Source of the DNA: Alloacidobacterium dinghuense
GTDB taxonomy: Bacteria; Acidobacteriota; Terriglobia; Terriglobales; Acidobacteriaceae
Assembly: GCF_014274465.1 (NCBI RefSeq)
Contig: NZ_CP060394.1
Coordinates: 1,798,001-1,862,000, forward strand
Length of the DNA stretch: 64,000 nt
Direction: 5' to 3'
Every line of letters begins with the position of its first letter. Positions within the stretch are counted from its first letter, which is position 1. Positions 1 through 64,000 of this stretch are shown here, one piece after another. The notes beneath the pieces were generated by a model that searched no databases, had not been told where the DNA came from, and saw nothing but the letters and a program-made list of their open reading frames with translations. The translations under genes were made by a program, and so were the position numbers.

Positions 1-1028
1 CCGGCGGCGACAATGGTGCGATTGCGATTCCCAAGAAGAAGGAATCAGAAACAGCGCCTCCGCCTCCGCCGCCAGAGCCCAAGGTGAAAAATCCGCCGGG
101 ACTGCAAAACTTCTCGCTGCGCGTCGATGTTCCGGTAGTGAACGTAGATGTGGGAGTCATTCTTGAGAAGACACATCAGTTCGTGCCGAACCTGCAAAAG
201 GACAATTTCCGAGTTTACGAAGACGGCGTGACTCAGGACATTACTAGCTTTCAGCGCATTCAAGCGCCAATTACGGCCGTTCTACTGGTTGAGTTTGCGG
301 CTAACAGTTACGCGTTCATCTATGACATGAGGAACGCTGCATACACCTTTGCTCAACAGTTAAAGGCGGATGACTATATCGCTGTCGTGACCTACGACAT
401 GCATACGCAGATTCTTACAGACTTTACGCAGGACAAGCGCCTCATTTATGAGTCGTTGAATTCGCTTACGATTCCCACCTGGCACGAGACGAATCTTTTC
501 GATGCGCTTTATACCACTCTGGACCGGCTGACTCGCGTCGAGGGACGCAAATACGTTGTCCTCATTTCGTCGGGTCGCGACACTTTCAGCAAGATCAATC
601 TTGATAAGGTCCTCCAGAAGATCAAGGCTACGCCGAACGTTACGATCTTCTCGATTGGCACGGGGCAGACGGCGCGCATCATGGCCGACGGCGCCGGCAT
701 GATGGGGCCGATCCGCAATCTGGACTATCTCCAGGCGGACAACCAGATGACGACCTTCGCCCGGATGACGGGTGGCCAGGCGTTTTTCCCTCGCTTTGTC
801 GGCGAGATGCCGGACATTTTTCACCAGATCAATGACACCATCCGCAACCAATATGTGCTGAGCTACCACCCAACAAATGTGAAGCAGGATGGCACTTATC
901 GCAAGCTGCGCGTCGAGCTGGTCGACAATGAAGGTCATCCATTGCGGATGCAGGATGAGAAGCACAAGCCTTTGAAGTACGACATCATTGCTCGCGACGG
1001 GTACCGGGCGAAGCAGGAAGTAGAATAG
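1..1028 (+). CDS. VWFA-related acidobacterial protein, 5'-truncated by window edge
   Basis: The reading frame is open from the first bases of the window, so the true start lies upstream; the GTG at 84 is internal. A proline-rich linker is followed by a von Willebrand factor A-like domain in which short oxidation- or adhesion-type beta strands alternate with helices. The pattern (a VNVDVGV segment, 'VPNLQKDNFRVYEDG', then 'YVVLISSGRDTFSK' and 'YVLSYHPTN') matches the VWFA-related family known mainly from Acidobacteria. These proteins are usually exported, but the signal peptide would be outside the window. Their function is unknown. The last 40 or so codons and the stop lie inside the left copy of a perfect 177-bp inverted repeat. 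The family assignment is confident; any role is not. Confidence 0.85.
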   Translation, partial: GGDNGAIAIPKKKESETAPPPPPPEPKVKNPPGLQNFSLRVDVPVVNVDVGVILEKTHQFVPNLQKDNFRVYEDGVTQDITSFQRIQAPITAVLLVEFAANSYAFIYDMRNAAYTFAQQLKADDYIAVVTYDMHTQILTDFTQDKRLIYESLNSLTIPTWHETNLFDALYTTLDRLTRVEGRKYVVLISSGRDTFSKINLDKVLQKIKATPNVTIFSIGTGQTARIMADGAGMMGPIRNLDYLQADNQMTTFARMTGGQAFFPRFVGEMPDIFHQINDTIRNQYVLSYHPTNVKQDGTYRKLRVELVDNEGHPLRMQDEKHKPLKYDIIARDGYRAKQEVE

Positions 1029-1081
1029 TTCTGGTCTGAAAACACGACTCAGGGATGGATCTTCTCGCCTCGTTCGAGCAT
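905..1081 (+). repeat. Left copy of a perfect 177-bp inverted repeat
   Basis: This stretch is the exact reverse complement of 10696-10872 over 177 bases with no mismatch that I can find. It contains the last codons of the VWFA gene and, on the minus strand, the last 10 codons of a YdeI-like gene. Identity stops abruptly at both ends. It is best explained as a duplicated breakpoint of an inversion of 1082-10695. Confidence 0.95.
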
Positions 1082-1899
1082 GCCAGTCACCCGCCCTCAA
1101 GGCCGAGGACTTCTGCTACTTCCACCACAAGACTCGCCGCCGCCCATCACCTGCGAACCAACCCTACGAGCCCTACACCGAACCCAAAGAAACCACCCTC
1201 AACCTGTCGCCACTCGAAGACGCCGACGCCATCCAACTGGCCATCTCCGACGTCGTCCTGGCATTAGCCGCCAACCGCATCGACACGCGTCGCGCCCGCA
1301 TCATCATCTACGGCCTGCAGGTAGCCTCGCAGAACAACCGTCACCGCGCCGCCATGGCCGTGCAGGAAGCAGCAGCCATTGAGCAGACCGTCCGCGAAGC
1401 CCACGAACACGCAGACGGCACCCTCATCGGCCCGGAAAAGCAGAGCCCCGAACCGGAAGAAGCCGCCGCCAGAAAACGCCCGCCCAGCCTCGGCGAAATC
1501 CTGCTCCGTCAAGCCGAAGAACTGAGCGCCCGAAAAGCAGAAGAGGCCAGGCTGAATGCGGAGGGAGAACAAGCCCTGCAACAAGAATCTGGAACTGAAT
1601 CAGCCAACAGCAACCAACCAGATGCGGGAAACTCCGACGCGCAATCTGCGCAAAGAGGAATAGAAGTCCATGCCGTCGCCGAAATGCCTTCGGCAATAGA
1701 ATCACGCGGAGCGACCTCAACATGCTTGCTGTCAGCGGCGGTAACGAGCGAAGCGGGCACGAATGGAGAATTCTTCAGGTCTTGGCAAGACTTACAGTGG
1801 ATTTACCGCCACTTGCATGACTGCGGTCCAGTCAGCTTCCGATCAACTTCAATGACTTTTCGTGGCGCGTCCACGCCAATCTCTAAATCAAGTAGTTGA
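1081..1899 (+). pseudogene. CYFHH-type conserved hypothetical, 5' end removed by inversion
   Basis: The frame is open from the repeat boundary and reads CQSPALKAEDFCYFHHK followed by an acidic/alanine-rich helical region (LEDADAIQLAISDVVLALA, then ARIIIYGLQVASQNNR). No start codon fits: the open frame runs back into the inverted repeat. The first ATG at 1354 is well inside the conserved part. The missing N-terminus, MYNECRHIFTSGRC, is found on the minus strand at 10868-10909, directly beyond the other repeat copy, and joins this fragment in frame. Short proteins with a Cys/His-rich N-terminus of this kind are common hypotheticals in Acidobacteria, and the two CxnC/H pairs suggest a small metal site. 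The last 60 or so codons look less protein-like and overlap the convergent gene at 1803, so the natural end may be earlier. Confidence 0.75.
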
Positions 1900-2045
1900 T
1901 CAGGCTGCACCATGCCGTGCCGAGGTGTGCCACAAATAGGACACGCTTCCGCCTTCAAAGTAATCTCTGCTCCACAGCACGCACAAAAAGCCGCCACGTT
2001 GTTCAATCTCCATACTGGGTTGATGTCTTTTAGATGAATTCGCAA
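1803..2045 (-). CDS. Small zinc-ribbon protein
   Basis: This 80-residue protein has a clear double CxxC zinc ribbon (CACCGAEITLKAEACPICG, about residues 22-40) followed by a short acidic tail. The function is unknown; zinc ribbons of this size usually mediate protein or nucleic-acid contacts. The only start in frame is a TTG at 2045. The region immediately upstream (2046-2100) is open in a different frame that begins with ATG (MDIEEISSSVSRL...). A frameshift or a wrong start is therefore possible, and the N-terminus is uncertain. It is convergent with, and overlaps, the end of the broken gene at 1081-1899. Confidence 0.5.
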   Translation of the reverse strand: MRIHLKDINPVWRLNNVAAFCACCGAEITLKAEACPICGTPRHGMVQPDQLLDLEIGVDAPRKVIEVDRKLTGPQSCKWR

Positions 2046-2115
2046 GCGCGAAGATTCGCGATAGACGTGATACCGAAGAACTTATCTCTTCTATATCCAC
2101 GCCTCTTTGTAAGAC

Positions 2116-2388
2116 TCATGCGGCGCGGTCCGCCCTGACTGTGGCTTCGATCTCCTGGCTCAGTCTTTGGTTGATGCGCGCCCTGTCGATCCAGAACGGT
2201 GCATGGACGCATTCCACTTCCAGCAGTTCCGCGTCTGGATCATATTTCCACTGAATCCTGGCCCCATCTTTCACCGCTTCTCCCGCCGGGCAATCAACGG
2301 AAATGCCATTCGCCGTCGCCTTCTTTCGCAACCGCGCAAAAATTGCGCGCGTAATTCCCCGAAATGTCAGCCTGGTACCGGACCACAT
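2116..2388 (-). CDS. Conserved-looking hypothetical protein
   Basis: I do not recognise a family. The 90-residue product begins MWSGTRLTFRGITRAIF and has a central stretch with the sense 'DAELLEVECVHAPFWIDRARINQRLSQEIEA', typical of a small alpha/beta soluble protein. An AGGAGAAG ribosome-binding site lies 4-5 bases before the ATG at 2388, which supports translation. It has no signal peptide or membrane segment. The gene lies upstream of the zinc-ribbon gene on the same strand (about 70 bases between them), so the two may be co-transcribed. No function is inferred. Confidence 0.55.
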   Translation of the reverse strand: MWSGTRLTFRGITRAIFARLRKKATANGISVDCPAGEAVKDGARIQWKYDPDAELLEVECVHAPFWIDRARINQRLSQEIEATVRADRAA

Positions 2389-2617
2389 CCAACTTCTCCT
2401 CTCGCACTTCTGAGTTCAAGGGGTGGCTCTCCGAAAATGAGAATGGGATCTTTATTATTAGGGCTGTCGATCCCCTGCAAGATAGACGGTGCAAGGCCGC
2501 CAATTGTTCGTTTAGGTCTATGCTCGTGCCCTGGAACCAGAGACAGTTTGAGTATCCACCGAAATCCTCCTCGGGACGATTGCCTTCCACAACCCTGCCT
2601 GTGCGGCCCACCGTTTT

Positions 2618-3892
2618 CTATTGGCAGCCGGGCTTCAACAGCTGCGGGGACAGGGCGTTCACCACGTTCGTGTTCGGATAGCTGTACGCATGATCGATTG
2701 CCGGCGAAGGCGATTGGAAAGCGAACCAGGGCAGCAACATGATGTTCTGCGTCTGGTAATCGAAGCCGTTCAGGGTAATCGGGTAGAGTGAATCGGGCAG
2801 GTTCTCGATCGCATCGCCACCTTCGAGAAGGTCCTGGCATTGGCCGTTTGGCGCCAGCCACCAGGGAGTAACGCCGTGAACGCCGTCGAAGGCCAGAAAC
2901 GGATCGTTAAAGGTTTCCGCCATTTCGTGGCTCAGTATGACGACGTCTGACAATACGCCTCCCAAAAAAGCGACGGGGGTGATCCAGCTCGAATAATTCA
3001 TCACGTAGAACCGGGGGCGGTTGCCGTTGGCCGGTATGCCCGGCTCAAAATCGAACATATGGAAACCGAGGGTGCAGCAATCGGAGCCGGTGTACAGGTA
3101 AGCGCTGGGAAACAAAAACGTCGAAACGTCTGCCGTGGTAATGTCTCCAGCCAGTTCCGCCGCACCCATTACGGTGGAATTGTCAACGGGGAAGGTTGGC
3201 GGGAACAACAGGTCAATGAACGTGTTGGAGTCGATCAAGACAGCCGCGCAGCACGAGCCATCCGGGTTCAGCGCGAACTGATAGGTCCCCTCAATCAAGG
3301 TCATCACGCGGGGCGTTTTCACGCTTGGCACCAGCAGCGTGTGCCAATCGTCTTCGGGTCCCTTGAAGAATTCAGCACGTTGAATGGCATCGGCGAATTG
3401 CGTCGGCCTTTCGCTGCTCGTGTAGCGCGAATACGAAAAGACAGGCGAATTTAGCACTCGTTGGACGTATTGCGTCGCGTCGGAGTAAAGGCGCTGCCCA
3501 TTCACGTAGCGCGGCGACCCGTCAAAGTTTCGCAGGTCAAGCGATACCGGAATGATCGGAGCGTTCAGGATCGTTGGACCATGGCCATCCGGCGACCGGC
3601 CGACCATGGCGTAGTACCACGTTTCGTTGAAATTGCCGAAGGGATCGTAACCCGGCGCGGTGAAGGACCCGGTGAAGTTTACTAATGTATCGATCCCCGG
3701 AATCGCACTTGCATTGACGCTCGCCAAGCGAGAGACTTTTGGCTTAACCGGCCCTGCCCAGACGCGCGGGCGAGCATTCGCTAACACCGATATCGGTATC
3801 TCGTCCGGTTCTTGCGCCGAAATATTCTGGACGACGCCGTACGACAAGATAGAAAGGCAAACCGCCGCAGAAAGCCTTTGTGTAAGTCTCAT
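2618..3892 (-). CDS. Secreted protein with HEMAE metal-site-like motif
   Basis: I chose the ATG at 3892, not the upstream one at 3955: it is preceded by GGAGAGGAG at good spacing and opens directly with a signal peptide (MRLTQRLSAAVCLSILSYG, cleavage near SAQ). The mature protein has about 400 residues. A segment VVILSHEMAETFNDP near residue 320 resembles the S-H-E-x-x-E/A-x-T-D-P motif of a poorly characterised group of exported, possibly zinc-dependent proteins. A paired Cys motif occurs twice (GSCCAA, SDCCTL), suggesting disulphides. Export is confident; a peptidase role is only a hypothesis from HExxE. There is no operon partner: a hairpin-rich spacer follows on the 5' side. Confidence 0.6.
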   Translation of the reverse strand: MRLTQRLSAAVCLSILSYGVVQNISAQEPDEIPISVLANARPRVWAGPVKPKVSRLASVNASAIPGIDTLVNFTGSFTAPGYDPFGNFNETWYYAMVGRSPDGHGPTILNAPIIPVSLDLRNFDGSPRYVNGQRLYSDATQYVQRVLNSPVFSYSRYTSSERPTQFADAIQRAEFFKGPEDDWHTLLVPSVKTPRVMTLIEGTYQFALNPDGSCCAAVLIDSNTFIDLLFPPTFPVDNSTVMGAAELAGDITTADVSTFLFPSAYLYTGSDCCTLGFHMFDFEPGIPANGNRPRFYVMNYSSWITPVAFLGGVLSDVVILSHEMAETFNDPFLAFDGVHGVTPWWLAPNGQCQDLLEGGDAIENLPDSLYPITLNGFDYQTQNIMLLPWFAFQSPSPAIDHAYSYPNTNVVNALSPQLLKPGCQ

Positions 3893-4508
3893 GTTCGTGC
3901 ACTCCTCTCCTTTGGTAATTAGCCGAGGGTGAGACTCTTTATCATATAGAAGCACGATTTGTCAACATAAATACCTTGTTTTCCGGGTTGTCTGAATTCA
4001 GGGTATGTTGCTCATTGCGCGAGGCTTGCAATTCAAGGACGGAGTTACTACTGATAAATGCGCGCGCTTGCGTTCAGTAATGTCCGTGTAGCCGGTGCAA
4101 ATCCGAGCTTGTCATGTGGTGGGGATCTTACGAAGCCGGATTTCCAACCGCGATTTTGTGAGTTGGGTAGAACCCTGGCCCAACGAGCGAACTTTGAGCG
4201 TTGCGCTAGAGAACCACATCCCGTAAACCAGCACAGAAAAAACAGAAAGAGGTGCAAAGCACCTCAAGGTAGAAGCAGAGGGCAATCGGGGTCCCCGAGA
4301 CGCGCGGTGTTCGCATCTTGGGGTGATCTTCAGCCCTCTGAATAAGATCGCCGTCGAGAAACGGCGTACCTTGCTGCCGCAGGCCGGGTCCCCAACACGC
4401 GCGAATTTCGCGTGTTGGGTGGAAGACCCATCCGCTCAAGGTCGAACGCAGCGGATCACTCCCGACGGCGCAAAGCGCGCTCCTTACTAGCCCCGGAGAA
4501 CCACCCAG
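3893..4508. other. Gene-free, hairpin-rich spacer
   Basis: No convincing gene is seen. It contains short inverted repeats: one with the arms CAGAGGGC and GCCCTCTG enclosing about 50 bases near 4277-4341, and a strong stem at 4391-4419. The promoter of the secreted HEMAE protein must lie just upstream of 3892. Confidence 0.5.
4391..4429. repeat. Hairpin element, variant of the GGGGCACCC-tail family
   Basis: An 11-bp perfect stem, CCCAACACGCG / CGCGTGTTGGG, encloses a 7-base loop. It is followed by TGGAAGACCC instead of the TGGGGCACCC tail seen in the other members, so membership is less certain. Confidence 0.5.
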
Positions 4509-6593
4509 CTAACCCGTAACCATCTCCGAGAAATCGGCAATCGAAGAAAACCCAACCAGCACCTTGGCAATCAATGCCAGACGGTTCTGCCGCACCGCCG
4601 GATCATCGACCATCACCATGACCTTATCGAAGAACAAATCCACATGCGGACGCAGCGTAGCAATCTGCTCCAGCGCCTCACGATACTTATGCTCCGAACG
4701 CAAATTCTCCACCACCGGAGCCAGCCGATCCGAATGCTCAAAGAGCCCGCGCTCGGCAGCATCGGCCAGCGACGAACTGCTAACAGCGCCATCTGAAGCA
4801 AGGCCCTTTTCCGAAGCCTGCCGCACAATGTTCTTCATCCGCTTGAACGCCGCCGAAATCGCGGCAAAATCCTCCGACCCGCGAACCGCAGTGAGTGCCT
4901 CGGCCCGCGCAATCGCATCGCGGACATCATTGAAACTCGCAGCCAGAACCGCATTCACCACGTCATAGTTGAAGCCGCGCACATCGCGCAGATAAAACTC
5001 AACCCGCTCGCGGAAGAACGCCGCAAGGGAGTCATGGATCGTAATTCCTGCTTCACCGGCAGCATTTCTCAAATGAGAGAACGTTAGTGATAATTCAGAC
5101 TCAGCCAGAATTTTCACCACACCATTCGCGGCGCGGCGCAAAGCAAACGGGTCCTTCGATCCAGTCGGCTCAAGTCCAATTGCAAACATGGCCGCAATGG
5201 ATTGAAAGCGATCGGCAATACCAAGTAGTTGCCCCTCAGGCGTCGGAGGAATCGCATCTTCTGTTGAAGCGGGCGTGTACTGCGAATAGATGGCCTGCGC
5301 AACCGCTTCGCCAAGACCCTGAGCTCGAGCATAAAGGCCACCGACGATTCCCTGAAGCTCGGTGAATTCCTTGACGAGTTCAGTAGTGAGATCAGTCTTG
5401 GCAAGTCGAGCAGCAGTCCGTAAGGCTTCGAAATCGAGCTTTTGTTGTCCAACCTCAATGCCCAGCTTTTGCGCGATTCGGTAAGTCGCCACCATCTTCT
5501 CGTAATAGCTGCCGAGGTCTTTTTGGAAAGTCACGGACTTGAGCATTTCGACGCGATCTTCGAGCGGAATCTTCTGGTCAAAGTGCCAGAAGAACCGAGC
5601 ATCGCTAAAGCGAGAGCGCAACACGCGCTCGTTGCCGTGCCGAATCACAGCAATTCCCTGCTCGTTCGCCTCAGTATTCAGCACCGCCAGGAAATGCGGA
5701 GCCAGCTTGCCATTCGCATCCTCAACGGCAAAGTACTTCTGGTGATCGCGCATCACCGTCACCAGTACTTCTTCCGGCAGCGAAAGATACTCCGCCTCGA
5801 AGTTGCCCAACAGCGCGGAAGGCCACTCCGTCAGATGCGTCACGGTATCGACCAGCGCCTCGTCCTCCCGCCACCGCGCGCCGGCAACCGTACGTGTCAC
5901 GGCATCGAGAGCCTTGCGAATCCGCTGCCGCCTCGCCTCAACACCGACCAGCACCTTCGCCGATTCCAGCGCTGCAACGTAGTCGGCAGGCTTGTTGATC
6001 GTCACCGCATGATCGCCGTGCAGAATGCGATGCCCATAGCTCAGATTGCCCGCATGCACGCCGGCAAACTCCACAGGAACGATCGCATGATTGAGAATCG
6101 CCAGCAGCCACTTCACCGGACGCACAAACCGCTCCGGCTTGCCTGCGCGCCAGTACATGTTCTTCGGCCAATAGAGCGAAGCCAACTCCTTCGGGAGCTG
6201 CTCGGTCAGTACCTCAGCAGTCGACCGTCCCTTGCGCAGCACCGCAGCCGAAACATACTCGCCCTTCGCAGTCGTAACCTTCTGCAGCGCGCCAACCTCA
6301 ACGCCAGCCTTCTTTGCAAACGCCAGCGCCGCCGGAGTCGCCGCACCATTCTTAAACGCGACCGCCCAAGAAGGCCCGGTCAGCTGCTCCTTAGCATCCG
6401 CCTGCTCGGCCAGAACGCCGCTCACCAGCACGGCCAGACGCCGAGGCGTCGAATAGCTGGCCACAACCGAACTACTCAGCAACCTCTCACGCGCGAGCAG
6501 CTCTTCCACGCGCCGCGCAAGCTCGGCCTGCGCCGCGGCAACCATGCGCGCGGGAATCTCTTCAAGTCCTACTTCAAGGAGAAAATCTGGCAT
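4509..6593 (-). CDS. glyS: Glycine--tRNA ligase beta subunit
   Basis: The product is the beta chain of the alpha2beta2-type glycyl-tRNA synthetase, which helps bind tRNA-Gly and is needed for charging glycine in the cytoplasm. The N-terminus MPDFLLEVGLEEIPARM is the diagnostic start of GlyS, and segments such as 'YGHRILHGDHAV', 'VTVMRDHQKYFAVED', 'GNERVLRSRFSDARFFW' and the C-terminal anticodon-binding-like helical region (ending FSEMVTG) follow the family. The length, 694 residues, is normal. It sits 3 bases after glyQ on the same strand, the usual operon order. Both lie inside the 9.6-kb segment inferred to have inverted. Confidence 0.97.
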   Translation of the reverse strand: MPDFLLEVGLEEIPARMVAAAQAELARRVEELLARERLLSSSVVASYSTPRRLAVLVSGVLAEQADAKEQLTGPSWAVAFKNGAATPAALAFAKKAGVEVGALQKVTTAKGEYVSAAVLRKGRSTAEVLTEQLPKELASLYWPKNMYWRAGKPERFVRPVKWLLAILNHAIVPVEFAGVHAGNLSYGHRILHGDHAVTINKPADYVAALESAKVLVGVEARRQRIRKALDAVTRTVAGARWREDEALVDTVTHLTEWPSALLGNFEAEYLSLPEEVLVTVMRDHQKYFAVEDANGKLAPHFLAVLNTEANEQGIAVIRHGNERVLRSRFSDARFFWHFDQKIPLEDRVEMLKSVTFQKDLGSYYEKMVATYRIAQKLGIEVGQQKLDFEALRTAARLAKTDLTTELVKEFTELQGIVGGLYARAQGLGEAVAQAIYSQYTPASTEDAIPPTPEGQLLGIADRFQSIAAMFAIGLEPTGSKDPFALRRAANGVVKILAESELSLTFSHLRNAAGEAGITIHDSLAAFFRERVEFYLRDVRGFNYDVVNAVLAASFNDVRDAIARAEALTAVRGSEDFAAISAAFKRMKNIVRQASEKGLASDGAVSSSSLADAAERGLFEHSDRLAPVVENLRSEHKYREALEQIATLRPHVDLFFDKVMVMVDDPAVRQNRLALIAKVLVGFSSIADFSEMVTG

Positions 6594-6596
6594 CGT

Positions 6597-7619
6597 CTAA
6601 TTCTGGCTTTCTTTGGCTTCCTGCTGCGCCGCGTAGGCTTTGGCCACTCCAACCGCAAGATTGCGGATACGTGCAATCACCCCCACGCGCTCCGTCACCG
6701 AAATCGCGCCGCGCGCATCAAGCAGGTTAAACAGGTGCGAGCACTTCAGGCACAGATCGTAAGCACTCAGCACCGGAAAGCGCCTTACTTCTACCACGAC
6801 ATCCCGCTCTGGTTCCGCCGGACCATTGTCGTGCAGAATCCGGTCGTGCGCTTTCTTGCCCGCTTCGAGCTTCCGCAGGTCGTTGAAACTCGCAAGCAGC
6901 GTCTGGCACTCAGCCTCGTACATCCGCAGATGCTCCCACAGCTTCTCAACCTCGGCCGCCTCAAAGTTGTAGACCGAGAACTGCAGCTCCTCCTCGAATC
7001 GCACTTCGCCGTACGTCACCGCGCGGCCAGAAATTGGGTCGCGCGCCCACACAATGTCGTAGATCGACTCCACATCCTGCAGAAAGGCCGCAATGCGCTC
7101 CAGCCCATACGTAATCTCGCCCGAGATCGGATCGAGATCGATGCCGCCGCACTGCTGAAAGTACGTGAATTGCGTAATCTCGAGCCCGTCCAGCATCACC
7201 TGCCAGCCAATGCCCCACGCGCCCAGCGTCGGCGACTCCCAGTTGTCTTCCTCGAACTTGATATCGTGCTCACGCAGATCGATCCCGATCGCAGCCAGCG
7301 ACTCAAGGTACACGTCCTGAATATCCGCCGGCGGCGGCTTCAGAATCACCTGAAATTGCGTGTGCTTGTACAGCCGGTTGGGATTCTCCCCATACCGCCC
7401 ATCCGCAGGCCGCCGCGACGGCTGCGCGTAAGCAATGTTGATCGGCTTCGTCCCCAGCACCCGCAAAAACGTGTCCGGAGACATCGTGCCAGCGCCCACT
7501 TCCACGTCATAAGGCTGCTGCAAAACGCACCCACGCTCCGCCCAGAAGCTCTGCAGGCGAAACAGCAATTGCTGAAAAGTAAGGGGTTCTTTCTTAGTCA
7601 GAACGGAGGCAGATGCCAC
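6597..7619 (-). CDS. glyQ: Glycine--tRNA ligase alpha subunit
   Basis: This is the catalytic alpha chain of the bacterial tetrameric glycyl-tRNA synthetase, activating glycine with ATP. Family landmarks are the N-terminal [19 protein letters not shown], then [20 protein letters not shown], '[20 protein letters not shown]', and '[20 protein letters not shown]'. The start is not an ATG: a GTG at 7619 has a GAGAG box about 8 bases upstream, while a TTG at 7625 is an alternative giving two more residues. It forms a tight two-gene operon with glyS downstream. The C-terminus ends in a charged, alanine-rich helix. Confidence 0.97.
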
Positions 7620-7685
7620 GCACAAATCTCTCTAATCTCTGAATGAGTCGCTGATGCGATTCTAAACGATTCACATCTACATGAA

Positions 7686-7739
7686 TTGTCATCCTGACCC
7701 CGACTCTGAGTGCAACGAAGAGGAAGGGGAAGGATCTGC
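7686..7739. repeat. Degenerate CATTCTGAG...GAAGAATC-type repeat
   Basis: The segment reads GTCATCCTGA...GAGTGCAACGAAGAGG...AAGGATCTGC, a diverged member of the short interspersed repeat that appears better preserved near 15971 and 11818. It fills most of the spacer between glyQ and recO. Confidence 0.5.
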
Positions 7740-7776
7740 TTTTCCTCCTCAGTCAGCACCTACTCTCCACAGGCGA

Positions 7777-8520
7777 TCATCCACCAAGCTTCGCCAACGC
7801 AACCGCCGTTGTCAGCCTCCGCTCCAGATGCCGCTCCAAACCCTGTATTGCGAACCGCCGAAGATCAGCCGCACGGCTACGCGGCCAATCTTCGTTCGCA
7901 AACACTGTAATCGGCTGCCGAAAGATGCGCAGCGCCATCGCCAGAGACTCAACGGAAAGCGTAGAACTCGCCAGCCTCTTATGATCAACACACACCAACC
8001 CGTCCGCATGCGCGTGCCAATACGCAGGCCGCCCGACAAACGCCTCGCCACAGACCGTGCAATGCAGAACATCGGGCATCCACCCCATCAGCCGCGTGAT
8101 CCAAAGCGCAAAGTAAGTCACCGGCATCCAGATACCGCCCGTTCTCGTGTGATCGAGAACCGCCAGCACCAACCGAAAGACGGCATCCTGCGGATCACGA
8201 TCCGGCAAAATCTCCTCCAGCACCTCGGAATAGAACGCCAACGCCGCCGCCCGCGTGTAATCCACCGAATCAGAAAGCGGAGATGTAACAATCTCAAACG
8301 AATCCAGCCGAACCAGCTCCTGCCGAGGCTTCTCCGCATAATTGGCCAGAACGTGCGTCATCGGCTCCAGCGCTCCGCCAAAACGCCGCCGGCTCTTGCT
8401 GGCAGCCTTGGCAACGCCCTTGATCTTCCCCTGATCACGCGTCAGCAGTGACACGATCAGGTCGGCCTCATGAATAGGCCAGGTGCGGAGCACAACGGCT
8501 TCAGCCTGATGGACAGTCAC
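7777..8520 (-). CDS. recO: DNA repair protein RecO
   Basis: RecO works in the RecFOR pathway, annealing single strands and helping RecA load onto SSB-coated DNA. The N-terminal OB-fold region (AEAVVLRTWPIHEADLIVSL, then GKIKGVAKAA) and the central helical region are typical, as is a zinc-finger segment around residues 155-185 (HCTVCGEAF... followed by VCVDHK), where the fourth ligand position is His rather than Cys. The length, 247 residues, fits. The start is a GTG at 8520. It is on the same strand as glyQ-glyS with a spacer of about 150 bases, so it may be transcribed separately. Confidence 0.93.
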   Translation of the reverse strand: MTVHQAEAVVLRTWPIHEADLIVSLLTRDQGKIKGVAKAASKSRRRFGGALEPMTHVLANYAEKPRQELVRLDSFEIVTSPLSDSVDYTRAAALAFYSEVLEEILPDRDPQDAVFRLVLAVLDHTRTGGIWMPVTYFALWITRLMGWMPDVLHCTVCGEAFVGRPAYWHAHADGLVCVDHKRLASSTLSVESLAMALRIFRQPITVFANEDWPRSRAADLRRFAIQGLERHLERRLTTAVALAKLGG

Positions 8521-8634
8521 TCAATGCAGCATAGAACACGAGCAGCTCACTCACTTTGACCGCTAAACCAACGGTGTCACCGTGTGCTACTCTTCTCCAC
8601 TAGAAAACGGTTACCCAACGGAAGCCACAACAAT

Positions 8635-9669
8635 ATGAACCAAGCTATAAAGGTCCTCCTGGTTGCCCTGCTCTCACTACCTCTCTTGTGTACAGCGCAG
8701 CAACCACAGGCCCTCACCCTGACAGGCGACTACGAAGGAACGCACGATCCCTCCATCATGAAGGAAGGCAAAACTTGGTACGTCTTCGCCACCGGCAAAA
8801 CACCCGACGGCGGTCAGTTCCAGATCCGTTGCTCCGAAAACCTGACGGACTGGAAGCTCTGCGGTCACGTCTTCGACCAGATCCCCGACTGGATCCACAA
8901 GGACAGCCCCGGCACCGTCGACCTCTGGGCGCCGGACATCTCGTACGAAAATGGCGAATACCGCATCTACTACGCCTATTCCCTCTTCGGAAAGAACACC
9001 TCTGGCATCGCGCTGGCAACAAACAAAACACTCGACCGCTTTAGCCCAGACTACAAATGGGTCGACCACGGCCTTGTCCTGCGTTCGGTAGAAAGCGACG
9101 ACTTCAACGCCATCGACCCCAACTTTGTTCTAGATGCTCAAGGCCACGCGTGGCTCGCCTTCGGCAGCTTCTGGAGCGGCATCAAGATGCGCTGCCTCGA
9201 CGAGAAAACCGGACTGCTCTCCAAAGAAGACACGCACCTGTACTCACTTGCCTCCCGCAGTAAACCTGCCGACGCAGCACCCGCAAAACCGGGTCTGCCC
9301 CCGGACTGGGAGGCAGTCGAAGCTCCCTTCATCGTCCGCCACGGCGACTACTACTATCTCTTCGTTTCCTGGGATCTCTGCTGTCGCGGCACGAAAAGCA
9401 CCTATCGAACTATGGTTGGGCGCGCAAAGAAAATCACCGGGCCGTACTTGGACAAGCAAAGCAAATCGATGGCAGAAGGAGCCGGCTCAGAATTGCTTAG
9501 CGGCAATACCCGCTGGCTTGGCCCAGGCGGCGAGTCGGTCTGGATGCAACCAGACGATCACGACCTGCTGGTTTTTCACGCCTATGATGCCAAAGCCGGA
9601 AAACCGGCGCTGCAGATTTCTACCATCGTCTGGCGTGACGGCTGGCCACGGGCGGCTTTACAGCAATAG
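8635..9669 (+). CDS. Secreted GH43-family arabinanase/arabinosidase-like hydrolase
   Basis: I place the start at the ATG at 8635, which opens with a signal peptide (MNQAIKVLLVALLSLPLLC); the frame extends further upstream without a better start. The five-bladed beta-propeller of GH43 is recognisable, with the three acidic residues in their expected contexts: Asp38 in THDPS (general base), Asp161 in NAIDPN (pKa modulator) and Glu229 in VEAPF (acid). Motifs WAPDISYENGEYRIYYAYS and FGSFWSGIKM resemble endo-1,5-alpha-L-arabinanases. The likely role is release of arabinose oligomers from pectin outside the cytoplasm; exact substrate choice is an inference. No transporter or regulator is adjacent. 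Confidence 0.88.
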   Translation: MNQAIKVLLVALLSLPLLCTAQQPQALTLTGDYEGTHDPSIMKEGKTWYVFATGKTPDGGQFQIRCSENLTDWKLCGHVFDQIPDWIHKDSPGTVDLWAPDISYENGEYRIYYAYSLFGKNTSGIALATNKTLDRFSPDYKWVDHGLVLRSVESDDFNAIDPNFVLDAQGHAWLAFGSFWSGIKMRCLDEKTGLLSKEDTHLYSLASRSKPADAAPAKPGLPPDWEAVEAPFIVRHGDYYYLFVSWDLCCRGTKSTYRTMVGRAKKITGPYLDKQSKSMAEGAGSELLSGNTRWLGPGGESVWMQPDDHDLLVFHAYDAKAGKPALQISTIVWRDGWPRAALQQ

Positions 9670-9703
9670 AAACGGCGCTCGGATTACGGCGCCGCTTTCA
9701 AAA
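9670..9703. terminator. Possible bidirectional terminator
   Basis: A CGGCGC/GCGCCG stem lies between the convergent GH43 and DUF2934 genes. The stem is short and no long T run follows, so this is a weak call. Confidence 0.3.
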
Positions 9704-9732
9704 CAGTTAGAAGATTAAGTTAAAGTATAGCT

Positions 9733-9951
9733 TTAGGAAGCCATCTGGTTCAGCTCGCGCTCGGCGCGTAGCCAGTCGTGTTCAGCCTGTCCATCGGTAT
9801 ATCCGCGCTCAGCCCAGAATTTCTGCGCGAGAGCGGCAATCTGATCGTGACTTGGGTGAATAACAATTGGCTCTGCCGCCTCAACGGTCGTCTTCTTCTT
9901 AGCAGGAGCCTTACGGGGTTTCGTCGTCTTTTCGGCTTTGGGGGTTGCCAT
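9733..9951 (-). CDS. DUF2934 small protein
   Basis: A 72-residue protein begins with a lysine/alanine/proline-rich basic stretch (residues 1-30) and ends with the DUF2934 signature: 'IAALAQKFWAERGYTDGQAEHDWLRAERELN', with the W-x-x-A-E motif. DUF2934 proteins are small, often plasmid- or stress-related, and of unknown function. The basic N-terminus could bind nucleic acid, but nothing shows that directly. It is convergent with GH43 and divergent from the YdeI-like gene. Confidence 0.8.
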   Translation of the reverse strand: MATPKAEKTTKPRKAPAKKKTTVEAAEPIVIHPSHDQIAALAQKFWAERGYTDGQAEHDWLRAERELNQMAS

Positions 9952-10140
9952 TCCTAATGATCCTCCACGGAGATGTTCTCTAGTTCCCAGAGATATTCTC
10001 TATTTTATGATGCCGCAGCCGTGAGCGCATCCGGGAGAGGAAAATGCAGTCCGGGCATTGACTAAAAAGGTCCCCGCATCGCTATTTTTCAGTAAGTTAC
10101 AGAATTGCAGTCGAGCGATATCCGAGCGAAAATTCCGCAG

Positions 10141-10728
10141 ATGGCTGAGAAACCCAAATCCGAGCTGCCCATTGTGGCGTTCAGCAACCAAAAAGCCTGG
10201 GAGGGGTGGCTGAAGGCAAATCATCGAACCTCGTCTGGAACCTGGATGCAGTTGGCGAAAAAGGCCTCTGACACACCTTCAATCACGTATGCCGAGGCCA
10301 TTGAGACCTCCCTCTGCTATGGCTGGATCGATGGGCAGAAACGGAGCCTCAACTCCGAGGCGTGGCTGCAGAAGTTCACTCCTCGCGGGCGCAAGAGTAT
10401 CTGGTCAAAGATCAACCGCGAAAAAGCTCTCGCTCTCATCGAATGCGGCAAGATGAAGGCCGCCGGTATGGCAGAAGTAGAACGCGCGAAGCAAGACGGA
10501 CGATGGGAGCAAGCCTATGATTCACCCGCCAGAGCCGCTGTTCCTGCGGACCTACAGGCGGCTCTGAACAAGAACCCTAAGGCAAAAGCCTTTTTCGCGA
10601 CGTTGGAAGGTCGCAATCGCTACGCCATCCTCTGGCGCGTGCAAACCGCAAAAAAGGCGGAAACACGGGCCAGACGAATCACACTCTTTGTAGAAATGCT
10701 CGAACGAGGCGAGAAGATCCATCCCTGA
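10141..10728 (+). CDS. YdeI/OmpD-associated family protein
   Basis: The product belongs to the YdeI-like family: the N-terminal 'FSNQKAWEGWLKANHRTSSGTWMQL', the central ETSLCYGWIDGQKRSL and QKFTPRGRKSIWSKINREKA, and the C-terminal 'RRITLFVEMLERGEKIHP' are all typical. Its biochemical role is unsettled; members are soluble and small. I use the ATG at 10141 (195 residues); a TTG at 10105 would add 12 residues. No clear ribosome-binding site is visible. The last 10 codons and stop fall within the right copy of the 177-bp inverted repeat, showing that this gene once ended convergently against the VWFA gene now at the left edge. Confidence 0.85.
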   Translation: MAEKPKSELPIVAFSNQKAWEGWLKANHRTSSGTWMQLAKKASDTPSITYAEAIETSLCYGWIDGQKRSLNSEAWLQKFTPRGRKSIWSKINREKALALIECGKMKAAGMAEVERAKQDGRWEQAYDSPARAAVPADLQAALNKNPKAKAFFATLEGRNRYAILWRVQTAKKAETRARRITLFVEMLERGEKIHP

Positions 10729-10872
10729 GTCGTGTTTTCAGACCAGAACTATTCTACTTCCTGCTTCGCCCGGTACCCGTCGCGAGCAATGATGTCGTAC
10801 TTCAAAGGCTTGTGCTTCTCATCCTGCATCCGCAATGGATGACCTTCATTGTCGACCAGCTCGACGCGCAGC
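10696..10872 (-). repeat. Right copy of the perfect 177-bp inverted repeat
   Basis: Exact reverse complement of 905-1081. It carries the natural 3' end of the YdeI-like gene and, on the minus strand, a displaced copy of the last 40 or so codons and stop of the VWFA gene. Confidence 0.95.
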
Positions 10873-10909
10873 GTCCGCTGGTGAAGATGTGTCGGCACTC
10901 GTTGTACAT
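10868..10909 (-). pseudogene. Detached N-terminus of the CYFHH gene
   Basis: Reading the minus strand from an ATG at 10909 gives MYNECRHIFTSGRC. This ends at the repeat boundary exactly where the fragment at 1081 begins (CQSPALK...). Joined through a shared TGC, the two make one uninterrupted frame with a Cys/His-rich N-terminus of the expected type. The short length alone would not support a call; the in-frame fit does. Confidence 0.75.
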
Positions 10910-11030
10910 TGGGTTTGGCTCCCCCCTATATTTTTCGTAAATTCTTCTTTTTGCTGGTGGTTAGGGTGCGTTCTGCGCGGTCTTTTTTACCCGATTCCTG
11001 AGAGCGTGTTTATTGGGGCGATGGTGTCAT

Positions 11031-11059
11031 CCCATGTCTTTTCAAGACATGGGGCACCC
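11031..11059. repeat. Hairpin element with GGGGCACCC tail
   Basis: Stem CCCATGTCTT / AAGACATGGG with a TTC loop; the 3' arm runs into the constant tail GGGGCACCC. Confidence 0.8.
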
Positions 11060-11098
11060 GGCTTATATATGGTGCGCGCTGCGCGCGGTCTTCTTAGA

Positions 11099-11144
11099 CC
11101 CACCCTACGTTCTCGAAAAGACGAGAACGTAGAATGGGGCACCC
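11099..11144. repeat. Hairpin element with GGGGCACCC tail
   Basis: An 11-bp stem, CTACGTTCTCG / CGAGAACGTAG, around AAAAGA is preceded by CCCACC and followed by AATGGGGCACCC. The stem sequence is unrelated to that at 11031 but the outer parts agree. Confidence 0.8.
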
Positions 11145-11243
11145 GTTTTCTTGCCTGATCGTGGCTTGTGGCTCTCCCGTACGTTTTGGCTAAATTCTTC
11201 AGATGATTTGGGTTACTGGCTCGCGTGAGGCGGTGGAAAACCC

Positions 11244-11257
11244 GGGGCTAAAGCCCC
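11244..11257. repeat. GGGGCTAAAGCCCC hairpin
   Basis: Short perfect stem with the core GGGCTAAAGCCC; it recurs four more times in the window. Confidence 0.7.
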
Positions 11258-11277
11258 TTTGACTGCAGGTTTTGTTT

Positions 11278-11297
11278 CACCGGGCTAAAGCCCGGTG
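11278..11297. repeat. CACCGGGCTAAAGCCCGGTG hairpin
   Basis: Same core as 11244 with a longer stem, followed by CTTCTACCC, a tail also found after the copy at 18467. Confidence 0.7.
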
Positions 11298-11350
11298 CTT
11301 CTACCCGCGCTTCGTACTTGCTCAAGATGCATTTTGCCTAAAACACGAAA

Positions 11351-11376
11351 GCCCGCCATCTCTGGCGGGCTTTTTT
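11351..11376 (+). terminator. Strong intrinsic terminator without an obvious gene
   Basis: GCCCGCC (11351-11357) pairs with GGCGGGC (11364-11370) around ATCTCT and is followed directly by six T residues. The 5' AAA before the stem would allow weaker use in the other direction. No protein gene ends just upstream on either strand. Confidence 0.8.
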
Positions 11377-11511
11377 CTCTCTATATCCAGTTTAGCAATT
11401 TGGATGGTAATAGTACGCCAATTTGCCTGCGCTTTTTTCGCTTTGGAATGTGCGGGTTGGAAGATTTCTTGCTGATCATCCTCTTGACAAAGTAGAAGCG
11501 GGGAAAAGCCC

Positions 11512-11525
11512 GGGGCTGAAGCCCC
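11512..11525. repeat. GGGGCTGAAGCCCC hairpin
   Basis: Member of the GGGCT(A/G)AAGCCC family. Confidence 0.7.
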
Positions 11526-11544
11526 TCTTTGCGGAGGTCCTAAC

Positions 11545-11562
11545 GCGGGGCTGAAGCCCCGC
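11545..11562. repeat. GCGGGGCTGAAGCCCCGC hairpin
   Basis: Member of the GGGCT(A/G)AAGCCC family, 20 bases after the previous copy. Confidence 0.7.
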
Positions 11563-11648
11563 TCTTTCACCGCCGTCCTGCTGCGCAGGACAAACGGTCC
11601 AACTCCAACCTCAGTCAACGGGATCACCATTGATTTCTTTTACTCAGG

Positions 11649-11765
11649 GGGCTTGACCAAAATGCCATCGAAGCTGTACAGCGATATAAATTTCAGCCAG
11701 CGACCTATCAAGGCAAGCCCGTCCCGGTTGAAGTAAACGTAGAAGTCAATTTTCTTGTTTATTGA
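11649..11765 (+). pseudogene. Remnant of a TonB C-terminal domain
   Basis: The frame translates as GLDQNAIEAVQRYKFQP followed by ATYQGKPVPVEVNVEVNFLVY and a stop at 11763. This is the last third of a TonB energy-transducer domain, with the familiar A-V-x-x-Y/W-K/R-F-x-P-A and GKPVPV...VNF signature. The upstream part of the domain, the proline-rich linker and the membrane anchor are absent, and no start codon precedes it. I read it as a decayed gene end. The neighbouring gene at 11877 carries a related but complete domain. Confidence 0.7.
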
Positions 11766-11817
11766 AGTTCGCAGATGACTGAAGGTCATTGAGGGTTGCG
11801 GCCTGCGCTCATCGCAT

Positions 11818-11851
11818 GGATTCTTCGGCGGATTGCGCCTCAGAATGACGG
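11818..11851. repeat. GATTCTTC...CAGAATGACGG repeat
   Basis: In the reverse direction it reads CCGTCATTCTGAGGCGCA...GAAGAATCC, an interspersed repeat that recurs near 15971, 18541 and 18842. It lies just beyond the stop of the TonB_C/TPR gene. Confidence 0.6.
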
Positions 11852-11876
11852 ACCGATGAAAATGGTTCGTTGACGG

Positions 11877-12821
11877 TCACAGCAGCTTTTGTGCGGCTTC
11901 GTGCAGCTTGGCTGCTTCGGTTGGCTTGCCCATACTGATCAGGATTTGTGCGTGGAAGTTCAGGATGGAGCTGAGGATGCGTGAGTCGAAGCTCTTTTGT
12001 TGCGGGGTGCGTGGGACGTCGAAGGTGGCCCATTCGAGATCTTCGGCTTTGGCCAGATCCTGATCGGCTCCTTGCGGGTTGCCGGTGAGCGCGCGGGCTT
12101 GTCCGCGCAGCCCGTAGGCGACGGCCTTGTCGGAGATTGGGATGAAGCCGAGATTGGAAGCAGCGATGGCTTTCTCGGCATAGGTGAGCGCTTCTTTCGG
12201 ACGCTTGTCGAGCAGCAGAGCGGATGCGTAGTAGTTGTACGCGGCCACTTTTTTGCTGTCGTTGCGCGGCAGGGATAAGCCGTCGGCTGCTTCTGCTGCC
12301 CGCTGACATGTGGCGAGAGCGTTGAGGTTGGATTTGGCGGCGGAGTCGGCTGCGCATTTCTCGAGCAGAGGCACGATCCGGCGGTAGGCTTTCGCGTCGG
12401 GGTCATTGGTGAGGTTGCTGAAGGCGGCGTATCGGAGAGTGAACCATGCGCAGACAGGCTGCCCATTCTTCACGAAGGGATAAAGGCTGATGTGTTTGGC
12501 GGCGTTGGCGTAGAGGTCGATCAGGCCGGGTGGTCCGCTCAGGGGCTTGATGGAGAGGACATGACCGTTCATGTCCACGTCGGCCCGAAAGGCGACATCC
12601 CCTGAGACGCGCTGGTTCACGACGGTTGCCACGGTTTCATTTCCATCCTGAACGGAGACAGGGCGAGACTTTACATGGAGCCACGCGATGGTCTCGTCTA
12701 CTTCGATCGGAGCGGCGGTGCAGGGATTGGCTTGCGCTTTCGCGTCGAGACAAGTGAGAAACAACAGCAGCCATAGGGAACTGAAGCCTATTGCGTCGCG
12801 TAAACGCGTCTGAGGCTGCAT
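11877..12821 (-). CDS. Exported protein with TonB_C-like domain and TPR-like helices
   Basis: A signal peptide (residues 1-31, ending AKAQA) precedes a domain that follows the TonB C-terminal pattern: 'VSGDVAFRADVDMNGHVLSIKPLSG', then 'LYANAAKHISLYPFVKNGQPV' (about residues 73-125). After residue 140 the protein is all-helical with repeated A-L-x-x-A/Y-E-K-A-I pairs typical of tetratricopeptide repeats ('KEALTYAEKAIAASN', 'GLRGQARALTGN', 'ILISMGKPTEAAKLHEAA'). It would act in the periplasm. The combination suggests a scaffold rather than a TonB motor, since there is no N-terminal membrane anchor with a proline-rich spacer. No function is known to me. Confidence 0.65.
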   Translation of the reverse strand: MQPQTRLRDAIGFSSLWLLLFLTCLDAKAQANPCTAAPIEVDETIAWLHVKSRPVSVQDGNETVATVVNQRVSGDVAFRADVDMNGHVLSIKPLSGPPGLIDLYANAAKHISLYPFVKNGQPVCAWFTLRYAAFSNLTNDPDAKAYRRIVPLLEKCAADSAAKSNLNALATCQRAAEAADGLSLPRNDSKKVAAYNYYASALLLDKRPKEALTYAEKAIAASNLGFIPISDKAVAYGLRGQARALTGNPQGADQDLAKAEDLEWATFDVPRTPQQKSFDSRILSSILNFHAQILISMGKPTEAAKLHEAAQKLL

Positions 12822-12923
12822 TGGGGAAATGTACCTGTATTTATGCCTGCGTGTATAGCGGTTCGTGTTTTGCGTCGGGGCGCGGAGCTACACTCTCTGG
12901 CACAGGGTTCGGGAGAAGACACG

Positions 12924-13292
12924 ATGAATCGAGAACTGGCTTTGAAGATTGTGCTGGGCGTGGTGGGCGTGGTGTTCCTGGCGTTGGTGTACCCCATGGT
13001 TGTTTTTGTGAGGCAGGAGCCGGCATTGTCGATGATGCTGAGCCTTTACGTTACGCTTGGCATCTTCCTGCTGCTGGCTATTCGCAATCCGTCGGCGCAT
13101 CGCAGCCTGATTGCGTTCACGGCGTGGTCGAGCTTTGCGCATGCTGCTCTTATGGGGACGCAGGCGCTGTGCAACATGATTGCGCATGGGGAGCTGATCG
13201 GCGTAGGCGTTCTCATTGTTATCGGCATTACGTTGATTGCGCTGGCACCGGCGGCGAGTTCGTCGCGAAGCGCTGTTTATCAGGCGCATTGA
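12924..13292 (+). CDS. Small integral membrane protein, DUF6632-like
   Basis: I place the start at the ATG at 12924, which has GGGAGAAG upstream. The 122-residue protein has four hydrophobic segments (about residues 8-28, 35-52, 64-82 and 92-110), with the conserved-looking 'EPALSMMLSLYVTLGIFLLLAIRNPSAHRSLI' in the middle. It resembles DUF6632 membrane proteins, which have no assigned function. It is transcribed divergently from the TonB_C/TPR gene and convergently to the permease at 13323. Confidence 0.7.
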   Translation: MNRELALKIVLGVVGVVFLALVYPMVVFVRQEPALSMMLSLYVTLGIFLLLAIRNPSAHRSLIAFTAWSSFAHAALMGTQALCNMIAHGELIGVGVLIVIGITLIALAPAASSSRSAVYQAH

Positions 13293-13322
13293 CGCGTAGG
13301 TGCGGTCTTTCGCTCATGTTCG

Positions 13323-15764
13323 CTATTCCTCGCGGAGGAGGCGTGCCGGGTCGACGTTTTGAGCTCGGCGTGCGGGGACGAAGGTTGCCAGCATTCCTAA
13401 TAGCAGCATGGTGAGGACGACTCCGCCTAGTACGACGGGATCGTGTGGGGTGGCCTGGTAGACGATGTGGCTCAGGACTCCGCTGATGAGGACGCCGAGA
13501 ACGAGTCCGGCGATGGAGCCTCCTACGAGCAGGTATACGGGGCGTGCCAAGGCGGCGCGCATGAGCTGTACGGGCTGCGCACCGAGGGCTATGCGGATGC
13601 CGAGTTCCTTCATGCGCTTGGTGACGCTGTAGGAGGCCATGCCGAAGATTCCGGTGACGGCGAGCATGGCTGCGAGCAGGCCCATGATGCCGAGAGCGGC
13701 GGTGGCGGCGCGCGCCGGGAAGAGCGCAAACTGCATGCCCTGATTCCATGAGTTGATGTGGTAGGGAAGGCTTGGGTCGATTTGGGCAATGAGGCGCTGC
13801 AGGGATGGCGCGATCTGCGTGCGGAGCATCTGCGAGCGGACGACGAGGGTGAAGTCGCTGTGCGTGGCTTGTGACAGCGGAAAGAACATGGCGGCCTTAG
13901 GATCTTCAGCGAGGATGAAATATTTGCCATCTTCGACGACGCCGATGATTTCGTAGAGAGTTTTGTCGGTCCTTCTGAAATGCTGGCCGATGGCGGATTT
14001 ATTTCCGAAGAACTTGTGGGCGAAGGTGGCGTTGACGATGGCGACGTTCGGGGAGTTTTTGTCGTCGTGCCAGGTGAAATCGCGGCCTTCGAGCAGACGC
14101 GTCTGGGCGGTCTGGAAGTAGCCGGGAGCGGCAGAGTAGTACTGCGCGTCGATGACGCCGTTGGATTCGCGGAAGTCGGTGGTGTCGGGACGATAGACGA
14201 AGGAGTCGGCGCTGTTGAGGCCGAGGGGGACGTCGTTGATCATGCTGACGGAGAGCACGCCGGGAATCTGCTGGGCTTGCTCGATCATGCGCTTTTCAAG
14301 AGCGACGGATTGATCGTCGGAGTAGCCTGCCATGCCCGTGTCGCTGTCGAGGAGCGTGACGTTGTCGGGATTGAAGCCGAAGTTGGCGTGCAGCGAGTGC
14401 GCCATTCCGCGCAGGGCGACGAGCGATGCGGTGACGAGCAGGGTGCAGATGGTGATCTGCGTGGCGAGGAGGATGTCGCGCAGGGTGAGGCGGCGAAAGA
14501 CGGCGACGGCAGCGGGGCCGGTCTTCATGGCCTGGGCGGCGTCGATCTTCCAGATCTGGCGCGCGGGGAGCAGGCCGAAGAGAATGCCGCTGGCCAGCGA
14601 GAGAAGCAGAGCGACTGCGTAGACGACGGGGTCGGGCGCGACGATGACGTGGATGGGGACCTGCACGATGGGCTGCCATTGGCTAAGGAGACGCAGCAGG
14701 AATGCGGCGATCAAAGTGCCGACGGCTCCGCCGAGGAGTGCGACGATGATGGACTCGGTGAGAAGTTGGCGGATCATGTTCCAGCGGCTGGAGCCGATGG
14801 CGAGGCGGATGGCCATCTCACGGCCGCGGTCGGCAGCGCGGGCGGCAAAGATGCTGGCGAGGTTGGCGCAAGCGGCTATGAGAACGAGCAGGGCCATGAG
14901 CATGATCCCGGAGACGAAGGCTCGGGTCGGCGCGCCGAATCCATCGCCCAAGAGGCCGGGGCGAACGAGGCGGGCGTCGAGGTCGGCATCTTCGGGATGG
15001 ATTTTGGCGAGCTGGCGGGCGATGGCGCTGAGGTTTTCTGTGGCCTGCGTGGAGGTGATGCCGGGCTTGAGGCGTCCGATGATGTAGATCTGGTGGTCGT
15101 TGCGGACGGACAGGAAGTCGCTGCCTTCGAGGTCAATTTCATTGACCATTGGGACCCAGAACTCGGGCCACCAGACCAGCTCTGTTCCGTGGAAACTTGC
15201 CGGCGCGACGCCGATGAGGGTGTAGGGATGCTTGTTGAGCTCGATGACGGCGCCGATGGCGTTGGGGTTGCCGTTGAGATGGGTGTGCCAGAAGCCATAG
15301 CTGACGACGACGAAGGGCGCGGAGCCAGGGCCATGCTCGTCGGAAGAATGGAAGAAGCGGCCTAGAACGGGCTGGATTCCCAGCGTGTCAAAGTAATTGC
15401 CGGAGGCGTTAAAGCCCCAGGACTGAAGGATGGTGGCCTGCTGTGACGCCGATGCGGGGATGGTGACGCCTGCGCCTTCGAAGCTGTAGGCGGCGAGTCC
15501 GCTGAAGGTGGTGTTCTTATCGCGGAAGTCGATGTAGTCGGGGTAGGACTGCGTGTCCCAGCCCGCGTTCTTGCGTGAGACCTGATAGACGTTGTGAGGC
15601 TGCGGAATGCTGAGCGGACGCAGGACGAGAGAATTGAGGACGCCGAAGACAATGACATTGGCGCCAACGCCGAGGGCCAGAGTGAGAATCGCGGTAAGGG
15701 CAAAACCGGGTGACTTGCGGAGCTGACGCAGGGAGAAACGGATGTCCTGTGTGAGCGAATGCAT
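13323..15764 (-). CDS. MacB/FtsX-like ABC permease (acidobacterial orphan permease type)
   Basis: This is a large permease with two MacB-periplasmic-core plus FtsX units. The first begins at 'SLRQLRKSPGFALTAILTLALGVGANVIVFGVLN'; FtsX helices follow near residues 275-400; the second unit's core spans roughly residues 425-640; a final FtsX block ends with 'ARRAQNVDPARLLREE'. I choose the ATG at 15764 since GAGAGG sits about 9 bases before it, whereas the GTG at 15773 overlaps that box. Proteins of this kind lack an adjacent ATPase, as here, which is why they are called orphan permeases. The substrate is unknown (efflux or lipoprotein-related by analogy). Confidence 0.85.
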   Translation of the reverse strand: MHSLTQDIRFSLRQLRKSPGFALTAILTLALGVGANVIVFGVLNSLVLRPLSIPQPHNVYQVSRKNAGWDTQSYPDYIDFRDKNTTFSGLAAYSFEGAGVTIPASASQQATILQSWGFNASGNYFDTLGIQPVLGRFFHSSDEHGPGSAPFVVVSYGFWHTHLNGNPNAIGAVIELNKHPYTLIGVAPASFHGTELVWWPEFWVPMVNEIDLEGSDFLSVRNDHQIYIIGRLKPGITSTQATENLSAIARQLAKIHPEDADLDARLVRPGLLGDGFGAPTRAFVSGIMLMALLVLIAACANLASIFAARAADRGREMAIRLAIGSSRWNMIRQLLTESIIVALLGGAVGTLIAAFLLRLLSQWQPIVQVPIHVIVAPDPVVYAVALLLSLASGILFGLLPARQIWKIDAAQAMKTGPAAVAVFRRLTLRDILLATQITICTLLVTASLVALRGMAHSLHANFGFNPDNVTLLDSDTGMAGYSDDQSVALEKRMIEQAQQIPGVLSVSMINDVPLGLNSADSFVYRPDTTDFRESNGVIDAQYYSAAPGYFQTAQTRLLEGRDFTWHDDKNSPNVAIVNATFAHKFFGNKSAIGQHFRRTDKTLYEIIGVVEDGKYFILAEDPKAAMFFPLSQATHSDFTLVVRSQMLRTQIAPSLQRLIAQIDPSLPYHINSWNQGMQFALFPARAATAALGIMGLLAAMLAVTGIFGMASYSVTKRMKELGIRIALGAQPVQLMRAALARPVYLLVGGSIAGLVLGVLISGVLSHIVYQATPHDPVVLGGVVLTMLLLGMLATFVPARRAQNVDPARLLREE

Positions 15765-15870
15765 CGGGCGCACCTCTCAGAGCATTGGAGCATTTACTTT
15801 GCCAGTGTTTGAGGCGGGATCCGGTGGTTTTGAGGCTGATTTTATGGGCGTTAGTGCGTGGATTGCCGAT

Positions 15871-15902
15871 CCCAGGTCTCAGAATCGAGACCTGGGGCAC
15901 CC
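15871..15902. repeat. Hairpin element with GGGGCACCC tail
   Basis: Stem CCCAGGTCTC / GAGACCTGGG around AGAATC, then GCACCC. Identical stems occur at 26647 and 27363, and one with a single change in the loop at 17685. Confidence 0.85.
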
Positions 15903-15970
15903 AGGCGTGTTCGGATTTGGGGAGAGGGTGTTCGGAAGCGAACACGGGCGTGCCGGTGCAGGCATCGCTG

Positions 15971-15997
15971 AGATTCTTCGCTGCGCTCAGAATGAGG
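15971..15997. repeat. AGATTCTTCGCTGCGCTCAGAATGAGG repeat (27 bases)
   Basis: The best-preserved member of the third repeat family: in reverse it reads CCTCATTCTGAGCGCAGCG followed by AAGAATCT. It ends 14 bases before the stop of the pentapeptide gene. Confidence 0.7.
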
Positions 15998-16011
15998 AAA
16001 CTTACTTCGCG

Positions 16012-17634
16012 CTAGCGGCGGAACTGGCGGCGCAGGGCCAGCAGGAACAGGGCGATCAGGGTTGACGTGAGAAGGAGTTCTAAGAGGGCTAAGGCTCGTC
16101 CCCAGGGATAAGCGGGCTGGTAGATGAGTTCTTTCTGGAAGCCGGCGACGGAGAGCGCGGTCATGAGGCTGTGGCCGAAGAAGGCTAGAGTGCCTATCCA
16201 TGCCGGGCCTTTGTAGGCGCGGATGTAAGCGGAGAAATCGCTGTAGTTGAGTACCGGGAATGATGGTGGTGTGTTGGGGGTGTCAGGTTTGGTGAAGACC
16301 ATGCCGGGGATGGGGAAGAGCAACGTGAAGACAGCGAGGATTGCGGCGAGCGCCAGCAAGGGGCGGACGTAGCTCTCGCCGTATTCGCTGGCGTAGCGAT
16401 ACCAGGCAACGAGGCCGAGGTTACGGTGCAACCAGCGTGCAAGGTTGTTCTTGCGTGGGCTGTGGAGGCGCTTCATCTCCATTTCGCCGTAGTGGAAGTC
16501 GCCGGCGGTCCAATAGTCCTGGCGGTTGTCGTAGTTCTTTTTGAGCTGCTGGTAGGTTTCGGCGATGAGGCCGTAGTCGCGCTCGTTGGGGTCGTCCGGA
16601 CCGGGTGCGAGGTCACCTGCTGCTGAGAGATCGACCACCTCTTCGAAGAGTTGGTATTTGCCGTTTGGGCGTTTACGCCAATGAACGGATGAAAAGGTGA
16701 GGCGTGAAACGTCGCAGGTATAGAAGAGCGCTTGTCCCAGATATGTGCGGTAGAAAACGGCAGTTTCGGGAGCCATGAACTGAGCGAGAGAGAAGATGGG
16801 GCCGGGCAATGGTTCGCCGTCGTTCCGGAACTGCGTCTCGCGAAATTCGACGCCGGCATGGAAGACAGCTTCGTGGAAGATAACCGCCTTCTTGAAAGTT
16901 GTGTGCTCGAAGTCCACGTTTAGAGTGAAGTGAGCCCACATGAAGTCGGCTTCCTGCTCAAATGTGGCGACAGGGAAGAATGCTTCCTGAAGAAAGCCGG
17001 CATTGCCGAAATCTGCTTTCTTATTGAAGACGGCACGGGAAAAGACTGCTTTGCCCTCAAACTTTACGCTGCCGAAGGTGGCGTCAGCAGCGAACGAAGA
17101 GTTGTAGAAACCGGCTTCCTGCGCAAAGTGCGCCATCACGAAGGTGACTTCGTGCGCGAAGTCGGTGGCGAAGTGCGTGTCGCCTTTAAAGACTGCGCTG
17201 TGAAAGTTCGCCTTGGCTCCGAATTTGGCGCGGGTGAAGCTGGCTTCGTTTTCGAAGTGCGCGCTCTCGAAATCGGCACCATGTTCGAAGTTGGCGCTGT
17301 AGAAATTGGCCTCTTTCCAGAAGATTGCGTTCCTAAAAATGCACCTGGCGGGAAAAGCGCGGACCATGTACTGCGAGGTGGGGAAGACGAAGCGGGAGAA
17401 GTCGGCGATGCCTGTCACCATCGCGCTCGCGACGACGATGGTGTCGATTTCCTGCTGGAACTGCGTGTCGTCCTTGGCGGGATCGAGGGAGTGCATGAGA
17501 CAAACGGGAATGGGATCATGCTGGGGCGCCGCGTGAAGCGGGCGTCCGCAGAATTTGTCTTCATGCATGAGCACCGGGCAGAGGGGCAGATGGGTGACGG
17601 GTGGGTCTTGCCACGCTGGGGACGGTTCGCTCAT
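16012..17634 (-). CDS. Pentapeptide-repeat protein with C-terminal membrane segments
   Basis: The first 60 residues contain four Cys and several His (PLCPVLMHEDKFCGRPLH, VCLMH) that could form a metal site. Residues about 90-290 are built of A(N/D)F-type pentapeptides (ANFYSANFEHGADFESAHF and so on), which fold as a right-handed quadrilateral beta helix. A charged linker follows, then hydrophobic segments near residues 430-450, 475-500 and 520-540. Such architecture is compatible with a membrane-tethered scaffold or channel-like protein; no P-loop or selectivity filter is visible. The ATG at 17634 is preferred over an upstream TTG. Function unknown. Confidence 0.75.
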   Translation of the reverse strand: MSEPSPAWQDPPVTHLPLCPVLMHEDKFCGRPLHAAPQHDPIPVCLMHSLDPAKDDTQFQQEIDTIVVASAMVTGIADFSRFVFPTSQYMVRAFPARCIFRNAIFWKEANFYSANFEHGADFESAHFENEASFTRAKFGAKANFHSAVFKGDTHFATDFAHEVTFVMAHFAQEAGFYNSSFAADATFGSVKFEGKAVFSRAVFNKKADFGNAGFLQEAFFPVATFEQEADFMWAHFTLNVDFEHTTFKKAVIFHEAVFHAGVEFRETQFRNDGEPLPGPIFSLAQFMAPETAVFYRTYLGQALFYTCDVSRLTFSSVHWRKRPNGKYQLFEEVVDLSAAGDLAPGPDDPNERDYGLIAETYQQLKKNYDNRQDYWTAGDFHYGEMEMKRLHSPRKNNLARWLHRNLGLVAWYRYASEYGESYVRPLLALAAILAVFTLLFPIPGMVFTKPDTPNTPPSFPVLNYSDFSAYIRAYKGPAWIGTLAFFGHSLMTALSVAGFQKELIYQPAYPWGRALALLELLLTSTLIALFLLALRRQFRR

Positions 17635-17684
17635 GTCGAGGGATTGTAGCAAATAGGGATGAGGCGATCGGGCGATGCTCGAAT

Positions 17685-17716
17685 CCCAGGTCTCAGAAGC
17701 GAGACCTGGGGCACCC
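17685..17716. repeat. Hairpin element with GGGGCACCC tail
   Basis: Same stem as 15871, with the loop AGAAGC in place of AGAATC. It lies between the pentapeptide gene and the FKBP gene. Confidence 0.85.
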
Positions 17717-17724
17717 AGGCGTTT

Positions 17725-18276
17725 CTACTGCGGTGTCGGGGCCGGCGTTGGTGTTGCGGCGTTGAGATCGCGCTGGTCGAGAAGTTCGATGTCGAAGATG
17801 AGGTTGGCTTTGGGTGGAATCTGGCCGCGGCCTTGTTCGCCGTAGGCGAGTTGCCAGGGGATGAAGAGACGGCGCTTGCCGCCTACGTGCATACCTTCGA
17901 AGCCTTCGTCCCATCCAGGGATGACGCGGTGCATGCCTTGCGGGAATTCGAAGGGCTGACCGCGGTCGACGGAGGAGTCGAATTTGGTTCCGTCTTCAAG
18001 CCAGCCGGTGTAGTGGACTTTGTACATCATGTTTGGCCCCGCGAGGTCGCCGGCGCCGATGGTGATGTCCTGGTAGCGGAGGGCGAATTCGTATTTGACG
18101 GGGCCGGTTACGGCGGGGATGGTTTTGGGGACGACGGGTGCGGGGAGCGGCGGCGCGAAACGGACGGTCGTCGGCGGCGTGTGGTGGGTCGTGGTGGTTT
18201 TGGGCGGCGTTGTGGTTTGCGCGGATGCTGCGAAGCACACGAGGAGGGCGGCTGGAGTGAGGCTGAATCTGGACAT
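17725..18276 (-). CDS. Exported FKBP-type peptidyl-prolyl isomerase
   Basis: A signal peptide (MSRFSLTPAALLVCFAASAQ) leads into a low-complexity Thr/Pro linker (to about residue 50) and then one FKBP domain. Landmarks are 'YKVHYTGWLEDGTKFDSS', 'PFEFPQGMHRVIPGWDEG', 'GGKRRLFIPWQLAYGEQG' and 'LIFDIELLD', with the active-site aromatic and Asp residues (Y, F, D, W, Y) retained. It would assist folding at X-Pro bonds in the periplasm. The protein ends in a short TPTPAPTPQ tail. The ATG at 18276 has a GAGAAC box nearby. Confidence 0.93.
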   Translation of the reverse strand: MSRFSLTPAALLVCFAASAQTTTPPKTTTTHHTPPTTVRFAPPLPAPVVPKTIPAVTGPVKYEFALRYQDITIGAGDLAGPNMMYKVHYTGWLEDGTKFDSSVDRGQPFEFPQGMHRVIPGWDEGFEGMHVGGKRRLFIPWQLAYGEQGRGQIPPKANLIFDIELLDQRDLNAATPTPAPTPQ

Positions 18277-18466
18277 GGAGTTCTCGTGCCATCTTCGCCG
18301 TCTGCGGCATTTATTTCAAGCGGTAGGGTCGGCTGGGTGTTTACGGCGGTGTGCCTTCGGCCTCAAATCTGATCAGGTTGTCGTCGATGAGTTCGGGTCG
18401 CTTCACAGTTGGTTTCGCTCCGGCCTACGGCAGTGAGGTGAGGGCCTTTCGGCCCTGTCTTTTTTC

Positions 18467-18484
18467 GGTGGGCTGAAGCCCACC
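18467..18484. repeat. GGTGGGCTGAAGCCCACC hairpin
   Basis: GGGCT(A/G)AAGCCC family, followed by GCTTCTACCC as at 11278. Confidence 0.7.
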
Positions 18485-18540
18485 GCTTCTACCCTTCTTT
18501 CAGTGACGATCGGAGAGCATCGGCTGCTCTTCCATTGCTG

Positions 18541-18600
18541 AGATTCTTTCCTTCGGCTTTGCTCAGGACAGGCTCTCCCGTTGGTCGTCAGAATGACGGT
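18541..18600. repeat. GATTCTTTC...CAGAATGACGG repeat, expanded form
   Basis: The two ends match the third repeat family but the centre holds about 30 extra bases (GGCTTTGCTCAGGACAGGC and more). Confidence 0.5.
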
Positions 18601-18700
18601 CGGGGGAAGTTGGTTGGTCGAATAACGGCAAGGGAGGATGATCGGTCGATGACGGTTTGGGGGGTGTGTGCGAATGAAGGCTGGGATAGAGTTGTGCTTT

Positions 18701-18738
18701 CCCACCCTATCGCAAAAGCGCGATAGGATGGGGTACCC
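18701..18738. repeat. Hairpin element with GGGGTACCC tail
   Basis: CCCACCCTATCGC AAAA GCGCGATAGG then ATGGGGTACCC. Nearly identical to 18916, differing in the tail (TA for CA). Confidence 0.8.
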
Positions 18739-18841
18739 GGCCGCGTCTTTTTCGGTGGGCATGCCCACCCGGTCTCAAGGTCGAAGCTGGCGCTGATGTT
18801 GTAGCGGAAGGTGCTGGCACCTGGGGCGGGCTTTTATCATA

Positions 18842-18876
18842 TGGATTCTTCCTCCCTTTGGTCGTCAGAATGACGG
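18842..18876. repeat. GATTCTTC...CAGAATGACGG repeat
   Basis: Third repeat family member between the two CCTATCGC hairpins. Confidence 0.55.
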
Positions 18877-18915
18877 AGTGGTAATTCGGACGGGATGGGG
18901 ATGCGATCGTGCTTT

Positions 18916-18953
18916 CCCACCCTATCGCAAAAGCGCGATAGGATGGGGCACCC
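18916..18953. repeat. Hairpin element with GGGGCACCC tail
   Basis: Second copy of the CCTATCGC hairpin, 215 bases from the first. It lies just beyond the lon stop and could also act on the lon transcript end. Confidence 0.85.
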
Positions 18954-18978
18954 AGAATCTCACCTACCGAAATTTATC

Positions 18979-21399
18979 TTACTGGTGGGGGCGCTGCTCG
19001 GGGGTGATGGTTGGGGGTGGCACGTTGGCGAGCGCTGCCGGCGCTTCTTCTTTCAGTTCCGGCAGTGGACCTTCGAGGGCCAGTTGCAGGACTTCGTCCA
19101 TCGAATCGACGAAGTTCAGCTTCATGGCGGACTTCAGGTTCTCGGGGAGGTCGGCGAGATCCTTCTGGTTGTCCTGCGGCAGGATGGCTTCGAAGATGCC
19201 GGCGCGGTGTGCTGCGAGCAGCTTTTCTTTGAGGCCGCCGATGGGCAGGACCTTTCCGCGCAGCGTGATTTCGCCAGTCATGGCGACGTCGCGGCGCACG
19301 GGGATCTTGGCGAGGGCGCTGGCGAGCGCTGTAGCCAGCGTGATGCCTGCCGATGGGCCGTCCTTGGGGATGGCGCCTTCAGGGACGTGGACATGGATGT
19401 CGATGTTGCGGTAGAAGTCGCGTGGCAGGCCGAGATGGGCGGCGCGGCTCCGGATGTAGGAGAGGGCGGCTTGCGCCGATTCCTGCATGACGTCGCCGAG
19501 CTGGCCGGTGAGTGTCAGCTTGCCTTTGCCGTCGAGCACCTGGACTTCGGCGGGGAGGATGCTGCCGCCGACTTCGGTCCATGCGAGACCCGTGACCAAG
19601 CCGATTTCGCTCTTCTCGTGAACCTGCGAATCGCGGAATCTGGGGACACCGAGGAAGTCGGCGATGTTAGCTGCGGTGATCTCTTCTTTGTGCTTTAAGC
19701 CGTTCTTGACTACGCGACGCACCACCTTGCGGCAGACGTTGCCGATTTCGCGTTCGAGATTGCGGACGCCGGCTTCGCGGGTATAGCTGCGGATGATTTC
19801 GACGATGGCGTCGTCGGTGAAGACGATGTTCTTGTCGGTGAGGCCGGTGTTTTCGCGCTGCTTCTTGACGAGGTACTGTTTCGCAATTTCGAGCTTCTCG
19901 GCTTCCGTATAGCCGTGGAGGCGCAGGATTTCCATGCGGTCCTGAAGCGGCGCGGGGATGGTGTGCAGGACGTTGGCGGTTGCGACGAAGAGGACTTCGG
20001 AGAGGTCGTATTCGACGTCGAGGTAGTGGTCCTGGAAAGTCGTGTTCTGTTCGGGGTCGAGGACTTCGAGCAACGCGGACGATGGGTCGCCGCGGAAGTC
20101 GGAGGCCATCTTGTCGACTTCGTCGAGCATGAAGACCGGGTTCTTGGTTCCGGCTTTCTTCATGGACTGGATGATCTGGCCAGGCAGCGCGCCGATGTAG
20201 GTGCGGCGGTGGCCGCGAATTTCGGCTTCATCGCGGACGCCGCCTAAGGACATGCGGACGAACTTGCGGCCTGTTGCCTTGGCGATGGACATGCCGAGCG
20301 AGGTTTTGCCGACGCCTGGAGGTCCAACGAAGCAGAGGATGGAACCTTTCGGATTCTTGACCAGCTGGCGTACGGCGAGGAATTCAAGGATGCGGTCCTT
20401 GATTTTTTCGAGGCCGTAATGATCTTCGTTGAGGACTTTTTCGGCGCGGTCGATCGAGCGCGTTTCCTTGGATTTCTTCTTCCACGGCACAGCCAGGAGC
20501 CAGTCGAGGTAATTGCGCGAGACGGTGGACTCGGCAGACATGGGCGGCATCGCTTCGAGCTTCTTGAGCTCCTGGATGGCCTTTTCCTGCACGTCCTTGG
20601 GCATGCCGGCGGTATCGATCTTCTTCTTCAGATCGTCGAACTCGTTCTTTTCGCCGCGGCCCAGCTCTTTCTGGATGGCCTTGATCTTTTCGTTGAGGTA
20701 GTACTCTTTTTGCGCGCGCTCCATCTGCCGCTTGACGCGGGACTGGATGCTGCGGTCCATGTTGAGCTTTTCGATTTCGACGTCAAGCACGTCGGCTACG
20801 CGCAGGAGGCGCTCAGCCGGGTCGAAGATGTCGAGGAGGTCTTGCTTCTCGGGGATTTCGAGCTGGAGGTTGGCGGCGATGGTGTCGGCGAGTTTTGCGG
20901 GTTCGTCGGTGCGGACGGCCGCGATCATGGTCTCGTAGTTGAGCGATTGCTGCAGCTTGACGTACTGCTCGAAGAGGGAAGTGACGCGCTGCGTGAGGGC
21001 TTCAATCTGCGGAGTGATTTCAAGGTCAGTCTTGCCGGTGCGGACAGTGGCGACGAAGAAGCCATCGGTGTCGTTGAGTTCGACAGCCTTGGCGCGCTCC
21101 AATCCTTCGACCAGCACCTTGATGTTGCCGTCGGGCATTTTGACGCTCTGGACGATGTTGCCGATGGTGCCTACGGAGTAAATGTCGTCGGACTTGGGCT
21201 CGTCGATGCGCGCGTCATGCTGCGTGGCGAGGAAAATCTTGCGGTCACCGTTGAGCGCTTCTTCAAGAGCGCGCACGCTGGACTCGCGGCCCACGACGAA
21301 CGGGGTCATCATGTAGGGGAAGATCACCATGTCCCGGATCGGCATCATCGGGAGCTTGCGGAGATCGTTCCGGTCTTTTGTTTCTTTGGATTGGGTCAC
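18979..21399 (-). CDS. lon: ATP-dependent protease Lon
   Basis: Lon degrades misfolded and regulatory proteins in the cytoplasm. Order: N-terminal substrate-binding domain ('[22 protein letters not shown]' onward), coiled-coil/helical linker, AAA+ module with Walker A GPPGVGKT near residue 362, and an S16 protease domain with the Ser-Lys dyad: Ser in KDGPSAG (about residue 681) and Lys in GLKEK (about 724). The length, 806 residues, is normal. The start is a GTG at 21399 with GGAAGGA upstream. It follows clpX on the same strand but is separated from it by a nucleotidyltransferase pair. Confidence 0.97.
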
Positions 21400-21561
21400 G
21401 TGGTCCTTCCAGTTCTACCTATTAGATGAACTGTAAACCATATGGACGCAGGTGGGAACTGAACGGGTGTGTTTTTGGTAACGTTGAAGTTCGCTCTCCT
21501 TTCGCTGCGCGAAAGGAATAAGTATTGAAACGGATCCCCGCGAACGGCTTGATGGCAAGAC

Positions 21562-22038
21562 CTATTTTCTCTTTGTTTGTTGACTTTCCTTTGCTTTGCG
21601 AATTGCGTCGGCATCGGCAAGGTCCTGCGGACGCCCTGAAGCAAGCTTCGAGGCAATGAGGTCCTCGGCAGAAATGAAATTCGCTTTGAGGCCGGTGGCT
21701 GGGTCAATTACCACCTCAACGCGCCTCTCCCACGCCGCGTCAAAATCGATGCCCGGTATCTCGGGAAGAATGTCGAAGGCTCGCGGTTCGTGTCCGAATC
21801 GAAACAAGTTGCCGGGTTCGGTGAAATCTTCCGGGCGGATTTCCTGGAGTGGGGCTCCGAACGCGGCAAGCGCGGCGTAGAGCGCTTGTGCGTTGGCCAG
21901 ATCGGCCTTTATGAAAAGATCCATGTCCTTCGTAAAGCGAGGCTGCGCGTGAAGGATTACCGCGAAGCCTCCTACCACAATGTATTTAACGCCATGGATA
22001 TGGAATGCGGACAAAAGATCTTTGTGATCTTGGTACAT
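21562..22038 (-). CDS. Nucleotidyltransferase-fold protein (DUF6036/AbiEii-like)
   Basis: The 158-residue protein has the minimal nucleotidyltransferase signature: KYIVVGGFAVILHAQPRFT followed by KDMDLFI, that is G-G-x-A...H...R-x-T-x-D-x-D, with the two catalytic Asp residues near 39 and 41, and a third acidic position in 'AFDILPEIPGIDF'. The C-terminal FISAEDLIASKLASGRPQD is typical of the toxin-like AbiEii/DUF6036 group. These enzymes transfer nucleotides to RNA or proteins, but the target here is unknown. The start lies 53 bases inside the preceding small gene, implying translational coupling. Together they resemble a toxin-antitoxin pair. Confidence 0.75.
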   Translation of the reverse strand: MYQDHKDLLSAFHIHGVKYIVVGGFAVILHAQPRFTKDMDLFIKADLANAQALYAALAAFGAPLQEIRPEDFTEPGNLFRFGHEPRAFDILPEIPGIDFDAAWERRVEVVIDPATGLKANFISAEDLIASKLASGRPQDLADADAIRKAKESQQTKRK

Positions 22039-22195
22039 CCGGCTCGATCTCCCAACCCTTGAGGGCGTAAGCGGTCTGGATTATTTCATCGAGAGCGTCC
22101 AGCCGCTCGTGTGGAGGCCGGCTTTGCCAGTAGCGATATTCGTCCGCCTTCATCTCGTCGAAGCTGGTGTACTTCCGTACGAATAGGGCATCCAT
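21986..22195 (-). CDS. Small partner of the nucleotidyltransferase
   Basis: A 69-residue acidic, helical protein (MDALFVRKYTSFDEMKADEY... with 'HERLDALDEIIQTAYALKGW'). It starts 7 bases after the clpX stop and overlaps the nucleotidyltransferase gene by 53 bases. Small genes of this shape commonly precede AbiEii/DUF6036-like transferases, and by position it is a candidate antitoxin or partner. I recognise no DNA-binding motif. Role inferred from context only. Confidence 0.65.
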   Translation of the reverse strand: MDALFVRKYTSFDEMKADEYRYWQSRPPHERLDALDEIIQTAYALKGWEIEPDVPRSQRSFVRIPYPWR

Positions 22196-22202
22196 GCGAG
22201 TA

Positions 22203-23480
22203 CTAACCGGCCTTGTCGAGCAAGGTGATCGAGAGATCGCGTTTGCGGACCATTTCTGCGTTGATCTCCAACTCTTTGACTTTCTTGTTGCTCGGCAGGT
22301 GGTACATCAGGTCGAGCATCAGTTCTTCGAGGATCATGCGCAGGCCGCGCGCCCCGACTTTGCGGTGCAGGGCTTCCTGGGCGATAGCTTTTGAGGCTTC
22401 GTCATCGAAGAGGAGGCGGACGCCTTCGTATTCAAAAAGCTTTTGATACTGCTTGAGGATGGCGTTGCGGGGCTTGGTGAGGATTTCGACCAGAGCGACT
22501 TCGTCGAGTTCGTCGAGGATGCCGATGACGGGGAGGCGTCCGACAAATTCGGGGATGAGGCCGAATTTGATGAGGTCCTGTGGCTCGGCTTGACGGAGAA
22601 GCTCGGCGTCGCGCTGCAGACGGATGGAGCCGGGTTCGCCCTGCTCCGTTTCTGCCAGGGCTTTGAAACCGAGGGCTTTCTTGCCGACGCGGCGTCCGAC
22701 TACACGCTCGAGTCCGACAAATGCGCCGCCGCAGATGAAGAGGATGTTGGTGGTGTCAACAGGCGTGAATTCCTGGTGCGGGTGCTTGCGGCCGCCCTGC
22801 GGAGGAACGTTGGCTACGGTGCCTTCGAGAATCTTAAGCAGGGCCTGCTGCACGCCTTCGCCGGAGACGTCACGGGTGATGGATGGGTTCTCGTCCTTGC
22901 GGCCGATCTTGTCGATTTCGTCGATGTAGATGATGCCGGTCTGGGCGCGGGCTACGTCACCGTCGGCAGCCTGCAGGAGCTTGAGGATGATGTTCTCGAC
23001 GTCTTCGCCGACGTAGCCAGCTTCGGTGAGCGTGGTGGCGTCGACGATCGCAAAGGGGACATCGAGCATCTTGGCCAGCGTGTGCGCGAGCAGGGTTTTG
23101 CCGCTGCCGGTGGGGCCGACGAGCAGGATGTTCGATTTCGAAAGCTCAACGTCGTTTCCTCGCGTCCGGTTCATCTGGATGCGCTTGTAGTGGTTGTAGA
23201 CGGCGACGGCGAGTTTCTTCTTGGTCTGGTCCTGCCCGATGACGTATTCGTCGAGGAAGGCACGGACTTCGAGAGGCTTGGGAAGATGCGCGGGTGCGGC
23301 ACCGGTCTGCGCTTCACTGCGATCGTCTTCGAGGATCGAGTTGCAGACGGCGACGCATTCGTCGCAGATGTATGCGCGGGGGTAGTCGCTGGGTGAAGAT
23401 ATGAGTTTGGCTACTGAGTCCTGCGATTTATGGCAGAACGAGCAGCGAAGAGCGTCGTCAGATCCCGTGCGCGTTTTCAT
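22203..23480 (-). CDS. clpX: ClpX unfoldase subunit of the ClpXP protease
   Basis: ClpX unfolds tagged proteins and feeds them into ClpP. The N-terminal zinc-binding domain uses four Cys (RCSFC near residue 13 and ICDECVAVC near residue 35-40). Walker A GPTGSGKT is near residue 124; [13 protein letters not shown] is Walker B; the pore loop and the IGF-type ClpP-contact region lie in the middle, and a C-terminal small AAA+ domain ends the protein. I prefer the ATG at 23480 (TTGGAGC upstream) to the longer frame, which has a non-conserved 26-residue extension. It follows clpP, about 25 bases apart. Confidence 0.97.
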
Positions 23481-23505
23481 CGTTGGTGGTGCTCCAAGAC
23501 AACTA

Positions 23506-24117
23506 TTAGTCGGCGGCGATGAGTTTGGCGTCCGGCGCTTGCCCGGAGACTTCGTCAACGATGCCGTATTCTCTCGCTTGCGAGGCGTTCATGATAAAGT
23601 CGCGCTCTACGTCGCGTTCAATGCGTTCGAGAGTTTGCCCGGTGTGCTTCGACATGAGGTTGTTGGTGATCTCACGGATGCGCAGAATTTCGCGCGCGTG
23701 AATGTCGATATCAGTAGCCTGACCGGAGAGTCCGCCCATCGAGGGCTGGTGAATCAGAATGCGGGAGTTGGGCAGGGCAAAGCGTTTGCCTTTTGTGCCT
23801 GACATGAGGAGGAATGCACCCATGCTCGCCGCCTGACCGATGCAGTATGTCACCACATCATTCTTGATGTATTGCATTGTGTCATAGATTGCTAGTCCGG
23901 CGGTAATGGAACCACCCGGGGAGTTAATGTACAACTGGATATCCTTCTCCGGGTCTTCGGCGGAGAGGAAAAGCATCTGGGCAATGACAAGATTGGCGAT
24001 CTGATCGTCGATCGGGGTTCCAAGGAAGATGATGTTGTCGCGCAGCAGACGGGAGTAGATATCGTAGGCGCGCTCGCCCCGGTTCGTCTGCTCAATGACC
24101 ATTGGTACCAGTGCCAT
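23506..24117 (-). CDS. clpP: ClpP serine protease
   Basis: The proteolytic core of ClpXP: a 14-mer barrel in the cytoplasm. The triad is visible: Ser in GQAASMGA (about residue 96), His in ILIHQP (about 122) and Asp in VERDFIM (about 171). The ATG at 24117 begins [25 protein letters not shown], a standard ClpP start; a longer frame back to 24156 adds an unlikely leader. The maturation site normally removed from the N-terminus is present in this short leader. It lies between tig and clpX on one strand, the common order tig-clpP-clpX-lon. Confidence 0.97.
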
Positions 24118-24222
24118 GCTTTGCTTCTCACTTCTCGGAGTCAGAGACCCCGTCAATCAATCGTGCCGGACAGTGGCCGGTGCGTTTCTGACAAAATTCA
24201 CCGGCCAGAACATAACATTTTT

Positions 24223-25644
24223 TTAGGATGCCAGCTTTTGGTAAAGCAAGCCTCCCGTTTTTTCTCTGCGGATTTGTTCACGGATTCTAGCGAGACCGCC
24301 GTCGTCCGTCAAACGAGTGCGCAGAGTTTCTATCGGCTCACGCATTTGCAGCGAGAGCAATTCGAGTTCGCGATCCACTTCCGCATCTGTAACTTCGATT
24401 TTTTCCGCGTCGGCGATGCGGTCGAGCAGGAGCGAGCCCTTCACTTCGTTCAGGGCCGAGTCATGCTGCGCGTCGCGCAGACGATTGAAGTCGAGCTTGC
24501 GCATATCTTCTGTACGCATGCCCTGTTGCGCCAACGCGCGCAGGCCGCGGTCAAGACGCGCGTCAACCTGCTGCTGCACGAGCGATTCGGGAACAGGGAA
24601 TTGATACTTCGCGATGAGGGCTTCGACGATCTTGTCGCGCGTCTCGCCCTCAAGCCTGCGCTTCTTGTCGCTTGCAAGATGATCCTTCAACTTCTGCTTG
24701 AAGTCTTCAATGCCTTCGTACTCGCCAAGTTCCTTGGCGAATTCGTCGGTCAACTCGGGCTGGATCTTTTTCTTGATGGCCTTGACTTCGACGTCATAGG
24801 AAATGGTCTTGCCGGCGAGGCGGCGCTCGCCGAAATCTTCCGGATAGCTGACTTCAAACTTCAGCTCCTGCCCGGGCTTGGATCCGCGCAATGCTTCATT
24901 GAAGGCAGGCAGGGTGTTCTGGCCGCCGACTTCGATCATAACGTCGTCGCCGGTGATGGGCTGCTGGGCGGCGGCTTCGGTGGTTTCGGCTTCATTACTT
25001 TCGTTTTTGATTTCGCCGCGGAAGGTGATTTGCGCCCAGTCGCCGTCGACGAGAGTGCGATCTTCGGCGACCGGCTCCATGGTGGAGCGGGAGTCGCGGA
25101 CGCGATCAAGCTCGGCGTTCAACTCAGTGTCGGTGAGTTCGGTGTCCGGTTTCGCTACATGGACATCCTGATAGCCGTCAACGGAGATTTCCGGCAGGAT
25201 TTCGAAGACAGCCTTGAACTTGAGCGGCTGTCCGTCTTCGAGATGAAGGTCGGTGACCTGCGGCTGCGAGATGGGCCTGAGTCCTGCCTTGTCGATGGCT
25301 TCACGGAAATGCGTCGGCAGGACTGTCTCGACGACATCCTGGCGAAGACCGTCGGCGAAGCGGGAGCGGATGAGCGACTCGGGCACCTTGCCTGCACGGA
25401 AGCCGGGGATGCGCGCCTGTTTCTGATAACGCCTGGTAACGGTGCGAAATGCCTTGGATACTTCGTCGGCTGCAACCTCGATTTGGACTTCGCGCGTGCA
25501 TTCGGGGTTCAGGCTGGGGCCGTGGTGATGGGGCTCGTGATCGTGATCATGCGCGTGGCTGTGCTCGGTGCTCTCAGGAGCAGCGGCCTCGGGATTCGGA
25601 GTTGTTTCGATGGTGTCTGCTGAACTCAACGTAGTGCCTTCCAA
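24223..25644 (-). CDS. tig: Trigger factor with histidine-rich N-terminal extension
   Basis: A ribosome-associated chaperone. The ribosome-binding domain begins at NPECTREVQIEVAADEV, with the signature 'KQARIPGFRAGKVPESLI' (normally G-F-R-x-G-K); the PPIase-like domain ('LVDGDWAQITFRGEI', 'GQNTLPAFNEALRG') and the long helical C-terminal arm follow. The length of 473 is slightly above usual because of an extra 40-residue N-terminus with HSHAHDHDHEPHHH (about residues 28-41). This His/Asp-rich stretch is not part of the family and could bind Ni, Zn or Co. The start is a TTG at 25644; no ATG lies in frame near it. Confidence 0.93.
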   Translation of the reverse strand: MEGTTLSSADTIETTPNPEAAAPESTEHSHAHDHDHEPHHHGPSLNPECTREVQIEVAADEVSKAFRTVTRRYQKQARIPGFRAGKVPESLIRSRFADGLRQDVVETVLPTHFREAIDKAGLRPISQPQVTDLHLEDGQPLKFKAVFEILPEISVDGYQDVHVAKPDTELTDTELNAELDRVRDSRSTMEPVAEDRTLVDGDWAQITFRGEIKNESNEAETTEAAAQQPITGDDVMIEVGGQNTLPAFNEALRGSKPGQELKFEVSYPEDFGERRLAGKTISYDVEVKAIKKKIQPELTDEFAKELGEYEGIEDFKQKLKDHLASDKKRRLEGETRDKIVEALIAKYQFPVPESLVQQQVDARLDRGLRALAQQGMRTEDMRKLDFNRLRDAQHDSALNEVKGSLLLDRIADAEKIEVTDAEVDRELELLSLQMREPIETLRTRLTDDGGLARIREQIRREKTGGLLYQKLAS

Positions 25645-25856
25645 ATATCGTCGTTCAATGCAGAATGAGGGCAGGTTTCAGGGGAGATTGTCGCACCTAA
25701 GAGGATGCCCAGCGCGCAGCATAGAACGGTCTCTCATCTATGTTAAGTGCCTTATTGCATCCTTGCAAATGAAGCACCCTCAAGATGAAAGGGCTTGCCA
25801 GCGTGCTTCCTGCCGTCTTCTGAATTAAGCTGCGATACCTCGGCGAATCCGGATAC

Positions 25857-26168
25857 TTATTGACTGATTGCTACGGCCTTTGTACGCCTACAGGCGCCGG
25901 CTGAGCGCATCCATTTGCGCATCAGGGTCTCGGTCATGGCTTTCACCTGATCCCGCACTTCTGCCTGATTTTCATTCAGATGCTTAGCCTGAATCGCATC
26001 CGCCTTCGTGTCCTCGATGAGCCTGATGACCAGTGCCCGTGCCAGAATCCAGGCCTCAGCCTCGTCTTTTGTTTGAGCCAAAGCATCTTCAAGAGCATCA
26101 GCGTCCCAAGGCACACAGACAGGCTTATCGTCCGCCCGTTTAATCATTTCGTTACCCTCTACTGTCAT
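25857..26168 (-). CDS. Small hypothetical protein
   Basis: I recognise no family. The 103-residue protein is acidic and helical (DADALEDALAQTKDEAEAWI, 'RLIEDTKADAIQAKHLNENQAEVRDQVKAM') and ends in a short basic, Cys-containing stretch. GAGGA precedes the ATG at 26168 by about 9 bases. No signal peptide. The heptad-like spacing suggests a coiled coil. There are no obvious operon partners. Confidence 0.5.
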   Translation of the reverse strand: MTVEGNEMIKRADDKPVCVPWDADALEDALAQTKDEAEAWILARALVIRLIEDTKADAIQAKHLNENQAEVRDQVKAMTETLMRKWMRSAGACRRTKAVAISQ

Positions 26169-26314
26169 TTCGCGTATTCCTCCATGGTCGCGTGTATACG
26201 TCTGTTTACGGATTTCTCCCGTGAATCGCGAATACTGCCTCTAACAGCACGATGAGTTCCAAAACGGGCCAGAACGCGCTGTTGGCCTAAAGCGAGACGC
26301 AGATGGGTTTGGGG

Positions 26315-26566
26315 CTAGACTTCGACCGCTAATGGCTTCCGAACGTGGCTCACGAAGCGCTGATGCGCGGCGCCATAGACTTGAAAGTTGTTCCGGGCTT
26401 CGGCCAGGCTTAGCTCTCCGTTAACGGTGCCGCGCACAACATCGGCGTCGCTGTCGTCCTGGCCGTCGTCCTGCCACCAGCAGACGGGGCAGAGGCCGAG
26501 AGAGTCCGGAATGTCGAGTGTTTTGAAACCGCAGCAGAGGCAGCGCACACGCGCAAGTGTATCCAT
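26315..26566 (-). CDS. CPCC-type cysteine-rich small protein
   Basis: The 83-residue protein has two close cysteine pairs: RCLCCGF near residue 9 and 'LGLCPVCWWQDDGQDD' near residue 25-35. This matches the CPCC cysteine-rich domain, presumed to bind zinc. The C-terminal half ('NGELSLAEARNNFQVYGAAHQRFV') is typical for the same family. The function is unknown. It lies alone between small hypotheticals. Confidence 0.75.
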   Translation of the reverse strand: MDTLARVRCLCCGFKTLDIPDSLGLCPVCWWQDDGQDDSDADVVRGTVNGELSLAEARNNFQVYGAAHQRFVSHVRKPLAVEV

Positions 26567-26646
26567 ATGGTTTCAGACGCGATTTTTGGGCTGGAGTCGC
26601 GAAATTTTCGCGGTCGTAGCTTTCTGACTTGCCGAGATTTAGAGAT

Positions 26647-26678
26647 CCCAGGTCTCAGAATCGAGACCTGGGGCACCC
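26647..26678. repeat. Hairpin element with GGGGCACCC tail
   Basis: Same stem and loop as 15871; located just 3' of the membrane-protein gene at 26690. Confidence 0.85.
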
Positions 26679-26689
26679 TGGCATGGGTA

Positions 26690-27037
26690 CTATCCGCGCC
26701 ATTTGTCAGACCTGCCATTTGCGAAGTCTCTGTCGATCCTCTTTAGATTTGCGCCATACAGCCATTGGTTGAAAGTAGTGGCGGCTGCATATAACAACAG
26801 TAAAAATATGCACATTGAGGTCACGCCAAGTACTCGTCCCCACGTCTCCCACAACCGATGTAGCGCCTGCCCTGGGAAAAAGAAAAACCAAGTCCCCACA
26901 CTTATGACCAGTGCCAGCCCGAGATAACCGGTAGCGCGCCCCCATTTCTTGACCGTCTGATTGACTTCCCTCTGTGTCTGGCGATCCTCTTCATCTTCCG
27001 GCAGCCTCTGTCCTGTTCGGAGACTTTTGTCCTTCAT
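26690..27037 (-). CDS. Small membrane protein
   Basis: A protein of about 115 residues with a charged N-terminus (MKDKSLRTGQRLPEDEEDRQTQREVNQTVKKWG) and two hydrophobic helices ('YLGLALVISVGTWFFFFPG' and 'VTSMCIFLLLLYAAATTFNQWL'). The ATG at 27037 has GGAAGGG at suitable spacing; a GTG at 27043 is the alternative. No family recognised. A hairpin element follows its stop. Confidence 0.6.
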   Translation of the reverse strand: MKDKSLRTGQRLPEDEEDRQTQREVNQTVKKWGRATGYLGLALVISVGTWFFFFPGQALHRLWETWGRVLGVTSMCIFLLLLYAAATTFNQWLYGANLKRIDRDFANGRSDKWRG

Positions 27038-27106
27038 AATCACCCTTCCGGCCAGCCCCGCTCGTCTAGGAACAGGGCTATCATTCCCTCGCCTGTGTTG
27101 TGTTTC

Positions 27107-27370
27107 TTATTGGCACTCAGACGTGCCAGTTGTATTGCCCTTACTAACCGTGGCACTCGTCGTCGCACAAGGTGGCGGCGGCGCGGGCGGATTGCCGAAT
27201 AGATCCAAGAGCCAAAAAAAATCAATCGCCGTATGCGCAGGAGGCGTGCCGATTGCAGTTCCGACAACGATCTGAACTTCCTTGGCGACATTGCGTTGAA
27301 GAAGCTTCGCGTTGTATTTCTTCAGTTGCAGGTAGTGAAAGCCCTGTACCGTGGGGTGTAATCCCAGGTC
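27107..27370 (-). pseudogene. Startless open frame, probable truncated gene end
   Basis: This minus-strand frame is open for 87 codons to a TAA at 27107 and reads like protein: VQGFHYLQLKKYNAKL, then IVVGTAIGTPPAHTAI, DFFWLLDLFGNPPAPPPP, ending TSECQ. It contains no ATG, GTG or TTG before the conserved-looking part, and it begins inside a hairpin element (27363-27394). It looks like the C-terminal end of a lost gene. No family recognised. Confidence 0.45.
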
Positions 27371-27394
27371 TCAGAATCGAGACCTGGGGCACCC
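27363..27394. repeat. Hairpin element with GGGGCACCC tail
   Basis: Same stem and loop as 15871 and 26647. Its left arm coincides with the open edge of the truncated frame at 27107-27370, and it ends 5 bases before the aldose-epimerase stop. Confidence 0.85.
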
Positions 27395-27398
27395 TGGC

Positions 27399-28616
27399 TT
27401 ATTGTGCGGTTGATGGTAGTGGTGGCGGCACAAAGAGCGCGAGCTTGCACTTCCAGGTGACGGATTGGCCGGGCTTGAGGGTGACCATGCCGGTGTCCAT
27501 ACCATGCCATTCCTTGCCCCAGGGATCGGCGAAGTTGAACTGCTGCTCGATGGCGACGAAGCTCTTGTCAGGCGGCGCGTAGACCTGCACCGTCTTCATC
27601 TCAGGCGATTCACCTATAACGTTGATTCCGTATTTTGTTGCGGGATCGCTGAGGCCGACAACGATGTTGCCATCGGTGCGTTTCAGCCTGGAGAAGTTGT
27701 CGTCGAGGAACATGCTGCCGAGCGGCACGCCTTCGGGCTCATTGAAATCGTATTCGGTGTTTTTGACGGGAAGGAGCTTGCCGGTCGGAAAGACATCGTC
27801 GTAGTTGTTGACCTGCGCGTAGTCGTCTGCGGGAACATGCAGACGGGCCTGTGTGCGGTCTCCGCTGGGTAGGTTGAAGTATGGATGCCAGCCGATGGAC
27901 ATGGGCTCATCTTCATTGCCGACGTTCTTGGCGGTGATAGTGGCTTCGACTGCGTCTCCGCTGAGCGCGATGGAGAAGTTGAGGTCGGTTTGCGAGAGCC
28001 AGTAGCCGCCGAAGTTGCCTGCGTGGATGACGCCGGTGATGGTCTGGCCGTCGGCTGTGTTTTGCGTTTGCACGTCTTCGGCTTTGCTGGCGAGGATGAG
28101 GCCGTGGATAGCATGCTTGGGCGCGCCGGGCTTCTTGCCGGACCAGTTCGCGGGCAGGGTGAGAGTCTTGCCGTTCCATTCGGTGGTGAGGGTTTTGCCG
28201 TCAGCGGAGAGCTTGCCGATGATGCGATTCGGGTAGGGAACCAGGAAGGCTCCGCCGAAGGAGAAGCTGGCGTTGCCGTTTTGGTCGGCGGGGCCACCGT
28301 TGAGCTTGGCGGAGGCGTCTTCAATCGATGGGGAGGCGAAGACCTGGACTTCTCCTTTGCCGGGAATGTTGGCGGTGATCTGGAAGAGATTCATGCCGCG
28401 GCCCGGAAAGATGGTCGCCGTTAGAAACTCGGGCTTGGCGCCGTTGGATGTTGCGGTGCGTTGGAGCTTCACGACGTTTTCTCCGCCGATTTGAGTGGCT
28501 GCAGGCTGGGTTGCGGTTTCCTGCTGCGCAGTCGGGGCAGGCTTATTGCAGCCTGCTACCAAGAGCGACGCCGCTGCGGCAAGTGCCAGCACATAGCGTT
28601 CGAAGCGAACAAACAT
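27399..28616 (-). CDS. Aldose 1-epimerase-like lipoprotein
   Basis: The ATG at 28616 (GAGG about 9 bases upstream) opens with a lipoprotein signal: RYVLALAAAASLLVAGCN, with a clear lipobox LVAGC. The rest follows the galactose mutarotase fold: FPGRGMNLFQI, FLVPYPNRIIG, KHAIHGLI with the catalytic-type His, a conserved GWHPYFNLP with a second His, and 'IEQQFNFADPWGKEWHGMDTGMVTLKPGQSVTW' near the end. It would interconvert sugar anomers at the outer or inner membrane surface, though aldose epimerases are usually cytoplasmic. The substrate is unknown. Confidence 0.8.
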   Translation of the reverse strand: MFVRFERYVLALAAAASLLVAGCNKPAPTAQQETATQPAATQIGGENVVKLQRTATSNGAKPEFLTATIFPGRGMNLFQITANIPGKGEVQVFASPSIEDASAKLNGGPADQNGNASFSFGGAFLVPYPNRIIGKLSADGKTLTTEWNGKTLTLPANWSGKKPGAPKHAIHGLILASKAEDVQTQNTADGQTITGVIHAGNFGGYWLSQTDLNFSIALSGDAVEATITAKNVGNEDEPMSIGWHPYFNLPSGDRTQARLHVPADDYAQVNNYDDVFPTGKLLPVKNTEYDFNEPEGVPLGSMFLDDNFSRLKRTDGNIVVGLSDPATKYGINVIGESPEMKTVQVYAPPDKSFVAIEQQFNFADPWGKEWHGMDTGMVTLKPGQSVTWKCKLALFVPPPLPSTAQ

Positions 28617-28814
28617 AAATAGAGACCTCATGCATGATGCGAATTGGGAAACGTTTGCTTCGTCAATACATTCAGGAAACAAAGCGCACTCATTCTACGC
28701 GATGTGAAGGACTGCTAGAAGCAGGTCTCAAAAACCCAAGCCTCGGCAAATGGCACGAACGAGACTCGCCGTTGATGCGGGGCTGACACCGTTTTGCTGG
28801 AGCTACAAAACGAG

Positions 28815-29807
28815 CTATTTGCGAATGTACGTGGGCGATATGAGTGGTATCGCCACATCGAGAGGTTTGCCATTGAAAATGAGGCTTCTTCGATTGATCT
28901 CCCTTCTGAAAGCAAAATCAAGATAGAGGTCCGGGGTAACCGGTGACTGAGTGAGGCCTGTAGCAGAACCGAGGTATAGCAGAGCATCCCCTGGAACCCC
29001 CGAGCCTTGAATTTTAACCAGGAGGAAGTTCGCCTTGTGGCCTTCTGTACCAAGCAGGCGACTTCGCCACGCTTGGAGGTTTTGCTCGAAGGTTTCGGAA
29101 GACGCGTGATCCGGGAAACCGGTATATGCAGTAACTACAAAGAACGATCTTGGGTAGCTCTCTTCGACCAGAGATTGCAACGAGTCCAAGCCAAGGAAAT
29201 GGAACGACCCATAAATGACCAAGGCCTTCTTGCCTTTCGCAAGAATCTGAGTCTTGATAAGCTCTGCAGGATGCTGATCACGTTGTTGCGAGAGTGGCAG
29301 ATCCGCTAGAGTTTTGATTGTCGACCAATCGACCGGTGGCTCGCCAAGCCACACGTGGATTCGCTCAGCTAGCGGCAACCCTTCATTGACTGCACGGACC
29401 TGCGCGAAAAAATAAGGATACCCAACACTCATAACTGTAGGATTCCAGCCCACGGTATCGGTCCATACCCTCCGCAACTGTTCATAGGGAATATCTTCAC
29501 CGCCCGTATACCGATCAATTGTCTTTTGCTGAGCCGCGCCGCCAAATTCCACTACTACGTTGCCGACTTCCTTCGCGAATCTGGGATCCCGAATCAGATC
29601 GACATAAAAATCCTCTTCTTGGGAGAGCCCATGAGAATCACCGATGCCGATGACTGAATGAGTTTGAAACGCCGCAAAAATTCCGTCCGTAGCAGGCACA
29701 ACTGACTGGTTTGGCGAGCCTGAAGTCTGGGATTGCTGGCATACGAGATTGCCGCAAAAGACACCCAAAAGCACACTCGTCAGGATCAACATACGTTTAT
29801 TGGTCAC
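28815..29807 (-). CDS. Exported hypothetical, ChaN/EreA-like motifs
   Basis: A signal peptide (MTNKRMLILTSVLLGVFCG, cleavage near VCQQS) precedes a 300-residue domain. Motifs 'VIGIGDSHGLSQEEDFYVDLIRDPRF', 'GNVVVEFGGAAQQ' and 'ALVIYGSFHFLGL' resemble the E/D-x-H and H-containing loops of the ChaN/TIKI/erythromycin-esterase superfamily, in which His and acidic residues build the active site. The similarity is from motif shape only and no specific reaction is assigned. It is divergently oriented from the UDG gene, with about 260 bases between that hold no clear gene. Confidence 0.5.
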   Translation of the reverse strand: MTNKRMLILTSVLLGVFCGNLVCQQSQTSGSPNQSVVPATDGIFAAFQTHSVIGIGDSHGLSQEEDFYVDLIRDPRFAKEVGNVVVEFGGAAQQKTIDRYTGGEDIPYEQLRRVWTDTVGWNPTVMSVGYPYFFAQVRAVNEGLPLAERIHVWLGEPPVDWSTIKTLADLPLSQQRDQHPAELIKTQILAKGKKALVIYGSFHFLGLDSLQSLVEESYPRSFFVVTAYTGFPDHASSETFEQNLQAWRSRLLGTEGHKANFLLVKIQGSGVPGDALLYLGSATGLTQSPVTPDLYLDFAFRREINRRSLIFNGKPLDVAIPLISPTYIRK

Positions 29808-30067
29808 AAAAGCCTCATACTGCCGAAAGAGAATTGACGGCCGGATTCGAGCACGAAGTGAGGCCGATAGTCATTCAAAAAATCGGACCTATGGACTATG
29901 AGCTGAAGACTGAGCAAGTCTCACAGACGAGACTGCCAGATCGAGAACAAGTGCGAGTTACTTACAGCGACCGCCTCGGTGAGAAAGACGTTTTTAGCGA
30001 AGAAAGTGCTCACACTCTTGCGATCTGTAGGATACTCAGCTAACACAGCAGGAATTAGAATCGGGAT

Positions 30068-30778
30068 GTGCCCTCTCAACAACTATCTGGAAAAGATGCG
30101 CTGGCGGCGCTGAATGCGCGCATTGTTGTGTGCGAACGCTGTCCGCGGCTGCGAAGCTACTGCGCCGAGGTTGCGAAGAAGAAGCGCCGCGCGTACATGG
30201 ACTGGGAATACTGGGGGAAACCGGTGCCGGCGTTTGGTGATGCAAGGGCGCGTGTGCTGATTCTGGGACTTGCGCCGGGCGCGCATGGATCGAATCGCAC
30301 TGGAAGACCTTTTACCGGGGATGGCTCAGGGGATTTTCTGTATCCGGTGCTGTACGAGGCTGGATTTGCGTCGCAGCCGATTGCTACGTCGCGGGATGAC
30401 GGGATGAAGTTGCGCGATGCGCTGATTACGAGCGTAGGGCGGTGTGCTCCTCCGGATAACAAGCCGCTGCCGGAAGAGCTGGTGAATTGCTCGTCGTTTC
30501 TCGATGAGGAGATTGCGCTGCTTACGCGGCTGCGTGTTGTTGTTTGCCTGGGAAAGATTGCCTTCGATGGATTTGTAGCGCACCTGATTCGCACAAAGCA
30601 GATTGAGAAGCGCGGCGCTCTGCAATTCGCGCATGGCGCAGAGTATGCAGCGCCGGGGAATCGGTGGCTGCTTGCGAGTTATCATCCTTCACTGCAGAAC
30701 ACCAATACGGGGAAGCTGACGAAGGCTATGTTTCTGGATATCTTCAGGCGCGCGCGAGAGCTGGCTGAAAGGAAATGA
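30068..30778 (+). CDS. Family-5 uracil-DNA glycosylase (UdgB)
   Basis: Removes uracil, and in some members hypoxanthine or xanthine, from DNA at the start of base excision repair. Signatures: the 4Fe-4S cysteines C22, C25 and C32 in VCERCPRLRSYC with a fourth Cys in VGRC; motif 1 GLAPGAHGSNRTGRPFTGD with 'FLYPVLYEAGF'; motif 3 SYHPSLQNTNTGKLT. The absence of a polar Asp/Asn in the first motif (here APGAHG) is characteristic of family 5. The start is a GTG at 30068. It is a single gene. Confidence 0.93.
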   Translation: MPSQQLSGKDALAALNARIVVCERCPRLRSYCAEVAKKKRRAYMDWEYWGKPVPAFGDARARVLILGLAPGAHGSNRTGRPFTGDGSGDFLYPVLYEAGFASQPIATSRDDGMKLRDALITSVGRCAPPDNKPLPEELVNCSSFLDEEIALLTRLRVVVCLGKIAFDGFVAHLIRTKQIEKRGALQFAHGAEYAAPGNRWLLASYHPSLQNTNTGKLTKAMFLDIFRRARELAERK

Positions 30779-30914
30779 GCACGAGGCAGCAAAATGGTTG
30801 CTCGCTGTTTAAAAGATATACCTCGGCATCGTAGGCTTTGCGCGGGCATCTTTCGATCACAACGAACGCATCCCCCACTAGGGTGTAGAACTTCAAGTTC
30901 CGTGGAGGAATGAA

Positions 30915-31070
30915 ATGTTGATCGATGTTCTGATTATTATTTTGCTGGTAATGCTGATTGGCGCCTTTCCGGCGTGGCCTTACAGCCGCAACTGGGGCTA
31001 CTATCCGAGCGGCGGTTTGGGATTGATTCTGGTGATCGTGGTTGTGCTGTTACTGCTGCACGTTGTTTAA
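30915..31070 (+). CDS. DUF3309 small membrane protein
   Basis: A 51-residue protein with two hydrophobic helices (LIDVLIIILLVMLIGAF and GLGLILVIVVVLLLLHVV) separated by the typical WPYSRNWGYYPSGG loop. This is the DUF3309 pattern. GGAGGAA lies 6 bases before the ATG at 30915. The function is unknown; it is single-copy here and convergent with the DUF481 gene, with a palindrome between them. Confidence 0.85.
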   Translation: MLIDVLIIILLVMLIGAFPAWPYSRNWGYYPSGGLGLILVIVVVLLLLHVV

Positions 31071-31086
31071 CGTTCGCGCGCGAACG
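31071..31086. terminator. Palindrome between convergent genes
   Basis: CGTTCGCGCGCGAACG is a perfect 16-base palindrome immediately after the DUF3309 stop. It lacks a T run, so termination is likely but not certain. Confidence 0.5.
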
Positions 31087-31096
31087 ACAGCCTTAT

Positions 31097-32161
31097 TTAT
31101 TTCAGACCAAAAGTCCAGCTGAGCCCGGAGCTGCTTCCGTAGTCGCTTCCGGGCAGACCCGCCGGTGGACGATTGTCCCAGTTGCCATAGAACGAAGCAT
31201 TCCAGGTTAGATTGCCAAGAATCTTGACGTAGTACGATGCGTTCGTGTTGAAACGGACACGGCCCGGATCGGAGAGCGCAGGCAGAAGAACGCCGTTTAT
31301 GTCGAGGCTGGTTTTGCTGAATCTGAAAAACTTTGCGTCGGCGTAGATCAGTGCTGTTGCAATGCTTTGTTTTGTCCCAGCAGAAATCGTCTGCCCATAG
31401 GTTGTGTTTTGCCAGGCAGCGCCGCCGAGCAGGGCGATATGAGAACGGTTTGTATTTTTCACATAACGGCCGATCCCTCCGCCGACAGTGCTTTGCAGCG
31501 TGATTTGCTGTTCAGAGCTCTGCAGAAAGTCGCCGATGCCCGCATAGAACCAATTCTCCTTTGGCAGCAGGTGACCAGCGTAGAGGTTCAGTGAGTTGCG
31601 CGTCGACGTGGTCACGCCGGTGCTGGAGGAAAGGTTGGAACTGTAGTTGCTGGCGATGGTCCAACGTTCGCGCACATAGTTTACTTGCGAGCCCAGCGAA
31701 AACTGCGTGGATTCGTTGCCTTTTGAGTAGATCACCCCAAAACTTACTTCACCGTTAAATCGCTCCCAGAACCTGTCGGAGGTCGCAACCATTTGAACGA
31801 CCTGTGCACGGTCGACAACGGCGGTTTCAGGCGCTGGGATCTCGACGACCTCAATCTTTGCCGGACGGTCCGCCGGTGATTCCGGAGTCTTGAGTGTTCC
31901 CGTGTAGGAGTCGCCCGCCTCTGTGCGCACGACGAATAACTGCGTGCTTTCGAGGCGCGCCACTTTTGACCAATCGACGGAAGTCGTGCCGTCGATGTAA
32001 TCGAAGCTGACATAGAGCACTCCCGCGTCGAGGCCTTTGACTTCACATGTCATGCGGTCGCCATTCTTCATGACGAGAACATCTGTTTTGTCTCGTGCGA
32101 ACAGCGGTGCAGTGAGAATGAAAAGCAGAGCGGAACTGACAACGTTCATCCAGGGATTCAT
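31097..32161 (-). CDS. DUF481 outer-membrane beta-barrel protein
   Basis: A signal peptide (to about residue 22, LFARD) is followed by an N-terminal domain with a repeated 'VLVMKNGDRMTCEVKGLDAG' SH3-like region, then a DUF481 domain of about 220 residues. It is rich in alternating hydrophobic/polar beta strands (WTIASNYSSNL, HIALLGGAAWQNTTYG, SYYVKILGNLTWNASFYGNW) and ends on an aromatic residue, WTFGLK. DUF481 proteins form outer-membrane barrels, sometimes salt-induced. Transport substrate unknown. Confidence 0.85.
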   Translation of the reverse strand: MNPWMNVVSSALLFILTAPLFARDKTDVLVMKNGDRMTCEVKGLDAGVLYVSFDYIDGTTSVDWSKVARLESTQLFVVRTEAGDSYTGTLKTPESPADRPAKIEVVEIPAPETAVVDRAQVVQMVATSDRFWERFNGEVSFGVIYSKGNESTQFSLGSQVNYVRERWTIASNYSSNLSSSTGVTTSTRNSLNLYAGHLLPKENWFYAGIGDFLQSSEQQITLQSTVGGGIGRYVKNTNRSHIALLGGAAWQNTTYGQTISAGTKQSIATALIYADAKFFRFSKTSLDINGVLLPALSDPGRVRFNTNASYYVKILGNLTWNASFYGNWDNRPPAGLPGSDYGSSSGLSWTFGLK

Positions 32162-32593
32162 GCTGGACCTCTCAACATTGCATTCGGTTCAAAGGAGAAG
32201 AGCTGATGGCCGATAGTCTTAGGGGATGTTCGAGTGTGAGAGCTACGAGAAAGCATCGTTGAGAAAAACTCCATATCGACGATTCCTTCCAGCCTGCACT
32301 TCAGTTCCCGCGTGCGAGAGGCAACATTCCGGGGGACGATTCACACAGACTTGCCGGCTCCGACAAAGACTTTAGTCTTTGTCGGAGGAATACTAATGGA
32401 GTTTTGATGGCCGCGAGAAATGTCTCGAAGTCGCTGGGGCTATTGCGGGCAGGACTGCAGGGCTGTCCGGAGCAATATCGAGCTTGCGAAGCGCGGGACG
32501 CATGGAGGCATCGCGGTCAAGTTCGCCACTGACGCAGCCCGTTCGCGATCTGCCATGAAGAGAAGCAGAGTCAAGGGTTGCTAACACGCGTGC
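32162..32593. other. Spacer with one strong stem-loop
   Basis: No gene is supported. It should hold the promoter of the DUF481 gene and the end of the GH63-like transcript. A perfect stem-loop is present at 32358-32387; otherwise nothing specific. Confidence 0.5.
32358..32387 (-). terminator. Long perfect stem-loop downstream of the GH63-like gene
   Basis: A 13-bp perfect stem, CTCCGACAAAGAC / GTCTTTGTCGGAG, with a TTTA loop. There is no T run on the minus strand, so it may protect the mRNA end or terminate with another factor. Confidence 0.5.
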
Positions 32594-35338
<2,745 letters not shown>

Positions 35339-35583
35339 ATTTCTCTCCTTCCCGCATATCTTGCGCTTGAAGAGTTGCAGGCCAGAATGTAACAGGACTG
35401 GAACGAGATCAGTTGGCGCCGCTCTTCCTGCAGCCGAGGAATCCAGAACATGTTAGAAACTTATGGTCGCGCGTCAAACTGGCAATATTGACAGGTCTTT
35501 TATCCTGCCTTTTCTTTACCAGCGAATCGAAGATAGGCCGCCACTCTTAGAAAGTTGATGAAAACTGCGAGAATATTCCGCGC

Positions 35584-37434
35584 CTAACTTGTGCTGAGCT
35601 GAGGATTGAATGCGTCGATGACGCGATTGCGGCCTGTGCGCTTTGCTTCATAGAGTGCGCGGTCGGCGGCTTCCATGAGGATGTTTGGGTCTGATCCTGG
35701 TTCGGGGACAAGCGTAGCGCAGCCAACGCTGACTGTTACGAAGCTGTGCTGGCTTCCGGCGTGTTCTGTTCCCAGGGCTTCAACTGCCTGGCGGAGACGC
35801 TGCGCCAGCTCATAGGCTCCGGCGCGGTCGGTGTCGGGAAGTACGATGGCGAATTCTTCGCCGCCAAAGCGGGCTACGGTGTCTCCAGAGCGGCGAAATA
35901 CCTGGCGCGCGGTCTCGGCGATCTGACGCAGGCAGTCATCGCCGCGGAGATGACCGTACAGATCGTTGAAGAGCTTGAAGTGGTCGACGTCGAATAAGAG
36001 CAGCGAGATGGGTGACGCGGTGCGGATGGCTCGATGCCAGTCGTGCTCGAGCGCCTCGTTAAGATGCCTGCGATTGGCGGTTCCGGTGAGCGCGTCGACG
36101 GAGGCCAGTGCTTCGAGCGCGAGGTAGGCGTCCTGCAATCGTTCTTCGGCGGCCTTGCGTTCGGCAATATTGCGCACAACATTTACATAGCCGATGGGGC
36201 CTCCGGTAATCCGGTCGCAGTAAAGGCTGATGTTGGCTTCCATCCACAGATAGGCGCCATCTTTTTTCTGGCAACGGTAGGTCAGAGACTTTGCCGGCTC
36301 TCCGCTCTTGAGGGCGTCGAGCGTCGCGGTCATGGCGGGCACGTCGTCGGGGTGGACGATGCTGTCCTGATAGGTGGTGCCCACCAACTCTTTGGGATCC
36401 CAGCCCATCATCCATTGCACAGCGGGGGAGATGTATTCGCGGCGGTGTTTGAGATCGGTGAGGACGATGATGTCGCGCGAGTTTTCTGCGAGGAGGCGAT
36501 AGAGTTGCTCGCTCTTTCGCGCCGCCTGTTCGAGCAGCCGTCGCTCATTGAGAACGACTGATACGAGAGATACGCAGAGAACAGCACTGGCAAGCAGCAC
36601 CTGAATCAGAAAGACCTGACGCTCCCAGCGGGCGTCCTGAATCATCGCCATCGGGCCCCGGCCATGGGCGGTGAAGATGACGGAGAAAACGGCGATGATA
36701 CAGATACCCAGGATGCCTGCGTTCATGCCGAGCCGTACAACGATCAAGAGCAGCGGAGGAAAGAGAATGAAAAACAACGGAAAGCTGGTGTTGTGGAAGA
36801 CAGCATAGGTGCAGATGAACATCAGCGACAACAGCCCTACGACTTCAGGAAACTGATTGCGGTCGAGCAGCGCGTAGCCGTCATTGTTGAAGAAAGAAAG
36901 AATGATGGGCGTAACAATGATGGCGCCGAGAGCATTGGACAAAAACCAGTGCACACCGAAATTTGACGGTACCCCCACATAAAAGAGCCGGTAGACGGGT
37001 GCGGCGCATACGGCAGAGATTGCCGGTGCAAGAAGGGCGCCTACCAGGCACAAGCGCGCAAGTTCGCGGGGACGGGAGAAGCGAATCGCATGTTCCGCGG
37101 TCTTGGCGAATGGATAGGCTGAAATCGCGGTTTCGAGAATGTCGCAGCCGGAGAGGGCAAAACTGACGGGAAGGGAATCACGCCCGTGGATGTGTGCTGC
37201 GACGTTTGCCGCATATCCGACGATGAAGATCAGGGGCCATCGCTCGCGCCTGTTCAGCAGAAGAACGGAAAGCAGAATGGCATTCGACCACCAGAACGCA
37301 GCTTCGCCATCGGAGCCCATGTCCGTCAGGATGCTGAGACGGGCGGTCAGGAAAACTGCGCAAAAGAGGACAACAAGAACCAGCAGATATTTCGCATCAA
37401 CGGACCAGTTTTTACCGCTACGCAGACGATTCAT
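35584..37434 (-). CDS. MASE1-PAS-GGDEF diguanylate cyclase
   Basis: A membrane-bound c-di-GMP synthase. The N-terminal 290 residues hold eight or so hydrophobic helices of the MASE1 type (starting YLLVLVVLFCAVFLTARLSI). A PAS domain follows (about 320-440: ENSRDIIVLTDLKHRREYIS... 'IVHPDDVPAM', ending RNIAERKAAEERLQ). The GGDEF domain has RFGGEEF near residue 525, an active variant; five residues upstream is RSGD, the RxxD inhibitory I-site, so product feedback is expected. There is no EAL domain. It lies 100 bases after the REC-PAS/lipoprotein pair on the same strand, suggesting one signalling unit. Confidence 0.93.
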   Translation of the reverse strand: MNRLRSGKNWSVDAKYLLVLVVLFCAVFLTARLSILTDMGSDGEAAFWWSNAILLSVLLLNRRERWPLIFIVGYAANVAAHIHGRDSLPVSFALSGCDILETAISAYPFAKTAEHAIRFSRPRELARLCLVGALLAPAISAVCAAPVYRLFYVGVPSNFGVHWFLSNALGAIIVTPIILSFFNNDGYALLDRNQFPEVVGLLSLMFICTYAVFHNTSFPLFFILFPPLLLIVVRLGMNAGILGICIIAVFSVIFTAHGRGPMAMIQDARWERQVFLIQVLLASAVLCVSLVSVVLNERRLLEQAARKSEQLYRLLAENSRDIIVLTDLKHRREYISPAVQWMMGWDPKELVGTTYQDSIVHPDDVPAMTATLDALKSGEPAKSLTYRCQKKDGAYLWMEANISLYCDRITGGPIGYVNVVRNIAERKAAEERLQDAYLALEALASVDALTGTANRRHLNEALEHDWHRAIRTASPISLLLFDVDHFKLFNDLYGHLRGDDCLRQIAETARQVFRRSGDTVARFGGEEFAIVLPDTDRAGAYELAQRLRQAVEALGTEHAGSQHSFVTVSVGCATLVPEPGSDPNILMEAADRALYEAKRTGRNRVIDAFNPQLSTS

Positions 37435-37534
37435 AGTCGCCTTCTAATGAACTAATGGCAGCGCAAAAAAACAGTCTTTCGGGGAAAAGACTCCGGCTGG
37501 AGCGGGTACGTACGGGAGCCGGAATAAGCTTAGG

Positions 37535-37888
37535 CTACCTGATTTGTGTGAGATTGGGTATCCAGGAAATGTTGCCAGACGACTCGATATTCATTTGAAG
37601 CGTACCTTGCTCGCCCTGCTGCAGGTCGGGACCGGAAGCGGTGTGCGCCTTGCCGGAAGCGTCTGTGAACTGGAGCTTGATGGGGCCCCCGCCCTGAATC
37701 TTGAAGCGATAGTGGAACTGAGCCCCGGGAGCCAGCGCGCCCACGCCAAAGCTGGCGCTCGGATAATCGACTTCGATCAGAGTGACGGGCGCTGCGCTGT
37801 TGTTTGTGATTGTCGCGGATACAAATGCCGAGCGGCATCCGGTAAATGTGAGTGAAAAAAGAAGAACCGCAGCGAAAGCCTTCCTCAT
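37535..37888 (-). CDS. Small lipoprotein coupled to the REC-PAS gene
   Basis: The ATG at 37888 overlaps the stop of the REC-PAS gene as ATGA, implying translational coupling. The 117-residue product has a lipoprotein signal (AAVLLFSLTFTGCR) and a single beta-rich domain ('VSATITNNSAAPVTLIEVDYPSASFG', then 'RFKIQGGGPIKLQFTDASG'). It is probably a periplasmic lipid-anchored protein of unknown role. I see no specific family. A longer frame upstream from 37984 is antisense-like and rejected. Confidence 0.75.
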   Translation of the reverse strand: MRKAFAAVLLFSLTFTGCRSAFVSATITNNSAAPVTLIEVDYPSASFGVGALAPGAQFHYRFKIQGGGPIKLQFTDASGKAHTASGPDLQQGEQGTLQMNIESSGNISWIPNLTQIR

Positions 37889-38685
37889 AGGATCGTTTTT
37901 CGTTCCAGAATCCGCGCGGTGAGCACTACGCCGGTCGCGTTGGTATGCAGGGTGATGGGGAAAACGAGCACGTTCCACACCCACGCTTCGCCTTTGCGGG
38001 GAAGGTTCAGCAGCCCGCGATAGGTGCGATCGATGTAGGTTTCACGCGCGACGGCAACGGTGCGGAGGATCTCGCGCCAATCCTGTGCCAAATCAGGCAT
38101 TTCGTCGAACATGTTGCGGCCGAGGAACCACTCGCGGGGACGCTCCAGCAGGCGGGCGCAGGTTTCATTCACGTACTGCCAGTTGCCTTCGACGTCGAGG
38201 ATTTCGAGCACTGAGTCATCGCCGATTGCCATGTTGATGCGCGAGTAGAAAAAATCGCGCGCGTCGACAACGACGGGCTTGCCGCGCCGTTTGGCCTCGA
38301 AGGAGCGAAGCGCGGTGACCAGATCATCGATGGAACTGTAGCCCTTGAGCAGATGCATGTCTTCCGAGCCGCCGAAGCGCCGTTCGAGGGTCGCGGACAG
38401 GATGATGATGGGAACTTCCGGGCGCTGCTTGCGCAACTTGTCGGCCACGTCGGTGCCGAACTGTCCGGCGCCGAGATGATAGTCGAGCACGGCGATGTCG
38501 ATTTCATCGAGAAGCGCCTCGGCCTCTTCAACGGTGGTCGCGGTCTCTGTGAGATAGCCGTATTTACGGAGGATTGTGGATCGCAGCAGGAGATTCTCCG
38601 GATGATCATCGAGAAGCAGCACACGAATGGGTTCAACCAGCGCCTGTGCGCTTTTCTCGGATTCCCGGCCTGTTTCGTTTTCCAT
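37885..38685 (-). CDS. Response regulator with REC and PAS domains
   Basis: The receiver domain (residues about 19-135) has the acidic pair D26-D27 (VLLLDDHP), the phospho-acceptor Asp68 (DIAVLDYHL), Thr/Ser in IIILSAT and Lys in HLLKGY. It is joined to a PAS domain ('VLEILDVEGNWQYVNETCARLLERP', 'GEAWVWNVLVFPI'). There is no DNA-binding or enzyme output domain, so it probably acts on protein partners. The cognate kinase is not visible in the window. It is followed without a gap by the lipoprotein gene and then the diguanylate cyclase. Confidence 0.85.
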   Translation of the reverse strand: MENETGRESEKSAQALVEPIRVLLLDDHPENLLLRSTILRKYGYLTETATTVEEAEALLDEIDIAVLDYHLGAGQFGTDVADKLRKQRPEVPIIILSATLERRFGGSEDMHLLKGYSSIDDLVTALRSFEAKRRGKPVVVDARDFFYSRINMAIGDDSVLEILDVEGNWQYVNETCARLLERPREWFLGRNMFDEMPDLAQDWREILRTVAVARETYIDRTYRGLLNLPRKGEAWVWNVLVFPITLHTNATGVVLTARILERKTIL

Positions 38686-38721
38686 GTTCTTTCTGAGATG
38701 CAGGTCTAAGTTGTTACGCTG

Positions 38722-39729
38722 CTATTCGCTTTCGGTTTTCCGCTTTCGCTCGAACTGCTTCAGCATCTCAGGCAGACGCGGCATGATGGCGCAGACGCGA
38801 AGCCACTGCCGGTTGTCGTATGCCGGAGATCCGCTGATGATTTTTCCAGCCTCGATATTGCCCCCGACGCCTGACTGGGCGGTTACGATGACGCGGTCAC
38901 CGATATGACAGTGGCCGGCAACTCCGACCTGTCCGGCGAGAATGGCATTGTCGCCGATGTGTGTGGAACCGGCAAGCCCTACTTGCGCACAGAGCAGAGT
39001 ATTCTCGCCGACGGAGGAGCCGTGACCGACCTGGACAAGGTTATCGATCTTAGCTCCGCGCCCGATGCGTGTCTCTCCGACGCTGGCGCGGTCGATGCAG
39101 GAATTCGCCTGTATTTCGACGTCGTCTTCGATGATGGCGGGGCCTGACTGGACGATCTTGTGCCACCTTCCGGCATCATCTTTGGCAAAGCCGTAGCCGT
39201 CGGAACCGACGACGACGCCATTTTGCAGTACGACGTTGTTTCCTACGCGGCAATCCTCGCGGACTACGGAGTGGGCGTGGGCGAAGAAATGGTCGCCAAT
39301 CCGGACATTCGGGTAGATGACAACGTGCGGGAGGATGGTGGCGTGATTTCCGATGACACAGTTTTCACTGACGACCACGTAAGCGCCGATGGATGCTCCC
39401 TTGCCGATTCTGGCTGTGGGGTGGATGACTGCGGTCGCGTGAATTTCCGACGGGTAGACGGGAGCCGGGTGAAATATCTCAATGGCACGCGCGAATGCCA
39501 GGTAAGGATTCTTGATGCGCAGGGTAGAGGCGGTGATTTCCGGAAAATCAGGGGCGACGAGGACAGCGCCCGCGGTCGTTTTTTTAGCGAGAACGGCGTA
39601 CTTGGGGTTGGCTACAAACGTAACCTGACCCGGGCCTGCTTCTTCAATGCCGGCAACTCCGGTAATCTCTGCGTCTGGCAAACCGTGGCACTCGGCGCCA
39701 AGGCGCTGCGCAAGTTCCGCTAACCTCAT
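38722..39729 (-). CDS. lpxD: UDP-3-O-acylglucosamine N-acyltransferase LpxD
   Basis: Third step of lipid A synthesis: transfers a 3-hydroxyacyl chain to UDP-3-O-acyl-glucosamine. The N-terminal UDP-binding domain (MRLAELAQRLGAECHGLPDAEITGV) and a left-handed parallel beta helix of hexapeptide repeats (IHPTARIGKGASIGAYVVV onward) are clear. NLVQVGHGSSVGENTLLCAQ contains the catalytic His (in QVGH) and the neighbouring conserved region. Length 335 is typical. It marks the organism as having an outer membrane with lipid A. The gene stands upstream of the REC-PAS gene (about 36 bases). Confidence 0.97.
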   Translation of the reverse strand: MRLAELAQRLGAECHGLPDAEITGVAGIEEAGPGQVTFVANPKYAVLAKKTTAGAVLVAPDFPEITASTLRIKNPYLAFARAIEIFHPAPVYPSEIHATAVIHPTARIGKGASIGAYVVVSENCVIGNHATILPHVVIYPNVRIGDHFFAHAHSVVREDCRVGNNVVLQNGVVVGSDGYGFAKDDAGRWHKIVQSGPAIIEDDVEIQANSCIDRASVGETRIGRGAKIDNLVQVGHGSSVGENTLLCAQVGLAGSTHIGDNAILAGQVGVAGHCHIGDRVIVTAQSGVGGNIEAGKIISGSPAYDNRQWLRVCAIMPRLPEMLKQFERKRKTESE

Positions 39730-39783
39730 GCGGCGATTGTACCTGTATCAGGGAGCGAGAGATGGAGGAGTCTGGTTCGGGCC

Positions 39784-40296
39784 CTAATTTCGAGCCAAGG
39801 GAAAGAGAGTTTCCTGCTGCGCTTCTTCGGGCTTGGCTGGCATGGAAGGCTTCTTTTTCGCCGTGGCGCCGATGACGGCGACAACTTCAAGCTCGGCGAC
39901 CGATGTACGGGGCAGCCAGACTCGCTGGGTATTGCTGCGCGTATCGGGAGGGGTGAGGAAAAAGCCGTCGGCATCGAGCAGGCTGATATTGTTCTCGGCC
40001 AATCCTTCCAGCGAGTCGCCGTCCCGGAGTTGGAGGCGGAGCCAGAGACCGTCTCCGCGGGGCCGTCCGGCATAGTTCTTACGGACGAACTTCTCAGGGT
40101 TATCCATCTCCCCCGAGTTAAAGTCACGCACGAAGCATACCCACTTAACGTCTTGAAGCGGAACGGCTAATACTTTTCCGCTCAAATCGAGGACTTCCAA
40201 AGCACCCTGATGAATGAAGTTCGCGCTGGCGACGTAGCCGGAGACCCAATCACGGGTGAACTTGCGGATGATCGCTTTTTTGCGGCTTGAGCTCAT
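39784..40296 (-). CDS. Conserved hypothetical, DUF6982-like
   Basis: A 170-residue protein starting MSSSRKKAIIRKFTRDWVSGYVASANF. Its core follows a pattern I associate with a conserved acidobacterial hypothetical: 'ALEVLDLSGKVLAVPLQDVKWVCFVRDF', 'GLWLRLQLRDGDSLEGLAENNISLLDADGFFLTPP', with a C-terminal Lys/Pro-rich tail. A PilZ- or Sm-like beta fold is possible; nothing more is claimed. It is 54 bases upstream of lpxD on the same strand. Confidence 0.6.
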   Translation of the reverse strand: MSSSRKKAIIRKFTRDWVSGYVASANFIHQGALEVLDLSGKVLAVPLQDVKWVCFVRDFNSGEMDNPEKFVRKNYAGRPRGDGLWLRLQLRDGDSLEGLAENNISLLDADGFFLTPPDTRSNTQRVWLPRTSVAELEVVAVIGATAKKKPSMPAKPEEAQQETLFPLARN

Positions 40297-40515
40297 GGTT
40301 GAGGACGACGCAGGCCAATTGTCGCACGCGGGAAAACCGATTCGCAGCGAAAATTGTGCAAACCGGTAGCCAACAGGGTTCCCATATGTTAGAGTGTTGC
40401 TTTGTGTTGCGCAACAGTCTGGCTCTAAGCCATTGCAGGGAATAGGTTTAACTGCAATGGAGGAATCAGGCGCGCGCGATTGGCTTGATTAGATTTCTTC
40501 TCAGATTGTTAAGGC

Positions 40516-42381
40516 ATGCCTGATTACATTTACCTTCTCGAAAAGCGACTCACCCCAGCCCAACAGAAAGCAATCCAACAGGTTCGTGACGCAGCCCGCG
40601 ATGCGGGAATGACGGTATTTCTTACCGGCGGCGCTGTGCGCGACCTCTCGACGGGATCGTCGGTCCGCGACCTCGATTTCACGGTCCAGGGAAATGCGAC
40701 CAAGTTAAAGAAATCATTGGAGAAGGCTGGCGCGAAGCTGTGGGGCGAGTATGAGCCTACGCGCACTCTCTTCTTCTGGTTCCCAGGCAGTGCGAGGGTC
40801 GAAGTGTCCAGTGCGCGGCGCGAGGAATACCCGAAGCCGGGCAAGCCGGTCTATCACTGGGCTCCGATTCTTGAGGATTTGCGGCGGCGCGATTTTACGG
40901 CGAACGCCATGGCGATTTCGCTCAATGAGGGGTCGTATGGGCTTTTGCTGGATCCGCTGAATGGAATGGCGGATATTGAGGCGCGGCATATCCGGCTGGT
41001 AAGTGCCTATGGATTCATTGAGGATCCTTCGCGGCTGCTGCGCGCCACCCGCCTGAAGGCGCGACTGGGCTGGGATATGGACGAACGGACCCAGGCACGG
41101 TACGAAAATGCGAAGGGTGACGCCCTGATCGATTCGATTCCGGCGCACCTTAAAGGGTATGAGCTGGAAGAGATCGGACACGAGGAAGATGGCCTGCGCG
41201 CGTTGAAGGCGCTCGAATCCGAAGGCTGGATGAAGCATATTTTTCCGGCATGGACGAGTTCGAAGGTTGACGTGCACGGGCTGGAGCATTTGCGCGAGAA
41301 CTACTATCAGTTGCTCATCCAGGGCGTTCATCCGGACATTTCCGCGGCGCAGATGGAGTTGCTGACGGCCAAGATGCTGCCGAAAGACATCTCGGCGCTC
41401 AAGAAGAGCTTTGTTCGCCCGGGATTCGTGGAGCAGTGGAACCACCTGGAAGCCGAGACCAGGGAGTTCACGAAAGTACTTACCGGCAAGGGCGCGACAA
41501 CTGCTTCGGCAACCTGGAAGCTGCTGACTTCGTATCAGCCGGAACCGATTCTGTGGCTGGCGCATACCGGCAAGGGTGCGGCAATTCAGAACAAGTTCAA
41601 AAACTTCTTTACCGTCTGGCCGGAAGCCAAGCAGAAGGTTCCCGCCGCGCTGATGCAGGAGATGCGCATCACACCCCAGATTGAGCGGTACGATGAGCTG
41701 CTGCGTGAGCTCTTCTTCAACCTGATTGATGGCAAGCTGCAGACCGATGAGGAGATGAAGGCGTTTCTTGAGCCATATTCTCCGCCCGCACCGCCCCCGC
41801 CGGTTACGATTCGCCGCTCGCGAAAGAAAGCGGCGGAGCCCAAGATCAAGTCAGAGAAGCCGTCGGATGAAGATCTCGATGAGGAAGGGATGCCGCGGAT
41901 CGAGGATATGGATCTGGAGGGTGATGATCTCGACGAGCCAGGCGATGAGGAAGAGGCTGACGAGGGAGAGGCCAAACCGGTTGCAAAGGGCAAAGCCGCG
42001 TCTGCCACTCCCGCCAAGAAAGAAGCCGAGAAGAAGGTGTCGACGCCAGCGAAGGCTGCGGCGGCTGCTCCGGCTAAGATTGCCAAGAAGGAAGCTGCGA
42101 AGCCGGCAGCCAAGGCGGTTCCGGCGAAGAGCGCTGCTCCGGTGAAGAAGGCTGCGGTTGCACCTGCTCATAATCATGCAGCGGCGCATGCAAAACCGGT
42201 GAAGAAGGCTGCGGTTCCTGAAAAGAAAGCGGCGGTGCCTGCGAAGAAACCTGTTGCGAAGAAGCCCGCACCCAAGCCTGTTGCCAAGAAGACAGCGAAA
42301 CCAACTCCCAAGCCAGCGGTGAAGAAGGCTGCTCCAAAGGCTGCCAAGCCTGCGAAGAAAGCAGCGAAGAAGAAGCGCTAA
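40516..42381 (+). CDS. CCA/poly(A)-polymerase-family nucleotidyltransferase with histone-H1-like tail
   Basis: The N-terminal 400 residues are a class II tRNA nucleotidyltransferase/poly(A) polymerase: LTGGAVRDLSTG at 37-46, the catalytic Asp52 and Asp54 in RDLDF, the RRRDFTANAMA motif, and IRLVSAYGFIEDPSRLLRATR in the neck region. A helical body continues to about residue 410. From about 425 to 621 the protein changes abruptly to a low-complexity acidic stretch (DEEEADEGE) followed by a long Lys/Ala/Pro tail with repeated (P)AKKA and APVKKA units, like bacterial histone-H1-like proteins. This tail is unusual for the family. No metal-site HD domain is seen. Confidence 0.85.
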   Translation: MPDYIYLLEKRLTPAQQKAIQQVRDAARDAGMTVFLTGGAVRDLSTGSSVRDLDFTVQGNATKLKKSLEKAGAKLWGEYEPTRTLFFWFPGSARVEVSSARREEYPKPGKPVYHWAPILEDLRRRDFTANAMAISLNEGSYGLLLDPLNGMADIEARHIRLVSAYGFIEDPSRLLRATRLKARLGWDMDERTQARYENAKGDALIDSIPAHLKGYELEEIGHEEDGLRALKALESEGWMKHIFPAWTSSKVDVHGLEHLRENYYQLLIQGVHPDISAAQMELLTAKMLPKDISALKKSFVRPGFVEQWNHLEAETREFTKVLTGKGATTASATWKLLTSYQPEPILWLAHTGKGAAIQNKFKNFFTVWPEAKQKVPAALMQEMRITPQIERYDELLRELFFNLIDGKLQTDEEMKAFLEPYSPPAPPPPVTIRRSRKKAAEPKIKSEKPSDEDLDEEGMPRIEDMDLEGDDLDEPGDEEEADEGEAKPVAKGKAASATPAKKEAEKKVSTPAKAAAAAPAKIAKKEAAKPAAKAVPAKSAAPVKKAAVAPAHNHAAAHAKPVKKAAVPEKKAAVPAKKPVAKKPAPKPVAKKTAKPTPKPAVKKAAPKAAKPAKKAAKKKR

Positions 42382-42483
42382 CCATAGATTCTTTTCGCCA
42401 GCGCCATGCTACTGTCGTGAGCCGATAGTCTGGCGCGCGGTTTTGTTGTTGTGCTGAGTTCTTTTCCTAGCGTGGCGATGCGT

Positions 42484-42963
42484 TCAATACTCAATCTTTG
42501 TCGTGCTATCTGCCCATGCCTGAAAGCTTTCCCATGCTTCTTCGCGGAGAAGCTCATGCTCGGGGATGATGCGCTGCGTACGCGGCAGAGCTAACTGCTG
42601 ATAGAGGAAGAAGTCGGCAAAATTGATGCGGTCGGCATCTTCGGCGCGGTTGCCGTAGTAGATGCTCCTGATATGTGCCCAGTACGAGGCGGCCCAGCAC
42701 ATGGGGCAGGGCTCGCAACTGGTGTAGAGATCGCACTCGCTTAAATCAAAGGTGTCGAGATTTCGGCAGGCGTCGCGGATTGCATTCACTTCGGCGTGCG
42801 CAGTGGCGTCGTTTGTGGCGGTGACCGTGTTCACACCTTCGCCGACGATCCTGCCGTCCTTGACGATGACGGCGCCGAACGGGCCTCCCGCGTTGGTGCG
42901 GACGTTTTCTGTTGCGAGCGCGATGGCCCGGCGCATGAATTCTTGATCGAGATCAGTTGCCAT
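42484..42963 (-). CDS. Nucleoside deaminase (guanine-deaminase-like)
   Basis: A zinc-dependent hydrolytic deaminase of the cytidine-deaminase fold. The catalytic set is complete: His56-x-Glu58 in TAHAEVNAI, and Cys86/Cys89 in PCPMC within CEPCPMCWAA. The 'HIRSIYYGNRAEDADRINFADFF' segment and the length (159) favour the GuaD-type guanine deaminases over tRNA adenosine deaminases. It would act on purine bases in the cytoplasm. Its ATG follows ADOP permease 2 by 37 bases, so it may be the last gene of that operon. Confidence 0.85.
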   Translation of the reverse strand: MATDLDQEFMRRAIALATENVRTNAGGPFGAVIVKDGRIVGEGVNTVTATNDATAHAEVNAIRDACRNLDTFDLSECDLYTSCEPCPMCWAASYWAHIRSIYYGNRAEDADRINFADFFLYQQLALPRTQRIIPEHELLREEAWESFQAWADSTTKIEY

Positions 42964-43000
42964 ACTGTTTCGGAAAAACCGTAATCAGTATGGCACGGGT

Positions 43001-45739
43001 TTACTCGTGACGCAGCGCTTTGATGGGATCAATGGTTGCGGCACGGCGTGCCGGCACGAGACTTGCTGCGAGGGCTATCGAAATCAGCATGAGAGCAGCG
43101 CCACCAAGCGTGAGCGGATCATAAGACTTGAGGCCGAAGAGCATGCTGGCGATCAGGCGTCCCATGGCAATTGCGATGGCGAGGCCGGCAAAGATGCCAA
43201 TGACTGCCAGCCATGAGGCTTCGCGCAGGATCATGCGCAGCACTCGTCCCGACTGTGCTCCGAGCGCCATGCGGATGCCGATTTCATTGGTACGCCGCGC
43301 GACGGTGTAGGCCATGATGCCGTAGATGCCGATGCAGGCGAGCACTAGGGCGAGGATTCCGAAGCCGCTTGTGAGGGAAGCGAAGATGCGCTCCTCTTTT
43401 GTCGAATCCTCAATCTGTTCGTTTTGCGTGCGAATGTCGAGCAGAGGGAGGTCCTTATCGACGGAAGCGACGGCATCACGAAGAGCCTGCACAAGGACTG
43501 CTTGCGCTGTGCGGCTGTGGATCTCATAGGTCATGCTTTGTTCGCCGTCTAATTGTTGCCGGTAAGGCATATAGAAGGTTGCGGGCGGATCGTCGCGCAG
43601 GCTGGGATATCTGGCATCGCCACTTACGCCGATAATCTCGATATGTTTCTTTTTCGATAGAAAGGTCCTGCCAAGGGGATTGGTATTCGGGAAGAATTTC
43701 TTAACTAGCTGCTCGTCGACAACGGCGACGAGGCGCGATGTTTCGGTATCGGTTTGATTGAAGCCTCGGCCTGCCTTAATCGGAATGCCCATCGTCTCAA
43801 AGTAGTTTTGCCCCACGGCATTGTCGTCGGCATAGGCATCGTCGTTCGATTTTTGCGGCATGCCATCGGGGAAGAAATCATTGTTGGATGTGCCGCCAGT
43901 GATCAAGGGAACTTTGGAAAGGGTGACGGAGTCGACTCCGGGAATGGTGGAGAGCTGTTCCTCAATTCGGCGGTATAGCGCAATGTCTTTGGGCGCGGCA
44001 TACCGTGTGCGCGGCGGTTGAATTTCAAAGAGGGTCAGATGGTCGGGGCGGAAGCCGAGATGACTCTTATCGAGATTCACCAGAGTGCGCACGAAGAGTC
44101 CGGCTCCCACCAGGAGCAGCATCGACAAGGCAACTTGAACAACAACGAGTGTTTTCCCGGCAAGGTTTCTGCTGCGCTGCGTTGCGGACTGAGTATTGTC
44201 TTTGAGGCCGCTGCTGACCTGTGTTCGCGTTGCCTGCCATGCGGGCGCGAGACCGAAGAGCAATCCGGTAAAGATGGAAACAGCGGCAGTAAAGCCGAAA
44301 ACTTTCCAATCGAAATGGACGGTCGCTACCGCCGTCTCCCAGGAAGACGACATCAGATGTGGAACAAGGTTGCGCCCGAAGTAGCCGAGTATCAATCCTG
44401 CGATGCCGCCAGCCATGGAAAGCAAGAGGCTCTCGGTGAACATCTGGCGCAGAATGCGACCGCGTCCGGCGCCGAGCGCAAGGCGAACGCTCATTTCGCG
44501 TTGTCGACTGCTGGCGCGGGCGAGAAGCAAGTTCGCCAGATTTGCGCAGGCCAGGAGAAGAACAAATCCTGCCAGAGCCATAAGCACATACACTGGCTTT
44601 GCAAAATTGCGCCCCGCCGGGTCATCGCCGCGGCTCCCGTCTCGCAAGGCGAAGTGGGGGACTTCCTCGTCTTTTTTTATCGTCATGGTGGAGCGCACAG
44701 CATCTCTCAAAACAACATCCAGTGCTGCTTGCGCCGATACATCGGAGATGCCCGGTTTGGCGCGGCCCATCACCAGCACCCACCACTCGTCCGGATTGGT
44801 TAAAAGCGAGGAAGCCCAACTGGGCGCGGCAATCGGTTCCATGCTGAAGGGCAGAAATATGTCCGGCGAGATTTGCACGTTGGCTGTGCCTGTAAAGCCT
44901 GGAGGGTTAACACCAATGATGGTGATGGGCGTAAGGTTCACTTCGATTTTCTTGCCCACAACGTCAGGTGAGCGACCGAAGCGGCGCGACCAGAATCCGT
45001 CACTAATGACAGCAACGGGACCACTGAGAGGTCCAGCATCGTCCGAGTTCTGGATGCCGCGTCCTAACACAGTTCTGACACCGAGCGAAGAGTAGTAATT
45101 TCCGGACACAAGCTCCGCTGTAACCGCGTTTGCCTTGTTGTCAATTGTTGCCGAGAGCCGACTAAAGATTTTGAAGGCAAACACGTCCTCAAAGACGCGG
45201 TTTTGCTGGCGGAGTTGCTGGTAAACCGGATACGAGAAAGAGGTGCAACTGTACTTTCCGTCCGGAGTTCTTTCCCAATGACCCCACAGGCGATGTATGG
45301 CCCTATGCTTCTCTGGTGAAGTCCAGGAGAAAAGCCGCAGATCTTCCGGCTTGGGGACGGCGAGCTTGTCGAGCAAGACCTGCCTGGCGAGGGTGAAGAT
45401 TGTCGTGTTGGCCCCAATGCCGAGGCCGAGGGAGCATATCGCAATTACTGTAAAGCTGGGGCTCTTGGCCAGCATGCGTATCGCATAGCGAAGGTCGGCG
45501 CGCAGCTCATCCCATGCTCGCGTTCCCCAGGCGGCGCGGCAGTTTTCTTTTTGTGCGGCGAGACCGCCTAATTCGGCTCGCGCCCGCCGAAAAGCCTCTT
45601 CGCGGGGAAGCCCGCTGCGCATCAGATCGTTCGCGTAGGCTTCGATGTGGAAGGCGAGCTCGTCTTCAATCTCGCTGTTCAGCTGTTCGGGGCGTGTCAC
45701 AGCTTTCCACCATGTTGCGATACGGCTTGCGAGGCTCAT
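43001..45739 (-). CDS. MacB/FtsX-like orphan permease, tandem copy 2
   Basis: The 912-residue protein has an N-terminal RIATWWKAVTRPEQLNSEIEDELAFHIEAY domain, then two periplasmic-core/FtsX units ('YAIRMLAKSPSFTVIAICSLGLGIGANTTIF' opening the first, 'RSRNLAGKTLVVVQVALSMLLLVGAGLF' near the second, ending 'RRAATIDPIKALRHE'). No nucleotide-binding subunit is adjacent. It is 34 bases after a near-identical-ended paralogue at 45774, in one apparent operon with padR. Substrate unknown. Confidence 0.85.
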   Translation of the reverse strand: MSLASRIATWWKAVTRPEQLNSEIEDELAFHIEAYANDLMRSGLPREEAFRRARAELGGLAAQKENCRAAWGTRAWDELRADLRYAIRMLAKSPSFTVIAICSLGLGIGANTTIFTLARQVLLDKLAVPKPEDLRLFSWTSPEKHRAIHRLWGHWERTPDGKYSCTSFSYPVYQQLRQQNRVFEDVFAFKIFSRLSATIDNKANAVTAELVSGNYYSSLGVRTVLGRGIQNSDDAGPLSGPVAVISDGFWSRRFGRSPDVVGKKIEVNLTPITIIGVNPPGFTGTANVQISPDIFLPFSMEPIAAPSWASSLLTNPDEWWVLVMGRAKPGISDVSAQAALDVVLRDAVRSTMTIKKDEEVPHFALRDGSRGDDPAGRNFAKPVYVLMALAGFVLLLACANLANLLLARASSRQREMSVRLALGAGRGRILRQMFTESLLLSMAGGIAGLILGYFGRNLVPHLMSSSWETAVATVHFDWKVFGFTAAVSIFTGLLFGLAPAWQATRTQVSSGLKDNTQSATQRSRNLAGKTLVVVQVALSMLLLVGAGLFVRTLVNLDKSHLGFRPDHLTLFEIQPPRTRYAAPKDIALYRRIEEQLSTIPGVDSVTLSKVPLITGGTSNNDFFPDGMPQKSNDDAYADDNAVGQNYFETMGIPIKAGRGFNQTDTETSRLVAVVDEQLVKKFFPNTNPLGRTFLSKKKHIEIIGVSGDARYPSLRDDPPATFYMPYRQQLDGEQSMTYEIHSRTAQAVLVQALRDAVASVDKDLPLLDIRTQNEQIEDSTKEERIFASLTSGFGILALVLACIGIYGIMAYTVARRTNEIGIRMALGAQSGRVLRMILREASWLAVIGIFAGLAIAIAMGRLIASMLFGLKSYDPLTLGGAALMLISIALAASLVPARRAATIDPIKALRHE

Positions 45740-45773
45740 GCTTTCTCCGATTGAATGCGGTTGAATTTGTAGC

Positions 45774-48515
45774 CTATTCGTGACGCAGCGCTCTTATTGG
45801 GTCGACGTGAGCCGCGCGCCATGCGGGCACGAGGCTTGCCGCCAACGCAACAAGAGCGAGCAAGAGCGCGGCCATGCCGAGTGTCAGGGGGTCATAGGGC
45901 TTGAGTCCGAAAAGCATGCTGGCGATGAGCCTGCCCATTGCTACGGCGGCGCTGAGACCGACGACGATGCCCACGATTGCCATCCATGACGCTTCGCGCA
46001 GAATCATGCGCAGTACTCTACCTGCCTGCGCTCCGAGCGCCATGCGAATGCCGATTTCGTTGGTTCGGCGCGCAACGGTGTAGGCCATAATGCCGTAGAT
46101 ACCAATGCAGGCGAGCACGAGCGCGAGGATACCGAAGCCGCTGGTGAGTGAGGCGAAGATGCGCTCCTGCCTGGTTGTGTCTTCAATCTGCTCGTTTTGC
46201 GTGCGGATGTCTTGCAATGGTAAATCTTTATCGACGGATGCCACGGTGCTGCGCAGCGAGGGAACAATTGCCTCTGGCTTCATGTGCGTGTGCACAGCAA
46301 ACGTCATGAATTCCGCATCTTCTTGTTGCCTGTAGAGGGCATAAAAAGTCGGAGGTGCATCGCGGCGCAGGTCATCGTACTTTGCGTCCTGGCATATGCC
46401 GATAATTACAACGCGTTGAGGATGGGCGGGATCGCCGGTTCTGAAAGTTCTGCCGACAGGGCTGATCTTGGGGAAGAACTTGTTCGCGAGCGTTTGATTG
46501 ATCACTGCTACCTTCGATGATGTCTCGGTGTCCCGTTCATTGAAACCGCGCCCCGCTATGATGGGAATATTGAAAGTGGAGAAAAAGTGTTGTCCAACTG
46601 CGTTGAAGGAAACATGCTGGCTATTGGTTGTCGACGGCTGATCATCCGGGTCGAAGGAGTGACCCGAAATATTGTGTGAGATGAGTGGTACCTGTAAAGG
46701 TGCTACTGAATCGACACCCTGCAGTGCCGTGAGCTTTTCTTCCATCTGATGGTAAAGCGGGACTCCTTTTCCGTTCGGATATCGTGTTGGCGGCAGTTGC
46801 AAATCAAACAGCACGATATGGTCGGGGGAAAATCCCATATGCGTATTGTTGAGATTCGTCAGTGTGCGGACAAAAAGCCCCGCGCCCACCAGCAGCAACA
46901 TTGAGAGCGTAACCTGAATCACGACAAGAGTCTTTCCCGTGACATTACGTTTACGCTGTGTTGCCATCTGCGCGTTATCTTTGAGGCCAGAGCTGACCTG
47001 AGTACGCGTAGCCTGCCATGCAGGGGCGAGGCCAAAGAGTAAGCCCGTAAAAATTGAGATGGCGGCCGTAAATGCAAAGATCATCCAGTTAAACTTGGCA
47101 TTGATCGCGGGCGCTTCCCATGAAGAGGACAACAGGTGAGGAATGGCGTTTCTCGCGTAATAGCCTAGGAGCAGGCCGGCAACACCGCCCGCAAGAGAAA
47201 GCAACAGACTCTCTGTAAGCATCTGGCGCAGAATGCGTGCGCGACCGGCGCCCAGAGCGAGGCGAACACTCATTTCGCGCTGGCGGCTGCTGGCGCGAGC
47301 CAGCAGCAAGTTGGCTAGATTTGCGCAAGCCAACAGAAGCACAAAAGCGGCGAGCGAGGTGAGGACGTAGACCGGCTTGCCAAGTTCGCCACCGATTTCA
47401 TTCTGACCGCGTCTGCCGTCCTGCAACTCCAGTCGTGGAATCTCGTCATTTTTGCCTACGGTCATCGTCGCGCGGACTGCATCGCTCAGATCCACATCGA
47501 GCGCCGCTCGCGCGGTCTCTGGAGAAATGCCCAGTTTAAGCCTGCCCATCATCATCACCCACCAAAGATTTCTGTCCGTGAGCAGAGAGGCGCTGAATTT
47601 TGGCGCAACGATGGGCTGCATGCTAAACGGTAAAAAAATGTCGGGCGAGCTTTGCACTTCATAAACGCCGGTAAAGTCAGGCGGGTTGACGCCGATGATC
47701 GTCATCGGCGTGGAGTTCACTTCGATCTTCTTGCCGATGACATTCGGCGATCGTCCAAAACGTCGGGACCAGTACCCATAGCTGATGAGCATCACAGGAC
47801 CACTGCCTACCGCACCGTCATCTGTTTCTACAATGGAACGCCCAAGCAAGGGCCGGACGCCAAGGTCGCGATAGTAGTTCCCTGAAACCATCTGTGAAGT
47901 GATAACTTCCGCCTTATTGTCGATGGTCGCTGTCATCCGTCCATAGTTTTTGAAGGCGAAGATGTCCTGAAGAACATGGTTGTGTTGACGAAGTTGCTGG
48001 TAGACAGGGTAGGAGAATGAAGTGATCAGCGTCTTTCCAGATGGAGTTTCATCATAGTATCCCCACGAGCCGTGAACTACCCCCTTGTCGCCCTGTGTCA
48101 GCGCGAAGAGCCGCAGCTCTTCCGGATGAGGAACTGCCAGTCTGTCGAGGAGGATTGACTTGGTGACGGTGAAGATGATGGTGTTGGCTCCGATTCCGAG
48201 GGCCAGGGAGCATATCGCGATTGTGGTGAAACTTGGACTCTTTGCCAGCATGCGTATCGCATAGCGAAGGTCGGCGCGCAGCTCATCCCATGCGCGCGTT
48301 CCCCAGGCGGCGCGGCAGTTTTCTTTTTGTGCGGCGAGACCGCCTAATTCGGCTCGCGCTCGCCGAAAAGCCTCTTCGCGAGGAAGCCCGCTGCGCATCA
48401 GATCGTTCGCGTAGGCTTCGATGTGGAAGGCGAGCTCGTCTTCCATCTCGCTGTTCAGCTGTTCGGGGCGTGTCACAGCTTTCCACCACGTGGCGATGCG
48501 GTGCACCAGCCTCAT
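45774..48515 (-). CDS. MacB/FtsX-like orphan permease, tandem copy 1
   Basis: A 913-residue paralogue of the gene at 43001. The ATG at 48515 overlaps the padR stop as ATGA (start-stop overlap), favoured over an upstream start. The domain order is identical: HTH-like/helical N-terminus (RIATWWKAVTRPEQLNSEMEDELAF), two MacB cores and FtsX bundles, ending 'AAHVDPIRALRHE'. The first 240 bases of coding sequence are nearly identical to copy 2, whereas the periplasmic cores are clearly diverged. That mosaic suggests gene conversion after duplication. No ATPase is linked. Confidence 0.85.
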   Translation of the reverse strand: MRLVHRIATWWKAVTRPEQLNSEMEDELAFHIEAYANDLMRSGLPREEAFRRARAELGGLAAQKENCRAAWGTRAWDELRADLRYAIRMLAKSPSFTTIAICSLALGIGANTIIFTVTKSILLDRLAVPHPEELRLFALTQGDKGVVHGSWGYYDETPSGKTLITSFSYPVYQQLRQHNHVLQDIFAFKNYGRMTATIDNKAEVITSQMVSGNYYRDLGVRPLLGRSIVETDDGAVGSGPVMLISYGYWSRRFGRSPNVIGKKIEVNSTPMTIIGVNPPDFTGVYEVQSSPDIFLPFSMQPIVAPKFSASLLTDRNLWWVMMMGRLKLGISPETARAALDVDLSDAVRATMTVGKNDEIPRLELQDGRRGQNEIGGELGKPVYVLTSLAAFVLLLACANLANLLLARASSRQREMSVRLALGAGRARILRQMLTESLLLSLAGGVAGLLLGYYARNAIPHLLSSSWEAPAINAKFNWMIFAFTAAISIFTGLLFGLAPAWQATRTQVSSGLKDNAQMATQRKRNVTGKTLVVIQVTLSMLLLVGAGLFVRTLTNLNNTHMGFSPDHIVLFDLQLPPTRYPNGKGVPLYHQMEEKLTALQGVDSVAPLQVPLISHNISGHSFDPDDQPSTTNSQHVSFNAVGQHFFSTFNIPIIAGRGFNERDTETSSKVAVINQTLANKFFPKISPVGRTFRTGDPAHPQRVVIIGICQDAKYDDLRRDAPPTFYALYRQQEDAEFMTFAVHTHMKPEAIVPSLRSTVASVDKDLPLQDIRTQNEQIEDTTRQERIFASLTSGFGILALVLACIGIYGIMAYTVARRTNEIGIRMALGAQAGRVLRMILREASWMAIVGIVVGLSAAVAMGRLIASMLFGLKPYDPLTLGMAALLLALVALAASLVPAWRAAHVDPIRALRHE

Positions 48516-48856
48516 ACTTCCTCCGGCTTGGCGCTCAGGACTGCGCCGATGGCGTCGGCCATGTGGTTCCATTTTTCTGTCTCAGTATGCAGGCGGCGGC
48601 GGCCAGCGGCAGTGAGCCGGTAGAACTTGGCCTTGCGATTGTTCTCGCTTTGACCCCATTCGCTTGCGATCCAACCCTCGTGTTCCAGTCGATATAGCGC
48701 GGGATAAAGCGAACCCTGCTGGATCTCAAGCCGATTGCCGGAGATTTGCTGGATACGCAGAAGCACACCGTATCCATGCAGCGGGCTGAGGGAAACAGCT
48801 TTGAGCACCATCATGTCCAGGGTGCCTTGCAGAAGATCATTTTGTTTGGGCGCCAC
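48512..48856 (-). CDS. PadR-family transcriptional regulator
   Basis: A 114-residue winged-helix repressor of the PadR type: 'NDLLQGTLDMMVLKAVSLSPLHGYGVLLRIQQIS' is the classic N-terminal signature, and GSLYPALYRLEHEGWI is the recognition helix and wing region. It probably represses its own operon (padR-permease-permease, overlapping or closely spaced). The GTG start at 48856 has AGGAG about 8 bases upstream, inside a palindrome, so repressor binding would cover the ribosome-binding region. Confidence 0.93.
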   Translation of the reverse strand: MAPKQNDLLQGTLDMMVLKAVSLSPLHGYGVLLRIQQISGNRLEIQQGSLYPALYRLEHEGWIASEWGQSENNRKAKFYRLTAAGRRRLHTETEKWNHMADAIGAVLSAKPEEV

Positions 48857-48861
48857 GCGTT

Positions 48862-48880
48862 CTCCTAGATTGACTAGGAG
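48862..48880. promoter_or_regulatory. Palindromic operator candidate, covering the padR ribosome-binding site
   Basis: CTCCTAG-ATTGA-CTAGGAG is a perfect 7-bp inverted repeat with a 5-base spacer. On the padR strand its arm provides the AGGAG preceding the GTG. Confidence 0.7.
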
Positions 48881-48892
48881 GATAGCGTGACA

Positions 48893-48911
48893 CTCCTAGA
48901 CAGTCAAGGAG
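48893..48911. promoter_or_regulatory. Second palindromic operator candidate
   Basis: CTCCT-A-GAC-A-GTC-A-AGGAG, a dyad with single mismatched positions. Its centre is 31 bases from that of the first, about three helical turns. Confidence 0.6.
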
Positions 48912-48978
48912 GAAGATTCTTCGGAAATCAGGCGCGGCCGCCGAGCCCGCCGCACACTCGTCCGCATAGAATGCGGGT

Positions 48979-49926
48979 ATGCGCAGGGTGGTCATCAGTG
49001 GTCCACCGCCGGTCCAGGTCCTTGATGTGACGGGCCCACTGGAGGTCTTCTCGAATGTTCCCGACTATCAGGTAGAGGTGGTCTCCTGGGATGGTTCGGA
49101 TCACCTCGCGACCAATCGGGGTATCAGTATCGGGAATGCTGTGTCGCGCGAGAGCGTCTCCGGCGCTATCGACACTCTCGTTATCGCAGGGGGCCCGGGC
49201 GCCGAGAGCGGCGAATACAACGCCAACTATCTTCGCTGGGTTGCCGAGGTGGCCCGGAGGTCTCGGCGTGTTGCCTCCATCTGTACGGGAGCGTTTGTGC
49301 TCGCTGCAGCCGGCCTGCTCGACGGCAAGAGAGCCGTCACTCACTGGAGCTTCTGCGACCGGCTGGCGCGCGAATTTCCCAAAGTCGACGTTCTGCCTAA
49401 TCCGATCTTTCTTCGCGACGGTTCGATCTACACTTCGGCGGGCATTACCTCAGGAATTGATCTTTCCCTCGCTCTCGTCGAAGAAGATCATGGGCATCAG
49501 ACAGCGCTGAGCGTTGCACGGCAACTTGTTATGTTCCTCGTTCGCCCCGGAGGTCAGGCACAGTACAGCCACATGCTCTCCCGACAGGCAACGACTTTCG
49601 AACCCCTGCGCGAGCTGCAGGTTTACATGCTCGAAAATCTCAAGGCTGATCTCTCGGTTGAAGCTCTGGCCGAGCGAATCGGGATGAGCCCCAGACATTT
49701 TTCACGCGTCTGTCTGCGGGAGATGAAGATGAATCCAGGGCAGTTCGTTGATCGTCTGCGCGTAGAAGCAGCACAGCAGATGATCGACAGCTCGTCGATG
49801 GGATTGAAGGAAATTGCGGACGCGTGTGGCTTTGGATCTGCGGATTCGATGCGCCGCACCTTTCAGCGTGTGATGGGAATCACCGCAGGCGAATATATGG
49901 AACGATTCAAGCGTGTGAAAGCTTAA
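48979..49926 (+). CDS. GlxA-type regulator: DJ-1/PfpI domain plus AraC HTH
   Basis: Two parts: a DJ-1/PfpI domain (about residues 1-190, with 'DTLVIAGGPGAESG', the nucleophile-elbow-like Cys in SICTGAFVLAAAGLLDGKRA, and TSAGITSGIDLSLALVEEDHG) and a C-terminal AraC/XylS double helix-turn-helix (about 210-315, 'LSVEALAERIGMSPRHFSRVCLREMKMNPGQFVDRLRVEAAQQMI', 'GFGSADSMRRTFQRVMG'). Members activate transcription in response to small amine- or aldehyde-related metabolites. It faces the HD gene convergently, so control of that gene is only inferred. Confidence 0.92.
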   Translation: MRRVVISGPPPVQVLDVTGPLEVFSNVPDYQVEVVSWDGSDHLATNRGISIGNAVSRESVSGAIDTLVIAGGPGAESGEYNANYLRWVAEVARRSRRVASICTGAFVLAAAGLLDGKRAVTHWSFCDRLAREFPKVDVLPNPIFLRDGSIYTSAGITSGIDLSLALVEEDHGHQTALSVARQLVMFLVRPGGQAQYSHMLSRQATTFEPLRELQVYMLENLKADLSVEALAERIGMSPRHFSRVCLREMKMNPGQFVDRLRVEAAQQMIDSSSMGLKEIADACGFGSADSMRRTFQRVMGITAGEYMERFKRVKA

Positions 49927-50008
49927 TTTTTCCGTCCGAATGTGCGGGAAGGAAAGGCCCTGCTCGCTGGCGCAAGGCCTTCTGTCTGTATCCGGGGGCT
50001 CGGGGCGA

Positions 50009-50656
50009 TCAGCCAATCCAGTTGGAGTTGCGGATCACGCTGCAGAAGTTTCCGCGCACGAACTTTGGATCCTTGTCCGCGAGGACATCGGCCTTGACAT
50101 TACCGAAGGTGGTGTCGGGCCTGTTGTGAATGCCGTTGTAGAAAGCCTGGAGGATGTCTTCCTTGAAGTTCGGGGTCCGCGGGTATTCGGCGACTACGGC
50201 GTTACGCACATCGTCGGAATATTTCTCATACGCAATGCCCAGCACGTCCATTTCGACGCCTGCGGTTACGAGTGCGATGACCGGATGCATGTATTGAGGA
50301 ATGCCCGGTGTCGTATGCAGGGCAATCGCGGTCCATACGGTGTCGATGTCCTGTTGCGAGATGCCGCGTTCGCACAGGAAGTTACGCGCGGCGTTGGCGC
50401 CGTCCACCTCGAAGCGATCTGCGGTGCTGTAGCTAGGCACGAGACCAATGTCATGGAACATTGCACCGGCATAGAGAAGTTCGGGGTCGAACTTGAGGCC
50501 GCTCTGTTTGCCTGCGATTGCTCCGAAGTAGTAAACGCGGCTGGAATGGTTGAAGAGAAGCTCGGTCTCCGTGTCTCGGATGAATTCCTGGATTTCGCTC
50601 GCGAGCCTGGTGTCGGGAATGCTAACGCCTGCAATGGAAGTGATTGTGTTGGCCAT
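50009..50656 (-). CDS. HD-domain protein, cyanamide-hydratase-like
   Basis: I choose the ATG at 50656 (with AGGAGAAT upstream). Metal-binding residues are visible: His37 in NHSSRVYYFG and His68-Asp69 in MFHDIG. The phrase 'STADRFEVDGANAARNFL' is characteristic of cyanamide hydratase/Ddi2-like HD proteins, as is 'VWTAIALHTTPGIP' with another His. These hydrolyse cyanamide to urea; the activity of bacterial relatives is mostly untested. The protein is cytoplasmic, 215 residues, and neighbours a GlxA-type regulator and a LysR regulator. Confidence 0.82.
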   Translation of the reverse strand: MANTITSIAGVSIPDTRLASEIQEFIRDTETELLFNHSSRVYYFGAIAGKQSGLKFDPELLYAGAMFHDIGLVPSYSTADRFEVDGANAARNFLCERGISQQDIDTVWTAIALHTTPGIPQYMHPVIALVTAGVEMDVLGIAYEKYSDDVRNAVVAEYPRTPNFKEDILQAFYNGIHNRPDTTFGNVKADVLADKDPKFVRGNFCSVIRNSNWIG

Positions 50657-50752
50657 TTGATTCTCCTGTGAGGGACTCACAGGATCAACAGTAGCTCTCA
50701 TAGATTGAGAGCGCCATGACATCGATACAGCAAATTCGGACATGCTAGGGAT

Positions 50753-51676
50753 CTAAGTGGCGCGAGCTTTCCTCGGCGCCATTTCCATCGCCTGAGAAAG
50801 CAGAAACCTGCGGAAGGTTCCAAGCACTCCTGTGGGTTCCGGGCCTGAGGGATATGCCATCGAGAATCGTCGCGACAATTTGAGACCGTTTACTCTCGCG
50901 ACCTTTAATGATCCAAGTGAAAGCTGATTTCGTACAGCCCACCGTGAAGCGAACGAGACTCCAAGGCCAGCTTCTACGGCACTGAGCAGACCTTCCGTCG
51001 AATCCAGCTCCATGCTGATGTTCAGATCTTTCGTCTTCACTCCGGCCTTCGATAATGCCTGCTCAACGACTCTCCTTGAGCCGGAGCCAAATTCACGCAT
51101 GAGCAGAGGTTCGCTTTTCAAATCTTCCAACTCTACCTCATGGTTAGCCCAACCGTGGTTTGCCGGAACGACAAGGATCATGTGATCTTCCATGAAAGGT
51201 TCGATATGCAGGTCCTTACGCTGCTCCGGCCCTTCGATAAGAGCGAGATGGATCTCGCGGGCAAGCAGAGCCTCAAGCATCTCGTCTGTGTTGCCGCTGC
51301 GAGCCGTGACTCTGATCCTGGGGTTTGTCCGGCGAAATCCGGCAACAAATATCGGCAACACATAGTAACCGATGGTTTGAGAGGCTCCCAATGCCAGTTC
51401 GCCTGCCTGCTGCCCGAACGCCGCATTGACTGCAGCGACGGCCTCGTCGGAAAGCTCCTTCATCTTCTCGGTAAAAGGCAATAGAGCCTTTCCACCGGCA
51501 GTCAGCGCGATATGGCCGCCTCCCCGATCGAAAAGTGGGAGACCGAACTCATCTTCCAGCGCCTTTATCTGCTGGGTCACTGCCGGTTGCGTAAGGAGCA
51601 GTTCCTCGGCTGCGCGGCTGAAGTTCAGATGGTGGGCAACGGTTCTGAATACCCGGATGCGGAAGTTCTCGATCAT
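50753..51676 (-). CDS. LysR-family transcriptional regulator
   Basis: The N-terminal winged helix-turn-helix (residues 1-60: 'FRTVAHHLNFSRAAEELLLTQPAVTQQIKALEDEFGLPLF') and a periplasmic-binding-protein-like effector domain ('GYYVLPIFVAGFRRTNPRIRV', then 'EIHLALIEGPEQRKDLHIEPFM') are typical; the fold resembles CysB/CbbR-type regulators. Length 307 fits. It is adjacent to the HD gene (about 97 bases from its start) and 85 bases from clcA, all on the minus strand, so the regulated operon is not obvious. Confidence 0.93.
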   Translation of the reverse strand: MIENFRIRVFRTVAHHLNFSRAAEELLLTQPAVTQQIKALEDEFGLPLFDRGGGHIALTAGGKALLPFTEKMKELSDEAVAAVNAAFGQQAGELALGASQTIGYYVLPIFVAGFRRTNPRIRVTARSGNTDEMLEALLAREIHLALIEGPEQRKDLHIEPFMEDHMILVVPANHGWANHEVELEDLKSEPLLMREFGSGSRRVVEQALSKAGVKTKDLNISMELDSTEGLLSAVEAGLGVSFASRWAVRNQLSLGSLKVARVNGLKLSRRFSMAYPSGPEPTGVLGTFRRFLLSQAMEMAPRKARAT

Positions 51677-51760
51677 GACCCGTTCCGTCTCCTCTTTCTT
51701 TAAGGTTTGACCCGGGTCCGCATCTCCTCATGGCGCTCAACTCTATCTCGATCTTCTGTT

Positions 51761-53032
51761 TTATTGCGCAGGCTCCGGGCTGGCAATTCCATATAAGGAA
51801 TCACGTGATATCGTACGCGCAACAAAAGAGGCAAGCAGACAGCAGGGGATGATGACTGGCAGAAGGTGCCATTGGCCGGTCAACTCTACTGCCATCAGAG
51901 CTGCCATCAGCGGAGCGTGCGTCACGGCAGCCATCAGAGCTCCCATGCCACACAGCCCCAGCACCAAGGCATAGGACAAGTGCAGACAATGACCTGCTAC
52001 GAGACCAAGGGCAGCGCCGGCGAAAAGCGTTGGAGTAAAGACACCTCCAATTGTGCCGGTTCCCACGCAGAAGGTTGTAGCGGCGATGCGACACCCCAAT
52101 GCACTAATGATGCTGAGGAGTGTTGTTTTGTTTCGAAGTATTCCTACGAGCGCGGCGTCGCCGTTTCCCCAGACTCTCGGCTCGATCAGGCTAAGCAGGC
52201 CAACCGCCAACCCGCTCCACAACAATGCAAGCGGCAAGCGGCTTGCGGCTCTGGAAAGATGAAGAAGCTTTTGATAGGCGGGGCCGGAGGCGCCAAGGAT
52301 GACAGCCAATGGAAAAACCCATAACAATTCCGGTGTCATAGGCAGCCTTCCTGCTATCGGGAAGAGAGGTCCGGCGCCCAACACCGCACGACTGACAATC
52401 CACCCAGAGGCGGAAGCCAGCAGCAATGGCAGAATGTCGATCCAGGCACACTCTCCGAGGACAATCTCTGCTCCGAAGAATGCTCCGGCAATCGGCGCCT
52501 GATAGGCTGCCGCAACTGCAGCTGCAGCGCCATAGGCAACTTGCCGCGAGAGAGAAAAATTTCGTGTGGGGAATCGGCCGCCGACCCACGAGGTAGTTGC
52601 AGCGGCAAACTGGATCATGACTCCTTCGCGCCCAATTGCCGCGCCGGTGGCTATGGGAAAGGCGGATGCGACAGTTCGCCAAAGCGTCGAAAGAAAAGGA
52701 ATCCGGCCGTTTTTCAATCGAACAGCCTCGACGTATTCTTCGAAGTCAAGACCTGACCTCAAGCGGCGCATGAGCCAGACCACAAAAGTCGCTAATGCTG
52801 CTCCGATGATCGGGGTCAGGACTCGACGCGCAGGCTGGAAGCTTGTCGCCGCTACGGGTAACATCCCGGTCTGCTGTACAAAGATCCACTGTAGAAGGCG
52901 GAAGAAAAGCCTCACTGCGACGCAAGCCGATCCGCTTGCTACCCCCAGGAGTGCCGCCCATGCAGCCGATGTCAGCCATGTTGTTACAGCATTCTCTGTT
53001 GCCTCGGCTTTGGTGAGTGTCGCGGTTGTCAT
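51761..53032 (-). CDS. clcA: ClC-type chloride channel/transporter
   Basis: A polytopic membrane protein of 423 residues with about ten hydrophobic segments. ClC signatures: ASGSACVAVRLFFR near the N-terminus (variant of GSGIP), GREGVMIQFAA (the gating Glu in G-R-E-G near residue 130), and GGVFTPTLFAGAALG (G-x-F-x-P). It moves chloride, often in exchange for protons, across the inner membrane, aiding acid tolerance. The ATG at 53032 overlaps the stop of the upstream FAD gene as ATGA, indicating coupled translation; the frame extends upstream (GTG) but is less likely. Confidence 0.93.
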   Translation of the reverse strand: MTTATLTKAEATENAVTTWLTSAAWAALLGVASGSACVAVRLFFRLLQWIFVQQTGMLPVAATSFQPARRVLTPIIGAALATFVVWLMRRLRSGLDFEEYVEAVRLKNGRIPFLSTLWRTVASAFPIATGAAIGREGVMIQFAAATTSWVGGRFPTRNFSLSRQVAYGAAAAVAAAYQAPIAGAFFGAEIVLGECAWIDILPLLLASASGWIVSRAVLGAGPLFPIAGRLPMTPELLWVFPLAVILGASGPAYQKLLHLSRAASRLPLALLWSGLAVGLLSLIEPRVWGNGDAALVGILRNKTTLLSIISALGCRIAATTFCVGTGTIGGVFTPTLFAGAALGLVAGHCLHLSYALVLGLCGMGALMAAVTHAPLMAALMAVELTGQWHLLPVIIPCCLLASFVARTISRDSLYGIASPEPAQ

Positions 53033-54450
53033 GCCGCTACCCACTCGCCCACGGCATCAGTCGTTGGGATATCTGTCTCAATTTCCTGGGCATGTGCGCT
53101 TTGTTGACTCAGGCGCGCTTTCAGTGTGAAGGCAAGATCGACGGCTTGTTGACGGATCTCCGGAATGGCGATGGATTCAAGCAGGTCACCGAGACGCCCG
53201 GGCCCGAGATTAAAGATGGTCTCCGAAGCTTGCCCACTCGCATCGATGAGGGCTCCATTTTCTGCGCAATGAAATCCCGCACCCAGAGGGCCGGGAATCA
53301 CGAGGCCTTTCTCAAACAGATTGTGGAGCAGAGTCGAGGAAGTACGGCGATAGTTCATGCTCGGCCCAGTGCAGTTGATTACTCGATCGGCGTAGAAGCT
53401 ATCCTTGCCGATGCCTGTACGGACCGTCACTTGAGCTCCCGCAGGAGAAGCATCAACAGCGTGCAGGTGGCCTTCGCGGATCTCGAGAGTTCCGTTCCGG
53501 AGCTCAGCTTCAATGATGTCGGCGATTGGCGGGGCCATGCGGTGGCGTACCACTTCCCACCTACGCTGGAGATGACGGCGGAAACGCTTCTGTTCCTCAA
53601 TCGGAAGACGTAACCACAAGTCATTCGTCGTCTCACGGAGGCTGTCTATGGCCGCTCTCCATTCGGCGCTGTTTCGAATCGCAGTCCGCAGAGCGCGGAG
53701 ATACGCGACGCAGGTTGCGGGTGTACTCAGTGGAATTGCGGTTGTATTCAGAGGGCTGTAGTCCTCATGTCTATTCGGAAAGACGCCGTGACGGGATACG
53801 GCAATGATCTTTCCCCTGTGGCCTCGCTCACGCAATCTGAGCAGAACGTCAACGCCTGTAAGACCTGTTCCGACGAGAGCCACAGGCTCACACGGACCCA
53901 ATCGTGCATAGGTTTCTGATAACCATGCATTGTTGTGATACAAGCCAGACTCAGTTGCGGCTTTCGTGATTCCGGGAAGGGGAGCAGGATCGAAGTTTCC
54001 AGTTGCAAGAACGATCAGATCGGCCCGGAGTTCGCACCCGTTATCCAGCGTCAGGACGGCGCCGGCGTCATACGGCTGAAGATCGGTAACCGTTGCAATC
54101 TCGTGCCTGAGTCCGGTCGTCGTTGCCAGGAGAGACTGGATGTATCGGCCAAAGACAGCTCGTGGCGCAAAGGTTTTTTCGGTTGCTGCGGAGTCATGAT
54201 TCTTGCGCAGCCAGTTGAGAAAATGATCTGGCTGATCTGGCAGTGCGCTGATCTTTCCTGCCGGAACATTGAGCAGATGACGCAGGCTGGGCGTCGAATA
54301 GGCCAAGCCAAGGCCGAGATCAGGTCGCCGGTCGATGATGATGAGTCGGGCTTGTGTTCTTTGCCGAATAAGATGGAAAGCTGTAAGTGCCCCGCTTACT
54401 CCACCCCCTATGATTGCGATTGTCCTGGTTAGTTCGTTCGATGTCGTCAT
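53029..54450 (-). CDS. FAD/NAD(P)-binding protein (NAD_binding_9 type)
   Basis: A soluble flavoprotein: dinucleotide-binding motif IAIIGGGVSGALTAFHL (G15-G20), a second Rossmann segment 'PVALVGTGLTGVDVLLRLRERGH', and 'LNVPAGKISALPDQPDHFLNWL' and 'RVINCTGPSMNYRR' typical of the uncharacterised FAD-NAD(P)-binding family (HI0933-like relatives). Substrate unknown. It is translationally coupled to clcA (ATGA overlap). It lies divergent from the gene at 54616. Confidence 0.85.
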   Translation of the reverse strand: MTTSNELTRTIAIIGGGVSGALTAFHLIRQRTQARLIIIDRRPDLGLGLAYSTPSLRHLLNVPAGKISALPDQPDHFLNWLRKNHDSAATEKTFAPRAVFGRYIQSLLATTTGLRHEIATVTDLQPYDAGAVLTLDNGCELRADLIVLATGNFDPAPLPGITKAATESGLYHNNAWLSETYARLGPCEPVALVGTGLTGVDVLLRLRERGHRGKIIAVSRHGVFPNRHEDYSPLNTTAIPLSTPATCVAYLRALRTAIRNSAEWRAAIDSLRETTNDLWLRLPIEEQKRFRRHLQRRWEVVRHRMAPPIADIIEAELRNGTLEIREGHLHAVDASPAGAQVTVRTGIGKDSFYADRVINCTGPSMNYRRTSSTLLHNLFEKGLVIPGPLGAGFHCAENGALIDASGQASETIFNLGPGRLGDLLESIAIPEIRQQAVDLAFTLKARLSQQSAHAQEIETDIPTTDAVGEWVAA

Positions 54451-54615
54451 AATACTTCGACATTAGGTGGAACTCTGCACCGATGGAATTCGCAAATTCT
54501 AATACGGTATAGGCGATGCTTTTCTATGTGGCTTGCGCTTATCGGGTATCAGTATTACTACTTGGACGCGGCGGCCTCTCCGGATCGAAACTGGATTTCG
54601 TAAAGGAGAAACACA

Positions 54616-55320
54616 ATGAACAGCATCATTAAGTCCGCACTCACACTTAGTCTGGCAACCGCAGTTTTGGCTCTTCCCGCGCTTCCATCGCAGGCGGAGG
54701 TCCACTCAAAGTCGAAGGACATGGTAATCATGGAAGCTCGTGATCTGCCAGAGCAGGCGCAAATGAAAGGCAACTCGCTCTTTCTTCATTCAGACAGCGA
54801 AGGCAACACGTACCTCTATGTTGAACAGCAGCAGGGCGCGCGGCTAACGGTGTTTGACGTCACTGATCCGGCTCATATCAAGGTAGCAGCCAGCACACCG
54901 CTGCCTGCAGAGGGCGCATTCGACTTCGTTCGCGCTCTTGGCGATCATGCGGAGATCGTATACTTCCGCGATGGCCAAAAGGTAGGAATCCTCGATTTGC
55001 GCAGGGCGACCAAACCAGTACTCCGCACCATATCGAGTACAGCCAATCTCTATACTGGTGAGACCTTGGGACAGAGCGGCCTTCTCGCTGCGAACGAATC
55101 ATACAAATACATTCCTGCAGTCGCCCGCGACTTTCAGGTGATCGATATCTCTGCGGCGAACCCGACCCCGCTGGTAACTCTCAAAAATGTGAAGCATCGC
55201 GCGACGAATGATGAAACCGGAACAACATTCTTCCTGGATGACGATGGACTTACAGTTGCTCGGCAGATCAGTGTCGAAACCGAGTACAAGATTAATCAGA
55301 TGCGGACAGAGGGAAACTGA
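54616..55320 (+). CDS. Exported beta-rich hypothetical protein
   Basis: A signal peptide (ATAVLALPALPSQA, residues 12-27) leads to a 205-residue domain with repeats like 'TYLYVEQQQGARLTVFDVTDPAHIKV', 'VGILDLRRATKPVLRTI' and 'FQVIDISAANPTPLVTLKN', that is, alternating LVIVD-type blades of a small beta propeller. GGAG precedes the ATG at 54616. Located outside the cytoplasmic membrane; no catalytic motif. A strong terminator follows. Confidence 0.7.
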   Translation: MNSIIKSALTLSLATAVLALPALPSQAEVHSKSKDMVIMEARDLPEQAQMKGNSLFLHSDSEGNTYLYVEQQQGARLTVFDVTDPAHIKVAASTPLPAEGAFDFVRALGDHAEIVYFRDGQKVGILDLRRATKPVLRTISSTANLYTGETLGQSGLLAANESYKYIPAVARDFQVIDISAANPTPLVTLKNVKHRATNDETGTTFFLDDDGLTVARQISVETEYKINQMRTEGN

Positions 55321-55343
55321 GGGCAGAATGTTTGAACAAGCAG

Positions 55344-55379
55344 AAAAGGCCACACGCCGATCTGGGCGTGTGGCCTTTT
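55344..55379 (+). terminator. Strong intrinsic terminator
   Basis: A 15-bp perfect stem, AAAAGGCCACACGCC / GGCGTGTGGCCTTTT, with a GATCTG loop, directly after the gene at 54616. The A and T runs make it usable on both strands. Confidence 0.92.
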
Positions 55380-55518
55380 GTTTTGGGCTTAACAGCGGCG
55401 CCGGAGGATATCGGTCTCGCCGTATAAACCATTTTCCGATTCCGTGGTTGCGGAATAGGGCGGGAAGTGACCCAGCATGGTTCGTTCCGGGTCGCGTTAT
55501 GGCAGAGCTGGCGCCCTG

Positions 55519-55932
55519 CTACTTTAGAGCGATGAAAACCTGGTGATCTGCTCGCAGACTCGCATGGTTCAGTCGAGTGCTCTTCTCTGAGCGTGAAGTC
55601 GGCAACTCGAGATTCAAATGCGCATAGGAAGCGAGAATCTTCCTTAGAAAATATTGGTCTCCGGATTTGTCAAAGACTACTTTGCCGAATTCGGATCGGT
55701 TGTCCTCCACAGGCGAGGTGCGCAGGAGCGTGACTGTGTGCTCATGATTCTGGATTACGACTGCGATGAGATCTGTCGAAGAGATCGTATAAGTTCCGGC
55801 AGGAAGCTTTGTATTGCCGGCGTTGAAGTCGAATGGGATGGTGACGCGGATTTTATGCTGTTGCGCACTCGCTGTGCCAACTGTGACCATGACTGCCAAT
55901 GCGAAGAAAATGATTGCGACAATACGTTTCAT
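55519..55932 (-). CDS. Small exported hypothetical protein
   Basis: Signal peptide MKRIVAIIFFALAVMVTVG, cleavage near SAQQ, followed by a beta-rich segment 'IRVTIPFDFNAGNTKLPAGTYTISSTD', a pattern common in acidobacterial exported hypotheticals (a pair of Gly-Thr-Tyr turns after a VTIPFDF strand). No Cys, no catalytic motif. Length 137. Role unknown. Confidence 0.7.
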   Translation of the reverse strand: MKRIVAIIFFALAVMVTVGTASAQQHKIRVTIPFDFNAGNTKLPAGTYTISSTDLIAVVIQNHEHTVTLLRTSPVEDNRSEFGKVVFDKSGDQYFLRKILASYAHLNLELPTSRSEKSTRLNHASLRADHQVFIALK

Positions 55933-56174
55933 AATAGACTTTCTCCTCTGGTTCTACTGCAGGTTTGTCGGCTGTAGTGTTAAGGCCACTTGGTATGCCC
56001 TCGCATTGAATATCGAAAGCCGCACGCAAAAGACGACACGCCATTCGATGGTGCGCGTAGCTGTAGTAGGAAAATCGGGTGCGCCGATGAAAGATCGTGG
56101 ATGGTTTTGACAATAGAGAAGCGTTTAAATCGTTTGCCTTGTGGTGTTCCGCTGCTCCTACTACACTTTTCCCC

Positions 56175-57089
56175 ATGAAATCATCGACGACATTGCCTGC
56201 TCTCAAGTGGTTCGCCCTTTTGCTCGGGGTGATCGCAGCCTCCGCGCACGCGCAAGAGTGGGCGAAAGCCCGCCTGGAAGCTTCGCCGCGTCACCATGAA
56301 TACGTGCCCTTAAAGCATGGCAACCGTACGGTGCAGGCATTTGTCGTTTATCCAGAAGTGAAAGAGAAAGCCACGGTGGTGATTCTCATTCACGAGATAT
56401 TCGGTCTTAGCGACTGGGCGAAAGAAATGGCGGATGAGCTTGCCGGGCAAGGCCTCATTGTCGTTGCTCCCGATCTGCTTTCCGGCTTTGGCCGAAATGG
56501 TGGCGGATCGAGTGAATTTCCCAATCAGGACGCGGCGGTAAAAGCTGTCTCCGGCCTTGATCCCGATGTAGTCAATGCTGACCTCGATGCTGCGGCAGAT
56601 TATGGGAAGCACATTCCGGCGGGCAACGGCAAGATTGCAGTCATCGGATTCTGCTGGGGCGGAGGAAAGTCCTTTGCATTCGCTGCCCATCACAAAGACC
56701 TCTCAGCGGCATTTGTCTTTTATGGCCCAGGCCCGGCGGATGTATCGACCATTACGGCACCCGTATATGGTTTTTATGCCGGCAACGATACGCGCATCGG
56801 CGCGACAATTCCCGCAACGACTGCGGCAATGAAGGCTGCGGGCAAAACATATGAGCCAGTCACCTATGATGGTGCGGGTCACGGCTTCATGCGTGCCGGT
56901 GAAGATCCGACGAACACGGTGCCCGCGAACAAGACGGCTCGCGAACAAGCGTTTACTCGCCTCGTGACTCTGCTCAAAGGGGTGAAGAGTGCCTCAGTGG
57001 CAACGCACAGCAGCGATCAGAGGAGTGCCAAAATGTCTACGGCGGGTTCGAGCATTTCGTGTCATGACACGGCCACCGCAACGATGTAA
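56175..57089 (+). CDS. Exported dienelactone-hydrolase-family protein
   Basis: The ATG at 56175 opens with a signal peptide (MKSSTTLPALKWFALLLGVIAASAHA). The alpha/beta-hydrolase core has the triad Cys in GFCWGGG (about residue 159), Asp in AGNDTRIG (about 204) and His in GAGHGFM (about 235), plus the oxyanion motif LIHEIFGL. Cys as nucleophile is typical of dienelactone hydrolases (carboxymethylenebutenolidase). About 30 residues after 'LLKGVKSAS' are low-complexity and unlike the family, perhaps a non-conserved tail. Function: hydrolysis of an ester or lactone in the periplasm; substrate unknown. Confidence 0.85.
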   Translation: MKSSTTLPALKWFALLLGVIAASAHAQEWAKARLEASPRHHEYVPLKHGNRTVQAFVVYPEVKEKATVVILIHEIFGLSDWAKEMADELAGQGLIVVAPDLLSGFGRNGGGSSEFPNQDAAVKAVSGLDPDVVNADLDAAADYGKHIPAGNGKIAVIGFCWGGGKSFAFAAHHKDLSAAFVFYGPGPADVSTITAPVYGFYAGNDTRIGATIPATTAAMKAAGKTYEPVTYDGAGHGFMRAGEDPTNTVPANKTAREQAFTRLVTLLKGVKSASVATHSSDQRSAKMSTAGSSISCHDTATATM

Positions 57090-57129
57090 GGGGATTGAGG
57101 TCTCGGCTGGCTGCAAACTAAGGAGCAAG

Positions 57130-57672
57130 ATGGAACAGAGTCTGGACCGCACGATAGCGCTGCTCAGTCGTACTCCCGCAGCCCTCGATGCACTGCTGCG
57201 CGACTTGCCTGAAGAGTGGACGCGAGGAAGCGAAGGCGGAAACACCTGGAGCGCGTTTGATGTTGTCGGTCATCTGATCGACGGTGAACGCGTTGACTGG
57301 ATGCCACGAGCGAAGATGGTGCTGCAGTTTGGTGAGTCTCGAACGTTTGAGCCGTTTGATCGTGAGCAGCACCTGAGTCAGACCGCAGGAAAGTCCCTGG
57401 AGCAGCTATTGGATGAATTTGCTCGTCTACGTGCAGAGAATCTCGAAGAACTGCGCTCCTTGAACCTTAGGCAAGAAGATTTGGAGCGGCGCGGACGGCA
57501 TCCTACCTTTGGGGTCGTTACTCTTTCGCAGCTGCTGGCCACCTGGGCAGATCATGACCTCACCCATCTGCATCAGATCTCAAGAATTCTGGCCCACCAA
57601 TACCGCGAGGCGGTAGGTCCGTGGAGCAGGTTCCTGGGCGTGCTGCAGTGCCAAGGCCACAGCTCGATGTAA
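57130..57672 (+). CDS. DinB-family putative metal-dependent enzyme
   Basis: The ATG at 57130 has AAGGAGCAAG just upstream. The 180-residue four-helix protein shows the DinB pattern: 'LSRTPAALDALLRDLPEEWTRGSEGGNTWSAFDVVGHLIDGERVDWMPRAK', a His in GHLID, and 'LATWADHDLTHLHQISRI' with two His; the three His form the metal site. Members act as transferases or stress proteins of poorly known function. It starts 40 bases after the hydrolase stop, so the two probably share a transcript. Confidence 0.85.
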   Translation: MEQSLDRTIALLSRTPAALDALLRDLPEEWTRGSEGGNTWSAFDVVGHLIDGERVDWMPRAKMVLQFGESRTFEPFDREQHLSQTAGKSLEQLLDEFARLRAENLEELRSLNLRQEDLERRGRHPTFGVVTLSQLLATWADHDLTHLHQISRILAHQYREAVGPWSRFLGVLQCQGHSSM

Positions 57673-57894
57673 TAACCCCCGCCGTTTCTCCCCAAACTTT
57701 CCATTCGCGATATCCGACCAAAAGGCCTCCTTCCCGCCACTTCCTTGTTTATTCGGCGCATCGATTTCGTTTGTGACTGGTCAAAAACATCTTGACTCGG
57801 CCATCGAATTCATTCACACTCCTTCAAATACCGAAAGCAATTGAAACCAATAGCTGAGCTCGTCCCTCTCTGGTTGAAAGGAATGCGAAGCAAA

Positions 57895-60800
57895 ATGAAG
57901 CGCATATCTTGTCTTCTCCTGTTTTTATTCGGTACCTGCGTTGCAGAAAGTTTCGCCCAGCTCGACACCGCGTCGATTGAAGGACGGGTGGCGGACAGCT
58001 CCGGAGCGTCCGTTGTAGGGGCTGCTGTAGATGTAATGAACATCGAAACGAACTACACCTACCATGTGACATCGAATAAAGATGGCGAATGGTATGCCAG
58101 TCCTGTGCACATCGGGACCTATCGCGTTACGGTTACAGCGGGAGGATTCCAGAAGAGCGTAGTCGATTCGGTAACGCTCGACGTGCAGCAGCGGCAGCGC
58201 GTGAATGTCGAGCTCAAGCCGGGCGCGGTGACCTCGACGGTAGAAGTAACCGGAGCGGCATCGTCGCTTGAAACTGACACGGTTGAGCGCAGCCACCTGA
58301 TCGACAGCCAGACGATGGTCACGCTGCCTTTGAATGGCCGCAATCCGGTACAACTGGCGCAGCTGACCGTAGGAGTAACGACCAGCGAGCCCGGGGCACG
58401 CGATTCTAATGGCTACGGCTTCAGTGCGAATGGTTCGCGTTCCCTGCAGAACAATTTCCTGTTGGATGGTATCGACAACAACTCCAATCTGCCCGATTTG
58501 CTGAACGAGGCGAACTATGTGTTTATGCCCTCGGTCGACGCGCTGCAGGAATTTCGCGTGGAAACCAATTCTTATTCCGCCGAGTTTGGCCGGGCTACCG
58601 GTGCGGTGGTCAACGCGACCGTTAAGAGTGGGACGAACCAGTTTCACGGCGTAGTCTATGAATTCCTGCGCAATCAAAATCTGGATGCAAAGAACTTCTT
58701 CGACACGGTGCAGCCGTCGTATCACCAGAACCAGTTCGGCGCGACGCTTGGTGGGCCGATTCTCCACAACAAGCTTTTTTTCTTTGTCGATTACGAGGGG
58801 CTTCGAATTTCGCAGGGGCAGACCAATACCGCTCTTGTACCAACTGCAGCGCAGCGGATTGGGGACTTCTCATCGCAACTGGATCTCACTTCTCCAACCG
58901 GCGTGCTTGATTGCAACGGTCAACCGACGTATGCGGGCGAGTTATTCGATACGAAGCAGACGCAAGTCAGTGCGGCGAGTCCAACCGGTTATTGTGGTGT
59001 GCCTTTTGCGTATGCGGCGAACGGAGTCACTCCGTCAAATGTGATTCCGCAATCGAAACTCGATTCGCTGGGGCTTACGCTGGCCGCGCTCTACCCGGCT
59101 CCAAATGCGAGCGGGCTGGGCTACAACTATCTCTCGAACCCCAAACTGATCAAGGACCGCAACCAGGGCGATGTGCGTGTGGACCAGGTGTTTTCAAGCA
59201 AGGACAGCGCATTCTATCGCTTCAGCATGGGACGTCAGCCGGCGACGATTCCATCACCTTTCCCGGGACTTGCCGATGGAGGAGGGTTCTTCACCGGCAT
59301 TGAGAACAATGATGCGTACAGCGTGGCTGCCAGCGAGACGCACATCTTTTCCCAGTCACTGGTCAACGAGGTGCGGTTCGGGTACAACCACCTCCACACT
59401 ACCCGATTCCAGTTCAACTACGGCACCGACGTTTCATCGCAGGTAGGTTTTCCCGGAGTGCCGTACGTTTCAGGCACAGACAATGGTGGTTTGCCGCAGT
59501 TGACGTTCAGCGACATGTCAACCCTTGGAAGCCCGACGTATCTGCCCTCGGACGAAAGTCAGGATACGTATTCGGTAACAGATACTGTGACGCTTGTGCG
59601 AGGCAATCACAGCATCAAGCTGGGCGGATCCTTCCGGCCAGAGCATTTTGCCATTCTGCAACCGGCCGCGTCGCGCGGCTCAATGAACTTCGGCACACAG
59701 TTCACGGATAATCCCGCGGATGAAGGAACGGGCGGCAGCGGGTTTGCAACATTGCTGAGCGGTCAGCCCGGCGGCGGGACCATCAACAACATCAACAACA
59801 TTAATTATCGGCGTACGGTGTGGGCGGCATTCGTTCAAGATAACTGGCGGGCGATGCCCAAGCTGACGGTAGAACTTGGGTTGAGGTACGAGCTTTTCTC
59901 TGGAATCACGGAAGAGAATAACGCGCAGGCAAATTTCAATGCTATAACCGGCGTGCTGGATATTCCCACAAACAGCCACGTCTCGCTCACTCCCACACTG
60001 GCGCAGGAAATACCTGTCAATCACACGGCATCTGATTCGCTGATCCCTACCCCCAATTTGAACTTTGGACCCAGGGTCGGCCTGGCGTATCAGTTCAGTC
60101 CGCGCTGGGTCTTCCGGTCGGCATTCGGCATCTTCTTCAACGGGGACGAAAACGGGCCGTACAGCAATCCCAGCCCGGGGTTTAATCCACCGTACTTTGA
60201 TACGGAGAACTACGTTGCTCCGTGCGGCCTGTCATCCTACAACCCGAATGCCGGAAGCTGCGCGATTGATGGCCTGAGCCAATTGTCGAACGGGTTTCCG
60301 AGCGATGCGCTGGTTGACCCGAACACACCCGCTTTGTTTTCCGAGAGCAAGCTGAGCACACCGTACGTAGATCAGTGGCATGCCAGTTTGCAATATGAGT
60401 TGGGAGACAAGACGGTTGTTGAGGCTGCCTATGTCGGATCGAAGGGAACCAAGCTCTATACGTTCGCTAACCTGAACCAGGCGGCGCCTACAGCAGATCC
60501 GTCAGCGCCGACAGCTCCGCGGCGGCCGTTCCCCTATGTCGATTCCTCCATCGGGTGGCTGCAGTCGAATGGCTTCTCGAATTACAACGCTTTGCAGCTT
60601 CGCTTCCAACACCGGTTCGCGAGCGGGCTTTCAGCGCTGATCAACTATACCTACAGCCACGCACTGGGCGATTCGTCGAATGCCAATCTCGGTGCGCAGA
60701 ACAATGACAGCTTCCGCTGGAGCAAGCATCCGGAGTGGGAATACGGCAACCTCGACTTCGACAACCGGCACCGCATGGTTGCAAGCGCATGGTGGGATCT

Positions 60801-61329
60801 GCCGGTGGGTAGAGGGAAGGCGCTTGCATCCGACGCGAATTCCTTTGTCAACGCGGTGATTGGCAACTGGCAGCTTGCGGGAATCGTGACGCTGTCTTCG
60901 GGAACCTGGTACACGGTGACGGATGCCAATGCCAACTTTGCAAACTCCGACGGACAGCAGCGTCCGGATGTGGTGCCGGGACAAAGAGCGAATGGACATC
61001 CGTGCGTGGCGGGAACTTTCTTCAACACCTGCGCGTTTCAGGATCCGGCGGAAGGCTCATTCGGCAATGTGGGCCTGAACACACTGCGCGGTCCCGGGGT
61101 TGAGAACGTTGATTTCTCGGTGCTGAAAACTTTTCCCATGGGCGAGAGCCGCAGGGTGGAGTTTCGCGGCGAGTTCTATAACGTGTTCAACCACCCAAAC
61201 TTTCTGTTTGCCGCTCCTGGGCCGCAGAACTCGAACAATGCGACGGTGCTGGGAACTCCGAGCTTCGGCTACACGACAGCGGCCAACGATCCGCGCCTGA
61301 TCCAATTTGGGTTGAAGTTCTACTTCTAG
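57895..61329 (+). CDS. Oar-like TonB-dependent receptor with carboxypeptidase-regulatory domain
   Basis: An outer-membrane protein of about 1144 residues. A signal peptide (MKRISCLLLFLFGTCVAESFAQ) is followed by a carboxypeptidase-regulatory (CarboxypepD_reg) domain, 'ASIEGRVADSSGASVVGAAVDV', a plug-like region (LIDSQTMVTLPLNGRNPVQL, NNFLLDGIDNNSN), and a long barrel ending with an aromatic, LIQFGLKFYF. Asparagine/tyrosine-rich turns are frequent in the barrel. Such receptors are numerous in Acidobacteria and presumably import large oligosaccharides or chelates using TonB energy; the ligand here is unknown. Start chosen at the ATG at 57895 since the signal peptide begins there. Confidence 0.9.
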   Translation: MKRISCLLLFLFGTCVAESFAQLDTASIEGRVADSSGASVVGAAVDVMNIETNYTYHVTSNKDGEWYASPVHIGTYRVTVTAGGFQKSVVDSVTLDVQQRQRVNVELKPGAVTSTVEVTGAASSLETDTVERSHLIDSQTMVTLPLNGRNPVQLAQLTVGVTTSEPGARDSNGYGFSANGSRSLQNNFLLDGIDNNSNLPDLLNEANYVFMPSVDALQEFRVETNSYSAEFGRATGAVVNATVKSGTNQFHGVVYEFLRNQNLDAKNFFDTVQPSYHQNQFGATLGGPILHNKLFFFVDYEGLRISQGQTNTALVPTAAQRIGDFSSQLDLTSPTGVLDCNGQPTYAGELFDTKQTQVSAASPTGYCGVPFAYAANGVTPSNVIPQSKLDSLGLTLAALYPAPNASGLGYNYLSNPKLIKDRNQGDVRVDQVFSSKDSAFYRFSMGRQPATIPSPFPGLADGGGFFTGIENNDAYSVAASETHIFSQSLVNEVRFGYNHLHTTRFQFNYGTDVSSQVGFPGVPYVSGTDNGGLPQLTFSDMSTLGSPTYLPSDESQDTYSVTDTVTLVRGNHSIKLGGSFRPEHFAILQPAASRGSMNFGTQFTDNPADEGTGGSGFATLLSGQPGGGTINNINNINYRRTVWAAFVQDNWRAMPKLTVELGLRYELFSGITEENNAQANFNAITGVLDIPTNSHVSLTPTLAQEIPVNHTASDSLIPTPNLNFGPRVGLAYQFSPRWVFRSAFGIFFNGDENGPYSNPSPGFNPPYFDTENYVAPCGLSSYNPNAGSCAIDGLSQLSNGFPSDALVDPNTPALFSESKLSTPYVDQWHASLQYELGDKTVVEAAYVGSKGTKLYTFANLNQAAPTADPSAPTAPRRPFPYVDSSIGWLQSNGFSNYNALQLRFQHRFASGLSALINYTYSHALGDSSNANLGAQNNDSFRWSKHPEWEYGNLDFDNRHRMVASAWWDLPVGRGKALASDANSFVNAVIGNWQLAGIVTLSSGTWYTVTDANANFANSDGQQRPDVVPGQRANGHPCVAGTFFNTCAFQDPAEGSFGNVGLNTLRGPGVENVDFSVLKTFPMGESRRVEFRGEFYNVFNHPNFLFAAPGPQNSNNATVLGTPSFGYTTAANDPRLIQFGLKFYF

Positions 61330-61386
61330 GACAGATGGTTTTGCGAGCAAGGTGGGGTGTAATTTTCCTGGCAGATGTGTTCCGTC

Positions 61387-62367
61387 TCAGGGAATGAGAG
61401 CCTTATCGCGCCAGTGAGCGGCGAGAAACTGTTCGCGATAGGCTGCGTCGCGGAAGGCTTCGGTTCCACCGGAACGCGTGACGGACAATGCGCCGGCAAG
61501 ATTGCCGTAAGCAAGGCATGATTCGAGCGGAGCCTGTCGCACCCACTGATGGAGAAAGCCGGCGTCGAAGGAGTCGCCTGCGCCCACGGGATCGACGGCG
61601 TTGACGCGGATGCCGTCCACATCGATGCGCTTGCCATTACGCCACGCGCAGGCGCCTCGCGATCCGCGCTTAACGATGAGCAGCGGAACTTTCGCGGCGA
61701 CTTGTGCCATGGCGGCTTCTACGTCGTCTTTCCCGGCGATTTTGATTAGTTCCTCTTCATTGCAGAAGAGCAGGTCGGTGATCGTGAGCACCTCTTCAAG
61801 CACTCCAGCCCATTTATTTTCCGGGTCGTCGTTCGTATCGAGCGAGGTGCTCAAGCCGCGACGCTTCATTTCGCGAAATATTTCCGGGATGTCGGGAGTG
61901 AGCTTGCGATGCAGGAAGATCGACGACATGTGAAAGTGCCGGGCGGATGCGAGGCGGTCGATGTCAACGTCTTCGATGCCCATCTCGAACATTGCTCCGG
62001 GATAGGTCAGGATGCGCCGTGTGTCGGTCAGGGGCAGAATCAGGGTAACGCCGGTAGAACTTCCGGTGGTGGAGCGCACCACGCCGCTCAAGTCAATTCC
62101 AACTTCGTGGAGCCGCCGACAGCACATCTCGCCGAGCGCGTCGGGGCCAATGCGCGAGGTGAAACTCACGCGGGTGCCCATTGCGGAGAGGTTGTGCGCA
62201 AGGATGGCCGAGGAACTGCCCAGCGTCATGGTGAAGCCGCTAGCCAGGATTTCCCGTTCCTCCGGCAAATCGCGCGGGATGCCGTACAAAATGAGATCCG
62301 CGTTGAGTTCGCCGACGATACTGACGTCGGCTTGCGCGACTTGTGAGTTAGACATTGTCTTCGTCAT
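61387..62367 (-). CDS. PfkB-family carbohydrate kinase
   Basis: A ribokinase-like enzyme phosphorylating a sugar with ATP. The N-terminal signature ADVSIVGELNADLILYG and the C-terminal PfkB motif DPVGAGDSFDAGFL (catalytic Asp about 264) are present, with LGSSSAILAHNLSAMG in the substrate-binding lid. 326 residues, cytoplasmic. It is divergent from an AgaS-like isomerase and near an APC permease, pointing to amino-sugar or related catabolism (for example N-acetylhexosamine phosphate). Specific sugar inferred only weakly. Confidence 0.9.
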   Translation of the reverse strand: MTKTMSNSQVAQADVSIVGELNADLILYGIPRDLPEEREILASGFTMTLGSSSAILAHNLSAMGTRVSFTSRIGPDALGEMCCRRLHEVGIDLSGVVRSTTGSSTGVTLILPLTDTRRILTYPGAMFEMGIEDVDIDRLASARHFHMSSIFLHRKLTPDIPEIFREMKRRGLSTSLDTNDDPENKWAGVLEEVLTITDLLFCNEEELIKIAGKDDVEAAMAQVAAKVPLLIVKRGSRGACAWRNGKRIDVDGIRVNAVDPVGAGDSFDAGFLHQWVRQAPLESCLAYGNLAGALSVTRSGGTEAFRDAAYREQFLAAHWRDKALIP

Positions 62368-62399
62368 GGCTCCAGAGAAGATATAACAAGGCGTAGTTT

Positions 62400-62547
62400 A
62401 TTGAGGAGATCTGCATCCTTCGATATCTATCACTCGAAACTGATTGCTGGTTACGTAATGTAGCGATATACTTTCGTAGTGTTTCATAATAGTTTCAAGG
62501 CGACAAGATAGAGCATATTTCTCTTGATACCCTCTAGCCCACGCATA
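62400..62547. promoter_or_regulatory. AT-rich regulatory region between the kinase and isomerase genes
   Basis: This divergent spacer is A+T-richer than its surroundings. It has two direct GTTTCA repeats 11 bases apart (62478-62495 region), an inverted GAAACT about 45 bases upstream, and a TTACGTAA palindrome near 62450. Consistent with a GntR- or DeoR-type operator, but unproven. Confidence 0.4.
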
Positions 62548-63705
62548 ATGAAAAAAGAGAATCATATTCCAATGCCGATTTCCAATCATGCGAGCACAGA
62601 GCTTGATCGCGTCATCCAAACGCTCTACACCTTCCAGGAGATCATGCAGCAGCCCGATTTGTGGCTTAATACGGTCGAGCGGGTTCGTGCTGCAGTTGAG
62701 CAGTTGAATCTTACAACGAGATTGGCGAACGTGCGGGTGCTGCTTACGGGGGCCGGCACCTCAGCCTATGCGGCGGCCTCGATCGCCGCGGCCTGGCCGC
62801 GGGCCGTAGCGGTTCCAACGACGGACTTGCTGGTGGACGCCGAGCGTTATCTCGCCGACATGGATGTGGTCATCTCTCTGGCACGTTCAGGAAACAGCCC
62901 GGAGAGCGCTGCCGTAGTCAAGCGAGTACGGGCGGTGCGTCCGGAGATTCTTCAGTTAGCGATCACGTGCAACGAAGAAAGTACTCTGTCGCAATCGGGA
63001 TTGGACGGCTTGATTGTTCTTGATCCGAAGACAAATGATCGCAGCCTCGTGATGACCAGCTCCTTTTCAAATTTGGTGCTGGCTGGGCTCGCTCTTGCGC
63101 GATCTGACGAGATTGCGTCCACTGTCGGTGCCGTGAGCAAGAGGGTGGCTGAGCTGCTGCCATCGATCAATATAAGTTGCGAGCGCATTTCGGCGGATGT
63201 TCGTGATCGCGTCGTAATACTTGCCTCGTCGCCCTTTCGTGGCTGGACCTGCGAGGCCGGGCTTAAATTGCTCGAAATGACCGCGGGACACTTTTCCGTC
63301 GTAACGGAGAGTTTTCTCGGGTTGCGCCACGGTCCGATGTCTTTTGTTAAGCCGCAGACGCTCGTCCTGTGCCTGCTATCCAACGATCCGGTGCGTCGGA
63401 TGTACGAAGTGGACCTGATTCGCGAGTTACGCGCCAAGAAGATTGGCAGGCTGGTAGGCATCACACAGGCTACAGAAGAGAACGCGGCAGAAGCGGGAGA
63501 TCTATTCGACAACGTGCTGCCAGCGGTCGCTCCGCATCTGCCGGATGACTTGCGCACTTCCTTTGAGATCGTCACGCCACAGCTTCTCGGATACCATTTA
63601 AGCCTCAGTATTGGTTTGAATCCTGATAATCCAAGCCCAGACGGTATCATCAACCGTGTAGTTCAGGGGGTCAGAATTTATCCTGTGACCTCCGACAGAG
63701 GCTGA
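62548..63705 (+). CDS. agaS: SIS-domain sugar isomerase/deaminase, AgaS-like
   Basis: Two SIS (sugar isomerase) folds: 'VRVLLTGAGTSAYAAASIAA' then 'DVVISLARSGNSPESAAVVKRV' (first), and 'VVILASSPFRGWTCEAGLKLLEMTAG', 'SFLGLRHGPMSFV' (second, with the conserved E and H-G-P). This matches AgaS, the galactosamine-6-phosphate deaminase/isomerase (tagatose-6-phosphate ketose/aldose isomerase). The ATG at 62548 is used; a TTG at 62524 and an ATG at 62572 are alternatives. It is probably co-transcribed with the permease downstream (about 78 bases apart). Confidence 0.88.
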   Translation: MKKENHIPMPISNHASTELDRVIQTLYTFQEIMQQPDLWLNTVERVRAAVEQLNLTTRLANVRVLLTGAGTSAYAAASIAAAWPRAVAVPTTDLLVDAERYLADMDVVISLARSGNSPESAAVVKRVRAVRPEILQLAITCNEESTLSQSGLDGLIVLDPKTNDRSLVMTSSFSNLVLAGLALARSDEIASTVGAVSKRVAELLPSINISCERISADVRDRVVILASSPFRGWTCEAGLKLLEMTAGHFSVVTESFLGLRHGPMSFVKPQTLVLCLLSNDPVRRMYEVDLIRELRAKKIGRLVGITQATEENAAEAGDLFDNVLPAVAPHLPDDLRTSFEIVTPQLLGYHLSLSIGLNPDNPSPDGIINRVVQGVRIYPVTSDRG

Positions 63706-63783
63706 CTCCCGTACGCGCGGAGGTGACTCCCGCATGTGCTGGCGCTAGCGACTGCACAAATCTATCTTTCTGGGAGCACGAGC

Positions 63784-64000
63784 TTGGCGCAACAGAAACA
63801 GACAGTTTCCGCATCAGCGGAAGGCGGAACAGCGAGCCTTCACCGGACGCTCGGCCTGTGGAATCTGATCATCATTGGATTGGTGATCATCCAGCCTACG
63901 GCGCCGATGGGAATCTATGGCGTCATCAGCAACAAGGCCAATGGCCACGTTGTTACTTCGATTCTCATCGCGATGGTCGCAATGCTGCTCACAGCCATCA
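63784..64000 (+). CDS. APC-family permease, 3' end cut by window edge
   Basis: A frame from a TTG at 63784 (GGGAG about 9 bases before) reads LAQQKQTVSASAEGG, then SLHRTLGLWNLIIIGLV, IQPTAPMGIYGVISNKANGH and a third hydrophobic segment, SILIAMVAMLLTA. This is the N-terminal part of an amino acid-polyamine-organocation (APC) transporter, with the TM1 motif around 'QPTAPMGIYG'. The gene continues outside the window. Placed after agaS, it may carry an amino sugar or amino-acid conjugate. Confidence 0.75.
   Translation, partial: MAQQKQTVSASAEGGTASLHRTLGLWNLIIIGLVIIQPTAPMGIYGVISNKANGHVVTSILIAMVAMLLTAI

Follow-up and report, generated by a model that had tools for sequence, protein, structure and literature searches.

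How did a 9.6-kb block of the Alloacidobacterium dinghuense chromosome come to lie between two inverted copies of a 177-bp sequence, with the two halves of a broken gene at its ends? The block (1082-10695; 9,614 bp) is part of the 64-kb window that we analysed, which is the whole stretch of DNA whose positions are used here. We found that the block was recently flipped and that it carried glyS and glyQ with it. We also argue that the flip was probably a single event, in which a staggered break was filled in and so duplicated the sequence at one of the two breakpoints.

The left flank of the block is a VWFA gene (3-1028, + strand; TIGR03436, acidobact_VWFA) that begins before the window and keeps its 3' end. 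Within the block are glyS (4509-6593, - strand; PF02092), glyQ (6597-7625, - strand; PF02091), recO (7777-8520, - strand; PF11967 and PF02565), a family-43 glycoside hydrolase (8584-9669, + strand; PF04616), and a DUF2934 protein (9733-9951, - strand). A YdeI/OmpD-associated-like gene (10105-10728, + strand; PF13376) ends in the right copy of the repeat. The first conserved marker to the right of the block, and outside it, is a gene at 13323-15773 (- strand), which we take from its sequence to encode an ABC-type permease. The original prediction described glyS, glyQ, and recO as essential genes; glyS and glyQ are indeed essential, but recO is usually dispensable.

As predicted, the sequence at 905-1081 is the exact reverse complement of that at 10696-10872 (177 of 177 bases), and the identity ends a few bases beyond the two stretches. 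(A repeat search delimits the pair as 900-1081 and 10696-10877, at 99%.) A search of the organism's own genome, which is one contig of 6,271,114 bases (~6.27 Mb), found the 177-bp sequence at just these two places. The repeat search found no other repeat of at least 25 bp, direct or inverted, in 1-13000, and no other inverted repeat of at least 60 bp in the window. Such a repeat does not arise by chance (the expectation is about 6e-98 under an equal-base model).

The repeat is composed of the ends of two genes: 124 nt from the end of the VWFA gene, the 20 nt between the two stop codons, and 33 nt from the end of the YdeI-like gene. In the left copy (905-1081, + strand), the VWFA end is at 905-1028 and the YdeI-like end (1049-1081) is dead. 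The right copy (10696-10872, - strand) is reversed: here the stretch at 10696-10728 is the end that the YdeI-like gene uses, and the VWFA end is the dead one. A repeat that consists of two gene ends and has only two copies in the genome is unlikely to come from a mobile or invertible element, and we found no recombinase genes among the window proteins that were scanned (10 with Pfam and 7 with NCBIfam). An Rfam scan of 1-16000 gave no match at E up to 0.1. The absence of any differences between the copies (0 of 177) implies a pairwise divergence of less than about 1.7% (a rough 95% bound), while the divergence from other members of the genus around the left copy is about 14-18% over 228-281 nt. 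Gene conversion could also keep the two copies alike.

To see the arrangement in relatives, we compared the window to three other genomes of the genus: the metagenome-assembled genomes JAATFH bin_2 (G001; 77% complete) and JABDHA (G002; 59% complete), and Acidobacterium sp. S8 (G003). All three have the order VWFA (+), YdeI-like (-), DUF2934 (+), recO (+), glyQ (+), glyS (+). The VWFA and YdeI-like genes were predicted to have once been convergent neighbours, and in all three congeners that is what they are. At two of the congener loci (L051 and L052), the permease (-) comes after glyS; at the third (L053, also L023, from G001), the contig stops inside glyS. Relative to all three, the stretch from the VWFA gene to the permease is reversed in the window, so the predicted ancestral orientation of the glyS-glyQ-recO block is present in each of them. 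The glycoside hydrolase is in the same relative position in L051 and has no match in L052 or L053.

The convergent junction has one match in each of the three congeners (two of which, as noted, are incomplete genomes). In G001, this single match tracks the left copy of the repeat to precisely position 1081, tracks the right copy from precisely position 10872, and extends into the VWFA gene on one side and into the YdeI-like gene on the other. Thus, we can read the sequence of one breakpoint as it was before the inversion. Furthermore, since the uninverted congeners carry one junction match each (two of these genomes being incomplete), homologous recombination between repeats older than the lineage does not fit what we see. 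Among the 52 named loci from a search with the VWFA protein (whose flanks reach 10 kb at most, on contigs that are often shorter), the genes of the block adjoin the VWFA gene only in the three congeners, so other genera are uninformative as to which arrangement came first. Instead, we base the polarity on the duplication, on the split gene, and on the strand composition.

The split gene belongs to what we call the CYFHH family. Its C-terminal part (1081-1899, + strand) is a pseudogene fragment that has no start. A remnant of the N-terminus (MYNECRHIFTSGR) is at 10868-10909 on the - strand, and joining 10909-10868 to the sequence from 1084 gives an open frame. Elsewhere in this genome, the joined protein finds eight good matches, at 66-96% identity: six begin at residue 1 and are in one frame, one begins at residue 5, and one is in two pieces in different frames. 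(There are 13 matches in total, made up of the good ones, three weaker places, and the window's own.) The conserved part is in one frame in at least six paralogs. When we searched with the two halves separately, they matched side by side in seven of the eight paralogs; the exception is L142, where the upstream match falls 59 nt short. Since the halves are adjacent in seven paralogs, there is no need to suppose that they came from two different copies, though they may have done. Beside the junction, the most similar paralog is L138, with 98% identity across 190 nt on the upstream side and 94% across 479 nt on the downstream side.

It was originally proposed that the two halves fuse in frame through a shared TGC. 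The split is real, and the joined frame is open, but the fusion is one codon short: all eight paralogs that align across the junction carry one codon more, AAA or AAG, ahead of the TGC, and two of these read GGACGCAAATGCCA. (Ten paralog loci were supplied for this alignment, and L111 and L112 gave no alignment across the junction.) Because of the extra codon, we assign the TGC that follows the remnant on the right-hand side to the repeat (AAGCTGCGCG in the VWFA gene) and not to the split gene. Judged from this alignment, the TGC looks shared only because the repeat happens to have one there (GCTGCGCG). This breakpoint has lost 2 to 6 bases relative to the two GGACGCAAATGCCA paralogs, or 2 if the overlaps at the junctions are credited to the gene. 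These overlaps are GC and AT, of 2 bp each, as read by eye and with the ancestral sequence of this breakpoint taken from the paralogs. Overlaps as short as 2 bp often arise by chance.

An intact gene of this family was also predicted at the corresponding locus in relatives. We found none: L051 and L052 have no match to the family between glyS and the permease (the contig of L053 stops inside glyS), and the intact forms are present only as paralogs. As this breakpoint lies in DNA that has no counterpart in L051 or L052, its ancestral letters have to be deduced from the paralogs. We rejected the dispersed CYFHH family itself as the cause of the inversion, because the break falls some 40 nt into the coding frame and not at the sharp 5' edge of the family.

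The strand composition agrees, independently, with a flip of the block. The G+T skew of the 9.6-kb block is -0.104 per base, while each of 266 overlapping windows of equal size, taken from the 82 kb around the block and outside it, has a positive value, the lowest being +0.003 and the mean +0.075. If no bounds are set beforehand, the most negative segment runs from -113 to 10725, which is close to 1082-10695. In the congeners, read in the direction of the VWFA gene, negative values are found for 1 of 21 1-kb bins in L051, 3 of 21 in L052, and 2 of 6 in L023 (G001), where the sign is mixed. Together with the gene order in the congeners and the junction in G001, the skew supports the predicted inversion of 9.6 kb.

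Third codon positions give a similar picture for individual genes. Among mechanically defined open reading frames of at least 900 nt (a list that lacks glyQ, recO, and the VWFA gene), the plus-strand skew at third positions is positive for 21 of 23 to the right of the block and negative for all three inside it, although for one of these by only 0.005. On the coding strand, the third-position values in the window are +0.41 for glyS, +0.35 for glyQ, and +0.57 for recO; in the same order, the values are 0.44, 0.36, and 0.49 in L051, 0.35, 0.21, and 0.26 in L052, and 0.37, 0.23, and 0.09 in L053. All three genes in the window thus retain the leading-strand sign of their congeners, with no trace so far of an adjustment to the inverted position.

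Across the genome, the skew is uneven (from -0.105 to +0.111 in 40 sampled windows), so the argument from skew is a local one. There is a single DnaA-family match, at 5.13 Mb; the sampled skew flips sign nearby and a second time in the interval 1.57-1.88 Mb. Some samples do not follow a simple two-arm pattern, being positive at 3.76-4.39 Mb and negative at 5.96 Mb. From the position of DnaA and the sampled skew, the + strand at this locus is probably the leading strand, and glyS, glyQ, and recO have probably moved from co-directional to head-on, near the terminus. Skew and gene order look alike for a natural inversion and for a flipped assembly.

We propose that a single event, to which we give a probability of about 0.75, inverted the block. 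Break A would have consisted of two single-strand breaks about 177 nt apart, across the convergent ends of the VWFA and YdeI-like genes. Break B would have been nearly blunt, near codons 13-15 of one copy of the multi-copy CYFHH-family gene, with the loss of 2 to 6 nt. The segment between the two breaks would then have turned round; filling in the 177-nt single-stranded tails of break A would have left a copy at each junction; and the ends would have been sealed, with an overlap of about 2 bp per junction, by Ku/LigD end joining. In one step, this would account for the repeat, the gene order, the split gene, and the skew. The genome contains a Ku gene (PF02735, 157 bits) and a LigD_N domain (PF13298, 155 bits) in a frame of 901 amino acids, so end joining is probably possible in this organism. 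Breaks A and B share no long homology, as expected from the absence of further repeats of at least 25 bp in 1-13000. Moreover, both junctions rebuild the ancestral sequence, A directly in G001 and B through paralogs only (and one codon short).

The duplication also explains why the VWFA and YdeI-like genes both keep their whole ends, while this copy of the CYFHH-family gene was destroyed. Just 20 of the 177 bases separate the stop codons, so that a simple break almost anywhere else would have severed one gene or the other.

The original prediction of staggered breaks and fill-in stands as the best model with a single event, but the same final sequence is expected from other routes. A template switch might have inserted an inverted 177-bp copy of the VWFA/YdeI junction into the CYFHH-family gene, with homologous recombination between the two copies inverting the segment later. 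A repeat of 177 bp is sufficient for recombination of the RecA type, and the final sequence would be identical, with copies that are perfect and inverted and a block that could still flip; the lack of differences between the copies fits gene conversion as well. This route seems rather unlikely to us, as it requires two events where one is enough. Also, the uninverted congeners have a single copy of the junction, although L051 and L052 lack the CYFHH-family gene, so the intermediate could not show itself there. Another possibility, which we consider quite unlikely, is that the inversion was replicative: a stalled fork and template switches guided by microhomology would have copied the 177 bp during the inversion, with no staggered nicks. 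The 2-bp overlaps at both junctions and the loss of a few nucleotides fit this route or end joining. No feature of the sequence prefers it to staggered breaks, however, and with genes for Ku and LigD_N in the genome, end joining is available.

An error of assembly, in which the genome keeps the ancestral order and the flip was introduced at the repeat copies during assembly, strikes us as scarcely credible. A false flip would also give the block the strand composition of its ancestral orientation. But it would require that an inverted copy of the 177 bp was already present in the CYFHH-family gene, which leaves the repeat itself unexplained. Furthermore, 177 bp is presumably short compared to the reads that are usually behind a one-contig assembly of 6.27 Mb.

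Under our preferred reading, staggered breaks followed by fill-in, the 177-bp repeat would be a scar of end joining. It is conceivable, but we think very unlikely, that the inversion is young enough for both orientations to coexist still, with RecA using this scar to flip glyS-glyQ-recO between co-directional and head-on. If so, the coexisting orientations would amount to an accidental switch on essential genes.

In any case, the locus offers a well-preserved example of how a bacterial segment can invert in the absence of long homology, with one break readable in a relative and the other from paralogs, and it illustrates how duplication at a break can spare both of the genes at the cut site. 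It also provides two naturally occurring orientations in which to study the effects of turning essential genes against replication, and because essential genes were turned round, it has a modest wider interest.

Inversions of this kind have been described in other organisms, and in a limited literature search we found no related report for Acidobacteria. In the passages that we cite, an inverted duplication at the breakpoints is treated as an accepted mark of such inversions, with reference to Furuta et al. 2011 (PMC12368964); that type of inversion is cited for Helicobacter (PMC4671568); and the name DDAI is used for an inversion in Thermus tengchongensis 15W, with pointers to Helicobacter and Thiomonas (PMC8963470). 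Our case fits the DDAI or staggered-break kind: the orientation is opposite to that of relatives, breakpoint DNA that is not otherwise repeated is present in inverted copies, there is no long homology, and the junctions rebuild the ancestor. As in the type of Furuta et al. 2011, as those three papers present it, the two sites are unrelated, a stretch from one of them is found in inverted copies at both ends, and genes were made or broken at the breaks; the differences are that A. dinghuense belongs to another phylum, that both convergent gene ends were spared, and that the block holds glyS and glyQ. The DDAI of T. tengchongensis 15W is likewise a bacterial inversion with gene changes near its breakpoints, but it is described as large-scale and in one strain (PMC8963470), whereas ours spans 9.6 kb and is seen in a comparison of species. 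In Drosophila subobscura, inverted duplications at breakpoints have been read as evidence of staggered breaks (PMC5080602). As here, they are reported only at the breakpoints of the derived arrangement, although those inversions are polymorphic and in a eukaryote, while ours is in a bacterium. Finally, skew has been used as a record of bacterial genes that were inverted from co-directional to head-on (PMC6220195), a use that is disputed (PMC9098844). At our locus too, a local reversal of skew marks the inverted genes, but those inversions, by the account cited, were for the most part deduced from skew, whereas ours can be seen directly in its junctions and in the gene order of congeners.

The CYFHH gene, which is split by the 9.6-kb inversion, is a member of a dispersed family: the window's copy of the family unit lies at 10868-11477 on the minus strand and from 1081 to about 1600 on the plus strand, and paralogs are found in the same genome at L136-L143. 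About 180 N-terminal residues are conserved among the copies, while the C-terminal tails differ from copy to copy, as if the reading frame ran on into flanking DNA. A Pfam scan of the CYFHH protein gave no match, and an Rfam search of positions 1-16000 gave none either.

The leader block upstream of the coding frame has a sharp 5' edge (TGTCAAG) in all 8 copies that we aligned, including the window copy (this alignment left out L142). A terminator-like hairpin (11351-11376, plus strand; GCCCGCC...GGCGGGC and then a T run) is retained within the leader. The leader matches 26 places in the genome of Alloacidobacterium dinghuense; the three congener genomes have 1 (G001), 5 (G002), and 2 (G003). 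Judging from these sequences, the family unit looks amplified and is perhaps mobile.

Between glyS and the inversion breakpoint inside the CYFHH gene lies a 445-amino-acid protein (2618-3955, minus strand). Pfam and NCBIfam scans at E = 0.01 gave no match for it, and we found no match to it in the congener loci.

Further along, two long minus-strand ORFs (43004-45739 and 45777-48572) have 300-nt stretches in common that are 71-87% alike and spaced by about 2.78 kb. The ORF pair at 43000-48600 is probably a tandem gene duplication.
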